Positions 1 to 64,000 of a stretch of DNA of 64,000 bases are shown here, in pieces. The DNA comes from Fusobacterium varium (lineage in GTDB: Bacteria > Fusobacteriota > Fusobacteriia > Fusobacteriales > Fusobacteriaceae). How positions within the stretch are numbered: the first letter of the stretch is position 1; every line of letters starts with the position of its first letter. The DNA is taken from the NCBI GenBank assembly GCA_002356455.1, contig AP017968.1:2418001-2482000 (forward strand). Reading direction: 5' to 3'. The notes beneath the pieces were generated by a model that saw only the letters and a list, made by a program, of their open reading frames with translations, made no database searches and was not told where the DNA came from. Both the position numbers and the translations under genes were made by a program.

Positions 1-771
1 TCCTTTTTTAGATGCTCCAGTAAAAGCCCCTGCCTCATATCCGAAAAATTCTGATTCAATAAGACTTTCTGGTATAGCTCCACAGTTTATCTCAATGAAT
101 GTCTGTTCATTTCTATTGCTGTACTTATGTATTAACTTAGCTATATGAGTTTTTCCAGTTCCTGTTTCACCTGTGAGAAGTACAGAAGTATCCATCTTAG
201 ATATTTTTAATATCATTTTTAATGTATTGAACATAGATTTATCCCTAAATGTTATATCATCTATATCCACAAGTTGTTCTTTCATATTTTCCAGTTCATC
301 TTTATACTTTTGAGTCAAATTTTGATTTAAAAAAAGTTCTCTTCTCAATCTTTCTATATCTGATAAATCTCTCACATTAGTTACTATATATTTTCGTGTT
401 CCATCTTCATCTAAAACTGGCACACTAGTAACCAATACTTCTTTACCAGATGATAATTTTTGATTGACAGTGGCTTCTTTTCCTGTTTCTATCACTACAA
501 GGGAGCCTGAATTGTCATATACACCTGCAGCTACCAGATCTTTCATATTTTTTCCAATCAACTCTTCTATGTTCAGACCTGTTATTCTTCCATAAGATTT
601 ATTTACTAAAAGAGTATTTGCTTCTCCATCAGTTACATAAATTCCATCATAAGATGAATCAATTATAGATTTCATCATTTTATTGATATATCTATTTTCT
701 ATTATTTCATCTTTTAAAGATTTTGTTTCTTTTTTTTCTTTGAATAAAAATCCATACCCTTTTTTCCCCAT
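1..771 (-). CDS. PAS-containing sigma-54-dependent transcriptional activator (partial)
   Basis: Only the first 257 residues are in the window; the rest of the AAA+ domain and the expected DNA-binding HTH lie beyond base 1. Residues about 30-135 form a PAS sensor domain, followed by a short helical linker (about 138-170). The AAA+ domain then begins, with Walker A GETGTGKT at 201-208 and, close to the edge, GAFTGA at 248-253, the loop that contacts sigma-54 in this family. The start is the ATG at 771, with AAGGAG about 6 bases upstream. The ligand sensed by the PAS domain and the target promoter cannot be read from the sequence. The family assignment is secure from GAFTGA; the regulated pathway is unknown. 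Confidence 0.93.
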   Translation of the reverse strand, partial: MGKKGYGFLFKEKKETKSLKDEIIENRYINKMMKSIIDSSYDGIYVTDGEANTLLVNKSYGRITGLNIEELIGKNMKDLVAAGVYDNSGSLVVIETGKEATVNQKLSSGKEVLVTSVPVLDEDGTRKYIVTNVRDLSDIERLRRELFLNQNLTQKYKDELENMKEQLVDIDDITFRDKSMFNTLKMILKISKMDTSVLLTGETGTGKTHIAKLIHKYSNRNEQTFIEINCGAIPESLIESEFFGYEAGAFTGASKKG

Positions 772-1018
772 TCCTTTCTCCTTAGTATATATGTATTTTC
801 GTTCCAACTCAATTTTATACTCTAATTTCTTTTATTGTCAATATTTTTAATTTATCTTCTCTGCCATGAAATTTTATATATTGCTTAAAATTTGATTTTA
901 CACTAATTTATTATTCCTATATTTATTTTATTCTCTTTAATGTCTTTCTTTATTATAGTTTTTATAATATAATTGTTGTATTGATATTCAATTTAACAAG
1001 ATTTTTTAGGGAGGTAAA

Positions 1019-1414
1019 ATGTTTTCATACAAATATAAAATAGTACAGGAAGATATAAACTATGGAGGTCATGTTGGAAATGAAAGAGCTCTTCTTTTTT
1101 TTCAATTTTCAAGAATGGCATTTTTTGAATCTCTTGGATTTACAGAATTAGATTTAGGTGATGGAATTGGTGTTATTCAAAAAAATGGATATGTTGAATA
1201 TAATAAGGAACTATTTTTAAATGATGAAATAGAAATAAGAATAACTAAAATAGAAATAGAAAAAATTAATTTCACTTGCCATTATGAAATATTTAATAAT
1301 GCTGGTGAAAAAGTTATCAATGGATACACTATGCTTGTATGTTATGATTATACAGCTAAAAAAATAAAAAGAGTTCCTCAAGGTTTCAAAGATAAAGTTG
1401 AAGCTCTGGTTTAG
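1019..1414 (+). CDS. Acyl-CoA thioesterase, 4HBT hotdog family (YbgC-like)
   Basis: A 131-residue single hotdog domain, the usual length for YbgC/FcbC-type thioesterases. The N-terminal stretch has the family pattern of an acidic residue shortly before Gly-Gly-His-Val and then Asn (DINYGGHVGN, residues 12-21), which carries the active-site region, followed by the long hotdog helix with an F..FSRMAFFESLG pattern. It probably hydrolyses an acyl-CoA; the substrate is not predictable. GGGAGG lies 6 bases before the ATG, and a TATAAT hexamer sits at 963-968. The DUF523 gene starts 20 bases after the stop, so the two probably form one transcript ending at the hairpin near 1.9 kb. Confidence 0.85.
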   Translation: MFSYKYKIVQEDINYGGHVGNERALLFFQFSRMAFFESLGFTELDLGDGIGVIQKNGYVEYNKELFLNDEIEIRITKIEIEKINFTCHYEIFNNAGEKVINGYTMLVCYDYTAKKIKRVPQGFKDKVEALV

Positions 1415-1434
1415 TGATTTAGGAGGATTATATT

Positions 1435-1866
1435 ATGAAGATACTTGTCAGTGCCTGTCTGTTAGGTGTAGAATGCCGTTATAATGGTAAAGGGGAGCTG
1501 AAAAAAGATATAGAAATGCTGTTAAAGGAGCATGAACTTATACCAGTATGCCCAGAACAGCTTGGAGGCTTGGCTACTCCACGTGACCCTGCTGAGATAC
1601 AAGATAATAAAATTATCACAAAAACTGGAGTGGATGTCACAAAAGAGTATTTAAAAGGAGCTGAGGAAGTTCTTAAGTTAGCTAAACTATATAACTGCAG
1701 CACTGCCATTTTAAAAGAAAGAAGCCCTTCATGTGGCTATGGAAAAATTTATGATGGTACTTTTTCAAAGATACTCATAGATGGAAATGGAGCTGCTGCT
1801 GATTTGCTTATAAAAAATGGAATAAAAGTAACTGGTGAATCTGAAGTGAATAAAATATTTTTATAA
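1435..1866 (+). CDS. DUF523 family protein
   Basis: A 143-residue protein with the hallmark DUF523 features: SACLLGVECRYNG at residues 6-18, VCPEQLGGLATPR at about 38-50 and KERSPSCGYG at about 93-102. The conserved cysteines (8, 14, 39 and the SPSCG cysteine) suggest metal or cluster binding, but the family has no firmly established biochemical role. AGGAGG is 8 bases before the ATG. It is the second gene of a probable two-gene transcript with the thioesterase and is followed directly by a terminator. Confidence 0.88.
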   Translation: MKILVSACLLGVECRYNGKGELKKDIEMLLKEHELIPVCPEQLGGLATPRDPAEIQDNKIITKTGVDVTKEYLKGAEEVLKLAKLYNCSTAILKERSPSCGYGKIYDGTFSKILIDGNGAAADLLIKNGIKVTGESEVNKIFL

Positions 1867-1868
1867 TT

Positions 1869-1917
1869 AAAAAGCTGCTTAAAAATAGATTAAATTTCTA
1901 CTTATGGCAGCTTTTTT
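1869..1917 (+). terminator. Intrinsic terminator after the DUF523 gene
   Basis: The stem AAAAAGCTGC / GCAGCTTTTT (1869-1878 with 1907-1916) ends in a T run, directly after the stop codon at 1866. The A/T symmetry could also allow it to work for the opposite strand. Confidence 0.8.
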
Positions 1918-1962
1918 ATTTATGAAATATTATTTAATTTTTTAAAAATTTTTAATAAAAAT

Positions 1963-2202
1963 CTATATTAAAACTTCTGTATCTTCCAATATTAACTTTA
2001 GTCTTTCAATAACTTCTTCTAACCACAGTTCATTTGATTCAAATATTTCTATTTTTTCCATTATATTATCATGGTACTGTATTATTTCATTTTTTATCTG
2101 ACTTACTTCTTTTTTCTCTTTTTGTACTTTAGCTTGTGCTATTTTTTCAACATTATCTTTAACTAACTTCAATAATCTTTTTGTTTCTGATATTTTATCC
2201 AT
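1963..2202 (-). CDS. Small coiled-coil hypothetical protein
   Basis: A 79-residue, highly charged protein (rich in Lys, Glu and Ile) predicted to be almost entirely helical, with heptad-like spacing of Ile/Leu/Val; no membrane segment or signal peptide. GGAGG lies 5-6 bases before the ATG, which supports translation. It lies 51 bases after the DUF4184 gene on the same strand and may be co-transcribed with it. No family was recognised; its position and size suggest a structural or regulatory accessory protein, but no function can be given. Confidence 0.6.
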   Translation of the reverse strand: MDKISETKRLLKLVKDNVEKIAQAKVQKEKKEVSQIKNEIIQYHDNIMEKIEIFESNELWLEEVIERLKLILEDTEVLI

Positions 2203-2253
2203 ATCTATCCTCCAAAGCTTTTATTTTCATTTATATTTCAAAGATTCAATTGA

Positions 2254-2991
2254 TTATCCTTTAATTTTTTTCTTTTTCTCTCTAAATATAAAAGAAGTCA
2301 ATATTAAAGAAATAAGAAAAGCTGTAATAAAATTCACTATTACATGCCATAAAGAATAATAAGGAATTCTCTTTGAAAGCCCGTAAAACATTATTATTGG
2401 TGTTGAAACAATCAAAAAAACCCAATATTTATACTTTCCCTTTTGAAATATACAATTTGGATCTGGAGGAAGATTAATAACAACTTTAATAACCACTATT
2501 CCTCCTATAAGAGTACTTATATGCTGCAGTCCCCTATATATAGGTATTTTTGTTCCAAATAGTTTTACAGAAGATTCCAATACTGGAAACATTTTTACAA
2601 AATGTCCTGTTCTATGAGTAAACCCATCCCATAGTATATGAGAACATATTCCAATTATGATTGAAATTATAACAATATACCAATTCTTTTTAAAATAACT
2701 ATTCCAATTAAAATTTCTAAGATCTATAAAACGTGCTTCAAAAAAAAGAGGCATATTATTAATTAATGCTTCTTTGATTAAATTATGAAAAAGAAAAGCC
2801 AGAAAAATACCCATGGGTAAATCATACCATAAAATTCCACTCATAGTATGGCTGTATTTGCTTTTCATTCTCAAAAAATATTCAAAATCAGGAGCTATAC
2901 TTCCTACAATAAGCCCTGTCATTGATATATATTTTTTAGGTAATTTTTTCAATGGTAATATAATTGCAGGATGTGAAAATGTAAATGGCAT
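2254..2991 (-). CDS. DUF4184 family integral membrane protein
   Basis: A 245-residue protein starting MPFTFSHPAIILPL, the characteristic opening of DUF4184 proteins, with further conserved features: GSIAPDFEYF (about 29-38), SHTMSG and a SHILWDGFTHRTG motif near residues 121-133. The many His/Asp residues in or near membrane segments resemble metal-dependent membrane hydrolases of the YdjM type (inference). Five to seven hydrophobic segments are visible and the C-terminus is a basic lysine run. AAGGAG lies 7 bases before the ATG. Role unknown. Confidence 0.82.
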   Translation of the reverse strand: MPFTFSHPAIILPLKKLPKKYISMTGLIVGSIAPDFEYFLRMKSKYSHTMSGILWYDLPMGIFLAFLFHNLIKEALINNMPLFFEARFIDLRNFNWNSYFKKNWYIVIISIIIGICSHILWDGFTHRTGHFVKMFPVLESSVKLFGTKIPIYRGLQHISTLIGGIVVIKVVINLPPDPNCIFQKGKYKYWVFLIVSTPIIMFYGLSKRIPYYSLWHVIVNFITAFLISLILTSFIFREKKKKIKG

Positions 2992-3131
2992 TAATTTCTC
3001 CTTTATATGTTCAAGTTTATGTTTAAAATAATGTCTATGTCACCTAAGCAGTGTGCTTACATATCAAAAAATTTCATCTCTTTTACTATACCAAATTTAT
3101 CATTATTTTTAAAATTTTATTTTCAATAAAA

Positions 3132-3191
3132 AATGAGAAAGTTCTTAAAACTCTAATTTTTCCTAAATAATTTTCATTAAACTTTCTCATT
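3132..3191 (-). terminator. Long-armed terminator hairpin after the patatin gene
   Basis: The outer arms AATGAGAAAGTT and AACTTTCTCATT pair across about 60 bases with a partly paired interior; on the minus strand the hairpin is followed by a T run. It lies just after the patatin stop codon (3199). Confidence 0.7.
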
Positions 3192-3198
3192 GATTATT

Positions 3199-4320
3199 TT
3201 ATTTTAAAATAGAATCATATGAATAATAAACACATTTTGCATTCTCATATCCATGTCTTAATATCAAATTATAATCTGTTTCAGTAGGTTTATTCAAAGT
3301 AGTTTTGTAAGTTTTTACTTTAACACAATCCTCTTCTTTTAAACATTCTTTTAATAATTCTTCTTTTATTTTTTCATCAAGTTTCCCACTAGAAGTTATT
3401 TTTTCAGCAGAGTTTCCTATCTGCACATACATACCTGCTTTTTTTTCAGTTATGAAAGCCATATATTCTCTGCTTCTCAAAGCTCCAATTTGATCCATAG
3501 CTATATCTAATAATCGTTTTGTATCTCCTAATTTTTCAAGAATACTCCTTCCGCTTTCAGTAAATTCTGCACTTCCAGCTGAAGCATTACTCACTATACA
3601 AAAATCTACACCTTTTCTGCATGCTCCACCATTTCCCATTTTATAAATAGCTTCCAATCCAAGATTATCGTAGACTCCTCCATCCCATAAATGTATGTGA
3701 TCATGTTTCAAGATTTTTTTATCTTCACTTCCATAATCATACCAATTGTATTTTCTTGTATCTAATTTGTACATTCCTACTAAGAAAGGAAATCCTGCAG
3801 ATGAAGCAATTGCATTTACCAATGGAAAATCTTTAGAATCAAAATATCCTATTTTATAATCTCCACTGAATTTTTGTGAAAAACGAAAATTTTTTCCTGT
3901 TTCAAAAGTAGTGCAGTTAACTGACCATGCTGGATAAGCAGGAAGCTCTCCAAAAGTTCCTTTTATTTTCCAGCATTTTTCCATTGCTTCTGCCAATATA
4001 TTTGATTTACTTCCAAATAGTTTCCAAGGTTTTTTTAAACTTGTTATCAAAGTTTTATTTTGGACATCTTCTTTTAATATTGCAGTTTTCAGATTTGGAA
4101 GAACTTCCTCAAGATATTCTCTGTTTGTAGGCCATTTCATATTATTGTATGTATATATCAATCCAACAGCTATACTGGCTCCAGATACTGAAGAAATATG
4201 TTTTATATTTTCCATAAGTTCATTTTCTGCCAGCCATTTAAAAAGTCCTAAATGGAATATAGTTGCTCTTATTCCACCCCCTGATAAAGCAACTCCAATT
4301 TTTACATCTTTCTTTCCCAT
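3199..4320 (-). CDS. Patatin-like phospholipase family protein
   Basis: A 373-residue cytosolic-looking protein with the patatin Ser-Asp dyad elements. The oxyanion loop is ALSGGGIRA (residues 12-20), the nucleophile region is SSVSGASIA near 43-51 and the Asp is in WDGGVYDNLGLE near 213-224 (DGG motif). The nucleophile motif reads S-V-S-G-A, so both glycines of the textbook GxSxG are replaced while an SGxS pattern is kept, as in some cPLA2-like and patatin subfamilies. It probably has lipid acyl hydrolase activity. No signal peptide. AAGGAG lies about 8 bases before the ATG; the gene is followed by its own terminator and preceded by the YwqK-repeat lipoprotein on the same strand. Confidence 0.87.
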   Translation of the reverse strand: MGKKDVKIGVALSGGGIRATIFHLGLFKWLAENELMENIKHISSVSGASIAVGLIYTYNNMKWPTNREYLEEVLPNLKTAILKEDVQNKTLITSLKKPWKLFGSKSNILAEAMEKCWKIKGTFGELPAYPAWSVNCTTFETGKNFRFSQKFSGDYKIGYFDSKDFPLVNAIASSAGFPFLVGMYKLDTRKYNWYDYGSEDKKILKHDHIHLWDGGVYDNLGLEAIYKMGNGGACRKGVDFCIVSNASAGSAEFTESGRSILEKLGDTKRLLDIAMDQIGALRSREYMAFITEKKAGMYVQIGNSAEKITSSGKLDEKIKEELLKECLKEEDCVKVKTYKTTLNKPTETDYNLILRHGYENAKCVYYSYDSILK

Positions 4321-4350
4321 ATAAATCTCTCCTTATATAAATCTGACATT

Positions 4351-5031
4351 TTATTCTTCAATATCAATTCCTACTATTCTTCCATTTCTGTAAATTCCAT
4401 TCATTAAAATATTTCCCTCTCTGTCAAATGCATGCCATTCACCATTTCTTATTCCTCTTTCATAATTTACAATATAAGCTATATTTCCCTCTTCATCAAA
4501 ATATTTCCATTCTCCTTGTCTTAACTGATTCACAACATTCCCATTACATAGAAGTTTTCCATTTTTTTGATATATTGCTATGCTTATAATATTTTCCCCA
4601 TCAATAAATATATTTTGCACTTCGAGCTGTCCTTCTTCATCAAACATTTCCCAGAAGCCGCTTCTTTTTCCATTTGTATAGTTACCTTTTACTTTTATTT
4701 TTCCATTATCATGATAATATACCTGTTCTCCATTAAGCTGTCCATTTACATACTTTTCAACACTAGATATTTTTCCATTTTTTTCATTATAGAATGTCCA
4801 TTTTTTATCTCTTTTATCGTCTTTAAAAAATCCTTTTACAGCAATTTTTCCATTTTCATAATAACTTGTCATTTTTCCATTTTTCTTATTATTAATATAT
4901 ATTATTTTAGATTCCATAGTTCCGTTTTCATAATAAGTTTTTATAGTTTCTTTAGAAGAAGAGGGAATATTGTTTCTTATATTTGTACATCCTATCATCA
5001 AGAAACTGATGATCAGAATAATATATTTCAT
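4351..5031 (-). CDS. YwqK/MORN-variant repeat lipoprotein
   Basis: A 226-residue protein with a lipoprotein signal peptide (hydrophobic stretch ending LMIGC, acylated Cys at 15). The mature part is a tandem array of roughly nine units of about 22 residues built on Y..NG.....G.....G.W..Y, the MORN-variant repeat found in YwqK-family proteins. Such repeats form beta-hairpin ladders and are often annotated as toxin-antitoxin YwqK antitoxin, a label that does not fit well with a lipid-anchored protein. GGAGG lies 7-8 bases before the ATG. It lies 30 bases upstream of the patatin gene on the same strand. Probable surface or periplasmic role, unknown partner. Confidence 0.8.
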   Translation of the reverse strand: MKYIILIISFLMIGCTNIRNNIPSSSKETIKTYYENGTMESKIIYINNKKNGKMTSYYENGKIAVKGFFKDDKRDKKWTFYNEKNGKISSVEKYVNGQLNGEQVYYHDNGKIKVKGNYTNGKRSGFWEMFDEEGQLEVQNIFIDGENIISIAIYQKNGKLLCNGNVVNQLRQGEWKYFDEEGNIAYIVNYERGIRNGEWHAFDREGNILMNGIYRNGRIVGIDIEE

Positions 5032-5216
5032 AGTTGAACCTCCAGTTGTTCCATTCTTTACTTTTTATTTTACAACAATTATAGTCACTATTCAACAAAT
5101 ATATTCCTTATTCCAGAAATAAATTTATTGTAATTTAAAAAAATATGATATCAGTATTGTTCTGAAACTAATTATCCTAATAAGCAACCTCTAGTGTATT
5201 CTCAATAATGTTCTTA

Positions 5217-5245
5217 TTGACTTTTAGTGAAAAAAAAATTATACT
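5217..5245 (+). promoter_or_regulatory. Sigma-70-type promoter for the FabG-thiolase operon
   Basis: TTGACT (5217-5222) and TATACT (5240-5245) are separated by exactly 17 bases, 68 bases before the ATG of the FabG-like gene. Both hexamers differ from consensus at one position, so strong constitutive transcription is expected. Confidence 0.75.
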
Positions 5246-5313
5246 TATCATAAGTGTTTAAAATAAAATATTATTTAGCTCAAATTTATGCTGAAAGTTT
5301 AAGGAGGAAAATA

Positions 5314-6036
5314 ATGGATAGATTAAAAGGTAAAATTGCTTTAGTTACTGGAAGTGCTAGGGGAATAGGTAGAGCTGTTGTTGAAAAATTTGCTGCTGAA
5401 GGTGCAGAAATGGTTATATCTTGTGATATGGGAGAAGCTGTATATGAACAGCCAAATGTAAGACATGAAATATTGAATGTTACTGACAGAGCTGCTATAA
5501 AGGAATTTGTTGCAAAGATTGCTGCTGAATATGGAAGAATAGATATATTAATAAATAATGCTGGTATCACTAAAGATGCCCTTTTACAAAGAATGACTGA
5601 AGAACAATGGGATGCAGTTATCAATGTTAACTTAAAAGGAGTATTTAACATGACTCAAGCTGTTGCTCCTATTATGTCAAAAAATAAATCAGGATCAATA
5701 GTTACACTTTCATCTGTAGTTGGACTATATGGTAACTTAGCTCAAACTAACTACTCAGCTACAAAAGGTGGAGTTATTGCTATGACTAAAACTTGGGCAA
5801 AAGAATTAGCAAGAAGAGGAGCTATCAGAGCAAACTGTGTAGCACCTGGATTCATTGAAAGCCCAATGACTGATGTATTATCAGAAAAAGTAGTTGCCGG
5901 AATGATGGAAAGAACTCCATTAGCAAGATTTGGAACTGCTGAAGATGTAGCTAATGCTATCTTATTCTTAGCAAGTGATGAAGCTTCATATATCACAGGA
6001 CAAGTTTTACCAGTAACTGGAGGACTAGTTATTTAA
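5314..6036 (+). CDS. FabG-type SDR: 3-oxoacyl-ACP or acetoacetyl-CoA reductase
   Basis: A 240-residue classical short-chain dehydrogenase. Visible motifs are TGSARGIG (12-19, cofactor-binding glycines), NNAG (81-84), LSS (132-134), YSATK (147-151, catalytic Tyr and Lys) and a C-terminal ITGQVLPVTGG. An in-frame ATG 60 bases upstream exists, but AAGGAGG sits 7 bases before the ATG at 5314 and homologues start at this point. The thiolase gene follows 40 bases downstream, so the pair resembles PhaA/PhaB: the thiolase makes acetoacetyl-CoA and this enzyme would reduce it to 3-hydroxybutyryl-CoA. A role in fatty-acid synthesis as FabG is the alternative; no other fab genes are nearby, which favours the CoA route. 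Confidence 0.85.
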   Translation: MDRLKGKIALVTGSARGIGRAVVEKFAAEGAEMVISCDMGEAVYEQPNVRHEILNVTDRAAIKEFVAKIAAEYGRIDILINNAGITKDALLQRMTEEQWDAVINVNLKGVFNMTQAVAPIMSKNKSGSIVTLSSVVGLYGNLAQTNYSATKGGVIAMTKTWAKELARRGAIRANCVAPGFIESPMTDVLSEKVVAGMMERTPLARFGTAEDVANAILFLASDEASYITGQVLPVTGGLVI

Positions 6037-6076
6037 TTTTCACAATTAAAATAAAATTTAGGTATAGGAGGATTTA

Positions 6077-7285
6077 ATGAGTAAAGTATACATTGTAGCA
6101 GCAAAAAGATCTGCTATAGGAAGTTTTTTAGGAAGTTTAGCCCCTTTATCATCTAGCGACCTTGGAGCCGCAGTTGCAAAACAAGTTATTGAAGATGCAA
6201 AAATTGATCCAGCAAATCTGGATGAAGTAGTTATCGGAAATGTATTACAAGCAGGTCAGGCACAAGGTGTAGGAAGACAGGTAGCCATAAAAGCTGGTGT
6301 ACCTCAAGAAGTTCCTGGTTATACACTGAATATTATATGTGGAAGTGGAATGAAAACTATCATTTCTTCTTATGCTAACATTAAAGCAGGAGAAGCAAAT
6401 CTTATCCTTGCTGGAGGAACTGAATCAATGTCTAATGCTGGATTCATCCTTCCAGGAAAAGTAAGAGGCGGACATAAAATGGCTGACCTTACTATGAAGG
6501 ATCATATGGTATTTGATGCTCTTACAGATGCATTTACAAATGTACATATGGGAATCACTGCTGAAAATATAGCTGCTAAATATGGAATCACAAGAGAAGA
6601 GCAAGATGCATTTTCATTTGGTTCTCAACAAAAAGCAATAGCTGCTGTTGATTCTGGAAGATTTAAAGATGAAATAGTTCCTGTTACTATAAGCACTAAA
6701 AAAGGAGATATCATTGTTGATACAGATGAGTATCCAAACAGAAAAACTGACCTTGAAAAATTGGCTAAGTTAAAACCTTCTTTCAAAAAAGATGGAACTG
6801 TTACAGCTGGAAACGCTTCTGGATTAAATGATGGTGCTTCTATGATGGTTCTTGCTTCTGAAGAAGCAGTTGCTAAATATAATCTAAAACCTTTAGTTGA
6901 AATAGTTGCTACTGGTATAGGTGGAGTAGATCCTCAAATAATGGGAATGGGGCCTGTTCCTGCCATTGGAAATGCTCTTAAAAAAGCTGGAATGAAACTT
7001 CAGGATATGGAGCTTATTGAATTAAATGAAGCATTTGCTTCTCAGTCTTTAGGAGTTATGAAAGAGTTATGTACACAACATGGTGTAGAAAGAGAATGGT
7101 TCAATGATAAAACTAACGTTAATGGCGGAGCCATTGCTTTAGGACATCCGGTTGGAGCATCTGGTAACAGAATTATGGTCACTTTAATATATGAAATGAA
7201 GAAAAGAGGATTAACTTATGGACTTGCTTCTCTATGTATTGGTGGAGGAATGGGAACTGCTGTAATTCTTAAAAATATTGATTAA
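6077..7285 (+). CDS. Acetyl-CoA C-acetyltransferase (thiolase)
   Basis: A 402-residue thiolase of normal family length. It carries the acyl-accepting cysteine in NIICGSG (Cys88), the GHPVGASG box with the catalytic His, the LNEAFA motif and the C-terminal CIGGGMG with the second active-site cysteine. It catalyses the reversible condensation of two acetyl-CoA to acetoacetyl-CoA, the entry step of butyrate formation typical of fusobacteria, or the reverse thiolysis. AGGAGG lies 6 bases before the ATG. It is the second gene of an operon with the FabG-like reductase and ends at a strong terminator. Confidence 0.95.
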   Translation: MSKVYIVAAKRSAIGSFLGSLAPLSSSDLGAAVAKQVIEDAKIDPANLDEVVIGNVLQAGQAQGVGRQVAIKAGVPQEVPGYTLNIICGSGMKTIISSYANIKAGEANLILAGGTESMSNAGFILPGKVRGGHKMADLTMKDHMVFDALTDAFTNVHMGITAENIAAKYGITREEQDAFSFGSQQKAIAAVDSGRFKDEIVPVTISTKKGDIIVDTDEYPNRKTDLEKLAKLKPSFKKDGTVTAGNASGLNDGASMMVLASEEAVAKYNLKPLVEIVATGIGGVDPQIMGMGPVPAIGNALKKAGMKLQDMELIELNEAFASQSLGVMKELCTQHGVEREWFNDKTNVNGGAIALGHPVGASGNRIMVTLIYEMKKRGLTYGLASLCIGGGMGTAVILKNID

Positions 7286-7300
7286 TAAAACTTATTGATT

Positions 7301-7332
7301 AAGAAGCTGGTAAAAAACCAGCTTCTTTTTTT
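7301..7332 (+). terminator. Intrinsic terminator after thiolase
   Basis: A perfect 10-bp stem AAGAAGCTGG / CCAGCTTCTT (7301-7310 with 7318-7327), a 7-base loop and a T run. Confidence 0.9.
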
Positions 7333-7341
7333 GTTTAATTA

Positions 7342-7350
7342 TGGTATAAT
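7342..7350 (+). promoter_or_regulatory. Extended -10 promoter element
   Basis: TGGTATAAT is a TGn extended -10, 23 bases before the ATG of the small exported protein. No good -35 is present because the terminator hairpin occupies that position. Confidence 0.6.
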
Positions 7351-7372
7351 TATTATAAGAGAGGTGATGATA

Positions 7373-7705
7373 ATGTTCAAGAAAGTGTTATTTTTATGTG
7401 TCATTATGAGCAGTATTGCTTTTGCAGCATCTGTACCTAAAGATAGTGTTGAAATGAGAATAAAACAATTTAACGAATATAAGCAGTTAGTTGATTCAAA
7501 TCGTGAAAAAGAGATAGCAAGAAATACCCCTAGTAAAGAAGAAATAGAAATACAGCTTATGAAAGAAAAGCAGGAGTTTGAAAAACAAATAGCTATTGAA
7601 AGAGAAAAAAGAGAGCAAAGACGGGATAATCTAGTTAATACTGTTCTTATTGGTGGAATAGGTTATGGTGGATATAGAATAGGAAGACATCACAGATGGT
7701 GGTAA
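7373..7705 (+). CDS. Small exported protein with coiled coil and Gly/His-rich tail
   Basis: A 110-residue protein. The reading frame opens upstream at 7295, but GAGGTG (7361-7366) and the signal peptide fix the start at the ATG at 7373. Residues 1-17 form a signal peptide (MFKKVLFLCVIMSSIAFA, cleavage probably after AFA). Residues about 25-85 are charged and helical (Glu/Lys/Gln-rich), and the C-terminus is GGIGYGGYRIGRHHRWW. A single-gene unit with its own extended -10 promoter and terminator. The build (signal peptide plus coiled coil) is broadly like small fusobacterial surface proteins, but no FadA-type similarity is seen. Function unknown. Confidence 0.75.
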   Translation: MFKKVLFLCVIMSSIAFAASVPKDSVEMRIKQFNEYKQLVDSNREKEIARNTPSKEEIEIQLMKEKQEFEKQIAIEREKREQRRDNLVNTVLIGGIGYGGYRIGRHHRWW

Positions 7706-7710
7706 AATTT

Positions 7711-7763
7711 AAAAGAGGATGGCTGGAGAGAAATATAATTTCTCTCATGAACTATCCTCTTTT
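7711..7763. terminator. Bidirectional terminator between convergent genes
   Basis: The outer stem AAAAGAGGAT / ATCCTCTTTT (7711-7720 with 7754-7763) surrounds an inner stem GAGAGAAAT / ATTTCTCTC. A/T runs on both sides allow it to serve the small exported protein gene (+) and the methyltransferase gene (-). Confidence 0.8.
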
Positions 7764-7768
7764 ATTTA

Positions 7769-8971
7769 TTATAATTTTATTAAAAAGTATGGTGAAAGAA
7801 GACTATCTAAAAGTGGTTCAATTCCTAAAAACTTTTTAAATTTTCCATATTCTTCAAATTTTTTCTTTAAAAATTCTGTAGTTGTTTTTTCCTTTATTCC
7901 TTTGATAAGAGTGTTTTTAGGAGTATGTTCCATGTCTATGAATTCCATCACTTGAGTTCTGTATCCACATAATTCCAGAGCTTGTGCTCTAAAAGCATCT
8001 GTAGCAATAGTTGCATATTTTTCTAAAAGTATTCCATGTTTTCCAACAGGAAGCTGGAATGTAAAAAAATCACTTTTTTTATTAGCACTTATCTTGTCAT
8101 TAAATTCATGCTGACAGCATGGAACTGCAAGAATAGCCTTTGCATTTAATTCCAGTCCTTTCAGCAGTGCATAGTCTGTAGCATTATTGCAGGCATGAAG
8201 CGAAAATATTATATCCACATTTTGAAGTTTGTCAAAATCTTTAATATCTCCTGTTAAAAACTCCAAATTTTCACATTTTAATTCTGCAGCTATATCATTA
8301 CATTTCTTTATTACATCTTTTTTTAAATCCAGTCCTATTATTTCAAAAGTAAAGTTTTTTATATTTTTTAAATAATGATGAAGTGCAAAAGTAAGATATG
8401 ATTTTCCACATCCAAAATCTACAAATTTAACATGCGAACTAATAAGTTTTTTATATTGAAGTTCTTTTATTGTATCATCTATAAATTCAAGATATTTATT
8501 TATCTGTCTGAACTTATCATAACTTTGCTTAAAAACTTCCCCTTTTTCTCCCATTACTCCTAGTTTTGTAAGAAAAGGTACTGGAGTTCCCTCTTCCAAT
8601 ATATAATTTTTCTTTTTATTATGCTCTAAAGTTTTCAATGTTTTTGTATTTTCAGTTTTTTTGAGATTAAAAGCATTTTTTCCTTTCAATATCTGATAAT
8701 CACTTCCATTTACAGATATCAATATCTGTTTAAAATTATCTAATATTTCAGAAAATTTTATTTTTGAAGAATCAGCACATATATTTTCATGAAAAGCTTT
8801 ATTATCTTTAAACTGTTCAAATTGTATAAATATTTCATCTTTTATCCTCAATGGTTTTATATTTATCTTTGAATATGGATATCCTTTATCTAAAGGATTT
8901 GAAATAGTACCAATATTCTTATCTATAATGTCAGCGAACAATTTCTCTATATATTCCTTATTTACTTTCAT
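7769..8971 (-). CDS. SAM-dependent methyltransferase (Methyltransf_32-like)
   Basis: A 400-residue protein. The C-terminal half is a class I methyltransferase: motif I is VDFGCGKSYLTFALHHYL near residues 184-201, motif II is IGLDL near 214 and an acidic GDIKDFDKLQNVDIIFSLHA region follows. FSLHACNNATDYAL and AVPCCQHEF are typical of the Methyltransf_32 group. The N-terminal ~150 residues are family-specific and may bind substrate. A GTG codon lies 9 bases upstream in frame, but AAGGAG spacing favours the ATG at 8971. Substrate unknown; RNA or small-molecule methylation are both possible. Confidence 0.8.
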   Translation of the reverse strand: MKVNKEYIEKLFADIIDKNIGTISNPLDKGYPYSKINIKPLRIKDEIFIQFEQFKDNKAFHENICADSSKIKFSEILDNFKQILISVNGSDYQILKGKNAFNLKKTENTKTLKTLEHNKKKNYILEEGTPVPFLTKLGVMGEKGEVFKQSYDKFRQINKYLEFIDDTIKELQYKKLISSHVKFVDFGCGKSYLTFALHHYLKNIKNFTFEIIGLDLKKDVIKKCNDIAAELKCENLEFLTGDIKDFDKLQNVDIIFSLHACNNATDYALLKGLELNAKAILAVPCCQHEFNDKISANKKSDFFTFQLPVGKHGILLEKYATIATDAFRAQALELCGYRTQVMEFIDMEHTPKNTLIKGIKEKTTTEFLKKKFEEYGKFKKFLGIEPLLDSLLSPYFLIKL

Positions 8972-9192
8972 TTCTACCACTCCTTTACCTTGATATTAAG
9001 CCTCAAAGGATCTCTATTAATCTTATCATATGATAGAAATAATGTCCACTTCTTTAAAATTACAGACTCAGTATTGTTCAAAGTATGTACACTATTTTGT
9101 TTATTTGCAGATTTTAAAAAAGTAAAAAGATATAGAAATTAAATTTGTATATCTTAAAGGGACAGAAAATAAAAATATCTTTTATTATCTGA

Positions 9193-9246
9193 TTGACAAA
9201 GAAAAATAAATATGATATTTTATATATAGGGTATGGGGGTATATAC
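9193..9246 (+). promoter_or_regulatory. Promoter and G-rich candidate operator of the metal ATPase
   Basis: TTGACA (9193-9198) is followed after 17 bases by TATTTT (9216-9221). Just downstream, at 9228-9246, lies GGGTATGGGGGTATATAC, reminiscent of the G-tract half-sites bound by CsoR-type metal-sensing repressors. Its position at the transcription start fits repression. The promoter is plausible; the operator is inference. Confidence 0.5.
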
Positions 9247-9297
9247 TATATCATTTGCAGATTAATTAAATAATTAATATTATTATGGAGGATACAT

Positions 9298-11658
9298 ATG
9301 AAAATAAGAGAATATGCAGTAGATAACCTTGGCTGTGCTGGGTGTGCTGCTAAAATACAACATGAAGGTTCCAAAATGACTGGTATATTAAACAGCAATC
9401 TTGATCTTTATAAGAAAAAAATGATAGTTGAAACTGATGATAGTTTTGATGAAAATCAATTTTTATCAGCTATCAATAAAATTGCAGATAAACTTGAACC
9501 TGGAACTAAAATATATAAAAAAGAAAATGAAGAAATCAAAACAAGAGAATATGTTGTAGAAAATTTAGGCTGTGCAGGATGTGCCGCTAAAATACAACAT
9601 GAAAGTTCTAAATTAAAAGGAGTTATTAACAGTAATCTTGATCTTTACAAGAAAAATATAACTGTTGAAACTGATTCATCTTTTGATGAAGAAAGTTTCT
9701 TGGAACAGGTAAATACAATAGCTGATAAATTAGAACCTGGAACTCTGATATACAAAGCTGAAACTGAAGATGATAATGATGAATCCAAAGCTAAGAGAGA
9801 AAGAGAATTGGTATTAGAAAAAGCTGAAGAAAAAAGAGAAAAGCTGCTTCTGATTACTGGAGCTGTTTTATTTATTATTTCTGTTTTTCTTAAATCTTTT
9901 CCTATGATAAAGTTAGCTGTATCAATAGCAGCATATATTATCCTAGGTGGTGATGTAGTTCTCAAATCATTTAAAAATATTGCAAAGGGAAACTTTCTTG
10001 ATGAAAATTTCTTGATGACTATTGCTACATTCGGTGCCTTTTATCTTGGAGAAACAACTGAAGCTGTTGGAGTGATGCTTTTCTATAAAGTAGGAGAATA
10101 TTTCCAAGAATCAGCTGTAAGAAACTCAAGAAAATCTATTGAAAAGCTTTTAGATATCAGACCTGATTATGCAAATATAAGAGATAAAAATGGTGAAGTA
10201 GTAAAGATTTCTCCAAAAAAATTAAAAGTTGGAGATATCATAATTATAAAATCTGGAGAAAAAGTTCCAGTAGATGGAATTGTTGTAAAGGGTGAAAGTG
10301 ATTTAAATACTGCTGCTCTTACTGGAGAATCTGTTCCTGCAGATGTTGCTGTAAATAGTGAGGTTTTAAGTGGAAGTTTAAATGGTGCTGGAGTTCTTGA
10401 AGTAAAAGTCACAAAACTTTTCAGTGATTCTACTATCAATAAAATAATAGAAATGGTAGAAAATGCAAGCAACAAAAAAGCTGAATCAGAAAAATTCATT
10501 ACAAAATTTGCTAGATATTATACACCTATAGTTGTAGTGATAGCTTTAATAGTTGGACTTGGGTTCCCTGCACTATTTGGTAATTTCAATATGTGGTTTG
10601 GAAGAGCATTAATATTCCTTGTTATATCTTGTCCATGTGCTTTGGTATTATCCGTACCTCTTACTTTTTTCAGCAGTATAGGGAAAGCATCAAAAAGCGG
10701 TATTCTTATCAAAGGGGGAAACTATCTTGAAGCTCTTACTACCATAGGTGCTGTTGTTTTTGACAAGACTGGTACTCTTACTAAAGGAAAATTTAAAATA
10801 GACAAACTTGAAGCTGTAAATGAAAGTGAAGATAATCTTTTAAAAACAGCTAAAATAGGTGAATTTTACTCAAATCACCCAATAGGAAAAGCTATTCTAA
10901 GTTATGGAAGTATAGAAGTAAATGAAGAATATATAGAAGGGTACAAAGAACTTTCTGGATTTGGAGTGCTTTCTTATTATGAAGGCAAAATGATACTTAT
11001 AGGAAATTATAAACTTATGAAAGAATATAAGATAAAGGCAGAAGAAAAACATTATGCTGGTACTGTTCTTTATGTAGCAGAAGATAATGTATTCCTAGGA
11101 TATGTATATATTTCTGATGAAATAAAAGAAGACTCGCCACTAACTATAGAAGGATTAAAGAAATCTGGTATCCAAAGTTATATGCTTACTGGAGATAACA
11201 ATAAAATAGGGGCTGTTGTTGGAGAAAAGCTTGGATTAAATCCTGAAAATGTATATTCTCAATTATTGCCACAGGATAAAGTAAGTAAACTTGAAGAAAT
11301 CAAATCTAAAAACAATAAAGGTGTTGTTTTTGTGGGAGATGGTGTCAATGATGCTCCTGTATTATCTTTAGCTGATGTAGGAATAGCTATGGGTGGAGTT
11401 GGTAGTGATATTGCTATTGAAGCTGCTGATGTTGTTATAATGAAAGATGAACCTTCTAAAATACTGGAATTATTAAAAATAGCAAAACAAAATAAAAAAG
11501 TTGTTATGCAGAATATAATTATGGCTCTTGGAATAAAAGTTATAGTTATGATACTTGGAGTATTTGGTATAGCAAATATGTGGATGGCAATATTTTCAGA
11601 TGTTGGAGTATCTTTATTAGCTGTTCTTAATGCTTCACAAGGAATAAAGAGAAATTAA
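9298..11658 (+). CDS. P1B-type heavy-metal-transporting ATPase with two N-terminal HMA domains
   Basis: A 786-residue P-type ATPase of the inner membrane. Two HMA metal-binding domains are repeated with a 79-residue period, with CxxC cysteines at 13/16 and 92/95, each in NLGCAGCAAKIQHE. Core motifs follow: TGES, CPC in the transmembrane metal site (near 445), DKTGTLTKG (near 487, phosphorylated Asp), NHPIGKA and GDGVNDAP. The last membrane helices contain a Lys (ALGIKV) and an Asp (FSDVG), the P1B-2 signature for Zn, Cd or Pb export (CadA/ZntA). GGAGG lies 7 bases before the ATG. A single-gene unit with its own promoter and terminator. Confidence 0.93.
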   Translation: MKIREYAVDNLGCAGCAAKIQHEGSKMTGILNSNLDLYKKKMIVETDDSFDENQFLSAINKIADKLEPGTKIYKKENEEIKTREYVVENLGCAGCAAKIQHESSKLKGVINSNLDLYKKNITVETDSSFDEESFLEQVNTIADKLEPGTLIYKAETEDDNDESKAKRERELVLEKAEEKREKLLLITGAVLFIISVFLKSFPMIKLAVSIAAYIILGGDVVLKSFKNIAKGNFLDENFLMTIATFGAFYLGETTEAVGVMLFYKVGEYFQESAVRNSRKSIEKLLDIRPDYANIRDKNGEVVKISPKKLKVGDIIIIKSGEKVPVDGIVVKGESDLNTAALTGESVPADVAVNSEVLSGSLNGAGVLEVKVTKLFSDSTINKIIEMVENASNKKAESEKFITKFARYYTPIVVVIALIVGLGFPALFGNFNMWFGRALIFLVISCPCALVLSVPLTFFSSIGKASKSGILIKGGNYLEALTTIGAVVFDKTGTLTKGKFKIDKLEAVNESEDNLLKTAKIGEFYSNHPIGKAILSYGSIEVNEEYIEGYKELSGFGVLSYYEGKMILIGNYKLMKEYKIKAEEKHYAGTVLYVAEDNVFLGYVYISDEIKEDSPLTIEGLKKSGIQSYMLTGDNNKIGAVVGEKLGLNPENVYSQLLPQDKVSKLEEIKSKNNKGVVFVGDGVNDAPVLSLADVGIAMGGVGSDIAIEAADVVIMKDEPSKILELLKIAKQNKKVVMQNIIMALGIKVIVMILGVFGIANMWMAIFSDVGVSLLAVLNASQGIKRN

Positions 11659-11669
11659 ATTTAAAGAAT

Positions 11670-11698
11670 AAAAAAGATCAGTCTACCTGATCTTTTTT
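11670..11698 (+). terminator. Intrinsic terminator after the metal ATPase
   Basis: A stem AAAAAAGATCAG / CTGATCTTTTTT with a 5-base loop, about 12 bases after the stop. Confidence 0.9.
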
Positions 11699-11738
11699 CA
11701 TTTACAATACTAAAAATGATTTATTTAAAAAAATAAAA

Positions 11739-11747
11739 TGGTATAAT
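11739..11747 (+). promoter_or_regulatory. Extended -10 promoter element
   Basis: TGGTATAAT lies 32 bases before the ATG of the membrane protein gene; no clear -35 is seen. Confidence 0.55.
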
Positions 11748-11779
11748 TTAAAATAAAAGATTACTTGGAGGAAAGATAA

Positions 11780-12313
11780 ATGATAAAAAGAAATATAAAA
11801 GAATACTATGAAAGAGAAAAAGAAAAATATTTTGATTATTTTATTCTTGGAATATCAGGGATTTACTTATTTATTACAGCAGGGGCTTTCTGGCTCAGTT
11901 TTCTGCTTTATCACAATACAAATATTGTTGGTATCATTCTTGGATTTTTCTTTTTAGCTGCATATATTGTATATTTTAAAATGGACAAGTATTACAAATT
12001 TACATATTTTTTAGTTTTTCTTGTTTCAACTTGGGTAGCTTCTGCTGTATTATCAACTATTATCTCTCTTATTTTAATTTTACCAGCACAATACCTGAAA
12101 TACTATCAGAATTTTAATTTTAAATTGGAGCATATGCTTATGCTTATTCTTGTCATTAGAGGAATTATTGGAATGTTTATAAATTCATTTTTATACCAGC
12201 TTTTCAAAAAACTTTCATATAAACATGTCTATTTAAATCCTGAAAAGTATGGAGGAGAAGACACTGAGGAAAAAGAAAAGGAAGATGATGAAGAATATAG
12301 TGAGCATTTATAA
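11780..12313 (+). CDS. Hypothetical integral membrane protein with acidic C-terminus
   Basis: A 177-residue protein: a charged N-terminus (about 1-20), four hydrophobic segments (about 22-45, 50-66, 72-98 and 115-137), and a strongly acidic tail of Glu/Asp/Lys over the last ~20 residues. GGAGG lies 8 bases before the ATG. No known family was recognised. The IS91-type element begins 26 bases after the stop, and the hairpin at the element's left end now appears to act as the terminator for this gene. Confidence 0.65.
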   Translation: MIKRNIKEYYEREKEKYFDYFILGISGIYLFITAGAFWLSFLLYHNTNIVGIILGFFFLAAYIVYFKMDKYYKFTYFLVFLVSTWVASAVLSTIISLILILPAQYLKYYQNFNFKLEHMLMLILVIRGIIGMFINSFLYQLFKKLSYKHVYLNPEKYGGEDTEEKEKEDDEEYSEHL

Positions 12314-12339
12314 AATAATAAATACTTAAAATTCATATA

Positions 12340-13780
12340 TATAAAAAAAGCTGAGTAACATTTAAAAAAAATGTTTTACTCAGCTCTCTTTTTTGTATAA
12401 TATAGTTACCACCCTAATTATACAAAGGAGACATTCATGCAAATCAAACATATTATCTCTAAAATCAATATAACAAATCTTTTAGGTAAAATCAAGAAAT
12501 ATTTTAAAAATGAACATTTTGAGGATGTTAAACAGACTATTCAAAAATTCTTAGCTTGTTCTATTGATAAATCTTTTCTCTCTCTTCAATGCCCTAATTG
12601 TCATGAGGCGCATAAAATTAAAGTTACTTGTAAATCTAGATTTTGTCCTTCCTGCGGTAAACGTTATTCTGCTGTTTGAACTGAAAAAACTTCCACTTCT
12701 CTTATTGATGTTAAACATAGAAGTGTCCTTTTTACTATTCCTGAAGAACTTAGAATGTTTTTCTTCTATGATAGAGACCTTTTAACTAAGCTTGCTTATG
12801 CTGTTAATGATGTTTTTAAATATCAATTTCATAACATTAAAGCAAAAAATCAAAGAATTCATAAAATTTCAAAATATTCCTCTAAATACTTTACTAACTC
12901 AGATATCATTCATTATGGATTGATTACTGTTATTCATACCTTTGGGCGCGATCTTAAATGGAACCCTCATATTCATGCTATTGTTACTTTAGGTGGATTC
13001 AATAAAAACTTCCAATTTCTTGAAAAAAAATATTTTCATGTCAATTCCATTGCTGGACAATGGAAAAAAATGGTTATTGATATTGTTAAATCTGGAAATT
13101 ATGACAAGCCTGAAATTAAAGCTAAAGCTTATGCTGCTGCTAACTACCTTTATCGCAAAAATACAAGATTCTTTTTCAATGTTGCAAAAAATGATTTAAA
13201 TAATAATATTTATGCAATTAAATATATTGGCAGATATCTGTCAAGAGCTCCTATCGCAGAATATAAAATTGTTGATTTCTATGATAATAAGGTTACTTTC
13301 TATTATGAAAGTCTTGCTGATGATAAACAAAGAATTGAGCTTACTTTAGATGTGGAAACATTTCTTTCCAAATTAATTATTCACATTCCCCCTAAACATT
13401 TCAAAATGATTAGGCGCTTTGGAATCTATTCTAGAAATATTAAATCAGAACTTAAAAACATCATGAAATTCATGAGAAAATATGTCTCTAAATATTCCAA
13501 TTCTACTTTTTATCAACTTGAAATATGGAACGCTTTTGGAGTAAATCCTTTTTATTGTTTTAAATGTAATGCCAGAATGAAAATTAAAAAAATATCATAT
13601 TTTAATATACATACAGGCTCCATTTGCTGGAAAGAATATCGCTAAACAGCTGATTAACAATCAGCTTTTTTGTGCTGTCAATTTTAATCTTATTCAATTA
13701 ATATATCTAATATGAATACAAAATAATTAACATTTTTTATTTTTTCAATAAATTTATCAAATTATAATTTCCTAAGAAAT
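12340..13780 (+). mobile_element. IS91-type element, copy A (1441 bp)
   Basis: The boundaries come from comparing this copy with copy B at 22.5 kb: identity starts at TATAAAAAAAG (12340) and stops at CTAAGAAAT (13780), giving 1441 bp in both copies, with about 15 substitutions and no indels. The left end is a long hairpin (GCTGAGTAA.../...TTACTCAGC) followed by a T run; near the right end, after the transposase, is AGCTGATT / AATCAGCT plus T run. No target-site duplication or terminal inverted repeats are visible, as expected for HUH (rolling-circle) IS91-type elements. The element's right end abuts the terminator of the minus-strand EcsC-like gene. Confidence 0.85.
12437..13645 (+). pseudogene. 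IS91-type Y2 transposase with in-frame TGA (copy A)
   Basis: A 403-codon frame interrupted only by TGA at codon 81 (12677-12679). Codons 1-80 are the IS91 zinc-binding domain (CPNC at 54-57, then a C.SRFCPSC cluster). Codons 82-402 are the Y2 transposase, with the HUH motif NPHIHA and paired tyrosines in YIGRYLSRAP. The frame is open on both sides and the TGA stands where related proteins usually have Trp (zinc-finger-CGK-x-W pattern), so a TGG-to-TGA change is the simplest view. The same TGA is in copy B. AAGGAG is present before the first ATG. Either both copies are dead and moved in trans, or the codon is read through. Confidence 0.85.
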
Positions 13781-13782
13781 CA

Positions 13783-13812
13783 AAAAAGGATGACTTTTCA
13801 ATCATCCTTTTT
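13783..13812 (-). terminator. Terminator of the EcsC-like gene
   Basis: A perfect 11-bp stem AAAAAGGATGA / TCATCCTTTTT two bases from the right end of IS copy A. Confidence 0.85.
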
Positions 13813-13813
13813 A

Positions 13814-14548
13814 TTATTTATTTTTATAAAAACTTATATCTGCCAAAGGAAGCTCAGATAAAGCTTCCTGTAAATTAAGAGCAAGTGGCTTCATTGTAAT
13901 GTAAGTAACTATCCCTGATATTATTCCTCCTATATAAGGAATAACTTTACTTACCCCTACAGAAAAGCTCTGCTGGCTGACTCTTATTCCCAATATAGAT
14001 GCTGCTTTTTTGATTATTGGATATACAGCACTTCTTGTCAATGCTTTCTGCAATATTTTCTTCTCAATATTTAAAGCAGCACTTTGAGCTAACTTAACCA
14101 CAGCATTATCTGCTAAATCTACTCCAAACATCACACCCATAAGCAAAGTCATCCGCTCAATAGTATCCTTACTCAAGTCCTCACCATCAAACATATCTTT
14201 CCATCCATAGAGATAGGCTAATTTTTGAGTTATTCTGATTATATGTCCAAAATATTGAGTAATATCAATAGCAATAGTTCCTGCAATAGCTATTCCTCCC
14301 GGAATACCTATAATTGTTGAGATAAAAGTAGACTGTCTTATTTCATGTGCAATCACTTTATCTGCTATTTTATTTATTTCAGAAACTTCTATTCCTGCAA
14401 TAGCTGGATTGTCTTGAACAGCTTTTTTTACTATATCTTCAGAAAAATATTTAGATAATTCTTTATTTAAGAAGTTTTCTCTGTTTATTTTCACTCCATG
14501 AACTTTCATTATTTTTTCTAAAATAGCATCAAATTTATTCCTACCCAT
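13814..14548 (-). CDS. EcsC-like family protein
   Basis: A 244-residue protein. The central part reads IGIPGGIAIAGTIAIDITQYF followed by ITQKLAYLYG (about 90-122), the pattern of EcsC-family proteins, with a Gly/Ala-rich amphipathic or membrane-associated helix. A second hydrophobic stretch (SVGVSKVIPYIGGIISGIVTYITM) lies near 195-218. No catalytic motif is visible. The ribosome site is weak (GTGGGG about 6 bases before the ATG). It lies between efp and IS copy A on the same strand as efp but after efp's terminator, so it is probably transcribed separately. Family call moderate; role unknown. Confidence 0.6.
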   Translation of the reverse strand: MGRNKFDAILEKIMKVHGVKINRENFLNKELSKYFSEDIVKKAVQDNPAIAGIEVSEINKIADKVIAHEIRQSTFISTIIGIPGGIAIAGTIAIDITQYFGHIIRITQKLAYLYGWKDMFDGEDLSKDTIERMTLLMGVMFGVDLADNAVVKLAQSAALNIEKKILQKALTRSAVYPIIKKAASILGIRVSQQSFSVGVSKVIPYIGGIISGIVTYITMKPLALNLQEALSELPLADISFYKNK

Positions 14549-14574
14549 ACTAACCCCACTTAATTAATATAATT

Positions 14575-14607
14575 AAAAAGCTGACCTAAATCATTCGATC
14601 AGCTTTT
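14575..14607 (-). terminator. Terminator of efp
   Basis: A stem AAAAGCTGA / TCAGCTTTT with a 14-base loop, immediately after efp; the minus-strand side ends in a T run. Confidence 0.8.
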
Positions 14608-14617
14608 ATTTAAAAAA

Positions 14618-15181
14618 TTATTTTTTGATTCTTTCTACATATTCATTTGTTCTAGTATCTATTTTAATCCATTCACCTTGTTCAACAAATAGAGGAACTT
14701 GAACTTCAAATCCAGTATTAATTCTAGCTGCTTTCATTACTTTTCCAGTAGTATCTCCTCTTAGTCCTGGTTCAGTATATTCAATTTGTCTTTCAAGGAA
14801 AGTAGGTAATTCTACAGCAACTGGAGTAGATTCATAGTATATTACATCTAATTCCATTCCTTCTTCTAGATAGTTGATAGCATCTCCTAGATCTTCTTCT
14901 TTAAGTTCTACTTGATCCCAAGTTTCTGGGTTTGAAAATACATAGAAACTTCCATCATTATAAGAATAAACTGTTTTAACTTTATCAAGTCTGATATCAT
15001 CCATTTTTTCATCTGCTTTATAAACAGCATCTGAAATATTTCCATTTAATAGATTTTTCATTTTAAATTTTACCACTGCAGCGTTTCTTCCTGATTTGTT
15101 GTACTCTGATTTTAGAACTACAAATGGATCGTTTCCGATTTTAATTGTACTTCCTGCTCTTAATTCTTGAGCTATTTTCAT
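14618..15181 (-). CDS. efp: Translation elongation factor P, Arg32 (rhamnosylated) type
   Basis: A 187-residue EF-P of standard three-domain length. The tip of domain I reads NKSGRNAAV with Arg at position 32, as in Pseudomonas and Neisseria EF-P, rather than the Lys34 of E. coli or the Lys32 of Bacillus. RGDTTGKVMKAARINTG and IDTRTNEYVERIK are the conserved domain II/III motifs. EF-P enters the ribosomal E-site and rescues stalls at polyproline. Arg32 EF-P needs rhamnosylation by EarP, and the earP gene lies 10 bases upstream on the same strand. AGGAGG precedes the ATG. Followed by its own terminator. Confidence 0.96.
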   Translation of the reverse strand: MKIAQELRAGSTIKIGNDPFVVLKSEYNKSGRNAAVVKFKMKNLLNGNISDAVYKADEKMDDIRLDKVKTVYSYNDGSFYVFSNPETWDQVELKEEDLGDAINYLEEGMELDVIYYESTPVAVELPTFLERQIEYTEPGLRGDTTGKVMKAARINTGFEVQVPLFVEQGEWIKIDTRTNEYVERIKK

Positions 15182-15191
15182 TTTTGACCTC

Positions 15192-16358
15192 CTAAAATTT
15201 CTCTATAAAATCTTTTACTTTATTTATAAGATTACAGTTTGAGATAAGAAAATCTCTAAATAGAGAATTGCATCTTTCTATCTCCTTCAGATTGTTGAAG
15301 AAAAATAAATATTCCTCTTTTCCTTCTTCTAAAGAATTTTCTCTTCTAAAATTGTAATCTTTAAAAAGCTTTTTATATTCAGATAAATATCTTTCTGAAG
15401 TTTTTTCTTTCAGCTGTCTTTCATATTTATCTAAGAATCCTTCTATTTTATCCATATGAGCATAATCTTCCTGACAGTAAATATGCCATAGATAAGGCTT
15501 TCCTGTAAGCACTGCCCTTATAAAAGAATCCTCTCCCCTTACAAAATTAAAGTCTGTCAGATTTATTAATTCTTCATAATCTTCCTGACTTAAAAATTTG
15601 TAGAACTGTACTTCTATTTTACCATATTTATAAATATTTCCAAGCTTTTCTATAAAATTTTTCTCAAAAAAGTTTTGGAATCCTTTTTGTGTCTTTTCTC
15701 CCATAGCTAAAATTACTATTTCTTTATCTAAAGACTTTAGATCCCTAAGTAATGGAGTAAAGTTTTTTTCATATGAAAATACTGTCCCTATGATTTTATT
15801 ATCTATATTTTGTATTTCTGAGAAAAATTTTTTTTGGTAATATTCTTTATTTTCAATTATTTTTTTTATTCTTTCAAGATAAAGTGAATCAGCTATAATC
15901 CCTCCACTTTTTTCAGTAAATCCAGGCATAAAAAATACCTTTTTTAATTTACCTTTTCCAGTTGGTGATTCCCGCAGATGACAGCTTTCTATCCAGTCTT
16001 CTGCTGAAAGATATTCCAGATTTATAAGCAGTTCTGAGTGTTCATAAGCCTCATTCATATACTCCTCAGGTATTGTACACCCAAAGGCTTCTATTATAAC
16101 ATTTGCAGTAGAAAAAGTACACATATTTTTCTTAACATACTCATATGTAACATATTGAATTCCGTCTATTTCTTGTTTTGGAATATTTTTTACATTTGAA
16201 TTTATATTAATAAATTCATCAAGTCTATTAAGCACTACTCTTATTTGTAAATCTTCTCCAAATACCTTTCTGAATTCCTTTCCTAACCTATAAACTACTC
16301 CAATATCACCAAAATTATCTATTATCTCACAAAATATATCAAGACTCCTTAATTTCAT
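15192..16358 (-). CDS. earP: EarP, EF-P arginine rhamnosyltransferase
   Basis: A 388-residue protein (DUF2331/EarP length is about 380). It has the EarP N-terminal motif DIFCEIIDNFGDIGVVYRL (7-25) with the two aspartates (Asp14, Asp18) that act in catalysis in characterised EarPs, then LINLEYLSAEDWIESCH (about 131-147), FFMPGFTEKSGG (about 162-173) and a C-terminal FVRGEDSFIRA sugar-nucleotide region. It transfers rhamnose from dTDP-rhamnose to Arg32 of EF-P. The pairing with an Arg32-type efp directly downstream is strong support. It overlaps the OYE-family gene by 20 bases; no strong ribosome site precedes its ATG, so translational coupling is likely. Confidence 0.93.
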   Translation of the reverse strand: MKLRSLDIFCEIIDNFGDIGVVYRLGKEFRKVFGEDLQIRVVLNRLDEFININSNVKNIPKQEIDGIQYVTYEYVKKNMCTFSTANVIIEAFGCTIPEEYMNEAYEHSELLINLEYLSAEDWIESCHLRESPTGKGKLKKVFFMPGFTEKSGGIIADSLYLERIKKIIENKEYYQKKFFSEIQNIDNKIIGTVFSYEKNFTPLLRDLKSLDKEIVILAMGEKTQKGFQNFFEKNFIEKLGNIYKYGKIEVQFYKFLSQEDYEELINLTDFNFVRGEDSFIRAVLTGKPYLWHIYCQEDYAHMDKIEGFLDKYERQLKEKTSERYLSEYKKLFKDYNFRRENSLEEGKEEYLFFFNNLKEIERCNSLFRDFLISNCNLINKVKDFIEKF

Positions 16359-17298
16359 TTCTTTTTTCGTACTCCTTTTTTGCTGCTTCTGCCCAATTAG
16401 GTTTTGCTATTATAGCTCTCCCTACTGCTACAAAATCTAAAAGTTCATTTTCTATAAGCCAACTTGCTTCTGTTTCTTTTTTTATTTTCCTTACTCCAAT
16501 CACTGGTATGTTCACATGTTTTTTAATCTCTGTTCCCATATAGATTACCCAATCCAGAGGAAATTCTGTCGGCATTTCTATTTTTCTTTCCTGTTTGAAT
16601 GCAGGATCTGGAACTCCACTTGATACATGAAGTATATCTACTCCAAGTTTTTCCAAATATTTTGCTATCTCTATTCCATCTTTTAGTTCAGGCTCATTTC
16701 CTCCCATTCTATAGCCTAAAATAAAATCATCATTAAAAATATCTCTTGTTTCTTCTATAAGTTTTTTTGAAAAATACATTCTCTTTTCAAAAGTTCCTCC
16801 ATATTTATCTTCTCTCAAATTCCATAATCTGGAATTTAATTGTGATATAAGATAAGTATGAGCTCCATGAATTTCTATTCCATCAAAGCCTGCCTCTCTC
16901 GCTCTCTTAAAAGCCATTTTAAAGCTTTCCAGTATCTCATCCAGAAGATGCTCAGGCACATCTTTGATTTTCTCTTTAAAGCCTGCATGATGAAGTTGTA
17001 TAAGGACAGGAACATCATATTCATGACAAGTATCAGCTATTCTTTTAAGTCCAGCTATAAATTTATCATCCCATATACCCAGCTGATTATCTCTCAGCTT
17101 TCCATCTTCTGCTACAGCAGAAGCTTCTACTATTACCAGTCCGATTCCTCCAGCACAGACATCTTTGTACCATTCTATTACTTTGTCTGTAACAAAACCA
17201 TCTTTTCCTACCATTGAAAATCTTACCAGTGGCGGAAGAACTATTCTATTCTTTATTTTTATATTTTTTATATTTATACAATCAAATAATTTTGGCAT
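16339..17298 (-). CDS. Old yellow enzyme family NADH:flavin oxidoreductase
   Basis: A 319-residue FMN TIM-barrel only, without the Fe-S and FAD domains of 2,4-dienoyl-CoA reductases. Motifs: KNRIVLPPLVRFS (19-31), LIQLHHAG (about 98-105), GFDGIEIHGAHTYLISQL (about 133-150) with the substrate-binding His pair, YGGTFEKR and VAVGRAIIAKPNWA near the C-terminus. It probably reduces an activated C=C bond using NAD(P)H. AGAGGG precedes the ATG. It heads a transcript with earP and efp; no functional link to EF-P modification is known to me, so the linkage may be incidental. Confidence 0.88.
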   Translation of the reverse strand: MPKLFDCINIKNIKIKNRIVLPPLVRFSMVGKDGFVTDKVIEWYKDVCAGGIGLVIVEASAVAEDGKLRDNQLGIWDDKFIAGLKRIADTCHEYDVPVLIQLHHAGFKEKIKDVPEHLLDEILESFKMAFKRAREAGFDGIEIHGAHTYLISQLNSRLWNLREDKYGGTFEKRMYFSKKLIEETRDIFNDDFILGYRMGGNEPELKDGIEIAKYLEKLGVDILHVSSGVPDPAFKQERKIEMPTEFPLDWVIYMGTEIKKHVNIPVIGVRKIKKETEASWLIENELLDFVAVGRAIIAKPNWAEAAKKEYEKRNEIKES

Positions 17299-17456
17299 TT
17301 TTCCCTCTCTGATATTTTGCTTTGATGTAATATTATATCATATTTTTGATAACTTCATTCAAATTTTTTTGTTTTTTAAAGATAAAGTTTTAAAAAAATA
17401 AATAAGTAAATATTTAAATATAACCTAAACTTCTATTGCTAAATTGTCAATAACTA

Positions 17457-17465
17457 TGGTATAAT
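17457..17465 (+). promoter_or_regulatory. Extended -10 promoter of the ABC-F gene
   Basis: TGGTATAAT lies 55 bases before the ATG and points away from the divergent OYE-earP-efp unit. Confidence 0.55.
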
Positions 17466-17520
17466 ATAATGATTTTTTGAATACGTATAAAAGTAAAATT
17501 TATAGGAGGATATATATTAA

Positions 17521-19146
17521 ATGATAGCAACTAGTAATCTTGGAATGAGATTTTCTGGAAGAAAACTATTTGAAGATGTCAATCTTAAATTTACTCCTGG
17601 AAACTGTTATGGTCTTATAGGAGCAAATGGTGCTGGAAAATCTACATTTGTTAAAATACTTTCTGGAGATCTTGATCCTACAGAAGGGGAAATAATTTTT
17701 GATAAAAAAAATAAAAGAATGGCAGTATTAAAGCAGGATCACTTTGCCCATGAAGAAGATGAAGTTCTTAATGTAGTTCTTATGGGACACAAAAAACTTT
17801 GGGATATCATTGTAGAAAAAAATGCTATATATGCAAAAAGCGAATTTACTGATGAAGATGGTTTGAGAGCTGCTGAATTAGAAGGAGAATTTGCTGAATT
17901 AAATGGTTGGGAAGCTGAAACAGAAGCTGAAACTCTTTTAATGGGATTAGGAATAGGAATTGAAGCTCATCATAAACTTATGAAAGAGCTTACTGAACCT
18001 GAAAAAGTTAAAATTCTTTTAGCACAGGCTTTATTTGGACAGCCAGATGTACTTCTTTTAGACGAACCTACCAATGGACTTGATATAAAAGCTATATCTT
18101 GGCTTGAAAACTTTCTTATGGATTTAGATAATACTACTGTTATAGTTGTATCACATGACAGGCACTTTTTAAATAAGGTGTGCACTCACATTACAGATAT
18201 AGACTATGGAAAAGTTAAAATGTACGTAGGAAACTATGATTTCTGGTATGAATCAAATGAGCTTATGGTAAAACTTCTTTCTTCTAAAAATAAAAAAATT
18301 GAACAAAAAAGACAAGAACTGCAGGAATTTATTGCCAGATTTAGTGCTAATGCCTCTAAATCTAGACAAGCTACTTCAAGAAAGAAACTTCTTGATAAAC
18401 TTCAATTAGAAGATATGCAGGTATCAAATAGAAAATATCCATTTATTGAGTTCAAGCAGGAAAGAGAAGCTGGAAACAACCTTCTTAAAGTTGAAAACCT
18501 TACTAAAACTATTGATGGAGTTAAAATACTTGACAATCTTACATTCACTATCAATACAGGAGATAAAGTTGTTTTCCTTGCTAAAAATGATATTGTTAAA
18601 ACAACACTTTTATCTATACTTGCAGGAGAGATGGAGGCTGATTCTGGTTCATATACTTGGGGGGTAACTACAACTCAAGCTTATATGCCTAAAGATAATA
18701 CTAAATTTTTTGAAAACAAAAATCTTAATCTTATAGACTGGTTAAGACCATATTCACCTGACCAGCATGATGTTTTTGTAAGAGGATTCTTAGGAAGAAT
18801 GCTTTTCACTGGTGAAGATGCAATGAAAAGTTGTACAGTTCTCTCAGGAGGAGAAAAAGTAAGATGTATGCTTTCTAGAATGATGCTTACAAATGCTAAT
18901 GTTCTTATGTTTGATAACCCTAATGACCACTTGGACCTAGAATCTATCACATCATTGAACAAAGCTCTTATCAATTTTAAAGGAACTATCCTATTTGGAG
19001 CTCATGACCATGAATTTATTCAAACAGTAGCTAATAGAATTATTGAGATAACTCCTAATGGAATCCTTGATAAAATGATGAGTTATGATGAATATCTTGA
19101 AGATGAAAATGTACAGCAAAGATTAGAAGAATTATACGCTGAATAA
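17521..19146 (+). CDS. ABC-F family ATPase, YbiT-like, with degenerate second site
   Basis: A 541-residue duplicated ATPase without membrane segments, colinear with E. coli YbiT, including the linker motif SRFSANASKSRQATSR-like at about 276-290. NBD1 has a full Walker A (GANGAGKST), Walker B (LLLDEPTNGLD) and SHDRHF, but its signature is LTEPEK. NBD2 keeps the signature LSGGEKVR, but its Walker A is AKNDIVKTT (three glycines lost), its Walker B is MFDNPNDHLD (catalytic Glu replaced by Asn) and SHD has become AHD. Because sites form between Walker A/B of one half and the signature of the other, one composite site is intact and the other lacks all key elements. It probably acts on ribosomes. 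GGAGG lies about 10 bases before the ATG. Confidence 0.9.
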   Translation: MIATSNLGMRFSGRKLFEDVNLKFTPGNCYGLIGANGAGKSTFVKILSGDLDPTEGEIIFDKKNKRMAVLKQDHFAHEEDEVLNVVLMGHKKLWDIIVEKNAIYAKSEFTDEDGLRAAELEGEFAELNGWEAETEAETLLMGLGIGIEAHHKLMKELTEPEKVKILLAQALFGQPDVLLLDEPTNGLDIKAISWLENFLMDLDNTTVIVVSHDRHFLNKVCTHITDIDYGKVKMYVGNYDFWYESNELMVKLLSSKNKKIEQKRQELQEFIARFSANASKSRQATSRKKLLDKLQLEDMQVSNRKYPFIEFKQEREAGNNLLKVENLTKTIDGVKILDNLTFTINTGDKVVFLAKNDIVKTTLLSILAGEMEADSGSYTWGVTTTQAYMPKDNTKFFENKNLNLIDWLRPYSPDQHDVFVRGFLGRMLFTGEDAMKSCTVLSGGEKVRCMLSRMMLTNANVLMFDNPNDHLDLESITSLNKALINFKGTILFGAHDHEFIQTVANRIIEITPNGILDKMMSYDEYLEDENVQQRLEELYAE

Positions 19147-19156
19147 ATTAATAACT

Positions 19157-19190
19157 ATCCTGCTTTTATAAAAATATTAGCAGGATTTTT
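19157..19190 (+). terminator. Terminator of the ABC-F gene
   Basis: A stem ATCCTGCT / AGCAGGAT (19157-19164 with 19179-19186) followed by a T run. Confidence 0.8.
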
Positions 19191-19227
19191 TATTTGTTAT
19201 AAAAGTAAAAAAGATGATTTTAAAAGA

Positions 19228-19372
19228 GACCATTGCAAATCAGTAATTTATTTTACTGATTTTGTAACCTTTTTTCTTTTGCTATAAAAAATAGAAACCA
19301 TTTTATAAATTTCTTTTAATTTTTATTTTAAAAGAAAAAGCTGACTTGAATTTTTTCATGTCAGCTTTTTTA
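19228..19372. repeat. MITE-like relic of the IS1182-type element
   Basis: This non-coding stretch matches both ends of the IS1182-type element at 46.1-47.9 kb. The left part (TTGCAAATCAGT... and TATAAAAAATAGAAA...TTTTATAAATTTCT) follows the first ~110 bases of that element. The right part (AAAAGAAAAAGCTGAC... GTCAGCTTTTTT) follows its right-end hairpin. The transposase is missing and the outermost terminal repeats have decayed. It is best read as an old internally deleted copy. Its right hairpin now ends the nucleoside kinase transcript. Confidence 0.6.
19335..19370 (-). terminator. Terminator of the nucleoside kinase gene (IS-derived)
   Basis: A perfect stem AAAAAGCTGAC / GTCAGCTTTTT. The same hairpin occurs near the right end of the IS1182-type element (47797-47834). 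Confidence 0.8.
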
Positions 19373-19405
19373 GTAATAGTAATTGAACTATTCTAACCCT
19401 TTTGA

Positions 19406-20869
19406 TTAATACTTATAAAAAATACTGTCTCCAATAAATTCTTTAAGTATTGAATCATCAGGAATATATTTTGAATCTATATCAACAAAACAATACAAGA
19501 ATTTCATAAGTCTTTTTGCTTCTTCATAATATGGACTGTCTATTTTTACTTTTATTAATTCCCTTATAGCATATCTTTTTAACACTCCTAATTCATATAC
19601 TAAATTAGAATTAAACATCACATCTGCATCTTCCTGAAATGGAAAAATATATTTTTCTTCTCCTTTTCTTACAGAATTCCACATAGCAATAGTTTCTTCT
19701 ACAAACGTATCTCTAGCCATACTATCTCTTACAAGACGTCTTATTTTTCTTACATCACTTGTTGCTATTCTGTTATGTCTGTCTATATTCAGCTGCGTTA
19801 AACAGCTTACATATATTTTAAATTTATTTTTCTTAGGTATAGATGCAGTTAATTTCTCATTAAGCCCATGTATTCCCTCTATGATTATAAGTCCGTGTTC
19901 TGGAACTTTCATCATTTTCCCTTTTTTCTCTCTCTCTCCACTTACAAAGTTATACTCTGGTATCTCCACTTCTTTCCCAGCTACAAGTTCTTTTAAGTTT
20001 TCATTCAATAATTTCAAATCAAGAGCATCAATAGTTTCATAATCCTTGTTTCCATCTTCATCAAGAGGAACATTTTTTCTTCCAATATAATAGTCGTCTA
20101 AAGATATTACTATTGGATTTATTTCATTAGCCCTTAAATGAAGGTATAATCTCTTACTGAATGTTGTTTTTCCAGAAGATGAAGGTCCTGCAATAGTTAC
20201 TAATTTTATATCTTTATTTTCTGTTATTTGATCTGCTATTTTACTAATATTCTTATGATGAAGAGCCTCATTTATTCTTATTAACTCTGGAATTTTCCCT
20301 TTTAATATTTTTTCATTTAATGTTCCAATAGTAGATACATCTAAGATACAATTCCATTGCCCTGTTTCCTGAAATACTTTTGCCATTTTAGGATTATCTA
20401 TATATGGAGGAAGTTCATCAGGAGTTTTTGTTGGATATTTTATTAAAAAACCACCATTATATAAAGAAATTTCATATAATTTTACATTTCCAGTTGAAGG
20501 ATATGGTTCCTCATAAATGAAATCAAAATATCCATCTATTTCATATTCCATCATTCCCGTCCATCCAGAATTTTCAAGTAATGTTCTTATGTCTTTTCTT
20601 AATATGCTTTTACTTTTACTTTTTAGAGTATCATTATCTTGACATATCAGTACTATTGGGTAATCGTTTTCTATAATTTCCTTCATTTTTTTATCTATTT
20701 TTTTAATACCTTCTTCAGTTATTTTTTCTCCCTTAGTTACAGTTCCATATGTTCCATTATTTAAAGAATGCTCTATTTCTACTTCAATATCTGGAAAAAT
20801 TTCATAGACTGCTTTTAGAAAAACAAGTTTTAAAGTTACTGCATACTTTCTTGGATCAAACGCTATCAT
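19406..20869 (-). CDS. Nucleoside (uridine-type) kinase with N-terminal extension
   Basis: About 487 residues. The C-terminal half is a uridine kinase/PRK-like P-loop domain: Walker A AGPSSSGKTTF (near residue 228), LDDYY (near 260), a lid region and a Walker-B-like LIIIEGIHGLN (near 331). The N-terminal ~200 residues are a separate conserved extension (typical of the 'nucleoside kinase' family of Firmicutes and fusobacteria, where it resembles a tRNA-synthetase-type accessory domain). The frame has an ATG 12 bases further upstream, but GAGGTG places the start at 20869. Phosphorylation of uridine/cytidine or a related nucleoside is expected; actual substrate uncertain. Confidence 0.85.
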   Translation of the reverse strand: MIAFDPRKYAVTLKLVFLKAVYEIFPDIEVEIEHSLNNGTYGTVTKGEKITEEGIKKIDKKMKEIIENDYPIVLICQDNDTLKSKSKSILRKDIRTLLENSGWTGMMEYEIDGYFDFIYEEPYPSTGNVKLYEISLYNGGFLIKYPTKTPDELPPYIDNPKMAKVFQETGQWNCILDVSTIGTLNEKILKGKIPELIRINEALHHKNISKIADQITENKDIKLVTIAGPSSSGKTTFSKRLYLHLRANEINPIVISLDDYYIGRKNVPLDEDGNKDYETIDALDLKLLNENLKELVAGKEVEIPEYNFVSGEREKKGKMMKVPEHGLIIIEGIHGLNEKLTASIPKKNKFKIYVSCLTQLNIDRHNRIATSDVRKIRRLVRDSMARDTFVEETIAMWNSVRKGEEKYIFPFQEDADVMFNSNLVYELGVLKRYAIRELIKVKIDSPYYEEAKRLMKFLYCFVDIDSKYIPDDSILKEFIGDSIFYKY

Positions 20870-20985
20870 AAAACACCTCATTTTTTTATATTTTAGTTTT
20901 TTAACAATTTTTCAAGAATATTATTAAATACTTGTTTATATTATAGCAGATATTTTTAAAATTTTTCTATTTTTTAGATAAAAAA

Positions 20986-21088
20986 GAGAATGATTTATAT
21001 AGAAATATAATTTTAGAACTTCTTAAATACAAATATTTACTATTTATTTTCAAGTTACTAAAATTTAATTCACTATTTAGTCATTCTC
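20986..21088 (-). terminator. 103-base imperfect palindrome after spmB
   Basis: The two arms (GAGAATGA... and ...TCATTCTC) can pair along most of their length, with an inner segment TTTTAGTAACTT / AAGTTCTAAAA and a central AAATA/TATTT palindrome. On the minus strand the structure ends in TCATTCTC plus a T run, so it can serve as the terminator of spmB. The length is far greater than needed for termination, suggesting a small mobile palindromic repeat. Confidence 0.6.
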
Positions 21089-21102
21089 AATTACTTTTTA
21101 TT

Positions 21103-21642
21103 TTATCTAAACATTAAATTACATATCCATACTGATGTCAGTAGTCCAGCCACATCTGCTAAAAGTCCTGCTGCTACTGCATGTCTTGTCTTTCTTATAC
21201 TTACTGCTCCAAAATACACTGCCAGTACATAGAATGTTGTTTCTGTTGATCCCATCATTGTTGAAGCTATTCTTCCTATTAATGAATCTGGTCCGTATGT
21301 CAGCATAAGGTCATTCATTATTCCTGTTGCTCCTCCTCCTGACAATGGTCTCATTATTGCCATTGGCAATACTTCTCCCGGCATTCCTATCATTGAAAAT
21401 ATTGGATCCAATACTTTCATCATTATATCTATACATCCTGAGCTTCTGAATATTCCTATTGCTACCAGCATTGCCACTAGAAATGGTATTATTCTTATTG
21501 CTGTTGTAAATCCTTCCTTTGCTCCCTCACAAAATACTTCATATACTCTTACCTTCTTTACAAAGAACGCATATCCTACTATTATAAATATTATCATTGG
21601 TATTGCATAAAGCGATATTTGATTCATTATCATTACAAACAT
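21103..21642 (-). CDS. spmB: Spore maturation protein B-like (nucleoside recognition domain)
   Basis: A 179-residue membrane protein with the Gate/nucleoside-recognition domain, including PFLVAMLVAIGIFRSSGCID (about 53-72), MRPLSGGGATGIM (about 97-109) and a glycine/serine-rich STMMGSTETTFYVLAVYFG segment. SpmB in Bacillus affects spore core dehydration together with SpmA. AGGGAGGA lies before the start, and spmA is 30 bases upstream. Non-sporulating bacteria also carry spmAB pairs, so a general transport or envelope role is more likely than sporulation here. Confidence 0.88.
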   Translation of the reverse strand: MFVMIMNQISLYAIPMIIFIIVGYAFFVKKVRVYEVFCEGAKEGFTTAIRIIPFLVAMLVAIGIFRSSGCIDIMMKVLDPIFSMIGMPGEVLPMAIMRPLSGGGATGIMNDLMLTYGPDSLIGRIASTMMGSTETTFYVLAVYFGAVSIRKTRHAVAAGLLADVAGLLTSVWICNLMFR

Positions 21643-21672
21643 TTTCTATTCCTCCCTCATCTGTTTTATTTC

Positions 21673-22269
21673 TTAAATTTCTTCTCTTTTAAATGATGGT
21701 AACTTTTGCAGAATTTTACAAGCTATTATTCCAACAGTTGTCGAAACTATTGTCGCAACTATTGTTGGAGCTATAACCTCTGCTGCATTTGCTGAACCTG
21801 CTGCTGTTCTGTATGCTATTACACTTGAAGATATAAGAGTTACAGATGAAGTATTTATTGCTAAAAACATTACCATTGCATTTGATGCCTCATCCTTATT
21901 TGTATTCAGTTCCTGTAATTCCTGCATGGCTTTTATTCCAAGAGGTGTCGCTGCATTTCCAAGTCCAAAAAAGTTTGCTGCCATATTGGCAACCATACTT
22001 CCCATTGCTGGATGATCTGCTGGTACTTCTGGAAATAATCTTATCATAAGAGGCTTCATTGCTTTTCCCATAGCCTTTACCAATCCTGCCTCTTCAGCTA
22101 TCTTCATAAGTCCAAGCCACAATGCCATTACCCCTACCAGTCCTATTGATATCTCCACTGCCGTTCCTGCTGAAGATATTGCTGAGTCTGTCACTGCCTG
22201 AATCTTTCCAGTAAATATAGATACTACCACTCCAATAATTATCATTCCACACCAAATTGCATTAATCAT
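21673..22269 (-). CDS. spmA: Spore maturation protein A-like (nucleoside recognition domain)
   Basis: A 198-residue membrane protein with the partner Gate domain. It opens MINAIWCGMIIIGVVVSIFTG and contains VGVMALWLGLMKIAEEAGL (about 44-62), DHPAMGSMVANMAANFFGLGNAATPLG (about 80-106, family hallmark) and a C-terminal hydrophobic pair. AGGAGG precedes the ATG. Co-transcribed with spmB. IS copy B starts 187 bases upstream of its start codon and may have separated it from its original regulatory region. Confidence 0.88.
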   Translation of the reverse strand: MINAIWCGMIIIGVVVSIFTGKIQAVTDSAISSAGTAVEISIGLVGVMALWLGLMKIAEEAGLVKAMGKAMKPLMIRLFPEVPADHPAMGSMVANMAANFFGLGNAATPLGIKAMQELQELNTNKDEASNAMVMFLAINTSSVTLISSSVIAYRTAAGSANAAEVIAPTIVATIVSTTVGIIACKILQKLPSFKREEI

Positions 22270-22455
22270 AATCTTTCCTCCTGAATGTTTTGGTTCATAT
22301 TATTTGTTCTACATTATATTTTATCAAATTTTTTAGAATTTTCTATCAAACAAAATAAATATTTATTTGTTCATATTTTTATTAAAAATACTATGAAATT
22401 AAATAATTTTCTTAAAAATATAATTCATATTTTATGTATAAAAAATAATCTGCTG

Positions 22456-23896
22456 TATAAAAAAAGCTGAGTAACATTTAAAAAAAATGTTTTACTCAGC
22501 TCTCTTTTTTGTATAATATAGTTACCACCCTAATTATACAAAGGAGACATTCATGCAAATCAAACATATTATCTCTAAAGTCAATATAACAAATCTTTTA
22601 GGTAAAATCAAGAAATATTTTAAAAATGAACATTTTGAGGATGTTAAACAGACTATTCAAAAATTCTTAGCTTGTTCTATTGATAAATCTTTTCTCTCTC
22701 TTCAATGCCCTAAGTGTCATGATGCGCATAAAATTAAAGTTACTTGTAAATCTAGATTTTGTCCTTCCTGCGGTAAACGTTATTCTGCTGTTTGAACTGA
22801 AAAAACTTCCACTTCTCTTATTGATGTTAAACATAGAAGTGTCCTTTTTACTATTCCTGAAGAACTTAGAATGTTTTTCTTCTATGATAGAGACCTTTTA
22901 ACTAAGCTTGCTTATGCTGTTAATGATATTTTTAAATATCAATTTCATAACATTAAAGCAAAAAATCAAAGAATTCATAAAATTTCAAAATATTCCTCTA
23001 AATACTTTACTAACTCAGATATCATTCATTATGGATTGATTACTGTTATTCATACCTTTGGGCGCGATCTTAAATGGAACCCTCATATTCATGCTATTGT
23101 TACTTTAGCTGGATTCAATAAAAACTTCCAATTTCTTGAAAAAAAATATTTTCATGTCAATTCCATTGCTGGACAATGGAAAAAAATGGTTATTGATATT
23201 GTTAAATCTGGAAATTATGACAAGCCTGAAATTAAAGCTAAAGCTTATGCTGCTACTAACTACCTTTATCGCAAAAATACAAGATTCTTTTTCAATGTTG
23301 CAAAAAATGATTTAAATAATAATATTTATGCAATTAAATATATTGGCAGATATCTGTCAAGAGCTCCTATCGCAGAATATAAAATTATTGATTTCTATGA
23401 TAATAAGGTTACTTTCTATTATGAAAGTCTTGCTGATGATAAACAAAGAATTGAGCTTACTTTAGATGCAGAAACATTTCTTTCTAAATTAATTATTCAC
23501 ATTCCCCCTAAACATTTCAAAATGATTAGGTGCTTTGGAATCTATTCTAGAAATATTAAATCAGAACTTAAAAATATCATGAAATTCATGAGAAAATATG
23601 TCTCTAAATATTCCAATTCTACTTTTTATCAACTTGAAATATGGAAAGCTTTTGGAGTAAATCCTTTTTATTGTTTTAAATGTAATGCCAGAATGAAAGT
23701 TAAAAAAATATCATATTTTAATATACATACAGGCTCCATTTGCTGGAAAGAATATCGCTAAACAGCTGATTAACAATCAGCTGTTTTGTGCTGTCAATTT
23801 TAATCTTATTCAATTAATATATCTAATATGAATACAAAATAATTAACATTTTTTATTTTTTCAACAAATTTATCAAATTATAATTTCCTAAGAAAT
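22456..23896 (+). mobile_element. IS91-type element, copy B (1441 bp)
   Basis: Same length and orientation as copy A, with about 15 substitutions spread over 1441 bp. It lies between the 5' side of spmA and the 3' end of the dpp operon. Its right end abuts the dppF terminator hairpin, just as copy A abuts the EcsC-like gene's terminator. No target duplication is seen. The two copies form a 10.1-kb direct repeat pair. Confidence 0.85.
22553..23761 (+). pseudogene. IS91-type Y2 transposase with in-frame TGA (copy B)
   Basis: 403 codons, with TGA at codon 81 (22793-22795), identical in position and flanking codons to copy A. Zinc-binding domain, HUH motif NPHIHA and Y-IGR-Y pair are intact. Differences from copy A include I/V, N/K, E/D, V/I, G/A, A/T, V/A and R/C changes; most of the substitutions alter amino acids, which suggests relaxed selection after copying. 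The copies therefore probably descend from an ancestor that already carried the TGA. Confidence 0.85.
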
Positions 23897-23900
23897 AAAA

Positions 23901-23929
23901 AAACCAGCTGATTTTTTATCAACTGGTTT
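23901..23929 (-). terminator. Terminator of the dpp operon
   Basis: A 12-bp stem AAACCAGCTGAT / ATCAACTGGTTT with one mismatch, just after dppF; the minus-strand T run is at the junction with IS copy B. Confidence 0.75.
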
Positions 23930-23936
23930 CTTAACT

Positions 23937-24938
23937 TTAATTTTTTTCTAATAATACTACTTTTTTATCTATAAATCCAAGTTCCTCTGCTAAGTGGCAA
24001 GCGAAGAAATGTCCTTCTCCAACTTCTTGAAGTTTTGGATCTTCTTGTCTGCATATATCTTTTGCATAGACACATCTTTTAGCAAATCTACATCCTTTAG
24101 CAGGATTAATAGGAGAAGTAATTTCTCCCTGCAATCTTATTCTTTCCATTTTTTTAGTTACACTAGCTACTGGTATAGCAGATAATAATGCTTTTGTATA
24201 TGGATGGATAGGATTTTTAAATAAATCTTTAGAAGGAGCTTTTTCAACTAATTGTCCCAAATACATAACTGCAATATCATCAGAGAAATGTTTTACTACT
24301 GATAAGTCATGTGTTATAAACATATATGTTAGTCCAAATTCCTCTTGAAGATCCTGCATTAAGTTTAATACCTGAGCTTGAATAGAAACATCAAGAGCAG
24401 ATACTGGTTCATCACAAACTATAAATTTAGGATTTAATGCAAGTGCTCTGGCAATACCTATTCTTTGTCTTCTTCCTCCATCAAGTTCATGAGGATAAGT
24501 ATTTATAAGTCTTTCACTCAACCCAACTGTTTCCATAAGCTCCATTACTTTTTTATCACGTTCTTCTCTATTCTTATAAATTCCATGGATTATAAGAGGT
24601 TCTGCAATGATTTCACTTACAGTCATTCTTGGATTTAGAGAAGCAAAAGGATCTTGGAAAATGATCTGCATTTTCTGTCTGATTTCTATCATTTGCTCTT
24701 TAGTATAATTTCTAATATTCTTTCCTTCAAATAAAATTTCTCCATCAGTAGCTTCTAAAAGTCTTAAAATAACTCTTCCAGTAGTTGATTTTCCACATCC
24801 AGATTCTCCAACCACTCCCAGTGTTTTTCCTTCACGAATTGAAAAATTTACATCATCCACTGCATGAAGCAATCCTTTTGGAGTATTAAAATATTTCTTT
24901 AGATTTTTTACTTCAAGTAAAACTTTGCTATCTTCCAT
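23937..24938 (-). CDS. dppF: Dipeptide/oligopeptide ABC transporter ATPase (DppF/OppF type)
   Basis: A 333-residue ATPase subunit. Walker A GESGCGKST (near 39-47), Q-loop, Walker B VCDEPVSALD and the C-terminal oligopeptide-transporter cysteine motif GCRFAKRCVYAKDIC. The ABC signature reads LDGGRRQR instead of LSGGQRQR; I recall this form in a subset of DppF proteins, so it need not be a defect. The start ATG overlaps the dppD stop in TAATG. It energises peptide import together with DppD and is the last gene of the operon. Confidence 0.92.
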   Translation of the reverse strand: MEDSKVLLEVKNLKKYFNTPKGLLHAVDDVNFSIREGKTLGVVGESGCGKSTTGRVILRLLEATDGEILFEGKNIRNYTKEQMIEIRQKMQIIFQDPFASLNPRMTVSEIIAEPLIIHGIYKNREERDKKVMELMETVGLSERLINTYPHELDGGRRQRIGIARALALNPKFIVCDEPVSALDVSIQAQVLNLMQDLQEEFGLTYMFITHDLSVVKHFSDDIAVMYLGQLVEKAPSKDLFKNPIHPYTKALLSAIPVASVTKKMERIRLQGEITSPINPAKGCRFAKRCVYAKDICRQEDPKLQEVGEGHFFACHLAEELGFIDKKVVLLEKN

Positions 24939-25939
24939 TATTTTTTATCCTCCTGTTCCTCTTTAAATTCTACCAACCCTTCACAAATAAGACATCTTAC
25001 TTTATGTCCTTCACTTACCTCTACAACATTTGGTTCTTTTTTAGAGCAAAGTTCTGTTGCATGAGGACATCTAGGATGGAATTTACATCCTTTTGGTAGA
25101 TCAGTAGGGTCAGGCATTAACCCTTGAATAGGTTTTAATCTAGTAGCTTCTTCATCTAAACTAGGTATAGATCCAAAAAGTCCATGTGTATAAGGATGTT
25201 TTGGATTTTCAAAAACATCCAGTAATGTTCCTGATTCTATTATTTCACCAGCATACATTATTGCTACTTTATCACATACTTGAGCAACCACTCCAAGATC
25301 ATGTGTAATAAGAATCATTGCAGTTTTAAATTTTTCTTTAAGGTCATTCATCAAGTCAAGTACTTGTGCTTGAATAGTAACATCCAACGCAGTTGTAGGC
25401 TCATCTGCTATCAGAAGCTTTGGATTACATGCAAGAGCAATGGCAATAACAACCCTTTGTTTCATTCCTCCAGAGAATTGATGTGGATAATCATTTACTC
25501 TGGCACCTGGAATTCCAACAAGTTCAAGCATATCCTTTGCTTTTTCCAAAGCTGCTGTTGGTCCTATTTGTTCATGGATATCTATAACCTCAGCTATCTG
25601 TTCTCCAACAGTCATAACTGGATTAAGAGAAGTCATAGGATCTTGGAATATCATAGATATCTGGCTTCCTCTGATTTTTCTCATTCCTTCTTCAGTTTCT
25701 TTTAAAAGATCTTTTCCAAAGAACTTGATAGATCCTCTTATCACTTTACCAGGAGGATTTGGAACCAATCCCATAATACCTAGAGCAGAAGTTGTTTTCC
25801 CAGCTCCAGTTTCTCCAACAAGACCTATAGTCTCTCCTTCATTAAGTTCTATATCAAGTCCATTAACAGCAGATACTGTTTCGCTTTCTGTAACATATTG
25901 AATAGTTAAATCTTTTATGTCCAATAATTTTTCGCTCAT
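24938..25939 (-). CDS. dppD: Dipeptide/oligopeptide ABC transporter ATPase (DppD/OppD type)
   Basis: A 333-residue ATPase with Walker [10 protein letters not shown], signature FSGGMKQR, Walker [11 protein letters not shown], His switch ITHDLG and the C-terminal [15 protein letters not shown] motif that is specific to peptide transporters of this class. It lies in the order A-B-C-D-F, 22 bases after dppC. Cytoplasmic face of the membrane. Confidence 0.93.
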
Positions 25940-25961
25940 TTTATAATTCCCCCTAACTCTA

Positions 25962-26846
25962 TTATTGTTTTAATCTTGGATCTAGTGCATCTCTAAGTCC
26001 ATCTCCTAAAAGGTTTAATGATAAAATAGTTATCATTATAGCCACTCCTGGGAATGTAGTTACCCACCATGCATATCTAAGGTATTGTCTACCTCCAGAC
26101 AGCATAGATCCCCATTCTGGAGCAGGAGGTTGTATTCCTAGTCCAATAAAACTCAATCCTGCTGTTGATAAGATTGCACTTGCAACTCCTAGAGTCCCTT
26201 GTACAATTACAGGAGCTAACGAGTTAGGAATTATATGTCTAAATATTATTCTTGCATTGCTTGCACCTATAGCTTTTGCTGCTTCAACAAACTCCTGATC
26301 TCTTATTGAAAGAACTGATGCCCTAACTATTCTTGCATATCTTGGTATGTTAGAAACACTGATAGCAACCATCAAGTTAACTATACTTGGTCCTAATGCA
26401 GAAACAATAGCTATAGCCAGAAGAATACTTGGTACTGCTAGAAATATATCCATTATTCTCATAATTATATTATCCAGTTTTCCACCATAATATCCTGCCA
26501 GAGCTCCCAAAGTTCCTCCACATACAATTGAAATTCCAACTGCTACAATTCCAACTTTTAAAGATACTCTTGCACCATGAATAAGTCTTGCAAATATATC
26601 TCTACCAAATTCATCTGTTCCAAGCCAGTGAGCTGCACTTGGTCCCTGTAATCTGCTTCCTAAGTTCTGTTTGATTACTACTGTATCATAATTTGCTATA
26701 ACATCAGCAAATAATGCTAATAAAACTAATATACATAAAATAACAAGTCCTAAAAGAGCCATTTTATTTTTTTTCAGCATTCTCCATACTTCTCTCCATT
26801 GGCTTCTTTTCTTATTAACTTGTTTTGCATTTTCTTTAGATGACAT
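25962..26846 (-). CDS. dppC: Dipeptide ABC transporter permease (DppC type)
   Basis: A 294-residue permease with an N-terminal cytosolic stretch, a first membrane helix near 28-48, the DppC hallmark [19 protein letters not shown] (about 75-93), five further helices and the EAA loop [21 protein letters not shown] that docks on the ATPases. Ends [18 protein letters not shown], the usual end of this subunit. 14 bases separate it from dppB. Confidence 0.94.
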
Positions 26847-26860
26847 CTTAATCCCCCTTA

Positions 26861-27787
26861 CTACTTATATTGTGATTTGATTCTAGGATCAACATAAGCA
26901 TACAATATATCTACCAATAGATTTACAACACTGAATGTTGCAGCTAGAAATATAACTGCTGCTAGAACTGTAGGAGTATCCTTTTGTCTTATAGCATCAA
27001 CCATAAGTCTTCCTACACCAGGCCAAGAATAAACTGATTCTGTAAGAACAGCTCCTCCTAAAAGACCACCAAATTGTAATCCAACTACTGTGATTATTGG
27101 GATTAGCGCATTTTTAAGAGCATGTTTATTGATTACAACTTTTTCTGCAACCCCTTTAGCTCTCGCAGTTCTGATATAATCCTGTCTTATAACTTCCAAC
27201 ATTGAAGAACGTGTCATTCTTGTTATGATAGCAGCGGATCCTACCCCTAAAGTAACTGATGGCAGTATCAAACTCTTGAGTCCATCAAATCCTCCAGAAG
27301 GTAATAAACCTAATTTAACAGAGAAAGTAAGTATAAGCATAAGTCCTAACCAGAATACTGGCATAGAAACTCCTAGTAATGCTAATATCATACTGAAACT
27401 GTCTAAGAATGAATATTGTCTTGTAGCTGAAATAATACCAACTGGTATACCTATACAAACCGAAATTATTATTCCAATAACAGCTAGTATAAGTGTATTT
27501 GGGAATCTAGAAAATATTTCTCCAAAAACCTCTCTTCCAGTAGTATAAGATCTTCCAAAGTCACCAACAACAGCTTTTCCCACATATCTAAAATATTGAA
27601 CTAAGAATGGATCATTAAGTCCCATTTCTTCTCTCAATTTCAAGATTGCCTCTTTAGGTGCATTTTCACCCAAAATTAACTGTGCTGGATCCCCAGGAGT
27701 TAATGACATGATAGTAAAAACTAAAAGCGATACTCCTAATAATACAGGAATAAGTAATAAAAGTCTTCTTAATACGTATTTGTGCAT
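26861..27787 (-). CDS. dppB: Dipeptide ABC transporter permease (DppB type)
   Basis: A 308-residue permease opening MHKYVLRRLLLLIPVLLGVS, with TPGDPAQLILG (about 30-40), the EAA loop RTARAKGVAEKVVINKHALKNALIPI and ESVYSWPGVGRLMVDAI, all characteristic of DppB/GsiC. Six membrane helices. The ribosome site is weak (ACTAAAAG). It follows dppA after a 175-base gap that contains a strong hairpin. Confidence 0.93.
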   Translation of the reverse strand: MHKYVLRRLLLLIPVLLGVSLLVFTIMSLTPGDPAQLILGENAPKEAILKLREEMGLNDPFLVQYFRYVGKAVVGDFGRSYTTGREVFGEIFSRFPNTLILAVIGIIISVCIGIPVGIISATRQYSFLDSFSMILALLGVSMPVFWLGLMLILTFSVKLGLLPSGGFDGLKSLILPSVTLGVGSAAIITRMTRSSMLEVIRQDYIRTARAKGVAEKVVINKHALKNALIPIITVVGLQFGGLLGGAVLTESVYSWPGVGRLMVDAIRQKDTPTVLAAVIFLAATFSVVNLLVDILYAYVDPRIKSQYK

Positions 27788-27882
27788 CTTTTAGTACGAC
27801 ACTCTAACTTTTTAAAGTGCTCTCTCCTTTCCTTTAAATTTTAATATATATTTTAATTTTTGTTACAAACCCTTTTATTTTA

Positions 27883-27924
27883 AAGGGCTGAATCTAAAAA
27901 GTATAAATTTTAGATGCAGCCCTT
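27883..27924 (-). terminator. Intercistronic hairpin between dppA and dppB
   Basis: A long stem: AAGGGCTG / CAGCCCTT extended by ATCTAAAA / TTTTAGAT across one A-G mismatch, with a short loop. The minus-strand flank is not a strong T tract, so it is more likely a partial terminator or an mRNA-stabilising/processing hairpin. It would keep the binding protein in excess over the permease subunits. Confidence 0.65.
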
Positions 27925-27962
27925 CTCTAAATATTTATTTTTTAAGTTAATTTCTTTTAAAA

Positions 27963-29498
27963 TTAATTTTGTTTAAATTTTGTACCATATAATCTATGGT
28001 GTCCTGCTGCTTTTAATTTAAAGTTATCTACATATTTTTGTAATCCAGCATTTTGAGCCTTATATGCTGTAATATATAAAGGAACCTCTTCTTGTACTAT
28101 AATTTGTACTTCATTATATAATGCTTTTCTTTCATCTTGATCATTTGAGTTTCTTGCTTTTGTTAACAATTCATCAACTTTAGGATTATCATAAAAAGCT
28201 CTGTTTCCAGCTCCACCGAAACAAGATGTATGAAGTAATGGATATAATCCATAGTCAGCATCTCCAGTTACACTTACCCATCCTAATATGAACATCTCAT
28301 GGTCTCCTCTAGAAGTACCATCTAAAAATGCTCCCCATTCAAGAGTTTCAACAGCAATATCTACTCCAATAGCTCTTAATTGATCTTGAACTATTATAGC
28401 TATATCTCTTCTGTCTGGATTTTCATTAATCCATATTTTTGATTTAAATCCATTTGGATATCCAGCTTCAGCTAATAGAGCTTTAGCTTTATCTATATCA
28501 ACAGACCAAGTTTTTGCCTCATCACTATGCCCAAATACTTTTGGTCCAATAAGTGAATTAGCTTTTGTAGCTGATCCTTTATATACTGTAGAGATAATAT
28601 CATCTACATTAATTGCTGATGCAATAGCCTGTCTTACTCTAACATCATTAAAAGGTGCTTTTTTTGTATTGAATCCAATGTAATCAATAGATAGAGATGG
28701 CTCTTCTAAGAATACTAGGTTTTTATCTTCTCTTATTCTTTCTTTATCCATTCCTTCAATATCATAAGCTATATCAATTTCCCCTGTTTCTAATCCTATT
28801 GTTCTATTAGTAGCTTCTGGTATTGCTCTGAATATAACATTTTTTATAGGAGTTTCTCCTAAGAAATAATCTGGATTAGCTTCAAGAATTATTCTATCTC
28901 CAGATGCCCATGATACAAATTTATATGGTCCTGTTCCTACTGGATTCTGTCCATAAGAATCTCCTGCAGCTTTAACAGCTTTTTCATTAAGTATTGCTGC
29001 TGTAGGATGGCATAAATGGCTTAATAAAGCTCCAAAAGGTTGTTTTGTTATTACTTTAATTGTGTTTTCATCTACTACTTCCACTTTATCCACAGTTCCT
29101 ATAATGTGAGATACTTGTGGAGAACTCTTCATTCTGTCTAAAGAAAATTTAACATCTGCTGCTGTCAAAGGTTCACCATTGTGAAATTTTACTCCTTTTC
29201 TCAAATGGAATACAGTTGTTACATCATCTGGTTGTTCCCAAGATTCAGCAAGACTTGGTATAATATTCATATTTTCATCTTGTTCAACTAATCTATCATA
29301 TATTTGAACTGTTACTTTTGATGACGGTGCATCATTTGTTGCATGTGGATCCAAAGATTTTGCATCTGCTCCATTAGCTACTACCAAAGTATCTTTTGTT
29401 GTTGTTTTTGCTCCTGCTGTTTCTTTACTTCCACCACAAGAGATAAATAAGAATATTGATAGAAGTGCTAAGACCAATAGATGTAATTTCTTTTTCAT
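27963..29498 (-). CDS. dppA: Peptide-binding lipoprotein (SBP family 5)
   Basis: About 511 residues. A lipoprotein signal peptide begins MKKKLHLLVLALLS and ends FISCGG (lipidated Cys). The mature SBP_bac_5 fold shows SLAESWEQPD, a VKFHNGEPLTAADVKFSLDR-like stretch and NPVGTGPYKF, all hallmark segments. In-frame ATG 9 bases upstream is too near GGGAGGA, so the second ATG is preferred. It delivers peptides to DppBCDF and is anchored to a membrane facing the periplasm. Confidence 0.93.
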   Translation of the reverse strand: MKKKLHLLVLALLSIFLFISCGGSKETAGAKTTTKDTLVVANGADAKSLDPHATNDAPSSKVTVQIYDRLVEQDENMNIIPSLAESWEQPDDVTTVFHLRKGVKFHNGEPLTAADVKFSLDRMKSSPQVSHIIGTVDKVEVVDENTIKVITKQPFGALLSHLCHPTAAILNEKAVKAAGDSYGQNPVGTGPYKFVSWASGDRIILEANPDYFLGETPIKNVIFRAIPEATNRTIGLETGEIDIAYDIEGMDKERIREDKNLVFLEEPSLSIDYIGFNTKKAPFNDVRVRQAIASAINVDDIISTVYKGSATKANSLIGPKVFGHSDEAKTWSVDIDKAKALLAEAGYPNGFKSKIWINENPDRRDIAIIVQDQLRAIGVDIAVETLEWGAFLDGTSRGDHEMFILGWVSVTGDADYGLYPLLHTSCFGGAGNRAFYDNPKVDELLTKARNSNDQDERKALYNEVQIIVQEEVPLYITAYKAQNAGLQKYVDNFKLKAAGHHRLYGTKFKQN

Positions 29499-29507
29499 AA
29501 ATAACAT

Positions 29508-29878
29508 TCCTCCCTAAAACTATTTTTTTATTTCGCTTCATTTTTGAAAATTTTTTATTATTTTCTCTAAAATGAAAACTTTTTTTGAGTGTACATAATT
29601 GAAATAATTGTTTTTGTTATAACACTCTTTCTATAATAAGGATACAACATTTTTAAAATAAGTAAAGAAATATTTTTTTCTATCACTCTTAAACATTATC
29701 TTTTTCAAATATAATTATAGAAAGAATGTACTATTTATTGGGCTTTAAGTCAAATTTATAAAATTTATATAGCAAATATAAATTTTATATATGATAAAAT
29801 ATTGTATTATTATTTGAACATAATTCCTATTTATTCAGTATTAAAATTAATTTTTTTTAATAATTCATAAAATTGAGT
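29508..29878. other. Intergenic region upstream of dppA
   Basis: A 371-base AT-rich gap with no gene seen. On the minus strand TTGACT (29753-29748) and TACATT (29730-29725) with 17-base spacing could be the dppA promoter, which would give a leader of about 220 bases. A TATAAT (29719-29714) lies nearby. No riboswitch or regulator site was recognised. Confidence 0.4.
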
Positions 29879-30958
29879 CTATTTTTTTGAGTAAATTTTT
29901 GAAGCCACATAGGCTGTTATTGGTACTGCAACCAAAATCCCTATACTTCCACAAAAGGCTCTTAATATTTCTACAACTATTGATTCAAAATTCAATATTC
30001 TTATAAGAGGATATTGGCTTTTTTGTAAATATATAAAAATAGTAGTCATTAAGCTGCTTCCTATATAGGCAAGAATAAGTGTGTTAATCATTGTTCCTAT
30101 TATGTCACTTCCTATTCTCATTCCTGATAAGAAAAGCTCTTTTCTATGTATATCCTGATTTTTTTCTTTTATTTCATTTAATGCTGAAGATATGGACATG
30201 GCTACATCCATTACTGCTCCCATACTTCCCAAAATAACACCTGCAGATATTACCTCTTTTATTTTTATGTTCTGCAACATTGAAGCATAATTTAAAGCTT
30301 CAGTTGTAACATATCCAGTCAGTCTCATTGAATTCACAAATATAAAAGACAATACTCCAGCTACCAAAACTCCACCTATTGCTCCTAATATAGCTATTAT
30401 TCCTTTACTATTAAATCCTGTCATAAGATATATAGTTACAGTGGAAGCAAAAAGTGCTGTTATGACTGATAATAATATAGGCGAATACCCAACTATGATT
30501 CCTGGAATAAAAACTTTATATATAAATATTACTACAAGCAAAAGAGCTATCATAGCTTTAAAGCCTTTAAATTTAGAAAATGCCAGTGTTGTAATTATAA
30601 AAAGTGCTCCTAAATAAAGAATATCATTTCTTTTATCTTTATCAGCTACATAATATTTTTCATTTCCTTCTTCATCAATGTCATGATAAAGAACTACATT
30701 ATCCCCTTCTTTTACATTTATATTAAAAGCTTCTTCTCTATAAATAGGAAATTCTACAAGTATCTTATCCCCTTTTCTATCTCCTTCCATTATCTTCACA
30801 TCATAAAGAAGTATTTCTTTCAATTCTTCAATCTCTTCCTCTGGTGAAAGACAATCTTCCAGTTTTAGTATTTTACCTTTTATGTATTCTTCTTGAGAAT
30901 ATATTGTTATAGAAAATAATGAATATATCATCAATGTCAGCAATAAAAATTTTTTCAT
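29879..30958 (-). CDS. YibE/F family membrane protein
   Basis: A 359-residue protein. Residues 1-21 are a signal peptide or first helix, 22-115 an extracytoplasmic beta-rich domain with RKGDKILVEFP and EGDNVVLYHD, and 120-359 about seven membrane helices including GSMGAVMDVAMSISSALNEI (near 247-266), the YibE_F hallmark. Its function is not established. The ATG has GGAGAGG before it; single gene upstream of rpsO's terminator on the same strand. Confidence 0.87.
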   Translation of the reverse strand: MKKFLLLTLMIYSLFSITIYSQEEYIKGKILKLEDCLSPEEEIEELKEILLYDVKIMEGDRKGDKILVEFPIYREEAFNINVKEGDNVVLYHDIDEEGNEKYYVADKDKRNDILYLGALFIITTLAFSKFKGFKAMIALLLVVIFIYKVFIPGIIVGYSPILLSVITALFASTVTIYLMTGFNSKGIIAILGAIGGVLVAGVLSFIFVNSMRLTGYVTTEALNYASMLQNIKIKEVISAGVILGSMGAVMDVAMSISSALNEIKEKNQDIHRKELFLSGMRIGSDIIGTMINTLILAYIGSSLMTTIFIYLQKSQYPLIRILNFESIVVEILRAFCGSIGILVAVPITAYVASKIYSKK

Positions 30959-31043
30959 AATCCTCTCCTGTTATTGTTTATCCCCACACTTAGTAGAATA
31001 CTTTAATTTCACACAAAATTCAACTTTTATTTTATAAAAGTTA

Positions 31044-31069
31044 TAAAAAAAACGAGGAAATATCCTCGT
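31044..31069 (-). terminator. Terminator of rpsO
   Basis: A stem ACGAGGA / TCCTCGT with an A run on the plus strand (T run on the minus), 12 bases after rpsO. Confidence 0.88.
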
Positions 31070-31080
31070 CCTTTATTTGA

Positions 31081-31344
31081 TTATTTTCTGATTCCTAATC
31101 TAGCGATTAAGTTTCTGTATCCTTCAAGATCTTTCTTAGTTAGGTAAGCTAGTAATCTCTTTCTTTGTCCTACCATTTTTAATAATCCTAATCTTGAATG
31201 GAAATCTTTTTTGTGAACTCTTAAGTGATCTGTTAGGTGATTGATCTTTTCAGTAAGAAGTGCAATTTGTACTTCAGTTGATCCTGTATCTCCTTCAAAT
31301 TTTCCAAACTCTTTAACTATTTCTGCTTTACTTCTCATAGCCAT
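31081..31344 (-). CDS. rpsO: 30S ribosomal protein S15
   Basis: An 87-residue S15 of full length, with the conserved segments [31 protein letters not shown] and KRLLAYL near the C-terminus. It binds the 16S rRNA central domain early in 30S assembly. AGGAGG precedes the ATG. A single gene with its own promoter and terminator; the ~80-base leader is where S15 autoregulation occurs in other bacteria. Confidence 0.98.
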
Positions 31345-31427
31345 TTTATGTTTCCTCCTAAATTATATATTATTTGAGCCAAGTAATACGGGGCTAATCG
31401 TAAAACTGAGCACAAATTTACTAAATA

Positions 31428-31456
31428 ATCATATCATATTATCTATAAATTGTAAA
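31428..31456 (-). promoter_or_regulatory. Sigma-70-type promoter of rpsO
   Basis: On the minus strand TTTACA (31456-31451) and TATGAT (31433-31428) are 17 bases apart, about 85 bases before the rpsO ATG. Confidence 0.65.
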
Positions 31457-31464
31457 TATTTTTA

Positions 31465-33732
31465 TTAATCTTTGTTAAATTTTTCTTCTTCTGTTTCTTC
31501 TAATTTATCCAAAACTCTCACAGCATCATCTTCTTTAATTTTTTCAGCTATATCTTCTTTCTCTTTTTCCTCTACAACCTCATCAGCTTTTATTTCTTCA
31601 GCCTCTTTTTTAGTTGCAGCTAACTCAGCAAGAGTTTTTCCTTTCATAATAGCTTCAAATTCCTCTCTTACTAAAGTTTCTTTTTCAAGAAGCGCTTTAG
31701 CTACATTATCTAAATGCTGATAATTTTGCTTAATCATATCTAAAGTTTCAGCATAAGCTGTGCTGATTATTCCTCTTATCTCATCATCGACTTCTTTTCC
31801 AGTAGTATCACTATAATATTTTTGCTGGAATAAATCTCCTTCTTTTGTATTATCAAGGAGCATTGGTCCAAATTTACTTGTCATACCAAATCTTGTAACT
31901 ATTGCATGAGCTATTGCTGTAGCTCTTTCTATATCATTACTAGCTCCAGTAGTTATATCATTAAATACTATTTGTTCGGCTGCTCTTCCTCCAAATAAAA
32001 CTCTTATATCATCAAAAAATTCACTTTTGAATTTATAGCTTCTCTCTTCCTCTGGTAAAGCCATTGTAAATCCTCCGGCCATTCCTCTAGGTACAATTGT
32101 AATCTTATGCACTGGATCTGTATTAGGCAGAAGATAATGCATTAAAGCATGTCCAGCTTCATGATAAGCTGTTATTAATCTTTCTTTTTCTATCACAACT
32201 TTAGATTTTCTTTCTGGTCCTATACTTACTTTTTCAGAAGCTTCTTCAAGATCATCCATAGTTATTTCTTCTCTTCCTTCTCTTGCTGCAAGAATTGCAG
32301 CTTCATTTAACAAATTAGCTAAATCTGCTCCTACAAACCCTGGTGTTTTCTTAGCTATTATAGACAAATCCACATCTTTAGCAATTTTTTTACCTCTAAT
32401 ATGAACTTTTAATATCTCTTCTCTTCCTTTGATATCAGGATTATCAACTATTACCTGCCTGTCAAATCTTCCTGGTCTCATTAATGCTTTATCCAAAATT
32501 TCTGGTCTATTAGTTGCAGCAAGGACTATGATAGTTTCGTCTGTTCCAAACCCATCCATTTCTACTAGAAGCTGGTTAAGAGTTTGTTCTCTTTCATCAT
32601 TTCCTCCACCTTGTCCAGAACCTCTTTTTCTACCTACAGCGTCTATTTCATCTATAAATATTATGCATGGAGCACTTTTTCTAGCTTTATTAAATAAATC
32701 CCTTACTCTTGAAGCTCCTACCCCTACAAACATTTCTACAAATTCTGATCCAGACATACTGAAAAAAGGTACCTTAGCTTCTCCAGCTACTGCTTTAGCA
32801 AGAAGTGTCTTACCAGTTCCTGGCCCTCCTAATAACAATACTCCTTTAGGAATTCTTGCTCCTATTTTTTTAAATGTTTCTGGTTCTTTAAGAAATTTTA
32901 CAACTTCTTCAAGTTCTACTTTTGCTTCTGCTATACCTGCAACATCATCAAATGTTACTTTAGATATTTCTTCACCATTATCTTTAGCTTTAGATTTTCC
33001 CATATTAAAGATTTGTGGTCCTCCACCGCTTCCTTTATTCATTCTGTTAAGCATGAATATCCATACTCCAATTAATAGAAGCATTGGGAACCAAGAAGCA
33101 AGCATATTTAATAAGAATGGTAATTCTTGAGGCGGAAGTGATTTTATAGAAGCATTATTTTCTTCTATTGTTTTAACTAAAACAGGATCATCTCCTAATC
33201 TGTCAGTTATCATTCTTGCTTTATATGATTTTACTTCTTTCTTTTCATCTTCTGGTGAATATCCATATACATATCCTTCTTTTTCATTGACTTTAACTAT
33301 TTCTTTATTTCTTACATGACTTATAAATTCACTATATCCAATTTCATTGCTTGGAGTTTTAGCATTAGTCGATAATAAAGCTGGAGCAGAAGCTATTAAT
33401 GTCACTATGAAAAGCAACATTACAAAACCTTTAAAATTGAATTTTCCTCCAAGACTTTTTAGTTTATTGTTACGTTCTTCCTCTTTATTATTGTTTTGAT
33501 TTAGTCCATCTCTTAATTTTGACTTTAGTTCTTCTTTTCTTTCTTTTATCTCATCATGTATTTTTTCTTTTTCTTCATTTTTCTTTTCTTCATCTTCTTG
33601 AGGTTTTTTATTATCAGGCTCTTGAAAAGTTTTCTTTTCATTTTCTTGAGGTTTTTCTTTCTTTTCAGAATCTTTTACCTCTTCTTCCTCTATATAAAAC
33701 ACTTTTTCTTCTATAAAATCTTCTCTGTTCAA
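31465..33732 (-). CDS. ftsH: ATP-dependent zinc metalloprotease FtsH with long acidic/basic N-terminal extension
   Basis: A 755-residue membrane AAA+ protease. Residues 1-98 are an unusual, low-complexity Glu/Lys-rich cytosolic extension; TM1 is about 100-120 and TM2 about 208-228. Walker A reads GGPGTGKT (usually GPPGTGKT), followed by the pore loop [11 protein letters not shown], Walker [12 protein letters not shown], the SRH and the zinc site HEAGH (near 523). It degrades membrane and short-lived cytosolic proteins. The start is TTG (33732), overlapping the tilS stop in TTGA, with GGAGG 8 bases upstream, which points to translational coupling. Last gene of the mltG-radical SAM-tilS-ftsH operon. 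Confidence 0.94.
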
Positions 33733-35063
33733 CTACTGATCCTCCTTATATTCAATTTTACACAGCTTTCATAATCAGAATTTTTATATTTTTCATTTCC
33801 TTTTATTCCTGCAATCCATACTATTTCCCCATTATATACTACTAAAGGAATAGTATCTCTTTTTTCTTTTGGAATTTTTTCATTTATAAGGATATCTTTT
33901 ACTTTTTTTTCTGATATCATTCCTATCGGAATCATCCTGTCTCCATCTTGCCTACTTCTAATTTTAAGTTTATCTCCTGTTTTTAAGTTAGTATAAAAGT
34001 TCTGACTATCATATAATATTTTATCAGTAATAGATGCCTCTATTACATATTCTCCAAATATTACATATCCTGGCACTTCTAATTCAATCTCTTTTATACA
34101 TTGATTTTCTCTTTTAGTGTTCTCTTCTATTGTAAGGAAATCATAATCTTTTTTTAGAATAAATTCCCCATTTAAAGAAATATCTTTACTACCTCCTTTA
34201 TATAAAATATCCTCTATCAGTTGGATTTTATTTCGCGATACTTCTATTCCATAGCTGTACAGATATTGTATCAATACCTTACTGAGAAGATATTTATCTA
34301 ACTGTTTTAATTTTTCTATACTTAATTTATTATTAAACATATATTCTTCAAATTTTACTTCTAAGACTTTATTTACTTCTCTTATTTCCTCAATCAAAGA
34401 ATAAAGCTTATCTTTAAATTTAGGATTATATCTCTTTTCTATAAATGGAATAAGATCCAGCCTTATACTATTTCTAGTAAATTCATTTTCAAAATTTGTT
34501 TCATCTATTCTATAAGAAATATTGTTATCACTCAAATATTTAATAATATCACTTTTGTAAATTTCAGATATTGGTCTTATATACATATCTCTTTTAGCAA
34601 CGATTCCTTCAAGACCTTCAAGACCTGTTCCTCTTGTTAATCTGAACATAAATGTTTCCAATTGGTCATCTTTGTTATGAGCTAAAGCAATCTTAGTTGC
34701 TTCTGTTTTTCTTGATACTTCTTTAAATAAGTCATATCTTGCTTTTCTTCCAGCTTCTTCTAAGGTAAGTCCCAACTCTTTTCCTAATACTGTTATATTT
34801 ATTTTTCTGCTAAAAACTTGTAATCCTTTTTTCTTTCCATATTCTATTGAAAATTTCTCATCACCATCAGAGTTTTCTCCCCTTAATAAATGATTAATAT
34901 GTACAAGCACTATATCAAAATTTATGCTTTCTTTAAGTTTCAGCAGCATTTCAACTAAAAAAACTGAATCAGGGCCTCCTGAAAAACCAACTACTACTTT
35001 ATCATTTTTTTCTATTAGATTATCTTTCCTATTTTTTTCTAGGATTTCCCTGTATAAATTCAT
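33729..35063 (-). CDS. tilS: tRNA(Ile)-lysidine synthetase
   Basis: A 444-residue protein with PP-loop motif VVGFSGGPDSVFL (about 23-35), ALAHNKDDQLETFMFRLTRGTGLEGL and RNSIRLDLIPFIE, typical of TilS, and a C-terminal TilS substrate-binding domain with RSRQDGDRMIPIG and KVKDILINEKIPKEKRD. It converts C34 of tRNA-Ile(CAU) to lysidine, which is essential for AUA decoding; this matters in AT-rich genomes. The tilS-ftsH order is common in bacteria. GGAG precedes the ATG. Confidence 0.95.
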   Translation of the reverse strand: MNLYREILEKNRKDNLIEKNDKVVVGFSGGPDSVFLVEMLLKLKESINFDIVLVHINHLLRGENSDGDEKFSIEYGKKKGLQVFSRKINITVLGKELGLTLEEAGRKARYDLFKEVSRKTEATKIALAHNKDDQLETFMFRLTRGTGLEGLEGIVAKRDMYIRPISEIYKSDIIKYLSDNNISYRIDETNFENEFTRNSIRLDLIPFIEKRYNPKFKDKLYSLIEEIREVNKVLEVKFEEYMFNNKLSIEKLKQLDKYLLSKVLIQYLYSYGIEVSRNKIQLIEDILYKGGSKDISLNGEFILKKDYDFLTIEENTKRENQCIKEIELEVPGYVIFGEYVIEASITDKILYDSQNFYTNLKTGDKLKIRSRQDGDRMIPIGMISEKKVKDILINEKIPKEKRDTIPLVVYNGEIVWIAGIKGNEKYKNSDYESCVKLNIRRISS

Positions 35064-35128
35064 AAATTCTCCATTTCATTTTCATAAAATTATAACATAT
35101 CTTACTATTTTTTTGCAAAACTATTTAA

Positions 35129-36793
35129 CTATATTTTATTATTTTTTATTATTTCATACTCTTTTGTTTTATAATTGAAGAATATGTTTATTTCTTCTTT
35201 ATTTCCAGAAAATATATCAAATCTAAAAAATTCAAGTTCACTATTTTTATGCCCTTCCCTTACACTTTTAAAACCTTTCTCTTTTATTATACTGTTGTGA
35301 AGCTCTGAATCCTTTCTGCTAATTAACCATTCTGGATAAAATCCTGGTTTTCCTAACATTATAAAATCAAACTTTAAATATTCTTCAAACATTTCAACAT
35401 CTTCAAATTGTTTTTCTCGATAGAAATCATGCAATATATTAAAAAGAGCTGTTTCTTTATGACTTATTTTCAAATATCCTTTCTTATCATAATATTCTGC
35501 TATTTCCTCATAAAAACCAAAAGAATTCTCATAATGATTTTTTATTATATAATCTGTACTCATAGAAAATTTTTCTGAATTATAATAATAATCCAGAATT
35601 TTTTCAAGATTTTTGAGCTTTATTATTTCTGTAAAAGATAGAAATTTATTTGAGAAAATTTCATATGGCGGTTTAGAAAAATATTTATATTCATATTTTT
35701 CAATTTCATTGTACATTTGAGTTCCCTTTAATAGTTTTAAAAACCCAAGCTGTATCATCTCAGGTTTTAAATCATGAACATATTCAAAAGATTTTTTAAA
35801 TATTTCATATGTTTCATAGGGCAGTCCTGCAATAAGGTCAAGATGAAGATGAATATTTTTATTTATTCTTCTTACATTGTGAGCCAGTTTATTCAATACA
35901 TTATTCCTGTTTATACTTTTCATAGTATCTGGATTTACAGTCTGTACTCCTATTTCAAACTGAAAATATCCACTGGGTACTATTTCAAGAAAATCTAATG
36001 TTTCATCGTCAAAAATATTTGCATTTATTTCAAAATGAAATGTTATTCCTTCTCTATAATTTTCTAAAAGAAATCCCCATATCTCCATATATCTTTCTTT
36101 CTTTAAATTAAATGTTCTGTCTACAAATTTTAAGAGTCTTATTGGAGAATCTAAAAATATTTTTAAATCCTCTTTTACTCTACCTAATGAATAGTATCTC
36201 ACAGTTTTATCAATTGATGACATACAATATGAACAATTAAAAGGGCATCCTCTTGAACTTTCATAATAAAATATTTTAGTTTTTTCCTGTAATTCCTCTC
36301 TTTCATATGGAAATGGAATTACATCTAAGTCTTCTATTATTTTTTCTGAGCCATTAAAATATACCTCTCCATCTTTTCTATAAACAAGTCCCATTACTTT
36401 GTCGTTCTCATTGGCTAAAAAGTTTAAAAAAACTTTTTCCCCTTCTCCAACAAGTATATTGTCTATCTCTGGATTTTCTTCCATTACCTTCTCCCAGCCA
36501 AAAGACACCTCAGGACCTCCAAGTATAATTTTTACAGCAGGAAGCACTTTTTTTATTTCCTTTACTATTTCAAATACATATTCTTTATTCCAGATATATG
36601 TTGAAAATATTATTTTATCTGGGTTTAATTCAAATATATCCTTTATTATATTTAAAAGCTGATTGTTGATATTTGTTTCATAAATATCTACCTTTACATC
36701 ACTGTTTGTTTCTGCATATTTTTTAAGATATCTTACTGCCAGATTCAAATGTACATATTGACTATTTATGGCAGCTAAAACTATTTTACTCAC
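35129..36793 (-). CDS. B12-binding-domain radical SAM protein (DUF4080 family)
   Basis: A 554-residue protein with an N-terminal cobalamin-binding-like Rossmann domain (IILGGPEVSFGWE near 90-102, VGEGEKVF near 115), the radical SAM core ESSRGCPFNCSYCMSS (CxxxCxxC near 186-193) and a C-terminal DUF4080 domain. Its substrate is unknown. The start is GTG, sharing its first base with the mltG stop (TAGTG), and AAGGAG lies 8 bases upstream. Located inside the mltG-tilS-ftsH operon. Confidence 0.87.
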   Translation of the reverse strand: MSKIVLAAINSQYVHLNLAVRYLKKYAETNSDVKVDIYETNINNQLLNIIKDIFELNPDKIIFSTYIWNKEYVFEIVKEIKKVLPAVKIILGGPEVSFGWEKVMEENPEIDNILVGEGEKVFLNFLANENDKVMGLVYRKDGEVYFNGSEKIIEDLDVIPFPYEREELQEKTKIFYYESSRGCPFNCSYCMSSIDKTVRYYSLGRVKEDLKIFLDSPIRLLKFVDRTFNLKKERYMEIWGFLLENYREGITFHFEINANIFDDETLDFLEIVPSGYFQFEIGVQTVNPDTMKSINRNNVLNKLAHNVRRINKNIHLHLDLIAGLPYETYEIFKKSFEYVHDLKPEMIQLGFLKLLKGTQMYNEIEKYEYKYFSKPPYEIFSNKFLSFTEIIKLKNLEKILDYYYNSEKFSMSTDYIIKNHYENSFGFYEEIAEYYDKKGYLKISHKETALFNILHDFYREKQFEDVEMFEEYLKFDFIMLGKPGFYPEWLISRKDSELHNSIIKEKGFKSVREGHKNSELEFFRFDIFSGNKEEINIFFNYKTKEYEIIKNNKI

Positions 36794-37749
36794 TATTTAT
36801 TCTCCTTATTTTTTCTTTGAAATTCCAGATGTTCTTTATATGTTTTGCTAAAGAAATGTCCCCCATCTCCTGTGGCAACAAAAAATAGATAATCAGTATC
36901 AGCTGGATTATATGCTGCTTCTACTGATACTACACTTGGATTAGATATTGGCCCTGGTGGAAGTCCTTTATATTTATAAGTATTATATGGAGAATCTATT
37001 TCCAAATCTTTATAATACATTCTTCTCTTTTTATAATCATATAAAAAGTTAACTGTTGCATCTGAAGAAAGAGTCATTTTCTTTTTTATTCTATTATAAA
37101 ACACAGAAGCCATAAGAGGCTTTTCATCATCAAGTTTTGCTTCTCTCTCTAAAATAGATGCCATTATAAGTTTTTGATAGAATTCATCTTTATCTTTATA
37201 ATTTTCTGGTGGAAACTTTTTTAAAAATTCCCTCAATAAAGTCCTTATAATAAGTCTTTCATTATAATTTTCTGGTATATAATAAGTTTCAGGATATAAA
37301 TATCCTTCAAAATTCCCTTCTGGTGTAGGATATGGAAACTCAATTCCATTAAATTCTTTATAAAATTTATCTTTATCTATCCTTCCGCTTTTTTCTAAAA
37401 GTTCTGCTATCTCTGCTATACTATATCCTTCTGGGATAGTAAGTTTAAATACTTTATCTTTTCCTGCTTCAAGAACATCAATAAGTTCTTTCATTGACAT
37501 TTCTCCCTTCAGCTCATAATAACCTGCTTTTATTCCTTTCCCTTCATTTCTGTATTTCAAGTAAACTTTGAAAGCAAGATTATCTGAAATAGGAAGACTT
37601 GACAACGAAGCTTTTAGAGGAACTCCTCTCTTTATCTCAATTATTTTACGATAACTTACTTTTTTATTTATTTCAAAGTAGAAGAAAACTACTGCTATTG
37701 TTGCAATTAAAACAAATATTCCTGCAATAGTATAGATCCATTTTTTCAT
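36793..37749 (-). CDS. mltG: Endolytic murein transglycosylase MltG (YceG-like)
   Basis: A 318-residue protein with an N-terminal membrane anchor (about 5-26), a LysM-like segment and the YceG domain: LTIPEGYSIAEIAELLE, PEGNFEGYLYPETYYIP, the catalytic Glu in ASILEREAK (near 217) and SPYNTYKYKGLPPGPISNPS. It cleaves nascent glycan strands and sets glycan length at the inner membrane. AAGGAG lies 7 bases before the ATG. First gene of the operon that continues to ftsH. Confidence 0.94.
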   Translation of the reverse strand: MKKWIYTIAGIFVLIATIAVVFFYFEINKKVSYRKIIEIKRGVPLKASLSSLPISDNLAFKVYLKYRNEGKGIKAGYYELKGEMSMKELIDVLEAGKDKVFKLTIPEGYSIAEIAELLEKSGRIDKDKFYKEFNGIEFPYPTPEGNFEGYLYPETYYIPENYNERLIIRTLLREFLKKFPPENYKDKDEFYQKLIMASILEREAKLDDEKPLMASVFYNRIKKKMTLSSDATVNFLYDYKKRRMYYKDLEIDSPYNTYKYKGLPPGPISNPSVVSVEAAYNPADTDYLFFVATGDGGHFFSKTYKEHLEFQRKNKENK

Positions 37750-37838
37750 TTCAGACTCCTTATATTGTATTTTCTTATATTATAACATAATCTTTCCTAC
37801 TATCAAGAATTTGTTGCTTTCTTTTCCAAAAAATGAAA

Positions 37839-37874
37839 ACGACTCAAAAGAAATCTAAATGAACCTTTGAGCCG
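37839..37874 (-). terminator. Terminator of the DEAD-box helicase gene
   Basis: A stem of about 12 bp including G-U pairs (ACGGCTCAAAGG with CTTTTGAGTCGT on the minus strand), followed by a TTTTC and T-rich stretch. Confidence 0.75.
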
Positions 37875-37887
37875 TCTTATATATTTA

Positions 37888-39471
37888 TTATTGTTTCTTT
37901 TCTTTAGCTTTTTCTATTAAAGGTTTTCTTCCTTTTTTATCTTGTTTGAATACTTCAATAATTTCTTCTGCTTCTTGGAAAGGAACAGAAAGGAATGAGA
38001 AATTTTCATATACTTCAACATTTTTTAATTTTCTCTCATCAACTTTAGTTTTGCTAGTTACCATCTCAACTAATTTCTTAGGAGTCATCTCATTTTTTCT
38101 TCCTAAAGCAACAAATAATCTTACTTTTCCAGTTTTTTCCAATGGAGCACTGTTATTTATTTCATTGTAATTACTTTCATCAAGTACATCTTCATATGAA
38201 TGTTTAATTAGTGCTGCAACTATATCTACTGCATCTTCACCATTTAAAAGTTCTCTTGAAAGATCTTTGAAATTATCAAAATTATTTTCAGCTAATATAT
38301 GATTTAATTCTTCTATTAGCCTGAATTTTTTAGCTTGAATTACATCTTTTACACCTGGAACTCTTTCTTTTCTAATTTCAGTTTTTACAATCTTTTGTAT
38401 TTGAAGAAGTCTTCTATACTCTTGTGGAGTAATAAATGTTATAGCAGTTCCTTCTTTTCCAGCTCTTCCAGTTCTTCCTATTCTATGGACATAACTCTCA
38501 GCTTCTTGTGGGATAGAATAATTGATTACATGTGAAAGGTCATTTACATCTATTCCTCTTGCAGCAACGTCTGTTGCTACCAATACATTTATTTTTTTAG
38601 CTTTAAATCTCTTTAAAGTTACTTCTCTATAATTTTGGCTGATATCTCCATGAAGCCCTTCAGCATCATATCCTCTATCGTTTAACTTTCCAACCACATC
38701 ATTTACATCATTTTTAGTTCTGCAGAAAACTATTCCATAAAAATCTTTAGTTAAATCAATTATTCTGCACAAAGCTTCAAACTTATCTCTTTCATGTACT
38801 TCAAAATAAATTTGATCAGTTAAATCAGTTGTAAGCTCTCTAGTTTTTACAGCTAAAACTTCATAATCTCTCATATGTTTTTTAGCAACTTTCAATATTT
38901 CATTTGGCATTGTAGCAGAGAAGAAAAGCATTCTTTTATCATCATTTGTAGATTCAAGAATTTTTTCTACATCTTCTAAAAATCCCATATTGAGCATTTC
39001 ATCAGCCTCATCTAATATGAAATATTTAAGGTTATCTAATTTTATAAGTTTTCTATCCATCAAATCCATTACTCTTCCAGGAGTTCCAACAATTATATCA
39101 GTTCCCTTTTTTAATTGTCTGATTTGAAATTCTATTGACTGACCTCCATATACAGGAGTTATTCTTATTTTTTTACCATTTGCAAGACTGTTCATTTCTT
39201 CAGCAACTTGGATAGCAAGCTCTCTAGTAGGAGCTAAAACAATAGCTTGTACTACTTTTCCAGGTTCAAATCTTTCTAATATTGGCAATGAAAAGGCTGC
39301 TGTTTTTCCAGTTCCTGTTTGTGCCTGCCCTATTATATCCTTTTCTCCATCTAATAATGCTGGTATAGTTAAAGCTTGTATAGGTGTTGGTTTTTCATAT
39401 CCCTTTTTTGAAAGAGCCTTTATTGTTTTCTCTCCCAATCCTAATTTTTTGAATTCTTCTAATTTTTCCAT
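37888..39471 (-). CDS. DEAD-box ATP-dependent RNA helicase with DbpA-like RNA-binding domain
   Basis: A 527-residue helicase. Motifs in order: Q motif (PTPIQ near 31), AQTGTGKT, PTRELAIQ, GTPGR, DEADEMLNMGF, SAT, then ARGID and HRIGRTGRAG. Residues about 445-510 form a DbpA-type RRM (VRLFVALGRKNEMTPKKLV), followed by a basic tail. The architecture is that of DeaD/CshA helicases that act in ribosome assembly and mRNA decay, often cold-induced. The long upstream region is discussed separately. The ATG is preceded by GAGGATGTG-type purines. Confidence 0.93.
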   Translation of the reverse strand: MEKLEEFKKLGLGEKTIKALSKKGYEKPTPIQALTIPALLDGEKDIIGQAQTGTGKTAAFSLPILERFEPGKVVQAIVLAPTRELAIQVAEEMNSLANGKKIRITPVYGGQSIEFQIRQLKKGTDIIVGTPGRVMDLMDRKLIKLDNLKYFILDEADEMLNMGFLEDVEKILESTNDDKRMLFFSATMPNEILKVAKKHMRDYEVLAVKTRELTTDLTDQIYFEVHERDKFEALCRIIDLTKDFYGIVFCRTKNDVNDVVGKLNDRGYDAEGLHGDISQNYREVTLKRFKAKKINVLVATDVAARGIDVNDLSHVINYSIPQEAESYVHRIGRTGRAGKEGTAITFITPQEYRRLLQIQKIVKTEIRKERVPGVKDVIQAKKFRLIEELNHILAENNFDNFKDLSRELLNGEDAVDIVAALIKHSYEDVLDESNYNEINNSAPLEKTGKVRLFVALGRKNEMTPKKLVEMVTSKTKVDERKLKNVEVYENFSFLSVPFQEAEEIIEVFKQDKKGRKPLIEKAKEKKQ

Positions 39472-39758
39472 TCTTCACATCCTCATTTAAATTATTTTAT
39501 TTCATCATACCACACTAAAAAATCTCATATGCATTTAAAAACAATCAGAGTTTCTTTCCCTTGTGTTCTACAACAAAAAATGTTTTGTAGCATTATAGGA
39601 ATCCTCTTGTTCTTTTTAAAGATATTTTTAACGGTGTGTTATAAAACAAAATACATTTAAATAAATATCTATCTTATTAAAGAATCCTATGTTTACTACT
39701 CAAGAATATATTATACTACACTTTTTAAGAAATTGTAAGTCTTATTTTTGTTCTAAAA
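39472..39758. other. Long leader region of the DEAD-box helicase gene
   Basis: No gene is seen. On the minus strand TATAAT (39715-39710), with a weak TTACAA 17 bases upstream, would create a 5' leader of about 235 bases. A small hairpin CTACAA.../...TTGTAG (about 39567-39590) lies in it. Long structured leaders occur on cold-shock helicase mRNAs in other bacteria; a similar role here is inference. Confidence 0.4.
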
Positions 39759-39798
39759 ATGAAACATGCTTTTTTCTCAATAAAAACAGCATGTTTCA
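39759..39798 (-). terminator. Terminator of the creD-DUF2339-DUF3999 operon
   Basis: A perfect 10-bp stem TGAAACATGC / GCATGTTTCA with a T-rich tail on the minus strand, just after the DUF3999-like gene. Confidence 0.8.
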
Positions 39799-39806
39799 AA
39801 TATAAA

Positions 39807-40964
39807 TTATTTTTTTCTACTTATTTTTTTTATCATAAAGCTGCTTAATAGAAGCACAACCAAACCAATAAATATATTATAATATATGCTCATATCTTTT
39901 GGCTCTTGAATCGGTTCTTTTTCTAATATATTCATTTTACTTACTGTAACCAAGTCCCTCTCCTCTATCATACTACTGAATTCTTCCAAATCATATTTTG
40001 GCTTATATAAATTTTCATCTCCAAAAGTTATTTTATATTTACCATTTTTTTCTGCTTTAAACATTAGCTTCGCTGGTATGTATTCACCTTGTATTTCATT
40101 TATTAGAAGAGATTTGCTGTCTCCATTTTTTATCTCCAGTACCATTTGTTTAGATCTTGATATTTTTCTAAGATCTATCTCCATATTTTCTTTACTTCCT
40201 ACTTTAAAAATAGTCCCAGTTCTATGATAGTAACTATTTCCAATTGAATAATTTCTTTTAAATTCCCCATTGGCTTTTAAATATACTTTTGATATTGGAA
40301 GGTTATTCGTTTTAATAGTTATTATGCTGACTTTATCTTTTTCTTCTGATTGATATTGTAATTTTACTAAAATAGTTTCAGTTTCCTTTTTTTCACTTCC
40401 ATAAAGTTTTAAAACTGCACCTTTAAAATTACTTTCTTTGCTTAAATCAGTTATAAGTTTATAGTATGTATATTTTTCTGCTGGAAAATCTATCAGTAAA
40501 TTCTCTCTATCTGGAGTTTTATAAATTTCTCCATAAGTTATGTACTCCCAGTTTTTTCCATTACTGCTTCCTAATAATTCATATTCAAAATAAAAATTTC
40601 TTTTGGGTTTTATTTCTATTCTATTTCCAAATACATCATCCAGCTCACTTTGAGGTAAAAACTTAAAAACTGTTTCCATCTTTTCTTCTTTAGTTGTTTC
40701 AGATATTATATTTCCTACTGAAACTGTTTTTTCGATGTTATTGTATCCTATATCTTTTTTTTCAATTACATAAGGTATTTCCTCTCCTGTATTATCCAGT
40801 ATTCTTATATCACCTAAATCATTTTTGCTCTTAAAATAAATATCCTCAGTTATATAAAACTCTTTATACTTACTGTTGCCGTCTACTTCTATCTCTTTAA
40901 AATAGTCATAAGAAAAAGATTGCAGGGATATTGTAAACAATAATCCTATTATTATTTTATTCAC
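39807..40964 (-). CDS. DUF3999-like exported membrane-anchored protein
   Basis: A 385-residue protein: signal peptide (about 1-19), a large extracytoplasmic beta-rich region, and a single C-terminal membrane helix (about 361-378) followed by basic residues. The sandwich-domain pattern (WEYITYGEIYKT, YYKLITDL) and the place directly after a DUF2339 gene match DUF3999 proteins. The start is GTG with AAGGAGG upstream, overlapping the DUF2339 stop by 8 bases. Function unknown; it probably works with the DUF2339 protein in the envelope. Confidence 0.7.
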   Translation of the reverse strand: MNKIIIGLLFTISLQSFSYDYFKEIEVDGNSKYKEFYITEDIYFKSKNDLGDIRILDNTGEEIPYVIEKKDIGYNNIEKTVSVGNIISETTKEEKMETVFKFLPQSELDDVFGNRIEIKPKRNFYFEYELLGSSNGKNWEYITYGEIYKTPDRENLLIDFPAEKYTYYKLITDLSKESNFKGAVLKLYGSEKKETETILVKLQYQSEEKDKVSIITIKTNNLPISKVYLKANGEFKRNYSIGNSYYHRTGTIFKVGSKENMEIDLRKISRSKQMVLEIKNGDSKSLLINEIQGEYIPAKLMFKAEKNGKYKITFGDENLYKPKYDLEEFSSMIEERDLVTVSKMNILEKEPIQEPKDMSIYYNIFIGLVVLLLSSFMIKKISRKK

Positions 40965-43473
40965 CTTTTTCCTCCTTTTCTAATTTCTTTAAAGCTGTCT
41001 GATAAATATATGAAGTTCCTATCAAGATTACTCCCATACTAAAATATGCAAGAAGTTTATATGTACTGCTGAAAGATATAAAATCTATAAAGAAACTTTT
41101 TAAAACAAAAAATATTCCTATTCCAAGTCCTACCCTTCTTATATTTCTGTTAGGTGTTTTAAATCCTTTCCAAACCAAATACCCACACATAAGAAGTCCA
41201 ATAATATTTATTACCAAATTTGCTCCATCTATATAAAGCACATTGTTCATCACTATATAAGAAACTATAATTATATATATTGATTCTCCTATTATCCATG
41301 GAACTTTCTTTTCACTTGTCTTAAACATAGTAAAGTGTATATCTTTTCTTCCAAAGAAAAATAAATATATATTTGCTGCTAAGATTAACCCTATTAATAT
41401 TACTCTTTCTTTTCCATTCTCATATCTGACATAGCCAAATACATTTACCATATTTATTATTAATATTGAAAAAATTTCTATAATTGTTAAGAATACTAGA
41501 CTAAATCTATCCTGAAGTTCTTTAACCTTATAAGTTACAGTTCTCAGTAAAATATTTACAGCTAAAACAGCTATTAATACTCCAAACATTTCTTTTGTAT
41601 AATATCTCCCTGGCAGTTTTTTAATATTAAGAAAAATTACATTATTAATAAAGAATATTGAATATAGGAATATAAGGTACTTAAATGGAGCCATTAGACT
41701 TTTAATAGTTTTGTTATAGCTTTTTTCCTTCACAATAAAATAAACTACAAAAGAAAGTGAAATTATCAGAATATCCTGTATATACACAAGATAATATTTT
41801 TCCTCCCTTATGAAAAAGTTTGTTAAAAGAGTTATTAAATATATAAAAACTGCTCCATACTCTATTTCTTTATTTTTATATTTCGAAGCCATAAAATATA
41901 AAAATACAGCCTCCATTCCCCATGCTACTACTATATATTCTTTAGAAAGTATTACAGGAATTATTACTATGAAACACCCCAATGCTATTACATAGAAAAT
42001 TTTTGATACTCTATTTTCTTTAAGTTTATCTCCAAAAAATCCATATATAATACCTACCCCTGCTACTAATACTGCTTTTATCCAGTTTGGGGTTGTCCCA
42101 TCTGATAAACTGTATATCAAAGAAAATTTTACAATGAGATTAAGGCTAAGAAGTATATAATCTATAATATTGCTATCTCTATTTTCTTTTCTATGCGAAT
42201 TAAGAAAAATAAAACTGTATGCAGTAGTAAATATTACAATATAGAAAAATGCAGTAAGTTTATTATCCATATATTTTGACAGGTAAAATACTATTCCTGC
42301 CATATTGGCTGAACCTATTACGAATCCAATTATTTTACTGTATAACCAGTCTTTTTTCCAAGCTATTCCTAAAACTATACCTTGAAGTATCAATGAATAT
42401 GCTATTAAATAATATATTTTGGTTATTCCGCCTTCATAATAAATATAAGCTCCATATGGAAGATACCCACCTATAAGAGCTAATACTCCTATGATTTGTG
42501 AACTATATCTCAATGCTAATATAACTACTAATCCTGTTAAAATAACTGAAATAAAAAGTCCAAGTATCATAGAAAATAATCCTAAATACATTGTTGACAA
42601 TAAAGTAGTTATATATAATATTCCTATTCCACCACCTATAAGTCCCACAGCAAAATGTTTTTTATTTTTTTGATATAATTTTTCTCCAGCAAAAAGAAAA
42701 ATAATTCCTAAAAGATATGAGCCTGAACTTTTTATATAATCATTATTAAAAAATTCTCTAAATTGTGTTTTAAAAACTAAAAATATTCCTAAAAAAATTG
42801 AAATTATTCCTAAAAAATTGAATCCTTTTAATCCAATAAGTTTTTCTAATACAAAATTCTTTTTCTCTTTTTCAAAGAGATATTTATCTTCTTTCAAGTC
42901 ATATTCTTTTTGTATCTCACTATGAAATACTGAACTTTCTTCACCTAATGCTATACCTGCTTCTAGAGCTTTTTTCTTTGAATTTTCTACAAATATATCC
43001 ACTTTCTCAGCTACTGCTTTTAATTCACTTCTTAACTCATGAGATTCCTTAGACATATCTTTCATTAATTCTTTATCCTGAATATTAATTTTTTTATAGA
43101 GTTCTTTTCTAAAACTGCTGAGTCTGCTTATTATTCTATCTTCAAGATCTATCTTTACTTTTTTAGCAACTACTGCCTGAAATTTATTTATCTCTTTTTC
43201 TCTTCTTAATCTTTTGCTTTCCTTCAGTTCTTCCAAAAGTACCACATTAGAATTTTTTAAATCCTCTATTTCTTTTGTTTTAATTTGCAATTCATCTTTT
43301 ATTTTTCTTAAAGTTTTCTCCAATTTTTCTTTTTCTTCTAAAAGCTGGGTTTCTCTGTTTATATCAACATCATTTTTTATACTTGATATAATAGATTCAG
43401 CTTCTGAATTAAGTTTTTTTATTTCTTTATACTTTTCTTCCAAAAGTTCAAGCTCTTTTTTCTTGTCTATCAT
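40957..43473 (-). CDS. DUF2339 multi-pass membrane protein
   Basis: An 838-residue protein. Residues 1-205 are a charged coiled-coil region (Glu/Lys-rich heptads); the rest has more than twenty short hydrophobic segments, the DUF2339 arrangement. The segment GVGIIYGFFGDKL and many G/Y-rich helices are visible. Function unknown; the neighbours creD and DUF3999 suggest a three-protein envelope complex. The ATG overlaps the creD stop in ATGA, so translation is coupled. Confidence 0.82.
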   Translation of the reverse strand: MIDKKKELELLEEKYKEIKKLNSEAESIISSIKNDVDINRETQLLEEKEKLEKTLRKIKDELQIKTKEIEDLKNSNVVLLEELKESKRLRREKEINKFQAVVAKKVKIDLEDRIISRLSSFRKELYKKINIQDKELMKDMSKESHELRSELKAVAEKVDIFVENSKKKALEAGIALGEESSVFHSEIQKEYDLKEDKYLFEKEKKNFVLEKLIGLKGFNFLGIISIFLGIFLVFKTQFREFFNNDYIKSSGSYLLGIIFLFAGEKLYQKNKKHFAVGLIGGGIGILYITTLLSTMYLGLFSMILGLFISVILTGLVVILALRYSSQIIGVLALIGGYLPYGAYIYYEGGITKIYYLIAYSLILQGIVLGIAWKKDWLYSKIIGFVIGSANMAGIVFYLSKYMDNKLTAFFYIVIFTTAYSFIFLNSHRKENRDSNIIDYILLSLNLIVKFSLIYSLSDGTTPNWIKAVLVAGVGIIYGFFGDKLKENRVSKIFYVIALGCFIVIIPVILSKEYIVVAWGMEAVFLYFMASKYKNKEIEYGAVFIYLITLLTNFFIREEKYYLVYIQDILIISLSFVVYFIVKEKSYNKTIKSLMAPFKYLIFLYSIFFINNVIFLNIKKLPGRYYTKEMFGVLIAVLAVNILLRTVTYKVKELQDRFSLVFLTIIEIFSILIINMVNVFGYVRYENGKERVILIGLILAANIYLFFFGRKDIHFTMFKTSEKKVPWIIGESIYIIIVSYIVMNNVLYIDGANLVINIIGLLMCGYLVWKGFKTPNRNIRRVGLGIGIFFVLKSFFIDFISFSSTYKLLAYFSMGVILIGTSYIYQTALKKLEKEEKGE

Positions 43474-44861
43474 TTTTTCACCTGTTCCTCATTCTCATTT
43501 TCTTCTATTTCTGGAATTTTTTTATTTACTATTTCCATATTCTTAGTTATGTACATTAGAAGATATAATACTCCCATAATCAGAAGTGTTCCTGTTAGAA
43601 GTGCATAATCTTCCATTTTTAAAATTGAGAATAATATTGAATATATTCCTATAAGAAGAACTAACATTCCCATACCATATTTAACATTCTTTGTAACACT
43701 TGCTATATATAAAGATACTGGAATTATGACCGCTGCTGCTGATATTCCATAGGCTGTTATAAAACTTATATGTTCTGCCAGTGATAAAAGAAGAAGATAA
43801 AACATAACTAAAGAAAATCCTACAATTCCATATTGTACATAGTGAGTTTCTTTTTTTCCTGATATTTCAAATAAATATACAGCTAATAAACTCATCATTA
43901 TAAATAAAACTCCATATTTAGCTGCTCTTATTACCTGTCTATAATGAGTTATTCCATTATAAAGAGCCACTCCTGCTTGTGCCTCTGATAAATCTATTGT
44001 ATTGCTTTCATTTGCAAAAAAATACTGTTTATAATTTCTAGTTAGATGTGATATATTCCAGTTTGCAGTAAAGCCATTTTCATTTATAACTCTTTCTCTT
44101 GGAAGCATTCCATAAAAACTTGGATTTTCCCATGCTGATTTTATAAAGAAACTATTTTCTTTTCCCATTGGTAAAAGAGTTATTCCTTCACTTCCTCTAA
44201 ACACTAATTCTATATCAAATGGAATTTCTGTTAATTCTTCATTTTTCATATTTAATTTTCCTGAAATTCCTTTAGAAATCTGAAATGGTCTTACTAATCC
44301 AGTTCCAGACTCCAATTCTATTCCATTTTTATTAAAATTAAATTTATCTATCTTAAGAAGGGCTTTTATATCTGTTATTCCTAAAGATATACTTATTTCA
44401 TTATAATCTATAACTGCATTTACTGGAATATTTGATAATACTTTAGAAAAATTTCCTTTCATTTTCAATTCTCCAGTATATACCATAGATTTATATATTC
44501 CTCTTTTTCTCACTTCTTCTTTTAAATTAACATTTATATCTAATTTTTCTGGAAGAACTATTAAACTATTCTTTCTTTTTTTACTTTTTATTATTTCTGT
44601 TTCTTTTCCCTGCTTATCTACTGTATACTCTCTTTCATAATACTCCTCTGTATAAGGAACTACTATTATGGGCCCTGCTATAGTTTGTGTTTCCCCCCAT
44701 TCTCTTCCTATGTTTTTAATAGTAGAATCATACAGATAATTTCTTTCATGTACTACTCCATTTACAAACATAAGAGGAATTTGTAATAAAAGACTGAAAA
44801 AAAATAAAAATAAAGCCTTTTTTAGTATTGGATTTCCTGTAGTTTTAACTTTCTTTTTCAT
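43470..44861 (-). CDS. creD: CreD family inner membrane protein
   Basis: About 463 residues. An N-terminal membrane helix, then an extracytoplasmic domain with the CreD hallmark GEWG-like IGREWGETQTIAGPIIVVPY (about 47-66), and six C-terminal helices including YGISAAAVIIPVSLYIA. CreD is linked to envelope stress and beta-lactam or colicin phenotypes in other bacteria, via a mechanism that is not settled. The frame opens 48 bases earlier, but AGGAGGGG places the start at the ATG at 44861. First gene of the operon. Confidence 0.88.
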   Translation of the reverse strand: MKKKVKTTGNPILKKALFLFFFSLLLQIPLMFVNGVVHERNYLYDSTIKNIGREWGETQTIAGPIIVVPYTEEYYEREYTVDKQGKETEIIKSKKRKNSLIVLPEKLDINVNLKEEVRKRGIYKSMVYTGELKMKGNFSKVLSNIPVNAVIDYNEISISLGITDIKALLKIDKFNFNKNGIELESGTGLVRPFQISKGISGKLNMKNEELTEIPFDIELVFRGSEGITLLPMGKENSFFIKSAWENPSFYGMLPRERVINENGFTANWNISHLTRNYKQYFFANESNTIDLSEAQAGVALYNGITHYRQVIRAAKYGVLFIMMSLLAVYLFEISGKKETHYVQYGIVGFSLVMFYLLLLSLAEHISFITAYGISAAAVIIPVSLYIASVTKNVKYGMGMLVLLIGIYSILFSILKMEDYALLTGTLLIMGVLYLLMYITKNMEIVNKKIPEIEENENEEQVKK

Positions 44862-44975
44862 TAACTTTCCCCTCCTGAATACATATCTTATATAGATTAA
44901 GTTTATCATATTTACTAGTTTTGTTCTAATTCTTTTTTAACTCAAATTATAAGGAATTTTTTTTAAAATTTGGTA

Positions 44976-45004
44976 TTGTCTTTAATTCACAATTTAGGTA
45001 TAAT
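44976..45004 (+). promoter_or_regulatory. Sigma-70-type promoter of azlCD
   Basis: TTGTCT (44976-44981), a 17-base spacer and a perfect TATAAT (44999-45004), 56 bases before the azlC ATG. Confidence 0.72.
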
Positions 45005-45059
45005 AAGAAAATATATTAATTTTTAAATATTATAATTTAAATACAAAAGGGGGAATAAA

Positions 45060-45758
45060 ATGAACATAAAAACAAAAGCATTCAAAGCTGCTTTTCCTCA
45101 TACGCTTCCTATCTGTGCAGGTTTTTCTTTTCTTGGATTAGCCTATGGAATATATATGAATAAAATGGGGTTTTCTTTCGTATATCCTATGCTTATGAGC
45201 CTTACTATTTTTGCTGGATCTATGGAATTCATAACTGCTAATCTTTTAGTATCAGTTTTTGATCCATTAAATGCTTTTTTACTGGCTGTTATGGTAAATG
45301 CAAGACATCTTTTCTATGGTGTTTCTATGCTGGAAAAATATCGAGGAACTGGAAAAAAGAAACTATATCTGATATTTGGAATGTGTGATGAATCATTTTC
45401 TATTAACTGTACTGCTGATATTCCTGAAGGAATAGATAAAGGATGGTTTATGTTCTTTGTTACTCTTTTAAACTATGCTTACTGGGTATCAGGAGCTACT
45501 TTGGGTGGAATACTAGGTACTTTTATTAACTTTAATACTAAAGGAATAGATTTTGTAATGACTGCTCTTTTTGTTGTTATACTTCTTAGTCAATGGGATT
45601 CTCAAAAAGATCATCTTCCAGCTATAATTGGTATTTTAGCTTCTGTTGTTTGCCTTATCATATTTGGAACAGGAAACTTTATTATTCCTTCAATGATAGC
45701 TATACTTATTTCTCTGACATTGAGCAGAAAAAAACTTGAAAAGGAGGAAATTAAATGA
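45060..45758 (+). CDS. azlC: AzlC family branched-chain amino acid exporter subunit
   Basis: A 232-residue membrane protein with the AzlC pattern: [19 protein letters not shown] (about 8-26), [14 protein letters not shown] (about 51-64), [13 protein letters not shown] and [11 protein letters not shown]. With AzlD it exports branched-chain amino acids or analogues (4-azaleucine resistance in Bacillus). AAGGGGG precedes the ATG; the stop overlaps the azlD start in ATGA. Confidence 0.93.
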
Positions 45759-46087
45759 GACTTACAGTAGAACAAGAAATAATAACTGTGGCTATGGTTG
45801 TACTTGGAACTCTTTTTACAAGATTTCTTCCTTTTATAATTTTCCCAGCTAATAAACCTACTCCAAAATATATACAATATTTAGGGAAAGTTCTTCCTTT
45901 TTCAGTAATAGGAATGTTGGTTGTTTATTGTTTAAAAGGAATTTCTGTTGTTGCATTTCCTTATGGACTTCCTGAATTCATCTCCATTGGTGGAATAGTG
46001 ATACTTCATAAATGGAAAAAAAATATGCTCTTATCTATTGGTGGAGGAACTATTTTTTATATGGTGCTTATTCAATATGTTTTCTAA
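45755..46087 (+). CDS. azlD: AzlD family branched-chain amino acid exporter subunit
   Basis: A 110-residue protein with three membrane helices. The N-terminal motif [13 protein letters not shown] and [24 protein letters not shown] are typical of AzlD. AAGGAGG precedes the start. The left end of the IS1182-type element lies 9 bases after the stop, so the original terminator is displaced or lost. Confidence 0.93.
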
Positions 46088-46096
46088 ATATAAAAA

Positions 46097-47871
46097 ATGG
46101 GGCTGTTGCAAATTAGTGATTGATAAACTAATTTGTGCAGCTTCTCTTATTTTTTATAAAAAAATAGAAATCTATTTTATAGATTTCTGCTAATTTATAT
46201 TTTTATATTTATTTTTAAGTATCAAAAAAAGAAGTAGATGATTTTTTATTTATCTAAGCTACTTTTAATGAGTGAAGTGTTGTTCCTAAGCGATTATTTA
46301 TATTTCTGCTTAGATATCTGTTGAAGTTGTAAGCGATACAAAACAAACATATTTCTCTTAAAACACTTTTTTTACTTCGAACTTTTAATTTTCGCAATTT
46401 CATATCTTCTTTCAAAACTGCAAAAGCACCTTCTACTTGAATACTTCTGTTCATTCTTAATTGTTTTCCATAATTGCTTGATACATTCTCTTTTGATTTA
46501 TTTGATAAAATTCTAAATCTTGCATTGTACTTAATTTTTTTGTTAGTTTCAGGATTCCAAAAATATTGAACTGTATTATTTTTGTTAGAGTATAGAAATT
46601 CTAATTCTAATCCATCTTTTCTAAATAGCTTATTTTCAGAATTATTATATATTAAATTTTCTACTCTGTTTAAATCATTTTTAAACTTTCTGATTTTAGA
46701 TTTTTCAAAATATATTGGTTTTATGTATGAAGTATAGTCCATTTTTTCCAAATATTCATAATTTGAAATACTTTCATATCCTGCATCAGCTACAATATTT
46801 TTAATTTCTAAATTTTGAGATGAAATTTTCTCTAAAAATGGAATCAAAGTTTTAGAATCAGAAGGGTTAGAGAAAATTTCATATGAAGAAATATATTCAC
46901 TAATCACTCCTATTTGTAGATTATATCCAGGTTTTAATTGACCATTTCTCATATGGTCATCTTTCATTCTCATAAAAGTAGCATCTATATCAGTTTTTGA
47001 ATAGCTATTTCTACCATTAAGATTTTTAAAATGATTAGAATATTTTTGATACTTTTCTAAGTATTCTGCGCATAATTCTAAATACTTTTGCTCTTTAGAT
47101 TTTCTCTTTCCTCTACCTTTGACTATTTGAAAATTCAAATTAGAAAGATATGAATATATTTCAAGGAAGTTGTCATATTGTAAGTTGAAATCATCATTAA
47201 AATTTGAAATTAATTCAAGAATTTTTTCATCTAATCTAGTTCTATATTTCTCAATAGATTTTTTCCAAACAAATGTATATTTATTAGCATATGCTTCAAT
47301 TTTAGTGCCATCAATATATATTGTTTCAGTGGAAATATTTTCCATTTCAAAAATTTTTTCAACGAATTGTTCAAATAGATCTGGAAGAATATCTTCAGTT
47401 TTTACTAAGAATCTAGAAATAGTAGAGTGATCAGGAATTTTAGAATCTTGTAAAAGAAACCTAAATTTAATATTTTCATGGCAAGCCATTTCTATATCTC
47501 TAGTAGAAGTTAAATTGCGCGAATAGGCATAAACAATGATAGAAAACATTCTGATAGAATGTACCTTTGTTTTGTAAGAAAATACTTGCATTAAACTACT
47601 AAAATCTAATCCCTCCAATATTGAGCTAAGTTTTCTTACAGGATCATTATCAGAAATTTCATATTGTAAAAAGTTAAAAAGTTTAGGTTGATTTAATTGA
47701 AAAAAAATGTTATTATTAGTTGGTTTTTGCATAGGTATATTATATTAGAAATTTGAAAAAATTTTTAGTATTTTATACCTTTTTTTATTTAAAAAGAAAA
47801 AGCTGACAAGAAGAAAACTTCAAGTCAGCTTTTTTGATAATTGGGCTGTTTTAAATTTGCAACAGCCCCAT
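46097..47871 (-). mobile_element. IS1182-type insertion sequence (about 1775 bp)
   Basis: Perfect 18-bp terminal inverted repeats start ATGGGGCTGTTGCAAATT at 46097-46114 and end at 47854-47871. The left end folds into a hairpin (GCTG..GCAAATTAGT / ACTAATTTG..CAGC) and the right end into GGGCTGTT / AACAGCCC. A perfect hairpin AAAAAGCTGAC / GTCAGCTTTTT (47797-47834) lies just upstream of the transposase and would shield it from outside transcription. No clear target duplication can be distinguished in the A/T-rich flanks. A decayed relative is at 19.2 kb. Confidence 0.9.
46254..47732 (-). CDS. IS1182-type DDE transposase
   Basis: A 492-residue, uninterrupted transposase. The N-terminal region (residues 1-120) contains DHSTISRF (about 101-108), followed by the DDE core: ETIYIDGTKIEAYANKYTFVWKKS region (first Asp near 139), VADAGYES (second Asp near 315) and a C-terminal NRSIQVEGAFAVLKEDMKLRKL with the Glu. 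The length fits the IS1182 family. Because it is intact, this element may be active. Start ATG at 47732; the region before it is within the IS. Confidence 0.93.
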   Translation of the reverse strand: MQKPTNNNIFFQLNQPKLFNFLQYEISDNDPVRKLSSILEGLDFSSLMQVFSYKTKVHSIRMFSIIVYAYSRNLTSTRDIEMACHENIKFRFLLQDSKIPDHSTISRFLVKTEDILPDLFEQFVEKIFEMENISTETIYIDGTKIEAYANKYTFVWKKSIEKYRTRLDEKILELISNFNDDFNLQYDNFLEIYSYLSNLNFQIVKGRGKRKSKEQKYLELCAEYLEKYQKYSNHFKNLNGRNSYSKTDIDATFMRMKDDHMRNGQLKPGYNLQIGVISEYISSYEIFSNPSDSKTLIPFLEKISSQNLEIKNIVADAGYESISNYEYLEKMDYTSYIKPIYFEKSKIRKFKNDLNRVENLIYNNSENKLFRKDGLELEFLYSNKNNTVQYFWNPETNKKIKYNARFRILSNKSKENVSSNYGKQLRMNRSIQVEGAFAVLKEDMKLRKLKVRSKKSVLREICLFCIAYNFNRYLSRNINNRLGTTLHSLKVA

Positions 47872-47910
47872 TTATTTTATAATATTTTAAAGTTAAATTC
47901 ATTTCTGCAA

Positions 47911-48363
47911 CTATTTAGTCATCCAAGCAGTATACATCCAAATATGTTTTTGGTAAGCTGCTCCTATTCCTGTAAATAGATCTACTGTTTCTTGATCTTC
48001 AAGATCTGCAGCCATTTTTAACGCTACATTCATTTCATCTAAAAGAAGTTTAAAATTTTCAAGTATTCCTTTTACTGCTTCTATACCTGTATATGGTTTT
48101 GATTCTATTTCTTGAAGCATAGAATGTTCCAAATATACTTTAAGAGAAGCAAAAGGTCTTCCTCCTATCATAAGTATTCTTTCTGCTACTTCATCTATAT
48201 GCTCATCTGTTTCTGACATAACTCCATCAAGCATTGGATGTATAGTGAAAAAATGTTCCCCTTTTAAATTCCAGTGATAATTATGTACTATAGTTTTAAA
48301 AATATGTAAATTAGCCAAAAATTTGTTCATTTGATAAATTAACTCTTCTTGTTTCTTTTTCAT
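47911..48363 (-). CDS. dps: Dps/ferritin-like DNA-binding protein
   Basis: A 150-residue Dps. The inter-subunit ferroxidase ligands are visible: His in VHNYHWNLKG (about 24-33), His and Asp in FTIHPMLDGVMSETDEHIDEVAERI (about 37-61). It sequesters iron using peroxide and forms dodecamers. The open frame runs 41 codons further upstream, but AGGAGG lies 8 bases before the ATG at 48363, and homologues begin there. Same strand as the SDR gene, 94 bases downstream of it. Confidence 0.92.
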   Translation of the reverse strand: MKKKQEELIYQMNKFLANLHIFKTIVHNYHWNLKGEHFFTIHPMLDGVMSETDEHIDEVAERILMIGGRPFASLKVYLEHSMLQEIESKPYTGIEAVKGILENFKLLLDEMNVALKMAADLEDQETVDLFTGIGAAYQKHIWMYTAWMTK

Positions 48364-48457
48364 AGTAAAACCTCCTAATAATTTTGCTTCTTCTTTAGTT
48401 GCCACTATATATATTATTAGGTAAGTTTTTTTTATTCCTTTTAATATTTTAATATTT

Positions 48458-49231
48458 TTAATCCAGTTCCTGGATTCCTCCTCCATTTACAAAAAGTATC
48501 TGTCCACTTGTCCAACTTGAAGCTGGACTTGCAAAATACAATACTGCCATGGCTATATCATCCACTTCTCCCAATCTTTTTATTGGAGTTTTAGCCAGCA
48601 TTTTTTCCTCTATTTCAGGTGTAAGAACTGATGCTAACGCCTTTGTTCTTATTGCTCCTGGTCCTATTGCATTAACTCTGATCTCAGGTCCTAAATCAAG
48701 AGCAGCATACTTTGTAAGTTGATTTATTGCAGCTTTAGAACTTCCATATACACTCATATTTGGACTTACCATATTACTTGCCATTGAACTTATATTTATT
48801 ATTGAACCATAATTGTCTTTTCTCATATATGGGGCACAAAGTTTCATCAAAGTAAAAATACTAAATACATTGAGTTTATATATAAAAGTTATGTAATCAA
48901 GTGTAAGCTCTTCAAGTTTCTCTCTTCCACCCCCACCTCCACCTGCATTATTTACTAATATATTTACCTTTTTAAAGTTTTTTATAGTTTCATCTACAAG
49001 GTTTTTCAAATCCTCTTCTACTGTCACATTACATTTTACAGCTAATGCCTTCACTCCAAATACTGCAGCTTCCTTAGCTGTTTCTCTGGCTTTTTCAATG
49101 TCTAAATCACTGCATACCACATCAGCTCCAGCTTCAGCCAATTTTAGGGCAGAAGCCTTTCCTATTCCATCTCCAGCTCCTGTTATAATAGCGATTTTTC
49201 CTTTTAAACTATATTGTTCTGCTATTTTCAT
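48458..49231 (-). CDS. SDR dehydrogenase close to 7-alpha-hydroxysteroid dehydrogenase
   Basis: A 257-residue SDR: TGAGDGIG (17-24), NNAGGGGGG (95-103), the catalytic Ser in ISSMAS, Tyr162 and Lys166 in VYGSSKAA. Beyond the general SDR motifs it shares much with E. coli HdhA as I remember that sequence: ITGAG.GIGK, ILVNNAGGGG, LNVFS, INPGA-like IGPGAIRTKAL, TPEIE.KML..TPI.RLG, S..SSWTSGQIL.V.GGG and a final QEL. HdhA oxidises the 7-alpha hydroxyl of bile acids. The start is at 49231 (AAGGAG upstream), not the in-frame ATG 48 bases earlier. Other SDR substrates remain possible. Confidence 0.8.
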   Translation of the reverse strand: MKIAEQYSLKGKIAIITGAGDGIGKASALKLAEAGADVVCSDLDIEKARETAKEAAVFGVKALAVKCNVTVEEDLKNLVDETIKNFKKVNILVNNAGGGGGGREKLEELTLDYITFIYKLNVFSIFTLMKLCAPYMRKDNYGSIINISSMASNMVSPNMSVYGSSKAAINQLTKYAALDLGPEIRVNAIGPGAIRTKALASVLTPEIEEKMLAKTPIKRLGEVDDIAMAVLYFASPASSWTSGQILFVNGGGIQELD

Positions 49232-49451
49232 TGAAATCATCTCCTTAAAGTATTTCACTCCCCATTTCTGTTCTATCATTTATATAAATATTATATCATA
49301 ATTTTACTAAAAAATTATCTATCATCCTTTTGTATTTATATTTTGATATATATGAACTATATTAAAAAAATATAAAAGCTATATTATACAAATTTCAGAT
49401 TATCTTCTATACTTATTCCTAATAAAGAATTTAAAGAAAGGATGTGTTTTC

Positions 49452-50804
49452 ATGAAAATAGCTATAAATAATGGAATTTTAATAGATCCTAAAAACAAAA
49501 TATTTAAAAAAATGAATCTTCTTATAGAAAATGGAAAAATTAAGGAATTATCTGATAAAAGACTATCTGGTGATGAAGAACTAGATTGCGGTAATCTATA
49601 TATATCTCCAGGTTTTATTGATATGCATATGCATGAAGACCCTATGATAAATGGAGAAATTAAAATTAATATATTTGAAAAAATGCTGAAAATGGGAGTT
49701 ACTACTGCTATTGGCGGCAATTGTGGAATAGGTTCAAATAATATAAAAAAATATCTTGATATAATTGAAAAAGGAAATCCTGTAAATTTTGGAACTTTTC
49801 TTCCACATAGTGTGCTTAGAGAATATATTAAAGCAAATGACAGATATGAAAACCTAGAAAGTCAAGATATTGAAAAAATGTATCAATATGGTAAAAATCT
49901 GATTAGAGAAAATGATCTTTTTGGGATAAGTTTTGGTATTGAATATATTCCTGGAATAGATTTTAATGAATTAATAACTTTAGCTGGTCTTGGAAAAAAC
50001 AGGATAATAAGTGCTCATCTCAGAAATGATGGTGATGATGTATTAGAAGCTTTAGACGAATTCCTAGAAATAGGAAATTTTATAAAAGCCCACCTGCAAA
50101 TTTCACATATTGGAAGTATGGCTGGCTATGGACAAATGAATAAATTCCTTTCCGCAGTAGAGGAAAAAAGAAAGAAAGGAATTGATGTTTCTTGTGATTG
50201 TTACCCCTATACTGCTTTTAGTACTCACATAGGTTCAGCTGTATTTGATAATGACTATATTAAAAGACATAAAGTAGAATATAATTGTTTGGAGATTATG
50301 GAAGGAAAATATAAAGGTCAAAGATGTACTGAAACCCTTTTTCATATTCTTAGAAAAGAATTTCCTAATACTCTTGTTACAGGTCATATGATGTTGGAAA
50401 AAGATATAGAAACTGCCTTAAAAAATCCCAGCACAATAATAGTCAGTGACGGAATATTAGGAGAAAGTGGAAACGGTCACCCACGAGCTTCTGGCACTTT
50501 TCCTAGATTTATTTCTAAATATGTAAGAGATAAAAAACTTATGTCATTATATGAAGGTATAGAAAAAATAACTTCACAGCCTGCCAAAATATTGAAATTA
50601 AATAAAGGAAGTTTAGAAATTGGAGCTGATGCAGATATTACTATTTTTTCTTTGGAAGAAATAGCAGATAAAGCTACTTTTGTTGATAGTTCTCTTCCAC
50701 CTTCTGGAATAAAATATGTCCTTGTTGATGGCAAAATAGCATTAAAAGATGGAGAAATTACCAATTTAAAGCTTGGAAAAACAGTTAAATATCCTAAAAT
50801 ATAA
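49452..50804 (+). CDS. N-acyl-D-amino-acid deacylase family amidohydrolase
   Basis: A 450-residue amidohydrolase. A small beta-sandwich domain precedes SPGFIDMHMHEDP (about 52-64; HxH metal ligands), a catalytic barrel with ISAHLRND (about 180-187), LQISHIGS (about 215-222) and a D-aminoacylase-like ESGNGHPRASGTFPRFISKYVR motif (about 337-358). The end has GSLEIGADADITIFS. It probably hydrolyses N-acyl-D-amino acids (e.g. from peptidoglycan or fermented peptides). AAAGGATG precedes the ATG. A single plus-strand gene. Confidence 0.88.
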   Translation: MKIAINNGILIDPKNKIFKKMNLLIENGKIKELSDKRLSGDEELDCGNLYISPGFIDMHMHEDPMINGEIKINIFEKMLKMGVTTAIGGNCGIGSNNIKKYLDIIEKGNPVNFGTFLPHSVLREYIKANDRYENLESQDIEKMYQYGKNLIRENDLFGISFGIEYIPGIDFNELITLAGLGKNRIISAHLRNDGDDVLEALDEFLEIGNFIKAHLQISHIGSMAGYGQMNKFLSAVEEKRKKGIDVSCDCYPYTAFSTHIGSAVFDNDYIKRHKVEYNCLEIMEGKYKGQRCTETLFHILRKEFPNTLVTGHMMLEKDIETALKNPSTIIVSDGILGESGNGHPRASGTFPRFISKYVRDKKLMSLYEGIEKITSQPAKILKLNKGSLEIGADADITIFSLEEIADKATFVDSSLPPSGIKYVLVDGKIALKDGEITNLKLGKTVKYPKI

Positions 50805-51104
50805 TCCTTTTATTATATCAAAATATTTATGTAAAAGAGTAGAAAATATATAAAAATATCTTATGGTATTTTATCTCTTAAAATAAAGTTTTATAAAATT
50901 ATATAGAATTTATAAAATCATGAGAGAACTAAAAAGCTTTAAAATAATTTTAAAATCTATCTTTTAGTATTATTTAGAATATATGAGAAATAAAAGAAAC
51001 TGATACATTTTTTATAATTTTTCAGCTATTAAAATTCTGATTGTTCCTAACTCTGAAATTGGAAGAAAATTAAATTATTTTATAATTATTTAGTTTTTCT
51101 ATAT
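50805..51104. other. AT-rich intergenic region
   Basis: About 300 bases after the deacylase gene with no recognisable gene or RNA; only A/T-rich tracts. Termination for both flanking genes is provided by the hairpin at 51105-51146. Confidence 0.5.
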
Positions 51105-51146
51105 AAAAATTGGTGGGTTATTAGCTTTTATAACCCACCAATTTTT
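51105..51146. terminator. Strong bidirectional terminator
   Basis: A perfect 17-bp stem AAAAATTGGTGGGTTAT / ATAACCCACCAATTTTT with an 8-base loop, between convergent genes. Confidence 0.92.
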
Positions 51147-51148
51147 AA

Positions 51149-51841
51149 TTATTCGTTCAAATATCTTTGAGTGTAAGGGCACACTGCAAAACATAAACCA
51201 CAAAGATCAACATCAATTCCAGTAGCCTTTTTCATCCTTTCTAATTGAGTTTTTTTACATACTTCTTTTATAAAAATTTTTTCTCTAGCCATGCCACAGC
51301 TCCAGTTTACCCCAAGAAATGCTTTTGCTGGACAACGTTCTACACAATTTCTGCAATTTCCACAGCTGCTCTCTTTAATAGCCTCATCTGTTGGAAGAGG
51401 AGCATTAGTAATAAGACTTGAAATACGAACAGCACTCCCATATTCTTTTGTAACCAGAAGGCAGCTTTTTCCAATCCATCCCAACCCTGCATTTGTAGCT
51501 ACTGTTTTGTGAGGAAGAGGAGTACACCAGTTTTCATCTTTCTTTACAATTTTTAATGTATTAGCTTGAGCTTTATATCCTTTTTTTATTAAAAATTCTG
51601 CCCCTGTTTCCACTATTTCATCCAATTGGGCATTTAATCTGTGATAAGTATCAAAATATTCTTTTGTTGGAGCTGTTTTTAAATCCTCTACTATATGTTT
51701 AGGAACTGGAACAGCTACAGAAATGCCAATATCTTTTTCATTTTGAATAATTTCTTTAAGATCAGCAACTCCAGTTAATACTGCACCTTTTTCTCTCAAT
51801 ATTTCAAATAGTTCAGCTTTTAATTTAAGCATATCTGTCAT
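51149..51841 (-). CDS. QueG-like double 4Fe-4S protein
   Basis: A 230-residue protein. The N-terminal part resembles the epoxyqueuosine reductase fold (HKTVATNAGLGWIGKSCLLVT near 111-131). The C-terminal part has two cluster motifs, CGNCRNCVERCP (about 158-169) and CGLCFAVCPYTQRYL (about 215-229). It is much shorter than QueG (about 380 residues) and lacks the HEAT region, so it is more likely a relative of unknown substrate than QueG itself. AGGGGG lies about 7 bases before the ATG. Confidence 0.78.
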   Translation of the reverse strand: MTDMLKLKAELFEILREKGAVLTGVADLKEIIQNEKDIGISVAVPVPKHIVEDLKTAPTKEYFDTYHRLNAQLDEIVETGAEFLIKKGYKAQANTLKIVKKDENWCTPLPHKTVATNAGLGWIGKSCLLVTKEYGSAVRISSLITNAPLPTDEAIKESSCGNCRNCVERCPAKAFLGVNWSCGMAREKIFIKEVCKKTQLERMKKATGIDVDLCGLCFAVCPYTQRYLNE

Positions 51842-52185
51842 AATATCCCCCTTAAATAGTTTAAAATACTGTAAATAGAAAGGGGTAGTTGCTAAAATAG
51901 CAATAACCCCATTGATAATAGTATAAATTTATTTTAAAGGTTCTCTTTTAAATATTTTCATATTTTTGATACAAAAAATATTTTTCTTTAATACTGTATT
52001 TTTCTAATAATATTTTATTTTTTATTCTCAGAAGAGTCCTCTTCTTTAAAATAAAGACCAACACCATCTCATGTTGTCTGCTATTTCTCTAAAAAATCAT
52101 TATAAAACTCTTTCTAGAGTTTTTAATTTTTTTTAATTCTTATTTGCTTTATTATAAATAAATAGTTTTATTACTTTTTTATAAA
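51842..52185. other. Intergenic region marking the start of the accessory region
   Basis: 344 bases without a gene. It contains a perfect-looking hairpin GGGGTAGTTGCTA / TAGCAATAACCCC (51882-51910, one mismatch) that could be a terminator for the three-gene operon upstream or a leader hairpin of the QueG-like gene. The rest is AT-rich, with a small AGAAGAG/CTCTTCT palindrome near 52030. Confidence 0.5.
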
Positions 52186-53010
52186 TTATCCACTTACTCC
52201 ATGGTCAGCCTCATAATATACAGGAACAAATTTATTGTCATCACTTTTATATCCCCAACATCTTATTTTTTGATTAATTCTATATTTATGTAGTTTTACT
52301 GTTTTTTCTAAAGCTATATAAAAATTTTCACTTCTATAAATATCCGCTGGTGGAGTTGTAAATCCATTAAAATCTTCACAATCCTCTCTTTTTTCATTAT
52401 TTAAGCAATCTTTTACAAATTCAACTATTTTATCATCTGGTATAGAATTTAATAATTTCTCATTTTCAATAAACTTATAATTTTTGAATTCATAATGTTT
52501 CAAAAAAACTTCAAAATTTATAACATCACAAAAAAAGAGAATTTCTAATAATTTATTTTTTTCTTGAACATTTTTTATTATAATTTCTTCTATTGATCCT
52601 TCCTCACAAGAATTTTCTTTTCTAATACTTGTATCACAATCATTTAAAAATGAAAAAATAATTTTATCTCTTTCACTAGCTTCAGCAATTCCATAATTTT
52701 CTTTTTCATTTGTCCATTCAGAATGGTAATAATGGACTTTTGTTTGTTTTGAAGTAAGATCCCAATATGGTGGTTTTAGTAACTTTGCTAAATACAATTT
52801 TATTCTTTTTACATGGTCATCTCTTGAATCAGTTAAAATATTTGACCAAGTTTTCCCATCAATATTAGTTTTATAATTATAACAGTCACTTTTCTTCAAT
52901 AAAACAATTTCATCTAATTTTTCATTTAATTTTAAAATGCTTATATATCCTTTTAACTCTTTAAATTCACTTATATTTTTAATAGAAAGTTCATTCAATA
53001 TAATTTCCAT
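52186..53010 (-). CDS. Unknown protein, third gene of a DUF262/ATPase operon
   Basis: A 274-residue soluble protein with no family recognised. It is rich in Lys/Glu/Asn; features seen are several cysteines (CYNYK, CDTS, CEEG, FFCDV, CLNN, CEDF, RCWGY), a central acidic stretch and the C-terminal WGYKSDDNKFVPVYYEADHG. GGAG precedes the ATG. It follows the ATPase gene by 8 bases and is surely co-transcribed, so it is probably a dedicated component of the same system, perhaps effector or substrate. AT content is higher than in the core genes, suggesting acquisition. Confidence 0.65.
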   Translation of the reverse strand: MEIILNELSIKNISEFKELKGYISILKLNEKLDEIVLLKKSDCYNYKTNIDGKTWSNILTDSRDDHVKRIKLYLAKLLKPPYWDLTSKQTKVHYYHSEWTNEKENYGIAEASERDKIIFSFLNDCDTSIRKENSCEEGSIEEIIIKNVQEKNKLLEILFFCDVINFEVFLKHYEFKNYKFIENEKLLNSIPDDKIVEFVKDCLNNEKREDCEDFNGFTTPPADIYRSENFYIALEKTVKLHKYRINQKIRCWGYKSDDNKFVPVYYEADHGVSG

Positions 53011-53018
53011 ATCTTCTC

Positions 53019-54098
53019 CTATAAATCAAGCAATTCATTTAAGTCTAAATCAAATTGCTCAAATAAATCAGCAGTTGGATTTAATATCGTTCCCTCTTCA
53101 TTTATCTCTATTTCACAATGTTGAGTTACATATTCTTTATTCAAACTAAAAAAATTAATAGATACATCATTTTTTTCTATTGATTTTTTATGAACTCCTA
53201 CTCTAATTCCATTAAAAATATGATCACTATGCGTTTCTAAAATAATTTGAACTCCTGCATTGGAAATAAAAATAAAAAATTCAGTTAATAATGACTGAGC
53301 TTTTGGATGTAGATGTATTTCAGGATTCTCTATTAAAACTATATTTCTTTCTTTTGCTGAAAGACATAATACTAAAATTGATACTAAATATCCCAGTCCT
53401 GCTCCAACATTTCTTCCACGAAATTCAAATCCATTTTTAATATAAATTCCTTTAAAAAAATCAGTTTGTCTTATTTTTTCAGTAGCTAAGCCATATCCTA
53501 ATATATAATTTAACCAATAATTTACCTGTCCTGCTAAAGTTTTATCACTTTTATTTTTAATTAATTTTTCATATAATTGTTCATTTTTACTTTTTTCAAA
53601 ATAAGCAATAGTATATTCACCATTAATTCCAACCTTGCAATTTTCTCCAATTTGTTTCTTATAAATATCTTGACTTCCTATTCTATCAGAAGATAAATAA
53701 TGGAAACTAACATTATGTTCTAAATTTTTTTGACATTTATCAAAATAATTCTCAAAAGTAAACCCTATCTCACAATCAATACATCTTTTTTTTAATACTA
53801 TATTTCCATCTTCTGATTCATATATTTCTTTTTTACAATGTATATCTTCAAAATATAAATCCATTTCAATTTTTTTAGGATTAGTTTTATAGTTTCTTAT
53901 TTCTCTAAAATCATCAAAAGATATCAAATCTCCAAATGTGTCTCTAAAAGATGTACATCCTTGTGAAAATAATAATAAAGATTGAATAATTGTTGATTTT
54001 CCAGAAGAATTCCCTCCCACTAATAAATTTAAATTTTTAAATTTTATATCAACTTTATCTATACTTTTATATCCATTTATTTTTAATCTTTTTATCAT
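53019..54098 (-). CDS. AAA/ABC-like ATPase with DUF3696-type C-terminus
   Basis: A 359-residue ATPase: N-terminal IKRLKINGYKSIDKVDIKF, Walker A GGNSSGKST (about 33-41), a central insertion, the signature-like region RNVGAGLGYLVSIL (about 229-242), Walker B IVLIENPEIHLHP (about 253-265), ETHSDHIFNGIR (about 287-298) and a C-terminal ILNPTADLFEQFDLDLNELL, the DUF3696 end. SMC/OLD-like ATPases of this type recur in anti-phage systems as sensors or drivers. The gene overlaps DUF262 by 4 bases (ATGA-type). Confidence 0.82.
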   Translation of the reverse strand: MIKRLKINGYKSIDKVDIKFKNLNLLVGGNSSGKSTIIQSLLLFSQGCTSFRDTFGDLISFDDFREIRNYKTNPKKIEMDLYFEDIHCKKEIYESEDGNIVLKKRCIDCEIGFTFENYFDKCQKNLEHNVSFHYLSSDRIGSQDIYKKQIGENCKVGINGEYTIAYFEKSKNEQLYEKLIKNKSDKTLAGQVNYWLNYILGYGLATEKIRQTDFFKGIYIKNGFEFRGRNVGAGLGYLVSILVLCLSAKERNIVLIENPEIHLHPKAQSLLTEFFIFISNAGVQIILETHSDHIFNGIRVGVHKKSIEKNDVSINFFSLNKEYVTQHCEIEINEEGTILNPTADLFEQFDLDLNELLDL

Positions 54099-55222
54099 AT
54101 ATTACTCCCTAGTAAGTTTTTAATCTTTGAAAACCTTTTTTCAACTTTTGTTTTATTATCTCTATTTCTACTTAAACTTTCCAAAAATTCTTGATCCCCT
54201 ATTAATGTCATTATATATTCTAAATAATATTTTCTATTTTCTCTTAAATATAAATGAGTAAAATATATTATTGTTTCAAATAAGGCCATATTAACAGGAT
54301 TTCTTTTATTAGATTGTGTAGGTAATCTAAAAGCATCTTTATTTTGTAAAGAATATATGGTTTTTATTGCTTGCTCAAAGTCTATCTTAAGTTTTTCTAT
54401 TCTTTCATCATCCAATTTATTCAAATATTTCATTATATGCCCCAAAAATTCATCTATGTCTCCATTATATTCATATTTTTGACCTTCTACTAAAAAATCT
54501 TTATCTTCAAAATAAATATAGAATCCTAAAAATCGCAATATCAAATATCGATCTTTCATCCTAGACTGAATATTATCCCCCAACATTTCTTTTAAATAAT
54601 TATTTTCAGATAATTCTTTTAATAATTTTGTAGATTTTCCTTGATATAATGCATTTCTCATTTCTTGATTGTTAAGTGTTGTTCCTCCTCTATTTACTCT
54701 ATCAAAAATATCGAATAATATTTTATCTGGAGTTGGTGGTTTTATAACTTGAAAGAATAATTGAAAATCCTCAATTTTTGATTGATACATTGGTTCTAAT
54801 TCTCTAAAGTAACACCCATTTAAGTCTTTTAAAATTTTTAAATCTTTTAACTTAAAATCATTGTTTAAAAAACGAAAAAAAGTATTTAATCTTTGCTTTC
54901 CATCAATGATTATATGCGTCCCTTCCTCATCAGAATTTGTATAAATTAATTGTAAAGGAAGCCCCATTATAACACTTTCTATCAATTCTCTTTCTTGATG
55001 TGGTTTCCATACAGTACTCCTTTGAAATTCAGGATCTAATTTAATTTTTCCCTTTTCTTTTCTTCTATTTAATTCAAAAATTGAAAATTGTTCTCTTTCA
55101 ATTTTTATAACAACATTTGGATAATTATTTTCTTCACTTTCGTTTTTTACCTTATTTGGTAACAAATCTTCATCAATATCATCTAACATTTCATCATTAA
55201 TATTTTCATCCAACATTGACAT
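54095..55222 (-). CDS. DUF262 domain protein (ParB/GmrS-like nuclease fold)
   Basis: A 375-residue protein. After an acidic ~35-residue N-terminus it has the DUF262 motifs LDPEFQRSTVWKPHQERELIESVIMGLPL region (about 57-85), IIDGKQRLNTFFRF (about 98-111; ParB-like DGQQR variant) and FDRVNRGGTTLNNQEMRNA (about 166-184). No DUF1524/HNH domain follows, unlike GmrSD type IV restriction enzymes. GGAGAG precedes the ATG. First gene of the three-gene operon. DUF262 proteins commonly act in restriction of foreign DNA. Confidence 0.85.
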   Translation of the reverse strand: MSMLDENINDEMLDDIDEDLLPNKVKNESEENNYPNVVIKIEREQFSIFELNRRKEKGKIKLDPEFQRSTVWKPHQERELIESVIMGLPLQLIYTNSDEEGTHIIIDGKQRLNTFFRFLNNDFKLKDLKILKDLNGCYFRELEPMYQSKIEDFQLFFQVIKPPTPDKILFDIFDRVNRGGTTLNNQEMRNALYQGKSTKLLKELSENNYLKEMLGDNIQSRMKDRYLILRFLGFYIYFEDKDFLVEGQKYEYNGDIDEFLGHIMKYLNKLDDERIEKLKIDFEQAIKTIYSLQNKDAFRLPTQSNKRNPVNMALFETIIYFTHLYLRENRKYYLEYIMTLIGDQEFLESLSRNRDNKTKVEKRFSKIKNLLGSNI

Positions 55223-55373
55223 CCACTCTCCTAAATTAGTAGTACAATACTTTTCTCAAATATAATTTTTTGAATTTATATTTTAAAATAATATAAAATT
55301 AACTTTTGATAAAAATAACTTATTGTAATATTATATCATAAAAATTTTATCCTTTTATTTTTTTAAGTAGTTT

Positions 55374-56057
55374 TTAAAAATTATTTTTTAAATCATTTAT
55401 ATAATTATAAAAAGTTTTTCTACTTATTTTATAGTTATCTATAAAATACTTTACATCTTTTTTTCTACTATTTATATATCCATCTATTATTTCATTTTTT
55501 AATACTTCAGGAATTTTTCTTTTAGGCCTTCCCATTTTTTTAATAGTTAATTTCTGACCTTCAGTTATTCTTTTGACAATATCATCTCTTTCTTTTTCTG
55601 ACTGTTCAAAAGCTACTTTTATTTGCTTTCTTAAAATATTTTTTAAAGTTTCTACAATTCCTTTTATCAATGGAGAAAATGTATCATCTATCTCAATATT
55701 TTCTATTTTATCATATATTTCAACCTGACTATTAAAAATCTCTGTATTTAAATATTGTTCATTTAAAAATATTAAATTTATCTTTCTTTTCCAAAGATTC
55801 AAATAGTCATTATATCCTTCTTCTCCATCTCTGCTCATTCTACTGACACTGTCAAAAATGATAGTATCTCCTTCTCTTACAATTTTTATTAATTTTTTCC
55901 ATTCTGGTCTATCTGAAGTTGTTCCAGTGAATTTTTCTTCAAAAAAAATAAGATCTTCCAGCCTTTCTTTATAATATTCTTTTATATTTTTTTCTTGTCT
56001 TTCAAGTTTTTGATCTTTTGTTGATACCCTACAATAAGCATATAAATTTCCAGACAT
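55374..56057 (-). CDS. Serine recombinase (resolvase/invertase family)
   Basis: A 227-residue protein: catalytic Ser12 in LYAYCRVSTKDQ, the second core motif FDSVSRMSRDGEEGYND (near 70-86), a long helix and, after GRPKRKIPE, a C-terminal helix-turn-helix ending in the ISRKTFYNYIND type DNA-reading helix. The size fits resolvases and invertases rather than large phage integrases. GGAG precedes the ATG. Three motif copies in the upstream region (56074-56201) may be its binding sites. It could act on an invertible element or as the mobility gene of the island. Confidence 0.9.
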   Translation of the reverse strand: MSGNLYAYCRVSTKDQKLERQEKNIKEYYKERLEDLIFFEEKFTGTTSDRPEWKKLIKIVREGDTIIFDSVSRMSRDGEEGYNDYLNLWKRKINLIFLNEQYLNTEIFNSQVEIYDKIENIEIDDTFSPLIKGIVETLKNILRKQIKVAFEQSEKERDDIVKRITEGQKLTIKKMGRPKRKIPEVLKNEIIDGYINSRKKDVKYFIDNYKISRKTFYNYINDLKNNF

Positions 56058-56073
56058 AATATTCTCCTTTTAG

Positions 56074-56201
56074 TGTAATAAAGTTAAAACTTTCTTTTAC
56101 AAAAATTATACCATGTATTTTATAAGAAAAAAATAGTTTCTTACACATTTTTTATACATTTTTGTAATAAAGTTCAATCAATATATTTTTTACACTTTAT
56201 T
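56074..56201. repeat. Candidate recombinase-binding repeats
   Basis: TGTAATAAAGTT occurs at 56074-56085 and 56163-56174 in direct orientation, and an inverted related copy (TACACTTTATTGA) at 56191-56203. Spacing and position directly upstream of the serine recombinase resemble a res or autoregulatory region. Confidence 0.45.
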
Positions 56202-56216
56202 GAGAATTAAAGTTCT

Positions 56217-56510
56217 TTAAAAATAAAATATTTTATAAAGTATAAGTGCCATTGCTAGAATAATCAAAATCTTTAAAAAAATAGGAACTTTTATAAATAA
56301 TTTATATATTTCCACAATGGCATATCTTCCTAAATAACAAATAGGCCATACCATCAAAGCAAATAATAAATTTCCTCTAAACATATTTAAAGATATGTCT
56401 AGGCTTGCACCTTCTTTAAAATCGGAAATAATTATAAAAATTAATCCTGGTATATACCCATAAAATAAATAATTCAATAATATTTTTTTTATGTTAAACT
56501 CAAATTTCAT
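56217..56510 (-). CDS. Small membrane protein
   Basis: A 97-residue protein with three hydrophobic segments (about 13-28, 42-66 and 75-96). GGAG lies 7 bases before the ATG. It starts 10 bases after the upstream 358-residue protein and is certainly co-transcribed with it. Size, topology and pairing are like immunity proteins against membrane-acting toxins, but no motif proves that. Confidence 0.6.
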   Translation of the reverse strand: MKFEFNIKKILLNYLFYGYIPGLIFIIISDFKEGASLDISLNMFRGNLLFALMVWPICYLGRYAIVEIYKLFIKVPIFLKILIILAMALILYKIFYF

Positions 56511-56520
56511 CTTATTCTCC

Positions 56521-57597
56521 TTAATGTATTATTTGGATTTCTTGTTTTATATCTTCTTTAGCATCTTGTGTATTATCATATAATCCTTTTACTCCTATAC
56601 TTAATTCAGTAACTCCATATGCAGCTCTTCCTTTATTAATTTTTTGAACTGCTCCTGACATTTTTCCTAGTACAGGATGAGAAGAAGAAACCTTTACAGT
56701 TTTTAAATATGTTTTTGATGTAAACCCTGTAACAGAACCTTTTATTCCAATTAATCCCATAACAATTTCTGAAGCATTATATGCAAAATGTCCCCTATGT
56801 CTTTTATCTTCTCCGAATATTTTTACAGATATTTCTCCCATCTGAAACTTTAAAGGATTGTTTAGAAATGTATCTTCTCCAATTTCATCATCTTTTCCTA
56901 TATAGTCCAGTCTTAAAGATTGAACACATGAAAATACTGTATTAGCTGCAAATAAAACAGTTATTCCAATTACAGCTGGAGCTGCTCCAGCAGTTATTGC
57001 TCCTACAACTCCAACTACAGAAAAAAATATTCCTATACTAGACAATATAGTATTTCCTAACTGAAGACCTTTCTTATTATTTCTATCAACTGGAATAATA
57101 ACTTTTCCTTTTTCCTGAACTTTATAAATAATTAAAAAATCTCCAGAACGTTTTAAAAATAAATCAGTATTTGAATGAACTTGCCTATGAGCTATAGCAA
57201 TTTCAAACTTTGCATTGCCTTTATCATCAAAAAATTCATAATAATTAGCTATATAACCTATAAACTGAAATTCTCTTGGTATTATAGTTTTATTATTATC
57301 TAAAGCTCCTAATTTTATAGTTATTCTTTTAAAGAATTGATTATACATTCTATTTTCTGAACTCAGTTTTGCTAATTTTTTAGTTTCTTCCATGTTAGTA
57401 TCATTTATATCTCCAGAAAATACATATATTCCATCTTTTACATTCAAATGGCAACTTTTTAAAGAATATTTATTTAAGCTTATATAATCACTTGGATTAT
57501 CATAATTGCTAATTTTAAGTTCTGTCAATTCTTTTATAGATCCTAAAATATTTCCTTCAGTTTCATATGAATTAAATTCTATATCTCTTATCCCCAC
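56521..57597 (-). CDS. Hypothetical protein with tube-like N-domain and hydrophobic centre
   Basis: A 358-residue protein. The N-terminal ~160 residues are beta-rich with a segment (FQFIGYIANYYEFFDDKG, about 109-126) that faintly resembles Hcp/tail-tube-like proteins. A long hydrophobic stretch (about 183-222) follows, with a small-residue VGVVGAITAGAAPAVIG core, then a soluble C-terminal part with Ser/Gly/Lys. The start is GTG (57597) with GGGAG 9 bases upstream. Paired with the small membrane protein downstream. Possible effector or phage/CIS cargo; identity uncertain. Confidence 0.55.
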   Translation of the reverse strand: MGIRDIEFNSYETEGNILGSIKELTELKISNYDNPSDYISLNKYSLKSCHLNVKDGIYVFSGDINDTNMEETKKLAKLSSENRMYNQFFKRITIKLGALDNNKTIIPREFQFIGYIANYYEFFDDKGNAKFEIAIAHRQVHSNTDLFLKRSGDFLIIYKVQEKGKVIIPVDRNNKKGLQLGNTILSSIGIFFSVVGVVGAITAGAAPAVIGITVLFAANTVFSCVQSLRLDYIGKDDEIGEDTFLNNPLKFQMGEISVKIFGEDKRHRGHFAYNASEIVMGLIGIKGSVTGFTSKTYLKTVKVSSSHPVLGKMSGAVQKINKGRAAYGVTELSIGVKGLYDNTQDAKEDIKQEIQIIH

Positions 57598-57829
57598 AAA
57601 TTCATCTCCCTTTTATTAAAATTCTTTTAATATTATATCATAAAAATCTATTATTTTAACTTTAACGAAAAAATAAAGAACTAATCTACTCCTTTATTAC
57701 ATTATTTATTTTGATTAAAAAATTTTATATAAAATTTCTCTATTTAGAAATATAAGCAAAAATCATTTGAAAATAAAATTATAATTGTATAAATTTCTAA
57801 AAAACTTTTATTAGTAATTGTTTTTTATC

Positions 57830-57857
57830 TTGACATTTCAAAAAAATTATATATACT
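57830..57857 (+). promoter_or_regulatory. Promoter of the plus-strand cargo genes
   Basis: TTGACA (57830-57835), a 16-base spacer and TATACT (57852-57857), 45 bases before the ATG at 57902. The rest of the 57.6-57.9 kb gap shows no gene. Confidence 0.65.
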
Positions 57858-57901
57858 TTTAATAGTTATATAATAAAATATTAAATATAGGAGTGAACCT
57901 A

Positions 57902-58444
57902 ATGGAATTAAAAAATGCTTTAGAATTCTTAAATAAATGGGAAAGTATAACTTCTGCAAAAGAAATTACTGAAATTTTAGATTTTATTGGTAAAAATGTA
58001 GAAAATTTTTGGTTAGTACATCAAAATGGAGAGACAATTGGAGAAACAGTTTTTTATGGAGCTAATTTATTAGATAATGGAGAAATTGAGCTTTATGATT
58101 CTAAAAACTCTACAATATCCACAATTCAAATTAAAATAAAAGAATTACAAGCATATAAAACTGAAAAAATAGAAGTTGTAAGAATCGAATTAGATAGTGT
58201 TACTCCAATTTCTTCAGATTATTCATCATATTCAGAGGAGTATATTGAATTACCAAATGGAAAAATAATAAGGAGATATTATTGGGATGAAGGTTTTTAC
58301 GATGGAGAAAACCTCCCTTCAAGTTCAAAACTAGTTTCTAGATATTTAAATGGAAATTTAATTATTATCTCAAAATTTAAAGATTATGAAATTTTATCTT
58401 CTTTATGCAAAATTGAATTTGAAAATTTAATAGGAAAAAATTAA
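57902..58444 (+). CDS. Hypothetical protein (cargo gene)
   Basis: A 180-residue acidic protein: an N-terminal helical segment (ELKNALEFLNKWESITSAKEI) and a beta-rich remainder with many Tyr/Ser. A GTG 9 bases upstream is part of the ribosome site (AGGAGTGAA), so the ATG at 57902 is preferred. No family recognised. The gene has its own promoter and stands against the direction of all neighbours, as accessory cargo (moron-type) genes often do. Confidence 0.65.
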   Translation: MELKNALEFLNKWESITSAKEITEILDFIGKNVENFWLVHQNGETIGETVFYGANLLDNGEIELYDSKNSTISTIQIKIKELQAYKTEKIEVVRIELDSVTPISSDYSSYSEEYIELPNGKIIRRYYWDEGFYDGENLPSSSKLVSRYLNGNLIIISKFKDYEILSSLCKIEFENLIGKN

Positions 58445-58522
58445 AAAAACCAATTTTTTTATCTATACAAAATTATTTTTCAATGTATTATTATTTTTTA
58501 GATTTTTATTTAGGAGGAAATA

Positions 58523-59698
58523 ATGACATTTTGCACACAAAAATATATAGAAAAAAATAATTATTCTAATGATTTAATTAAAATACAATATAGTCAAAAT
58601 TTAGAAAATGAGTTTTTCAAATATTCTCAAAGTTTTTTTTATACTGCTGAGTTAGGCTTACAGCACTTATGTAATGAAAACATGCATGATATTAGCAAGT
58701 TAGATACTTTTTTCTTTCCTTTAACTTTTCTATATAGACACAGTATTGAACTTTTAATGAAAGCAATAGTTTTTAAATTTATTACAAAAGAAGAAAAAAG
58801 AATTGAATTTTTAAAAAAAAGTTGTCATAATTTAAAAGAAATCTTTAATTATATAAAAAGAGAAAATCTTCTTTCACATGATATTGATCTTTCTAATTGG
58901 CTAGAAAACTACTTTGATAGTATCAATCTAATAGATAAAAATTCTGATTCTTTTAGATATCCTTTTCAAATTAACAAGAATACATTTGAAATTATCCCAA
59001 TATTTGCTAAACAACTTCATATAGATTTAATCAAATTTTCCAAAAAATTTCGTTTTATATATAAGACAATGAAAAAAATATTCTCCCAAGAAAAAGATTT
59101 TTCTTTAGAGTACAACAATCTGAAACCATTATTTCTTGAAGTAGGGGGAGACTACTATTCACAATCAGTAGTAGGCAATGAATATAACAAAATGGATTAT
59201 AGCTTATATATTTTTGCTTATTCAAAATTAAATACATTTTTAAAAACTAATATTAATCTGAATAATAAAAATAAATTATTTTTTCCTATTTGTTATCTTT
59301 ATAGAAATGGAATTGAACTTTCTTTAAAAGGCATATATCTTGAAATATTTCGTGCAGATAATTTAAAAACATTATTAAATAATAAGCATAAAATATTAAA
59401 ACTTTGGAAAGAAATTTTTCCCACTTTAGAAAATATTGCAAAAGAAAATAATTTTAATTTAGTTTTTTTAAAAAAAACAAATAATTATTGTAATCAATTA
59501 AATAATTTTGATCCAGATTCTAGTTTATTCAGATATCCTGTCAGAAAAAATTTATCTCCTTATTTTTCAAGTAAAAAAACTATAGTTTTAAAATATTCTC
59601 ATATAATTAATTCTTTAGAAAAGTTATGTCATTCTTTAGAAGGTATATATGATATGATAATTACATACTCTGAATTTTGCCAAGAACAATATGAATAA
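58523..59698 (+). CDS. Internally duplicated HEPN-like protein (cargo gene)
   Basis: A 391-residue protein made of two related halves of about 190 residues. Each half has FFP-x-x-FLYR-x-x-IEL-x-x-K (FFPLTFLYRHSIELLMKA near 64-81; FFPICYLYRNGIELSLKG near 253-270), then an H-x-L/I-x-x-x-W/F segment and finally D.S.FRYP (near 148 and 331). The helical R..H/N-IEL pattern is reminiscent of HEPN-type proteins, many of which are RNases in toxin or defence systems; no exact R-x4-6-H motif is confirmed. GGAGG precedes the ATG. No database family could be named. Confidence 0.6.
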   Translation: MTFCTQKYIEKNNYSNDLIKIQYSQNLENEFFKYSQSFFYTAELGLQHLCNENMHDISKLDTFFFPLTFLYRHSIELLMKAIVFKFITKEEKRIEFLKKSCHNLKEIFNYIKRENLLSHDIDLSNWLENYFDSINLIDKNSDSFRYPFQINKNTFEIIPIFAKQLHIDLIKFSKKFRFIYKTMKKIFSQEKDFSLEYNNLKPLFLEVGGDYYSQSVVGNEYNKMDYSLYIFAYSKLNTFLKTNINLNNKNKLFFPICYLYRNGIELSLKGIYLEIFRADNLKTLLNNKHKILKLWKEIFPTLENIAKENNFNLVFLKKTNNYCNQLNNFDPDSSLFRYPVRKNLSPYFSSKKTIVLKYSHIINSLEKLCHSLEGIYDMIITYSEFCQEQYE

Positions 59699-59731
59699 AA
59701 ATAAAGGAATTATAAAAAATTCCTCTATTTT
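59698..59731. terminator. Bidirectional terminator between cargo and phage lysis genes
   Basis: A 14-bp stem with one mismatch, AAATAAAGGAATT / AATTCCTCTATTTT, between the convergent stop codons. Confidence 0.7.
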
Positions 59732-59756
59732 TATTCAATTAAAAACTTTTTAATAT

Positions 59757-59984
59757 CTATTTTATTAAATAATCTGTCATTTTTCTCAATTCTGCTTTTA
59801 TTTCTTTTATATCTTCATATAAAGCTTTATTGTCTTCTTTTCTCTGTTGAGATAAAAATTTTACTTGCATTTCATACAAGCTTTTATCTACTTTCTTTTC
59901 CATATGAGCCATAATAAACTTATGATACCCCATAAGAATTCCTCCAACTGTTACAGCTATTTTAAAATACTCTGTCCATTCCAT
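59757..59984 (-). CDS. Small phage membrane protein (XhlA/spanin-like)
   Basis: A 75-residue protein with one N-terminal hydrophobic helix (about 7-20) and a charged coiled coil (about 33-75). This build fits hemolysin XhlA-type or other lysis-accessory proteins next to holins. AAGGAG precedes the ATG, and it directly follows the holin-like gene. Assignment rests on size, topology and position. Confidence 0.6.
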   Translation of the reverse strand: MEWTEYFKIAVTVGGILMGYHKFIMAHMEKKVDKSLYEMQVKFLSQQRKEDNKALYEDIKEIKAELRKMTDYLIK

Positions 59985-59995
59985 TTATCTTCTCC

Positions 59996-60334
59996 TTAGT
60001 TTCCTATTTTCTTATCAAAATGTTTCTTACCTAAAATAACTGCTCCTAAACTTCCTACAAGTGCTGTTAATTCTCCAGGTATAGGAAGGCTATATATTTG
60101 TATTCCTGTAAAAGCAGAAATATAAGGAGTTATTATATGATGAAATATTACTAATGTACTATAGACATAAAATAAATGTAATATTCCTCCTTTTTCTAAA
60201 AGTGAAGAAAATACTTGCAGTCTCTGCTTTTCTACATCTGCCATAATTTTATTCACTTCATCAGGTTGTAGATATTTTTTTAAAATATCAGGTAAAAAAT
60301 TACTAACTATATTTAAAACAGTTTTCTTAAACAT
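59996..60334 (-). CDS. Phage holin-like protein
   Basis: A 112-residue protein: an amphipathic N-terminal part (about 1-45) and two or three hydrophobic segments (about 52-72, 82-102), with a basic C-terminal KKHFDKKIGN. Size and position between endolysin-like and XhlA-like genes fit a holin (3TM type). AGGAGG precedes the ATG. Sequence motif evidence is weak; the call is by context. Confidence 0.6.
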   Translation of the reverse strand: MFKKTVLNIVSNFLPDILKKYLQPDEVNKIMADVEKQRLQVFSSLLEKGGILHLFYVYSTLVIFHHIITPYISAFTGIQIYSLPIPGELTALVGSLGAVILGKKHFDKKIGN

Positions 60335-60343
60335 ATTATCCTC

Positions 60344-60913
60344 CTATTTCCAATTATTTTCTATATTGTTATATCTTCTTTTAACATCTTCTGGTCTCTC
60401 TTTTCCCCATTTAAGTCCTAATTTAAAGTTCAAAATATCCTGAGAAGAGAGAAGTTTTTTATTTTTTATAAATCTGTGCATAAGTCCATTTTTACTGATA
60501 TTAAATTGATTGTGATAATCTACTAAATGAACAAATGTCTTTTCATTTTCAAACTCTGGTACTCCTTCAAGACTAGCCACATAATTTACCATCTGTTGTA
60601 TATGTTCCCTGTCAAGCTTGTCTATATCAACCCTGAATAGCTTTAGTCTTTCATTCAAATGTTTTATATCTTTGCCAAGATTCAATAATTTTTCCATATC
60701 CTGATCTGAAAATCCACATATATTTTTTAAAAAGTTTCTTGCCCTTATATTATGTGTCACATCGAACTGACTTCTACCAAAGCTATAACCTGATTTTCCA
60801 CCTGCATAACTGAATTTGCATATAGCATTTTCATTTCCTGATATTTCATTTAAGGTTATTACCCTCATTATTTTTTCTACATTTATATTTTCCATTATTT
60901 GTTTTATATTCAT
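60344..60913 (-). CDS. Phage endolysin-like protein (lysozyme-like fold)
   Basis: A 189-residue soluble protein. An early Glu (VITLNEISGNENA, about 18-30) is followed by a SYAGGKSGYSFGRSQFDVTHN segment (about 35-55), the G-x-S-x-S/Y-FG-x-x-Q-x-D pattern of phage lysozyme-like muramidases. The rest is helical and ends with WKG-like KWGKERPEDVKRRYNNIENNWK. It lies between the radical SAM gene (13 bases upstream) and the holin, the typical place for a lysis gene. Cell-wall cleavage is the likely role; active residues not proven. Confidence 0.68.
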   Translation of the reverse strand: MNIKQIMENINVEKIMRVITLNEISGNENAICKFSYAGGKSGYSFGRSQFDVTHNIRARNFLKNICGFSDQDMEKLLNLGKDIKHLNERLKLFRVDIDKLDREHIQQMVNYVASLEGVPEFENEKTFVHLVDYHNQFNISKNGLMHRFIKNKKLLSSQDILNFKLGLKWGKERPEDVKRRYNNIENNWK

Positions 60914-60926
60914 TTATAATCAGCTC

Positions 60927-62378
60927 CTAATAGCTTAATTTCTCTAAAAAATATTTATTCACTGAATTTAATAAAGTTGGTGTATGAATCCACATAAAAT
61001 GTTTTTCTTTTAAATTGGTAAGAATCATATCTTTGTCATTTTTAAATATTTCATCAAAGAATAAATTACCTTCTTGATCTATATGAAAAGTATTCTCTAT
61101 ATCACTTGTTAATTTTTCATTTAATATTTTAATATCATATTCCTTACATATGGCTATTACTTGTTCATCTGGATTTTTGATATAAATTGTTCTTTCATCT
61201 GAATTAGTACTTCCTATTATATATTTTAGGAAATGATAGATATTTTTATGTTTTTCATCAAATTCTATATTTACTCTTGCTATTGGAACATTCATATCAA
61301 ACTTTGAAATTAGTTTTGCCCACATTTCTGGCTGTAATGTATCCTTAGTTAATTCTCCATTTTTAAATTTTTCTTTAACACAATTAAAATGAGAGTTATC
61401 AACATCTTTATTAAAAATATATTCTCTCATTTTTTCTTGTGAAAGCTTCTCGTTTTCAAAATCTCTATGTTTATTACACCAGTTAATATCTCCATTACCA
61501 TCAATTGTATACATTATTTGACATTCATTTAATAGGTGATCTTTATCTACAATATGAAAAACTGATTCCATTATTTCTCCCATATCTTTTTCTTTCGTCT
61601 CTTTTTCTGCTTTATTTATCAAATAAGTATATGCTTTCCTTAAAAAAATATTACAGGCTTCAATATATTCTGGTGATTGCTGCTCTGTATAATAAAGAAA
61701 TTTCCCCCTTCTTAAAATATCTTTATATTCATCCTGAATAAGCATAGGATTATTTAGTATTTGTTCTGCAGTTGCTAAAACAGTTGATATTTTAATATCT
61801 TTATCATATTCTCCTCCATTGACTTTATATAAAAATTCTTTATACAATTTAATATTTCTTTGCACAATATCAAATCCACTCTCTTTTTTTCCTATTAAGT
61901 GCCTATTTTTATCATAAACTTCTTTATCATTATCTGTAGAAATCATTATACCCACATAATTTTCATTGATAGATTTCATTTTTATTAGAGTTTCCTTTAC
62001 TTTATCATCAAATATTATCCCATTTGTTGTATAAGTAAGTCCTATTTTATTTCTCTCTTCTAATGAATAATTATTTAAAATATGATCACATATTTTATTT
62101 ATTGCCTCAGTATTTAATGTTGGCTCTCCACCAAAAAAGCATATACATAATTGGGAATATTCATAATCTGGGGTTTGAGTATATTTTAAAAATTTGTCTA
62201 TCCCTGCATCTAAATTTTGAAAACATCTTTTAAACTTTTCTTCTGTATCTAATCTAAAAGGTTTTTTAGCTTTTTGATAACAAAACTCACATCTCAAATT
62301 ACAGCTTTCATCTACCTTTATAAATAAAACAAATGGTTCAAACTTATTATAGTATCTACTTCTTTTTATTAATTTCAT
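60927..62378 (-). CDS. Radical SAM enzyme with Twitch/SPASM-like motif, RiPP-maturase candidate
   Basis: A 483-residue radical SAM protein. The cluster motif is CNLRCEFCYQ (Cys near 27, 31, 34), followed by the GGEPTLN stretch (near 83-89, SAM binding) and a TIM-barrel pattern. Residues about 283-298 show C-x9-G-x4-C (CQIMYTIDGNGDINWC), exactly the first part of SPASM/Twitch auxiliary-cluster domains, and a further Cys in HFNCVKEKF. Peptide-modifying radical SAM enzymes and sulfatase maturases share this design. The ~120-residue C-terminal part is of unknown type. It lies 18 bases after the CxxxE-repeat protein gene, 13 bases before the endolysin-like gene, within the phage late operon. Target most likely the neighbouring peptide (inference). 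Confidence 0.85.
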   Translation of the reverse strand: MKLIKRSRYYNKFEPFVLFIKVDESCNLRCEFCYQKAKKPFRLDTEEKFKRCFQNLDAGIDKFLKYTQTPDYEYSQLCICFFGGEPTLNTEAINKICDHILNNYSLEERNKIGLTYTTNGIIFDDKVKETLIKMKSINENYVGIMISTDNDKEVYDKNRHLIGKKESGFDIVQRNIKLYKEFLYKVNGGEYDKDIKISTVLATAEQILNNPMLIQDEYKDILRRGKFLYYTEQQSPEYIEACNIFLRKAYTYLINKAEKETKEKDMGEIMESVFHIVDKDHLLNECQIMYTIDGNGDINWCNKHRDFENEKLSQEKMREYIFNKDVDNSHFNCVKEKFKNGELTKDTLQPEMWAKLISKFDMNVPIARVNIEFDEKHKNIYHFLKYIIGSTNSDERTIYIKNPDEQVIAICKEYDIKILNEKLTSDIENTFHIDQEGNLFFDEIFKNDKDMILTNLKEKHFMWIHTPTLLNSVNKYFLEKLSY

Positions 62379-62396
62379 TATAGTCTCCTTTATACT

Positions 62397-62825
62397 CTAG
62401 TTTCCGCCTTCTCTATTATTACTTTCATTGCTATTAGATTCTCCAAGATTTGATTCTTTTTTGTTACATTCACTATTATTACATTCACTTCTATTACACC
62501 AATTTTTAACTGATTGAGTAGCATTATAGACTTGTGTAATTTTACTTTGTACCATTAATTCTCCTATAGCAACATTAGTTATACTGTTAGTAACAGAAGT
62601 TGCTCCTATTCTACTTGAATAAGTTTTGAGCCATGTAATCCAATTATTAAAAAGAGAAGCTCTACATACTTCCCCTGTTACTGCTCTTGCACTTCCTGCA
62701 CTTGCTGTTCCCCAAGTAGAAACTATTTGATCTAATCCAGTTTGAATAATATTTACTGAAGCAGCGGTTATTATATCTCCTGCTGCTCTAGCTTCTGTAT
62801 TATATGTTTCTATTCTATTCTCCAT
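62397..62825 (-). CDS. Phage protein with CxxxE pentad tail, candidate radical SAM substrate
   Basis: A 142-residue protein. Residues 1-105 are helical and rich in Ala/Ser/Thr, without a signal peptide or membrane helix. The C-terminus is six consecutive pentads [C/S]-N-x-x-E (residues 110-139): CNRSE, CNNSE, CNKKE, SNLGE, SNSNE, SNNRE, then GGN. CxxxD/E spacing is the hallmark of ranthipeptide core peptides. An upstream in-frame TTG at 62843 exists; the ATG at 62825 is preferred, with GGTGG upstream, overlapping the previous gene's stop by 11 bases. The radical SAM gene follows after 18 bases. A structural phage protein that merely has repeats is the alternative. Confidence 0.75.
   Translation of the reverse strand: MENRIETYNTEARAAGDIITAASVNIIQTGLDQIVSTWGTASAGSARAVTGEVCRASLFNNWITWLKTYSSRIGATSVTNSITNVAIGELMVQSKITQVYNATQSVKNWCNRSECNNSECNKKESNLGESNSNESNNREGGN
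62409..62498 (-). repeat. 15-bp in-frame repeats encoding six pentads
   Basis: Six 15-base units, mostly TGTAAT..../TCTAAT.... and ending GAA, encode the [C/S]-N-x-x-E pentads. The units differ at silent and non-silent positions, so they are not a recent perfect microsatellite. Confidence 0.8.
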
Positions 62826-63153
62826 CTTCTTCCACCCTTTCAAAAGTTATATTTAAATCTTCAATTAAGTTAGAAGTAGTAATATCTTCACCACGTGGAG
62901 TATGGATATATACTTCATGAGATAAATATTTTAAATTATTATAAATCTCTCCATCTATATTTAATTGATTTACACTTTGAATATTCTCTATGTTTAATAT
63001 TCTTCCAGTATTTTCATAATCAACATTTCTAAGCTTTATTACAGTTTTATTAGTATCATTTAAAAATCTAAATGCAAGAGTACTACTTATTGTAAATTCT
63101 CCTATCTTAGTTATTCCTCTTTCTTTACTTATATTATTAAGTTCTATTTTCAT
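62815..63153 (-). CDS. Phage late-region hypothetical protein
   Basis: A 112-residue, mostly beta-strand protein (alternating charged and Ile/Leu/Val residues) with no recognised family. It lies 12 bases after the tail-fibre gene, with AAGGAGG before the ATG, and its stop overlaps the start region of the CxxxE-tail protein. Position suggests a tail or baseplate accessory protein or fibre chaperone. Confidence 0.65.
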   Translation of the reverse strand: MKIELNNISKERGITKIGEFTISSTLAFRFLNDTNKTVIKLRNVDYENTGRILNIENIQSVNQLNIDGEIYNNLKYLSHEVYIHTPRGEDITTSNLIEDLNITFERVEEDGE

Positions 63154-63165
63154 ATATTCCTCCTT

Positions 63166-64000
63166 TTACCCCCATACAGGGTTATATACTTTTCCAAATC
63201 CTGATATACTTTTAGCTGCTGTTCCTTTTAAATCTCCTGTCATTGTGCTTCCAACCAGTTTTACTGCTGTAGTGTCATTGAAAGTAGTTGGTTTATCTGC
63301 TACATTAGCCCAATTAGTAGGGAAGATTGCTGGCACATTTAATAAATCAGCCCATTTTACACTTACTGCTGTAGTGTCTCCCTTTTCTCCTTTAGGTCCT
63401 TGTATCCCTTGTGGTCCAATAGGAACTATGATATCCTGTGTAGCATTATTTGTTAAGGTTATTGTATAGATATTATTTCCATTGCTATCCTTATTTTTAA
63501 AAGTTATACTTTTTACACTTATTCCAGTATCTCCTTTTGCTCCAGTTAATCCTATATCCCCTTTCTCTCCCTTATCTCCTTTTTCACCTTTTAAAGTAGC
63601 TCTATTATCAACAATATATTTATCCAGTTCTGCTTTTTTACTGCTAGTATGGGAATTTAATTCAACCTTTTCTCCTTCTACAAGCTGATCTATTTCTAAT
63701 TCTTTAGCTGTCACATGATTATTTATTTCTTCTTTTTTACTGCTAGTATGAGTATTCAATTCTTGCTTTTTAGTAGTATTATAAGTATCAAGCTCTCCCT
63801 TTTTAGCTGTTGTATAAGTGGTTAGCTCTCCTTTTTTAATATCAGTATGAGAAGTTAATTCAACCTTCTCTCCTTCTGTAAAATGATCTATTTCTTTTTC
63901 TTTTCCTGTAGTATAGTCATTTATTTCTTCCTTCTTGCTATTAGTATGAGTATTTAGTTCATGTTTTTTTGTTTCTTTATGATTATCTAATTCTAATTTT
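63166..64000 (-). CDS. Phage tail fibre with hendecad and collagen-like repeats (partial)
   Basis: The frame is open from the right edge, giving about 277 visible residues; the N-terminus is outside the window. The first ~132 visible residues are twelve perfect 11-residue repeats of the type K-x-E-[L/I]-[N/D]-x-[H/Y/F]-x-x-x-K, which predict a right-handed (hendecad) coiled coil. Then come collagen-like Gly-x-Y triplets (GEKGDKGEKGDIGLTG), a small domain, a second Gly-x-Y stretch (IGPQGIQGPKGEKGD) and a C-terminal tip ending ISGFGKVYNPVWG. The build is typical of trimeric phage tail fibres. It begins the late gene cluster seen here. Confidence 0.88.
   Translation of the reverse strand, partial: KLELDNHKETKKHELNTHTNSKKEEINDYTTGKEKEIDHFTEGEKVELTSHTDIKKGELTTYTTAKKGELDTYNTTKKQELNTHTSSKKEEINNHVTAKELEIDQLVEGEKVELNSHTSSKKAELDKYIVDNRATLKGEKGDKGEKGDIGLTGAKGDTGISVKSITFKNKDSNGNNIYTITLTNNATQDIIVPIGPQGIQGPKGEKGDTTAVSVKWADLLNVPAIFPTNWANVADKPTTFNDTTAVKLVGSTMTGDLKGTAAKSISGFGKVYNPVWG
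63604..64000 (-). repeat. 33-bp in-frame repeats (hendecads) in the tail-fibre gene
   Basis: Twelve tandem 33-base units, each coding one 11-residue repeat, run from the right edge to about 63604. Repeat unit sequence is conserved at K.E[LI] and variable elsewhere. Confidence 0.8.

Follow-up and report, generated by a model that had tools for sequence, protein, structure and literature searches.

A putative tail-tip modification module in a Fusobacterium varium prophage: a radical SAM enzyme beside a protein ending in six [C/S]NxxE pentads

Why does a prophage of Fusobacterium varium carry a radical SAM enzyme in its tail and lysis operon, and on what does this enzyme act? In the window, by which we mean the whole stretch of 64,000 nucleotides analysed (contig AP017968.1, positions 2,418,001 to 2,482,000), the minus strand encodes, downstream from the tail genes, a 446-aa tail fibre, a 112-aa protein, a 142-aa protein, the 483-aa radical SAM enzyme, a 189-aa presumed lysis gene and two small genes, followed by a hairpin. 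The features of this region are:

63166..64000 (-), 3' part of the gene for the tail fibre (full length in the genome: 446 aa), with a collagen-like stalk and the C-terminus ...KVYNPVWG
62815..63153 (-), 112-aa protein, fold not recognised, overlapping the 142-aa gene by 11 bases
62397..62825 (-), 142-aa probable substrate, predicted to be helical at about residues 20-110, then the pentad tail
62409..62498 (-), six [C/S]NxxE pentads, residues 110-139
60927..62378 (-), 483-aa radical SAM enzyme, Twitch-like, with one auxiliary-cluster motif; C-terminal ~140 aa without known relative
62280..62303 (-), CxxxCxxC of the radical SAM cluster, residues 26-33
61476..61523 (-), C286-x9-G-x4-C301 auxiliary-cluster motif
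61380..61382 (-), C333, the third Cys common to SPASM domains, the other four being missing
60344..60913 (-), presumed lysis gene (189 aa), also conserved in further prophages of the genus, where variable genes precede it
59757..60334 (-), two small genes (112 aa; 75 aa) that may encode holin or membrane proteins
59692..59737 (-), hairpin resembling a terminator, behind the final gene and the sole one between 59500 and 64000

The coordinates and strands of the 142-aa/radical SAM pair were as given in the initial annotation, including the 18 bases between the two ORFs; 13 bases separate the enzyme from the next gene. The tail-fibre context described there was also borne out, as the 446-aa gene has tail fibre, collagen-like matches in PHROGs and a tape measure protein and more structural genes lie farther upstream in the same prophage. 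The product of 60344-60913 had been called endolysin-like, a label which we dropped since it has no convincing Pfam, PHROG or NCBIfam match; it is named a lysis gene from its position. The two small genes had no PHROG match, and the 112-aa protein had neither a family match (Pfam, PHROG, NCBIfam) nor, across 11 other genomes from the genus, any relative.

The 142-aa protein ends in CNRSE CNNSE CNKKE SNLGE SNSNE SNNRE GGN, which agrees with the six pentads, three of them CxxxE, that had been noted previously. The pentads are in register, with Cys at the start of three and Ser at the start of the other three, while the Asn and Glu never vary from one pentad to the next. Over 100,000 shuffles of the whole protein the longest pentad run was of 2; shuffling just the tail, again 100,000 times, gave 3 at most. 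The three CNxxE motifs give the protein the repeated Cys-X3-Asp/Glu feature of PapB-type ranthipeptide precursors. Its structure model contained helices only, at low confidence (pLDDT 50). The protein is probably modified by the adjacent 483-aa enzyme.

The two radical SAM motifs reported earlier, CxxxCxxC and C-x9-G-x4-C, were located at C26/C30/C33 and C286/C301 (C26xxxC30xxC33 and C286-x9-G296-x4-C301), after which only C333 follows. We aligned the enzyme and its copy from a second prophage, described below, with 40 other phage enzymes; the four further SPASM Cys were kept in 38-39 of the 42 sequences and are F, T, L and A in both prophage copies, so the enzyme is Twitch-like and can have no more than one auxiliary cluster. 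Its radical SAM domain starts near residue 17, compared with some 75-115 residues ahead of this domain in aligned bacterial maturases, which leaves no room for an N-terminal recognition domain. The top three NCBIfam models were PapB (67.1 bits, cut-off 340), CcpM (62, cut-off 500) and QhpD (55.4, cut-off 453), and the CXXX-repeat target maturase model TIGR04115 scored 47.9 bits against a cut-off of 350. The CefB model NF038107 was unmatched at E up to 1. An AlphaFold model of the enzyme (pLDDT 64) was good only in the radical SAM core; with this model, Foldseek returned SkfB, the sporulation killing factor maturase, as the best solved structure (E 2.5e-7), followed by structures of anaerobic sulfatase maturases (anSME). 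In a tree the enzyme sits on a long branch leaving an unresolved fork among phage radical SAM enzymes, and searches of GTDB contigs, INPHARED phages, 149 genomes of relatives and plasmids returned distant radical SAM enzymes only. By these comparisons, the enzyme represents a new lineage among the radical SAM enzymes that modify peptides or proteins, outside the named families. It should be noted that its top "phage" matches, MT836133.1 and MT839507.1, were rejected as relatives as they encode SCIFF-type peptide maturases; both are labelled "Bacteriophage sp." and are probably bacterial contigs inside the phage collection, the former also having SecDF-like and other bacterial-type genes.

The initial annotation had filed the cassette with the ranthipeptides and had proposed a comparison of the enzyme with PapB and sulfatase-maturase models. 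PapB was indeed the top model, yet at 67 bits it remained far under its cut-off of 340, the four SPASM Cys and the N-terminal domain are missing, and Ser stands in half of the pentads; the cassette is thus, by family tests, not a ranthipeptide system. Likeness to PapB/PapA (freyrasin; NF047865) lies in a radical SAM enzyme with an auxiliary cluster beside a precursor of repeated CxxxD/E motifs, of which there are six in PapA and six pentads here, and PapB accepts Glu, i.e. CxxxE (PMC9413430). The differences are one auxiliary-cluster motif in place of two, a helical 110-aa part in place of a short leader, and a location in a prophage tail operon. QhpD (TIGR03906), the quinohemoprotein amine dehydrogenase maturase, installs several Cys-Asp/Glu thioethers in a structural protein and not a peptide (PMC8326336), and so provides a precedent for a radical SAM enzyme acting on a structural protein; our enzyme scores 55 of 453 bits with its model, and its substrate and context differ from those seen here. 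SkfB is likewise a Twitch-type RiPP maturase with a single auxiliary cluster, but it carries a recognition domain, and its product is a secreted peptide with one alpha-carbon thioether. CefB, a Cys-every-fifth maturase, shares with our cassette a Cys at each fifth substrate position, here across three repeats.

The search for the same gene pair in other prophages, which had also been proposed, returned one further copy of the cassette, with identical gene order, in a second prophage (IMGVR_UViG_2856193548_000005). Between this copy and the window the enzyme is 97% identical (dN/dS 0.10) and the 142-aa protein 92% (dN/dS 0.34). Since there are just two known copies and they are 92-97% alike, we take them to have a single origin; the enzyme, 112-aa and 142-aa proteins had no close relative in other genomes of the genus, and no relative of the 142-aa protein was found in INPHARED phages or the 149 genomes of relatives. 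Within the pentads, all six amino-acid-changing codons fall at positions 3 and 4 (6/12 codons, compared with 0/18 at C/S, N and E; Fisher p = 0.0016), with silent changes only at positions 1, 2 and 5. The codon of Ser125 is TCA in one copy and AGT in the other, a switch which one substitution cannot make. The confinement of changes to positions 3-4 and the survival of Ser125 through this switch argue that each of C/S, N and E is important, and Ser no less than Cys, within the limits of a comparison of two sequences.

This pattern bears on three other accounts of the cassette. The enzyme could act elsewhere on the 142-aa protein, either at Cys54 or, by non-thioether chemistry such as C-C links, at the Asn or Glu of all six pentads, the Cys then being incidental; this would suit Asn and Glu being invariant in 6/6 pentads and Cys present in 3/6, but C/S is as strictly kept between the two copies as N and E, and we regard it as unlikely. 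Alternatively, the enzyme could be an accessory or defence gene with another substrate, viperin-like for example, and the pentads an ordinary hydrophilic tail. Accessory genes are frequent at prophage ends, this one included, and viperin-type models do give weak scores of 38-40 bits; the viperin model NF038283 reaches 40.4 of the required 180, the auxiliary-cluster motif is present, the gene pair stays together and the pentad constraint is specific for C/S, N and E, all of which make this account quite unlikely. In the third, the enzyme would oxidise pentad Cys and Ser alike to formylglycine in the style of an anSME, yielding reactive aldehydes which could aid adhesion. It would account for C and S sharing one pentad context, in three pentads each, and sits well with the retention of Ser despite TCA -> AGT and with anSME structures being the fold matches just after SkfB. 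However, the sulfatase-maturase model TIGR03942 is unmatched at E up to 1, the four SPASM Cys are missing, the C/S-x-P-x-R motif is absent, and C301 is followed by Asn at the position where anSME has its catalytic Asp; we consider formylglycine formation very improbable.

Three genes matching the PADLOC NsnA, NsnB and NsnC models lie at 52186-55222 (-) of the window, a candidate defence system beside the prophage end.

Homologous presumed lysis genes were found in several prophages of the genus, and the genes preceding them vary from prophage to prophage. In the nearest sister prophage (L038), the fibre aligns with that of the window through its N-terminal part and into the collagen-like stalk; there is then no counterpart of the window's fibre end, 112-aa gene, 142-aa gene or enzyme, and likeness returns at the lysis gene (78%). 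Because L038 differs from the stalk to the lysis gene, the cassette is swapped as part of a variable, host-recognition end of the tail operon. A DNA invertase/resolvase-type gene is present at 55374-56057 (-) of the window, and the second prophage contig keeps it at its end as well (15487-16170); flipping of the cassette by this invertase was considered and rejected, as long, well-matched inverted repeats were not found around the cassette and tail module. Another genome of the genus (L050:2852-4445) encodes a bacterial radical SAM/SPASM enzyme followed by a 60-aa Cys-rich peptide, which resembles an ordinary RiPP cassette.

We also scanned viral contigs for SPASM-type radical SAM enzymes, which returned 78 loci. 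A Cys-array protein, defined by at least 7 Cys in 40 residues within the locus stretch examined, was encoded in 59 of the 78 (60/78 by the script used for the control set) compared with 4/80 random viral loci, near-copies being included among the 78 and the pairing being seen for 43 distinct enzymes. The control loci (n = 80) were picked by random 14-mer from the same collection, with a similar total length. Every enzyme scanned matched TIGR04115 at E < 1e-5 (42/42; best 2.6e-196). Typical arrays read CxGxCxGCxGC, with a Cys each 3 or 4 residues, and many of those in loci L057-L133 are flanked by a conserved helical domain (ItA....LK..VK.E..RR). The families matched just upstream of these cassettes were baseplate, tail and tail-fibre, and the arrays lie mostly behind tail genes; L106 and L073 carry the Cys-bearing stretch within a protein with tail-fibre matches, and in L076 it is in a protein matching a Hoc-like head decoration family. 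In the Salmonella jumbo phage SPN3US (NC_027402.1), two Cys-Gly-Ser array ORFs with ~20 Cys each, plus the start of a third, directly precede the radical SAM genes gp102/gp103 (about 2085-2480, 2497-2900 and from 2902 in L139, the reverse complement of 135174-146313). The annotated gp100 at this place is a different frame, and such array ORFs have likely been missed or misannotated in related jumbo phages too. An xWG end was present in 12/662 ORFs in radical SAM loci and 1/650 control ORFs, a difference noticed post hoc, with near-copies counted, which is only suggestive of a tie between this fibre end and radical SAM cassettes; fibres with this end stand before the cassettes of L058, L066, L072, L080, L093 and L126, and the window's fibre closes with it too.

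These results call for a correction of the earlier statement that no described system of this type was known, as pairs of radical SAM enzymes and Cys arrays are common in phage tail loci and the maturase family TIGR04115 exists at NCBI. Among open-licence PMC papers we found none on radical SAM-modified phage tail proteins or on this pairing. In pelagimyophages, radical SAM cassettes are what differs between two host-recognition clusters (PMC7029224), and the Campylobacter phage literature takes phage radical SAM enzymes to be metabolic (PMC2853527). Campylobacter phage CP220 was rejected as a precedent, its radical SAM region (10371-23066) having no Cys-array genes. The recurrence of the pairing in many unrelated phages hints that phages may broadly modify their own tail parts chemically.

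Like the TIGR04115/phrog_1802-type phage tail loci (e.g. SPN3US gp102-gp103), our cassette has a radical SAM enzyme beside a repeat protein in a tail/host-recognition region with a fibre ending in xWG, and we think that it works in a similar way. We have not filed it as a member because its Cys are few and spaced by 5, Ser stands in half of the pentads, the enzyme is Twitch-type and there is no detectable homology of the helical part. In the phage array loci the SPASM domains are complete, the ExxRR helical domain is conserved and the arrays contain 7-18 Cys per 40 residues, compared with at most 3 Cys in 40 residues here, all three in the tail, and the spacing also differs from the CXXX tetrads of TIGR04115 targets, where it is 4. 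The helical part of the 142-aa protein looks alike to the array domain by eye (GDIITAASVN, AIGELM), but this candidate likeness was rejected: the array-unit HMM scored it no better than random viral proteins or shuffles, and a pairwise match to L132 was unconvincing (hhalign probability 9%).

The initial annotation had proposed that the phage modifies a peptide late in infection, either as a virion part or as a bacteriocin released at lysis. Apart from the ranthipeptide filing, the idea of late-protein modification has gained from the conservation of the pair in a second prophage, within a tail/lysis operon. The bacteriocin branch, in which the modified C-terminal peptide would be cleaved, freed at phage lysis and kill competitors, has gained no positive evidence: the cassette adjoins presumed lysis genes in a late operon, and the families nearest to the enzyme make RiPPs, but a double-glycine cleavage site is absent from it, as are genes for a protease, an exporter and immunity, the slot is exchanged along with the fibre tip, and the arrays of other phages sit on structural-type proteins. 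We judge it distinctly improbable. The virion branch has strong circumstantial support from the other phages, and a virion part is the more likely of the two.

The reading which we favour, at roughly even odds of being correct, is a tail-tip module in which the pentads are modified by the adjacent enzyme, most likely via thioethers. This is suggested by the conserved pair, the constraint on pentads and enzyme, the swapping of the slot with the fibre tip and the phage-wide pairing with Cys arrays. We infer a course that runs from late co-expression, through enzyme action on the pentads and its chemistry, to a place in the virion. The 142-aa protein would be made late, together with the tail fibre, and its helical part would be recognised by the enzyme, perhaps aided by the 112-aa protein or by the enzyme's own C-terminal part. 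Inside the infected cell, the enzyme would then join the three pentad Cys by thioethers, each to the Glu four positions further along or else to the invariant Asn, so that as many as three turns would be stapled. The preference for Cys-to-Glu comes from PapB and QhpD, which are among the nearest characterised families and both form Cys-Asp/Glu thioethers, and from the acceptance of CxxxE by PapB; Cys-to-Asn may also occur, as a link of this kind is made by NxxcA (PMC8326336). The modified protein would finally sit on or near the fibre tip, the cassette forming the distal end of the host-recognition module.

The weak point of the tail-tip reading is that 3/6 pentads carry Ser, which is conserved though incapable of forming a thioether; these pentads may be unmodified spacers, or may be a sign of chemistry of the anaerobic sulfatase-maturase kind, which makes no distinction between C and S. 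The single origin of the two known copies, the lack of significant similarity between the helical part and the phage Cys-array domain, and a Cys density far below that of the arrays also speak against the tail-tip reading.

More broadly, and more tentatively, tailed phages of many groups might have radical SAM enzymes dedicated to modifying the proteins at their own tail tips, as a virion-borne, non-secreted counterpart of RiPPs, of which the pentad form here would be a short C-terminal helix stapled by Cys-Glu thioethers and used in host recognition; we find this possible but somewhat less than probable. If true, radical SAM peptide chemistry would build virions as well as secreted peptides, and many phage radical SAM genes, so far read as metabolic helpers (PMC2853527) or just recorded as host-recognition cassettes (PMC7029224), would have a testable role. 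It would also add a chemical layer to phage host range which is invisible to sequence-based prediction of receptor-binding proteins. The discovery owes its value to the phage-wide pairing no less than to this locus itself, and the pentad form, with three Cys and a small enzyme, offers a compact pair for the bench.

Radical SAM genes were also seen to be clustered in three of the viral loci, with three genes each in L070 and L133 and four in L132. Close to these genes are proteins with CNCNYCT repeats, a further kind of array that reaches 18 Cys in 40 residues.

Follow-up and report, generated by a model that had tools for sequence, protein, structure and literature searches.

A graded Cys/Ser pentad array beside a PapB-like radical SAM gene in a prophage fibre-tip cassette of Fusobacterium varium

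The analysed DNA, here called the window, is a stretch of 64,000 nucleotides from Fusobacterium varium (contig AP017968.1, positions 2,418,001 to 2,482,000). The locus of interest lies within a prophage whose portal and head genes are Mu-like and which also encodes a 940-aa tape measure protein and a large serine recombinase. In the order of transcription, its genes encode a hub-like protein (536 aa), a 320-aa protein, a collagen-like fibre (446 aa), a 112-aa protein, the proteins P0001 and P0002, a 189-aa protein and small lysis-type products. From the tail fibre to the lysis-type genes, all lie on the minus strand. The 3' part of the tail-fibre gene occupies positions 63166..64000, the gene continuing past the window end, and is followed by the gene for the 112-aa protein (62815..63153), to which no family could be assigned and which overlaps the start of P0001. 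P0001 itself, 142 aa long, is encoded at 62397..62825 (start at 62825), and P0002, a 483-aa radical SAM enzyme by its motifs, at 60927..62378. The two genes are 18 nt apart, with a strong ribosome site. Downstream, the 189-aa protein (60344..60913) probably occupies the endolysin slot, because a related prophage, L207, has an M15 endolysin at this place; two further small genes (59757..60334), coding for products of 112 and 75 aa with hydrophobic segments, are probably associated with lysis. Elsewhere in the window, an AAA ATPase-like gene and a DUF262-type-like gene (53019-55222) are flanked by a resolvase-like gene (55374-56057) on one side and by chromosomal genes on the other, and may constitute a defence or cargo patch at the prophage edge.

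P0001 consists of a non-repeated N-terminal part of 109 aa, six pentads encoded by six 15-bp units at 62409..62498 (residues 110-139), and a final GGN followed by the stop codon, so that the array reaches the C-terminus. The pentads are CNRSE, CNNSE, CNKKE, SNLGE, SNSNE and SNNRE: Cys opens units 1-3 and Ser units 4-6, and every unit has Asn in second and Glu in fifth place, exactly as the original prediction had described for these coordinates. The phasing of Glu and Asn is not due to chance. When the same 30 residues were shuffled, six Glu fell in one phase of five with a frequency of 8e-6 (exact value 8.4e-6), and six Asn with a frequency of 6e-4; at the DNA level, a pattern of three CxxxE followed by [CS]xxxE had a single match in the window and none in 100 shuffles. 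The earlier remark that the Cys and Ser codons, TGT and TCT, differ by a single base applies, in that form, to unit 5 alone, because the Ser codons are TCA, TCT and AGT in units 4, 5 and 6, respectively; AGT is also one base away from TGT, TCA two. No family was found for P0001 in Pfam, NCBIfam, PHROGs or PADLOC, and its AlphaFold2 model was unusable (pLDDT 46).

The assignment of P0002 to the radical SAM enzymes is based on a CxxxCxxC cluster motif (C26/C30/C33), a GGEP motif at residues 83-86 and a match to Pfam PF04055 scoring 40.1 bits, above the cut-off of 29.5. Further along the sequence, C286-x9-G296-x4-C301...C333 fits the twitch pattern C-x(9-15)-G-x4-C...C, and these four residues are invariant across 16-18 aligned maturases; a single auxiliary cluster of the twitch type is thus predicted. 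Features of a SPASM domain with two auxiliary clusters were not found, since only C286, C301 and C333 align and the later SPASM cysteines are missing. The best NCBIfam model was that of PapB, NF047865 (67.1 bits, E 1.6e-18), with an alignment spanning the auxiliary-cluster region; this score is far under the family cut-off of 340 bits, which the true members L197 and L188 passed in the same search with 470.8 and 370.6 bits. Aligned with these two PapB proteins, P0002 lacks the N-terminal extension and carries about 140 C-terminal residues of its own. A tree gave it no resolved grouping with PapB: it stood at the end of a very long stem branch of 3.78 changes per site, among the RiPP maturases (support 90/89), and two PapB sequences were nearest by path. 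L188 was also its nearest relative among 97 other Fusobacteriota genomes (59 bits, E 1e-16, 33% identity over 212 residues). No match at 1e-18 was found among 391 genomes from the class to which a Lachnospiraceae genome belongs, a search run without a positive control. AlphaFold2 models were weak and usable only for the general radical SAM core; with such a model, the top Foldseek match was CteB (5why, E 2.7e-4). Several other assignments were rejected. Viperin (pVip) similarity was of superfamily level (NF038283, 40.4 of the 180 bits required; PADLOC pVip, 37.7 bits), phrog_1802 matched 12 of 14 control genomes and is not a specific family, and the phage matches H1-H3 turned out to be SCIFF-like or other ordinary maturases.

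The known PapB-type enzymes come from peptide clusters of bacteria. In ranthipeptides, a thioether joins the sulfur of Cys to a non-alpha carbon of another residue. In the PapA/PapB system (freyrasin; ranthipeptides; NF047865), PapA contains six Cys-x3-acid motifs and is encoded next to the radical SAM gene; the bonds made by PapB join Cys to either Asp or Glu within Cx3D/E motifs, one unit being sufficient (PMC9413430). In PapB, the Cys thiol binds to the first auxiliary cluster and C3 of Asp loses a hydrogen to the adenosyl radical, while in SkfB a single auxiliary cluster is enough for a related reaction (PMC10470005). The neighbouring gene of P0002 is likewise precursor-like, with three CNxxE motifs 18 nt upstream, and the three Cys predicted at its auxiliary cluster could leave a site for a substrate thiolate. 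The pair would work like PapA/PapB, but P0002 is not counted among the PapB proteins because the score cut-off and the SPASM feature, when tested, were not reached. What is new with respect to PapA/PapB is the mixture of Cys and Ser, with Ser in three of the six units, the twitch-type enzyme, which lacks an N-terminal extension and a full SPASM and whose C-terminal part is new, and the location at a phage fibre tip, with no transporter. SkfB and the CteB/SCIFF maturases share auxiliary-cluster cysteines with P0002, SkfB also the single auxiliary cluster, but act on other substrates, and SCIFF enzymes have a full SPASM domain. The 'Cys-every-fifth' maturase CefB (NF038107) is similar in the spacing of its substrate Cys, as judged by the family name only; P0002 did not match its model.

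A PapB-type ranthipeptide operon was also observed within the same bacterial order, in a 1.3-Mb Fusobacteriota genome (L189:4148-10285). It starts with a 55-aa CxxxD peptide and includes ABC transporter genes and a PapB scoring over the cut-off (L188), which is the nearest relative of P0002 found. It differs from the P0001/P0002 pair in the transporter genes, in the short, Asp-containing precursor with no Ser units, and in the full SPASM domain.

In order to follow the array among homologues, IMG/VR was searched by P0002, by P0001 and by the CxxxE pattern, and a single contig was retrieved (2856193548_000005, L004), which carries the only other allele of P0001 in the searched collections, again together with P0002; none was found in the 97 other Fusobacteriota genomes or in phage records. 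The pattern scan of IMG/VR and genomes returned at least about 180 other loci, nearly all of them 15-bp DNA repeats with near-identical units, and no radical SAM gene was found by motif search beside a CxxxE array in other loci among the matches listed. Two candidate loci, L126 and L021, were examined and set aside.

The array of the second allele reads CNRAE, CNASE, CNRIE, SNTSE, SNSNE and SNNRE. Cys or Ser, Asn and Glu are identical between the alleles in every unit, so the other homologue retains the conserved Cys and Glu positions, and each allele has six 15-bp units, three with Cys followed by three with Ser. Having equal unit number and order, the two alleles show no sign of the Cys/Ser exchange by which the array had been suggested to grow and decay, although two alleles are few. 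At the framework positions 1, 2 and 5, 4 of 18 codons differ, all synonymously, with no amino-acid change; at positions 3-4, 7 of 12 codons differ and six change the residue (Fisher p 0.015; probability that by chance none of six replacements falls on the framework, p 0.0016). The array as a whole has changed faster than the remaining P0001, with 11/30 against 12/112 codons differing (p 0.0016). This conservation pattern, observed directly in one allele pair, on which all these tests rest, points to purifying selection on a strict C/S-N-x-x-E framework within a fast-changing array. Unit 4 is the sole informative Ser unit: its Ser codon is TCA in one allele and AGT in the other, with all three bases different, its Glu codon is GAA or GAG, its Asn is kept, and the residues L-G became T-S. 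Preservation of Ser, Asn and Glu, despite complete replacement of the Ser codon and change of both x residues, fits poorly with the proposal that the Ser units are an inert spacer. When the arrays at 62409-62498 and L004:5881-5970 are compared, units 1-4 show a synonymous divergence several times that of the remaining gene, while units 5-6 are near-identical; this suggests unit replacement or local recombination, in addition to selection.

The array is found directly before a radical SAM gene of the Cys-acid-linking type, an adjacency established by direct observation; therefore a protein of the tail module may be cross-linked on half of its repeats. We infer that P0001 is the substrate of P0002 and that the bond is a thioether between Cys and Glu. 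By analogy with PapB, the auxiliary cluster of P0002 would bind the Cys thiolate and the enzyme would abstract a hydrogen from the side chain of the Glu four residues on, forming one Cys-Glu ring for each CNxxE pentad, three in all. The SNxxE pentads, having no thiol, would stay open and be kept as a framework for spacing, charge or recognition by the enzyme or a partner. We regard this account, thioethers in the three Cys pentads and uncross-linked, conserved Ser pentads of a protein that acts in or with the tail tip, as the most likely one and give it an even chance of being correct. The idea that only three units are crosslinked was one of three offered by the original prediction and is the best supported of them, by the adjacent PapB-like gene, the links themselves being predicted rather than observed. 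Counting against the account as a whole are the score of P0002 far under the PapB cut-off, its very long branch without a resolved grouping in the tree, the missing N-terminal extension, its few SPASM cysteines, the weak AlphaFold2 models and the existence of only two known alleles.

Two alternatives concern the chemistry of the array. Tails rich in N, S and E are common, and modification of P0001 is a prediction; the array might be an unmodified hydrophilic tail, acting as spacer or metal-binding element, and P0002 might have a different target, for example the fibre or the 112-aa protein. The purifying selection on the framework in an otherwise fast-changing array, the identical 3+3 order in both alleles and the adjoining PapB-like gene make this distinctly unlikely. 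We regard as similarly improbable that P0002 modifies all six pentads, forming Cys-Glu thioethers in the Cys units and, in the Ser units, either a link derived from Ser, for instance an ether between Ser oxygen and Glu carbon, or another radical modification. Retention of Ser, Asn and Glu in unit 4 would agree with it, and ether links are reportedly made by radical SAM enzymes in darobactin; against it, the cluster is ligated by a thiolate in PapB, no Ser precedent was found in the PapB-like enzyme group, and one unit only is informative.

The cassette was defined by comparison with three sister prophages from IMG/VR (L205-L207), whose DNA is about 81-89% identical to that of the window phage up to position 63566, a point within the collagen-like stretch of the fibre gene. 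With L205 and L206, the match picks up again at 60915, where the 189-aa gene starts. The intervening 2.65 kb (60916..63565), containing the fibre C-terminus, the 112-aa gene, P0001 and P0002, are without DNA homology in the three sisters, where the fibre tip is of another kind and is accompanied by a tail-fibre accessory protein of the DUF4376 family (PF14301, E 1.4e-7). The same chromosome (strain Fv113-g1) has a further prophage of this family at 900000-913000 (L231), with a hub 77% identical, another fibre tip and a lysozyme; nothing lies there between fibre and lysozyme, and the radical SAM cassette is missing. Related phages have exchanged the cassette in one piece, fibre C-terminus included, as for a fibre-tip module, and since the tip segment is swapped or absent in the sisters, P0001 and P0002 come and go together with the fibre tip.

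Because both genes form one cassette with the fibre C-terminus, P0001 is proposed to act in or with the phage tail tip, a virion role that we infer from this location. Neither leader protease nor transporter was seen with the pair; the product would not be exported by a transporter of its own and would probably remain joined to the N-terminal 109 aa. Cargo genes are often located at the tail-lysis junction, and the location of the cassette may reflect a moron insertion instead of a structural role. In particular, P0001 and P0002 might form a prophage-borne RiPP cassette, whose bacteriocin-like or signalling peptide is released by lysis and has no function in the virion. The sister prophage of the same chromosome, with nothing at this place, and the absence of any family placing P0001 among tail proteins are compatible with this. 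Transporter, protease and immunity genes are missing, however, the N-terminal part is long for a leader, and the replaced segment takes in the fibre C-terminus and, in the sisters, the tail-fibre accessory protein; we consider such a cassette unlikely.

The tail-tip proposal can be extended, as a tentative and rather doubtful possibility, to a phage whose own radical SAM enzyme ties side chains in a protein of the receptor-binding module, half of the array being left open by Cys-to-Ser replacement and the residues between the anchors varying fast. If true, radical chemistry may serve viruses to stiffen their tail proteins covalently, and sequence annotation would miss such a modification. With its fixed anchors and the fast-changing x residues between them, the array resembles a constant scaffold that displays variable residues, and the three Cys and three Ser units provide a built-in natural control for the contribution of Cys. 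The open-access literature searched yielded no paper in which a radical SAM enzyme modifies a phage tail protein, which does not prove absence.

Other features were observed in the window. A metal-transport P-type ATPase (9298-11658) has a duplicated N-terminal metal-binding domain, corresponding to a 237-bp tandem repeat with 78% similarity, and near-identical genes for a 296-aa transposase-like protein are present in several copies, at 12755-13645 and 22871-23761 of the window and in the second prophage region (L231:8081-8971).
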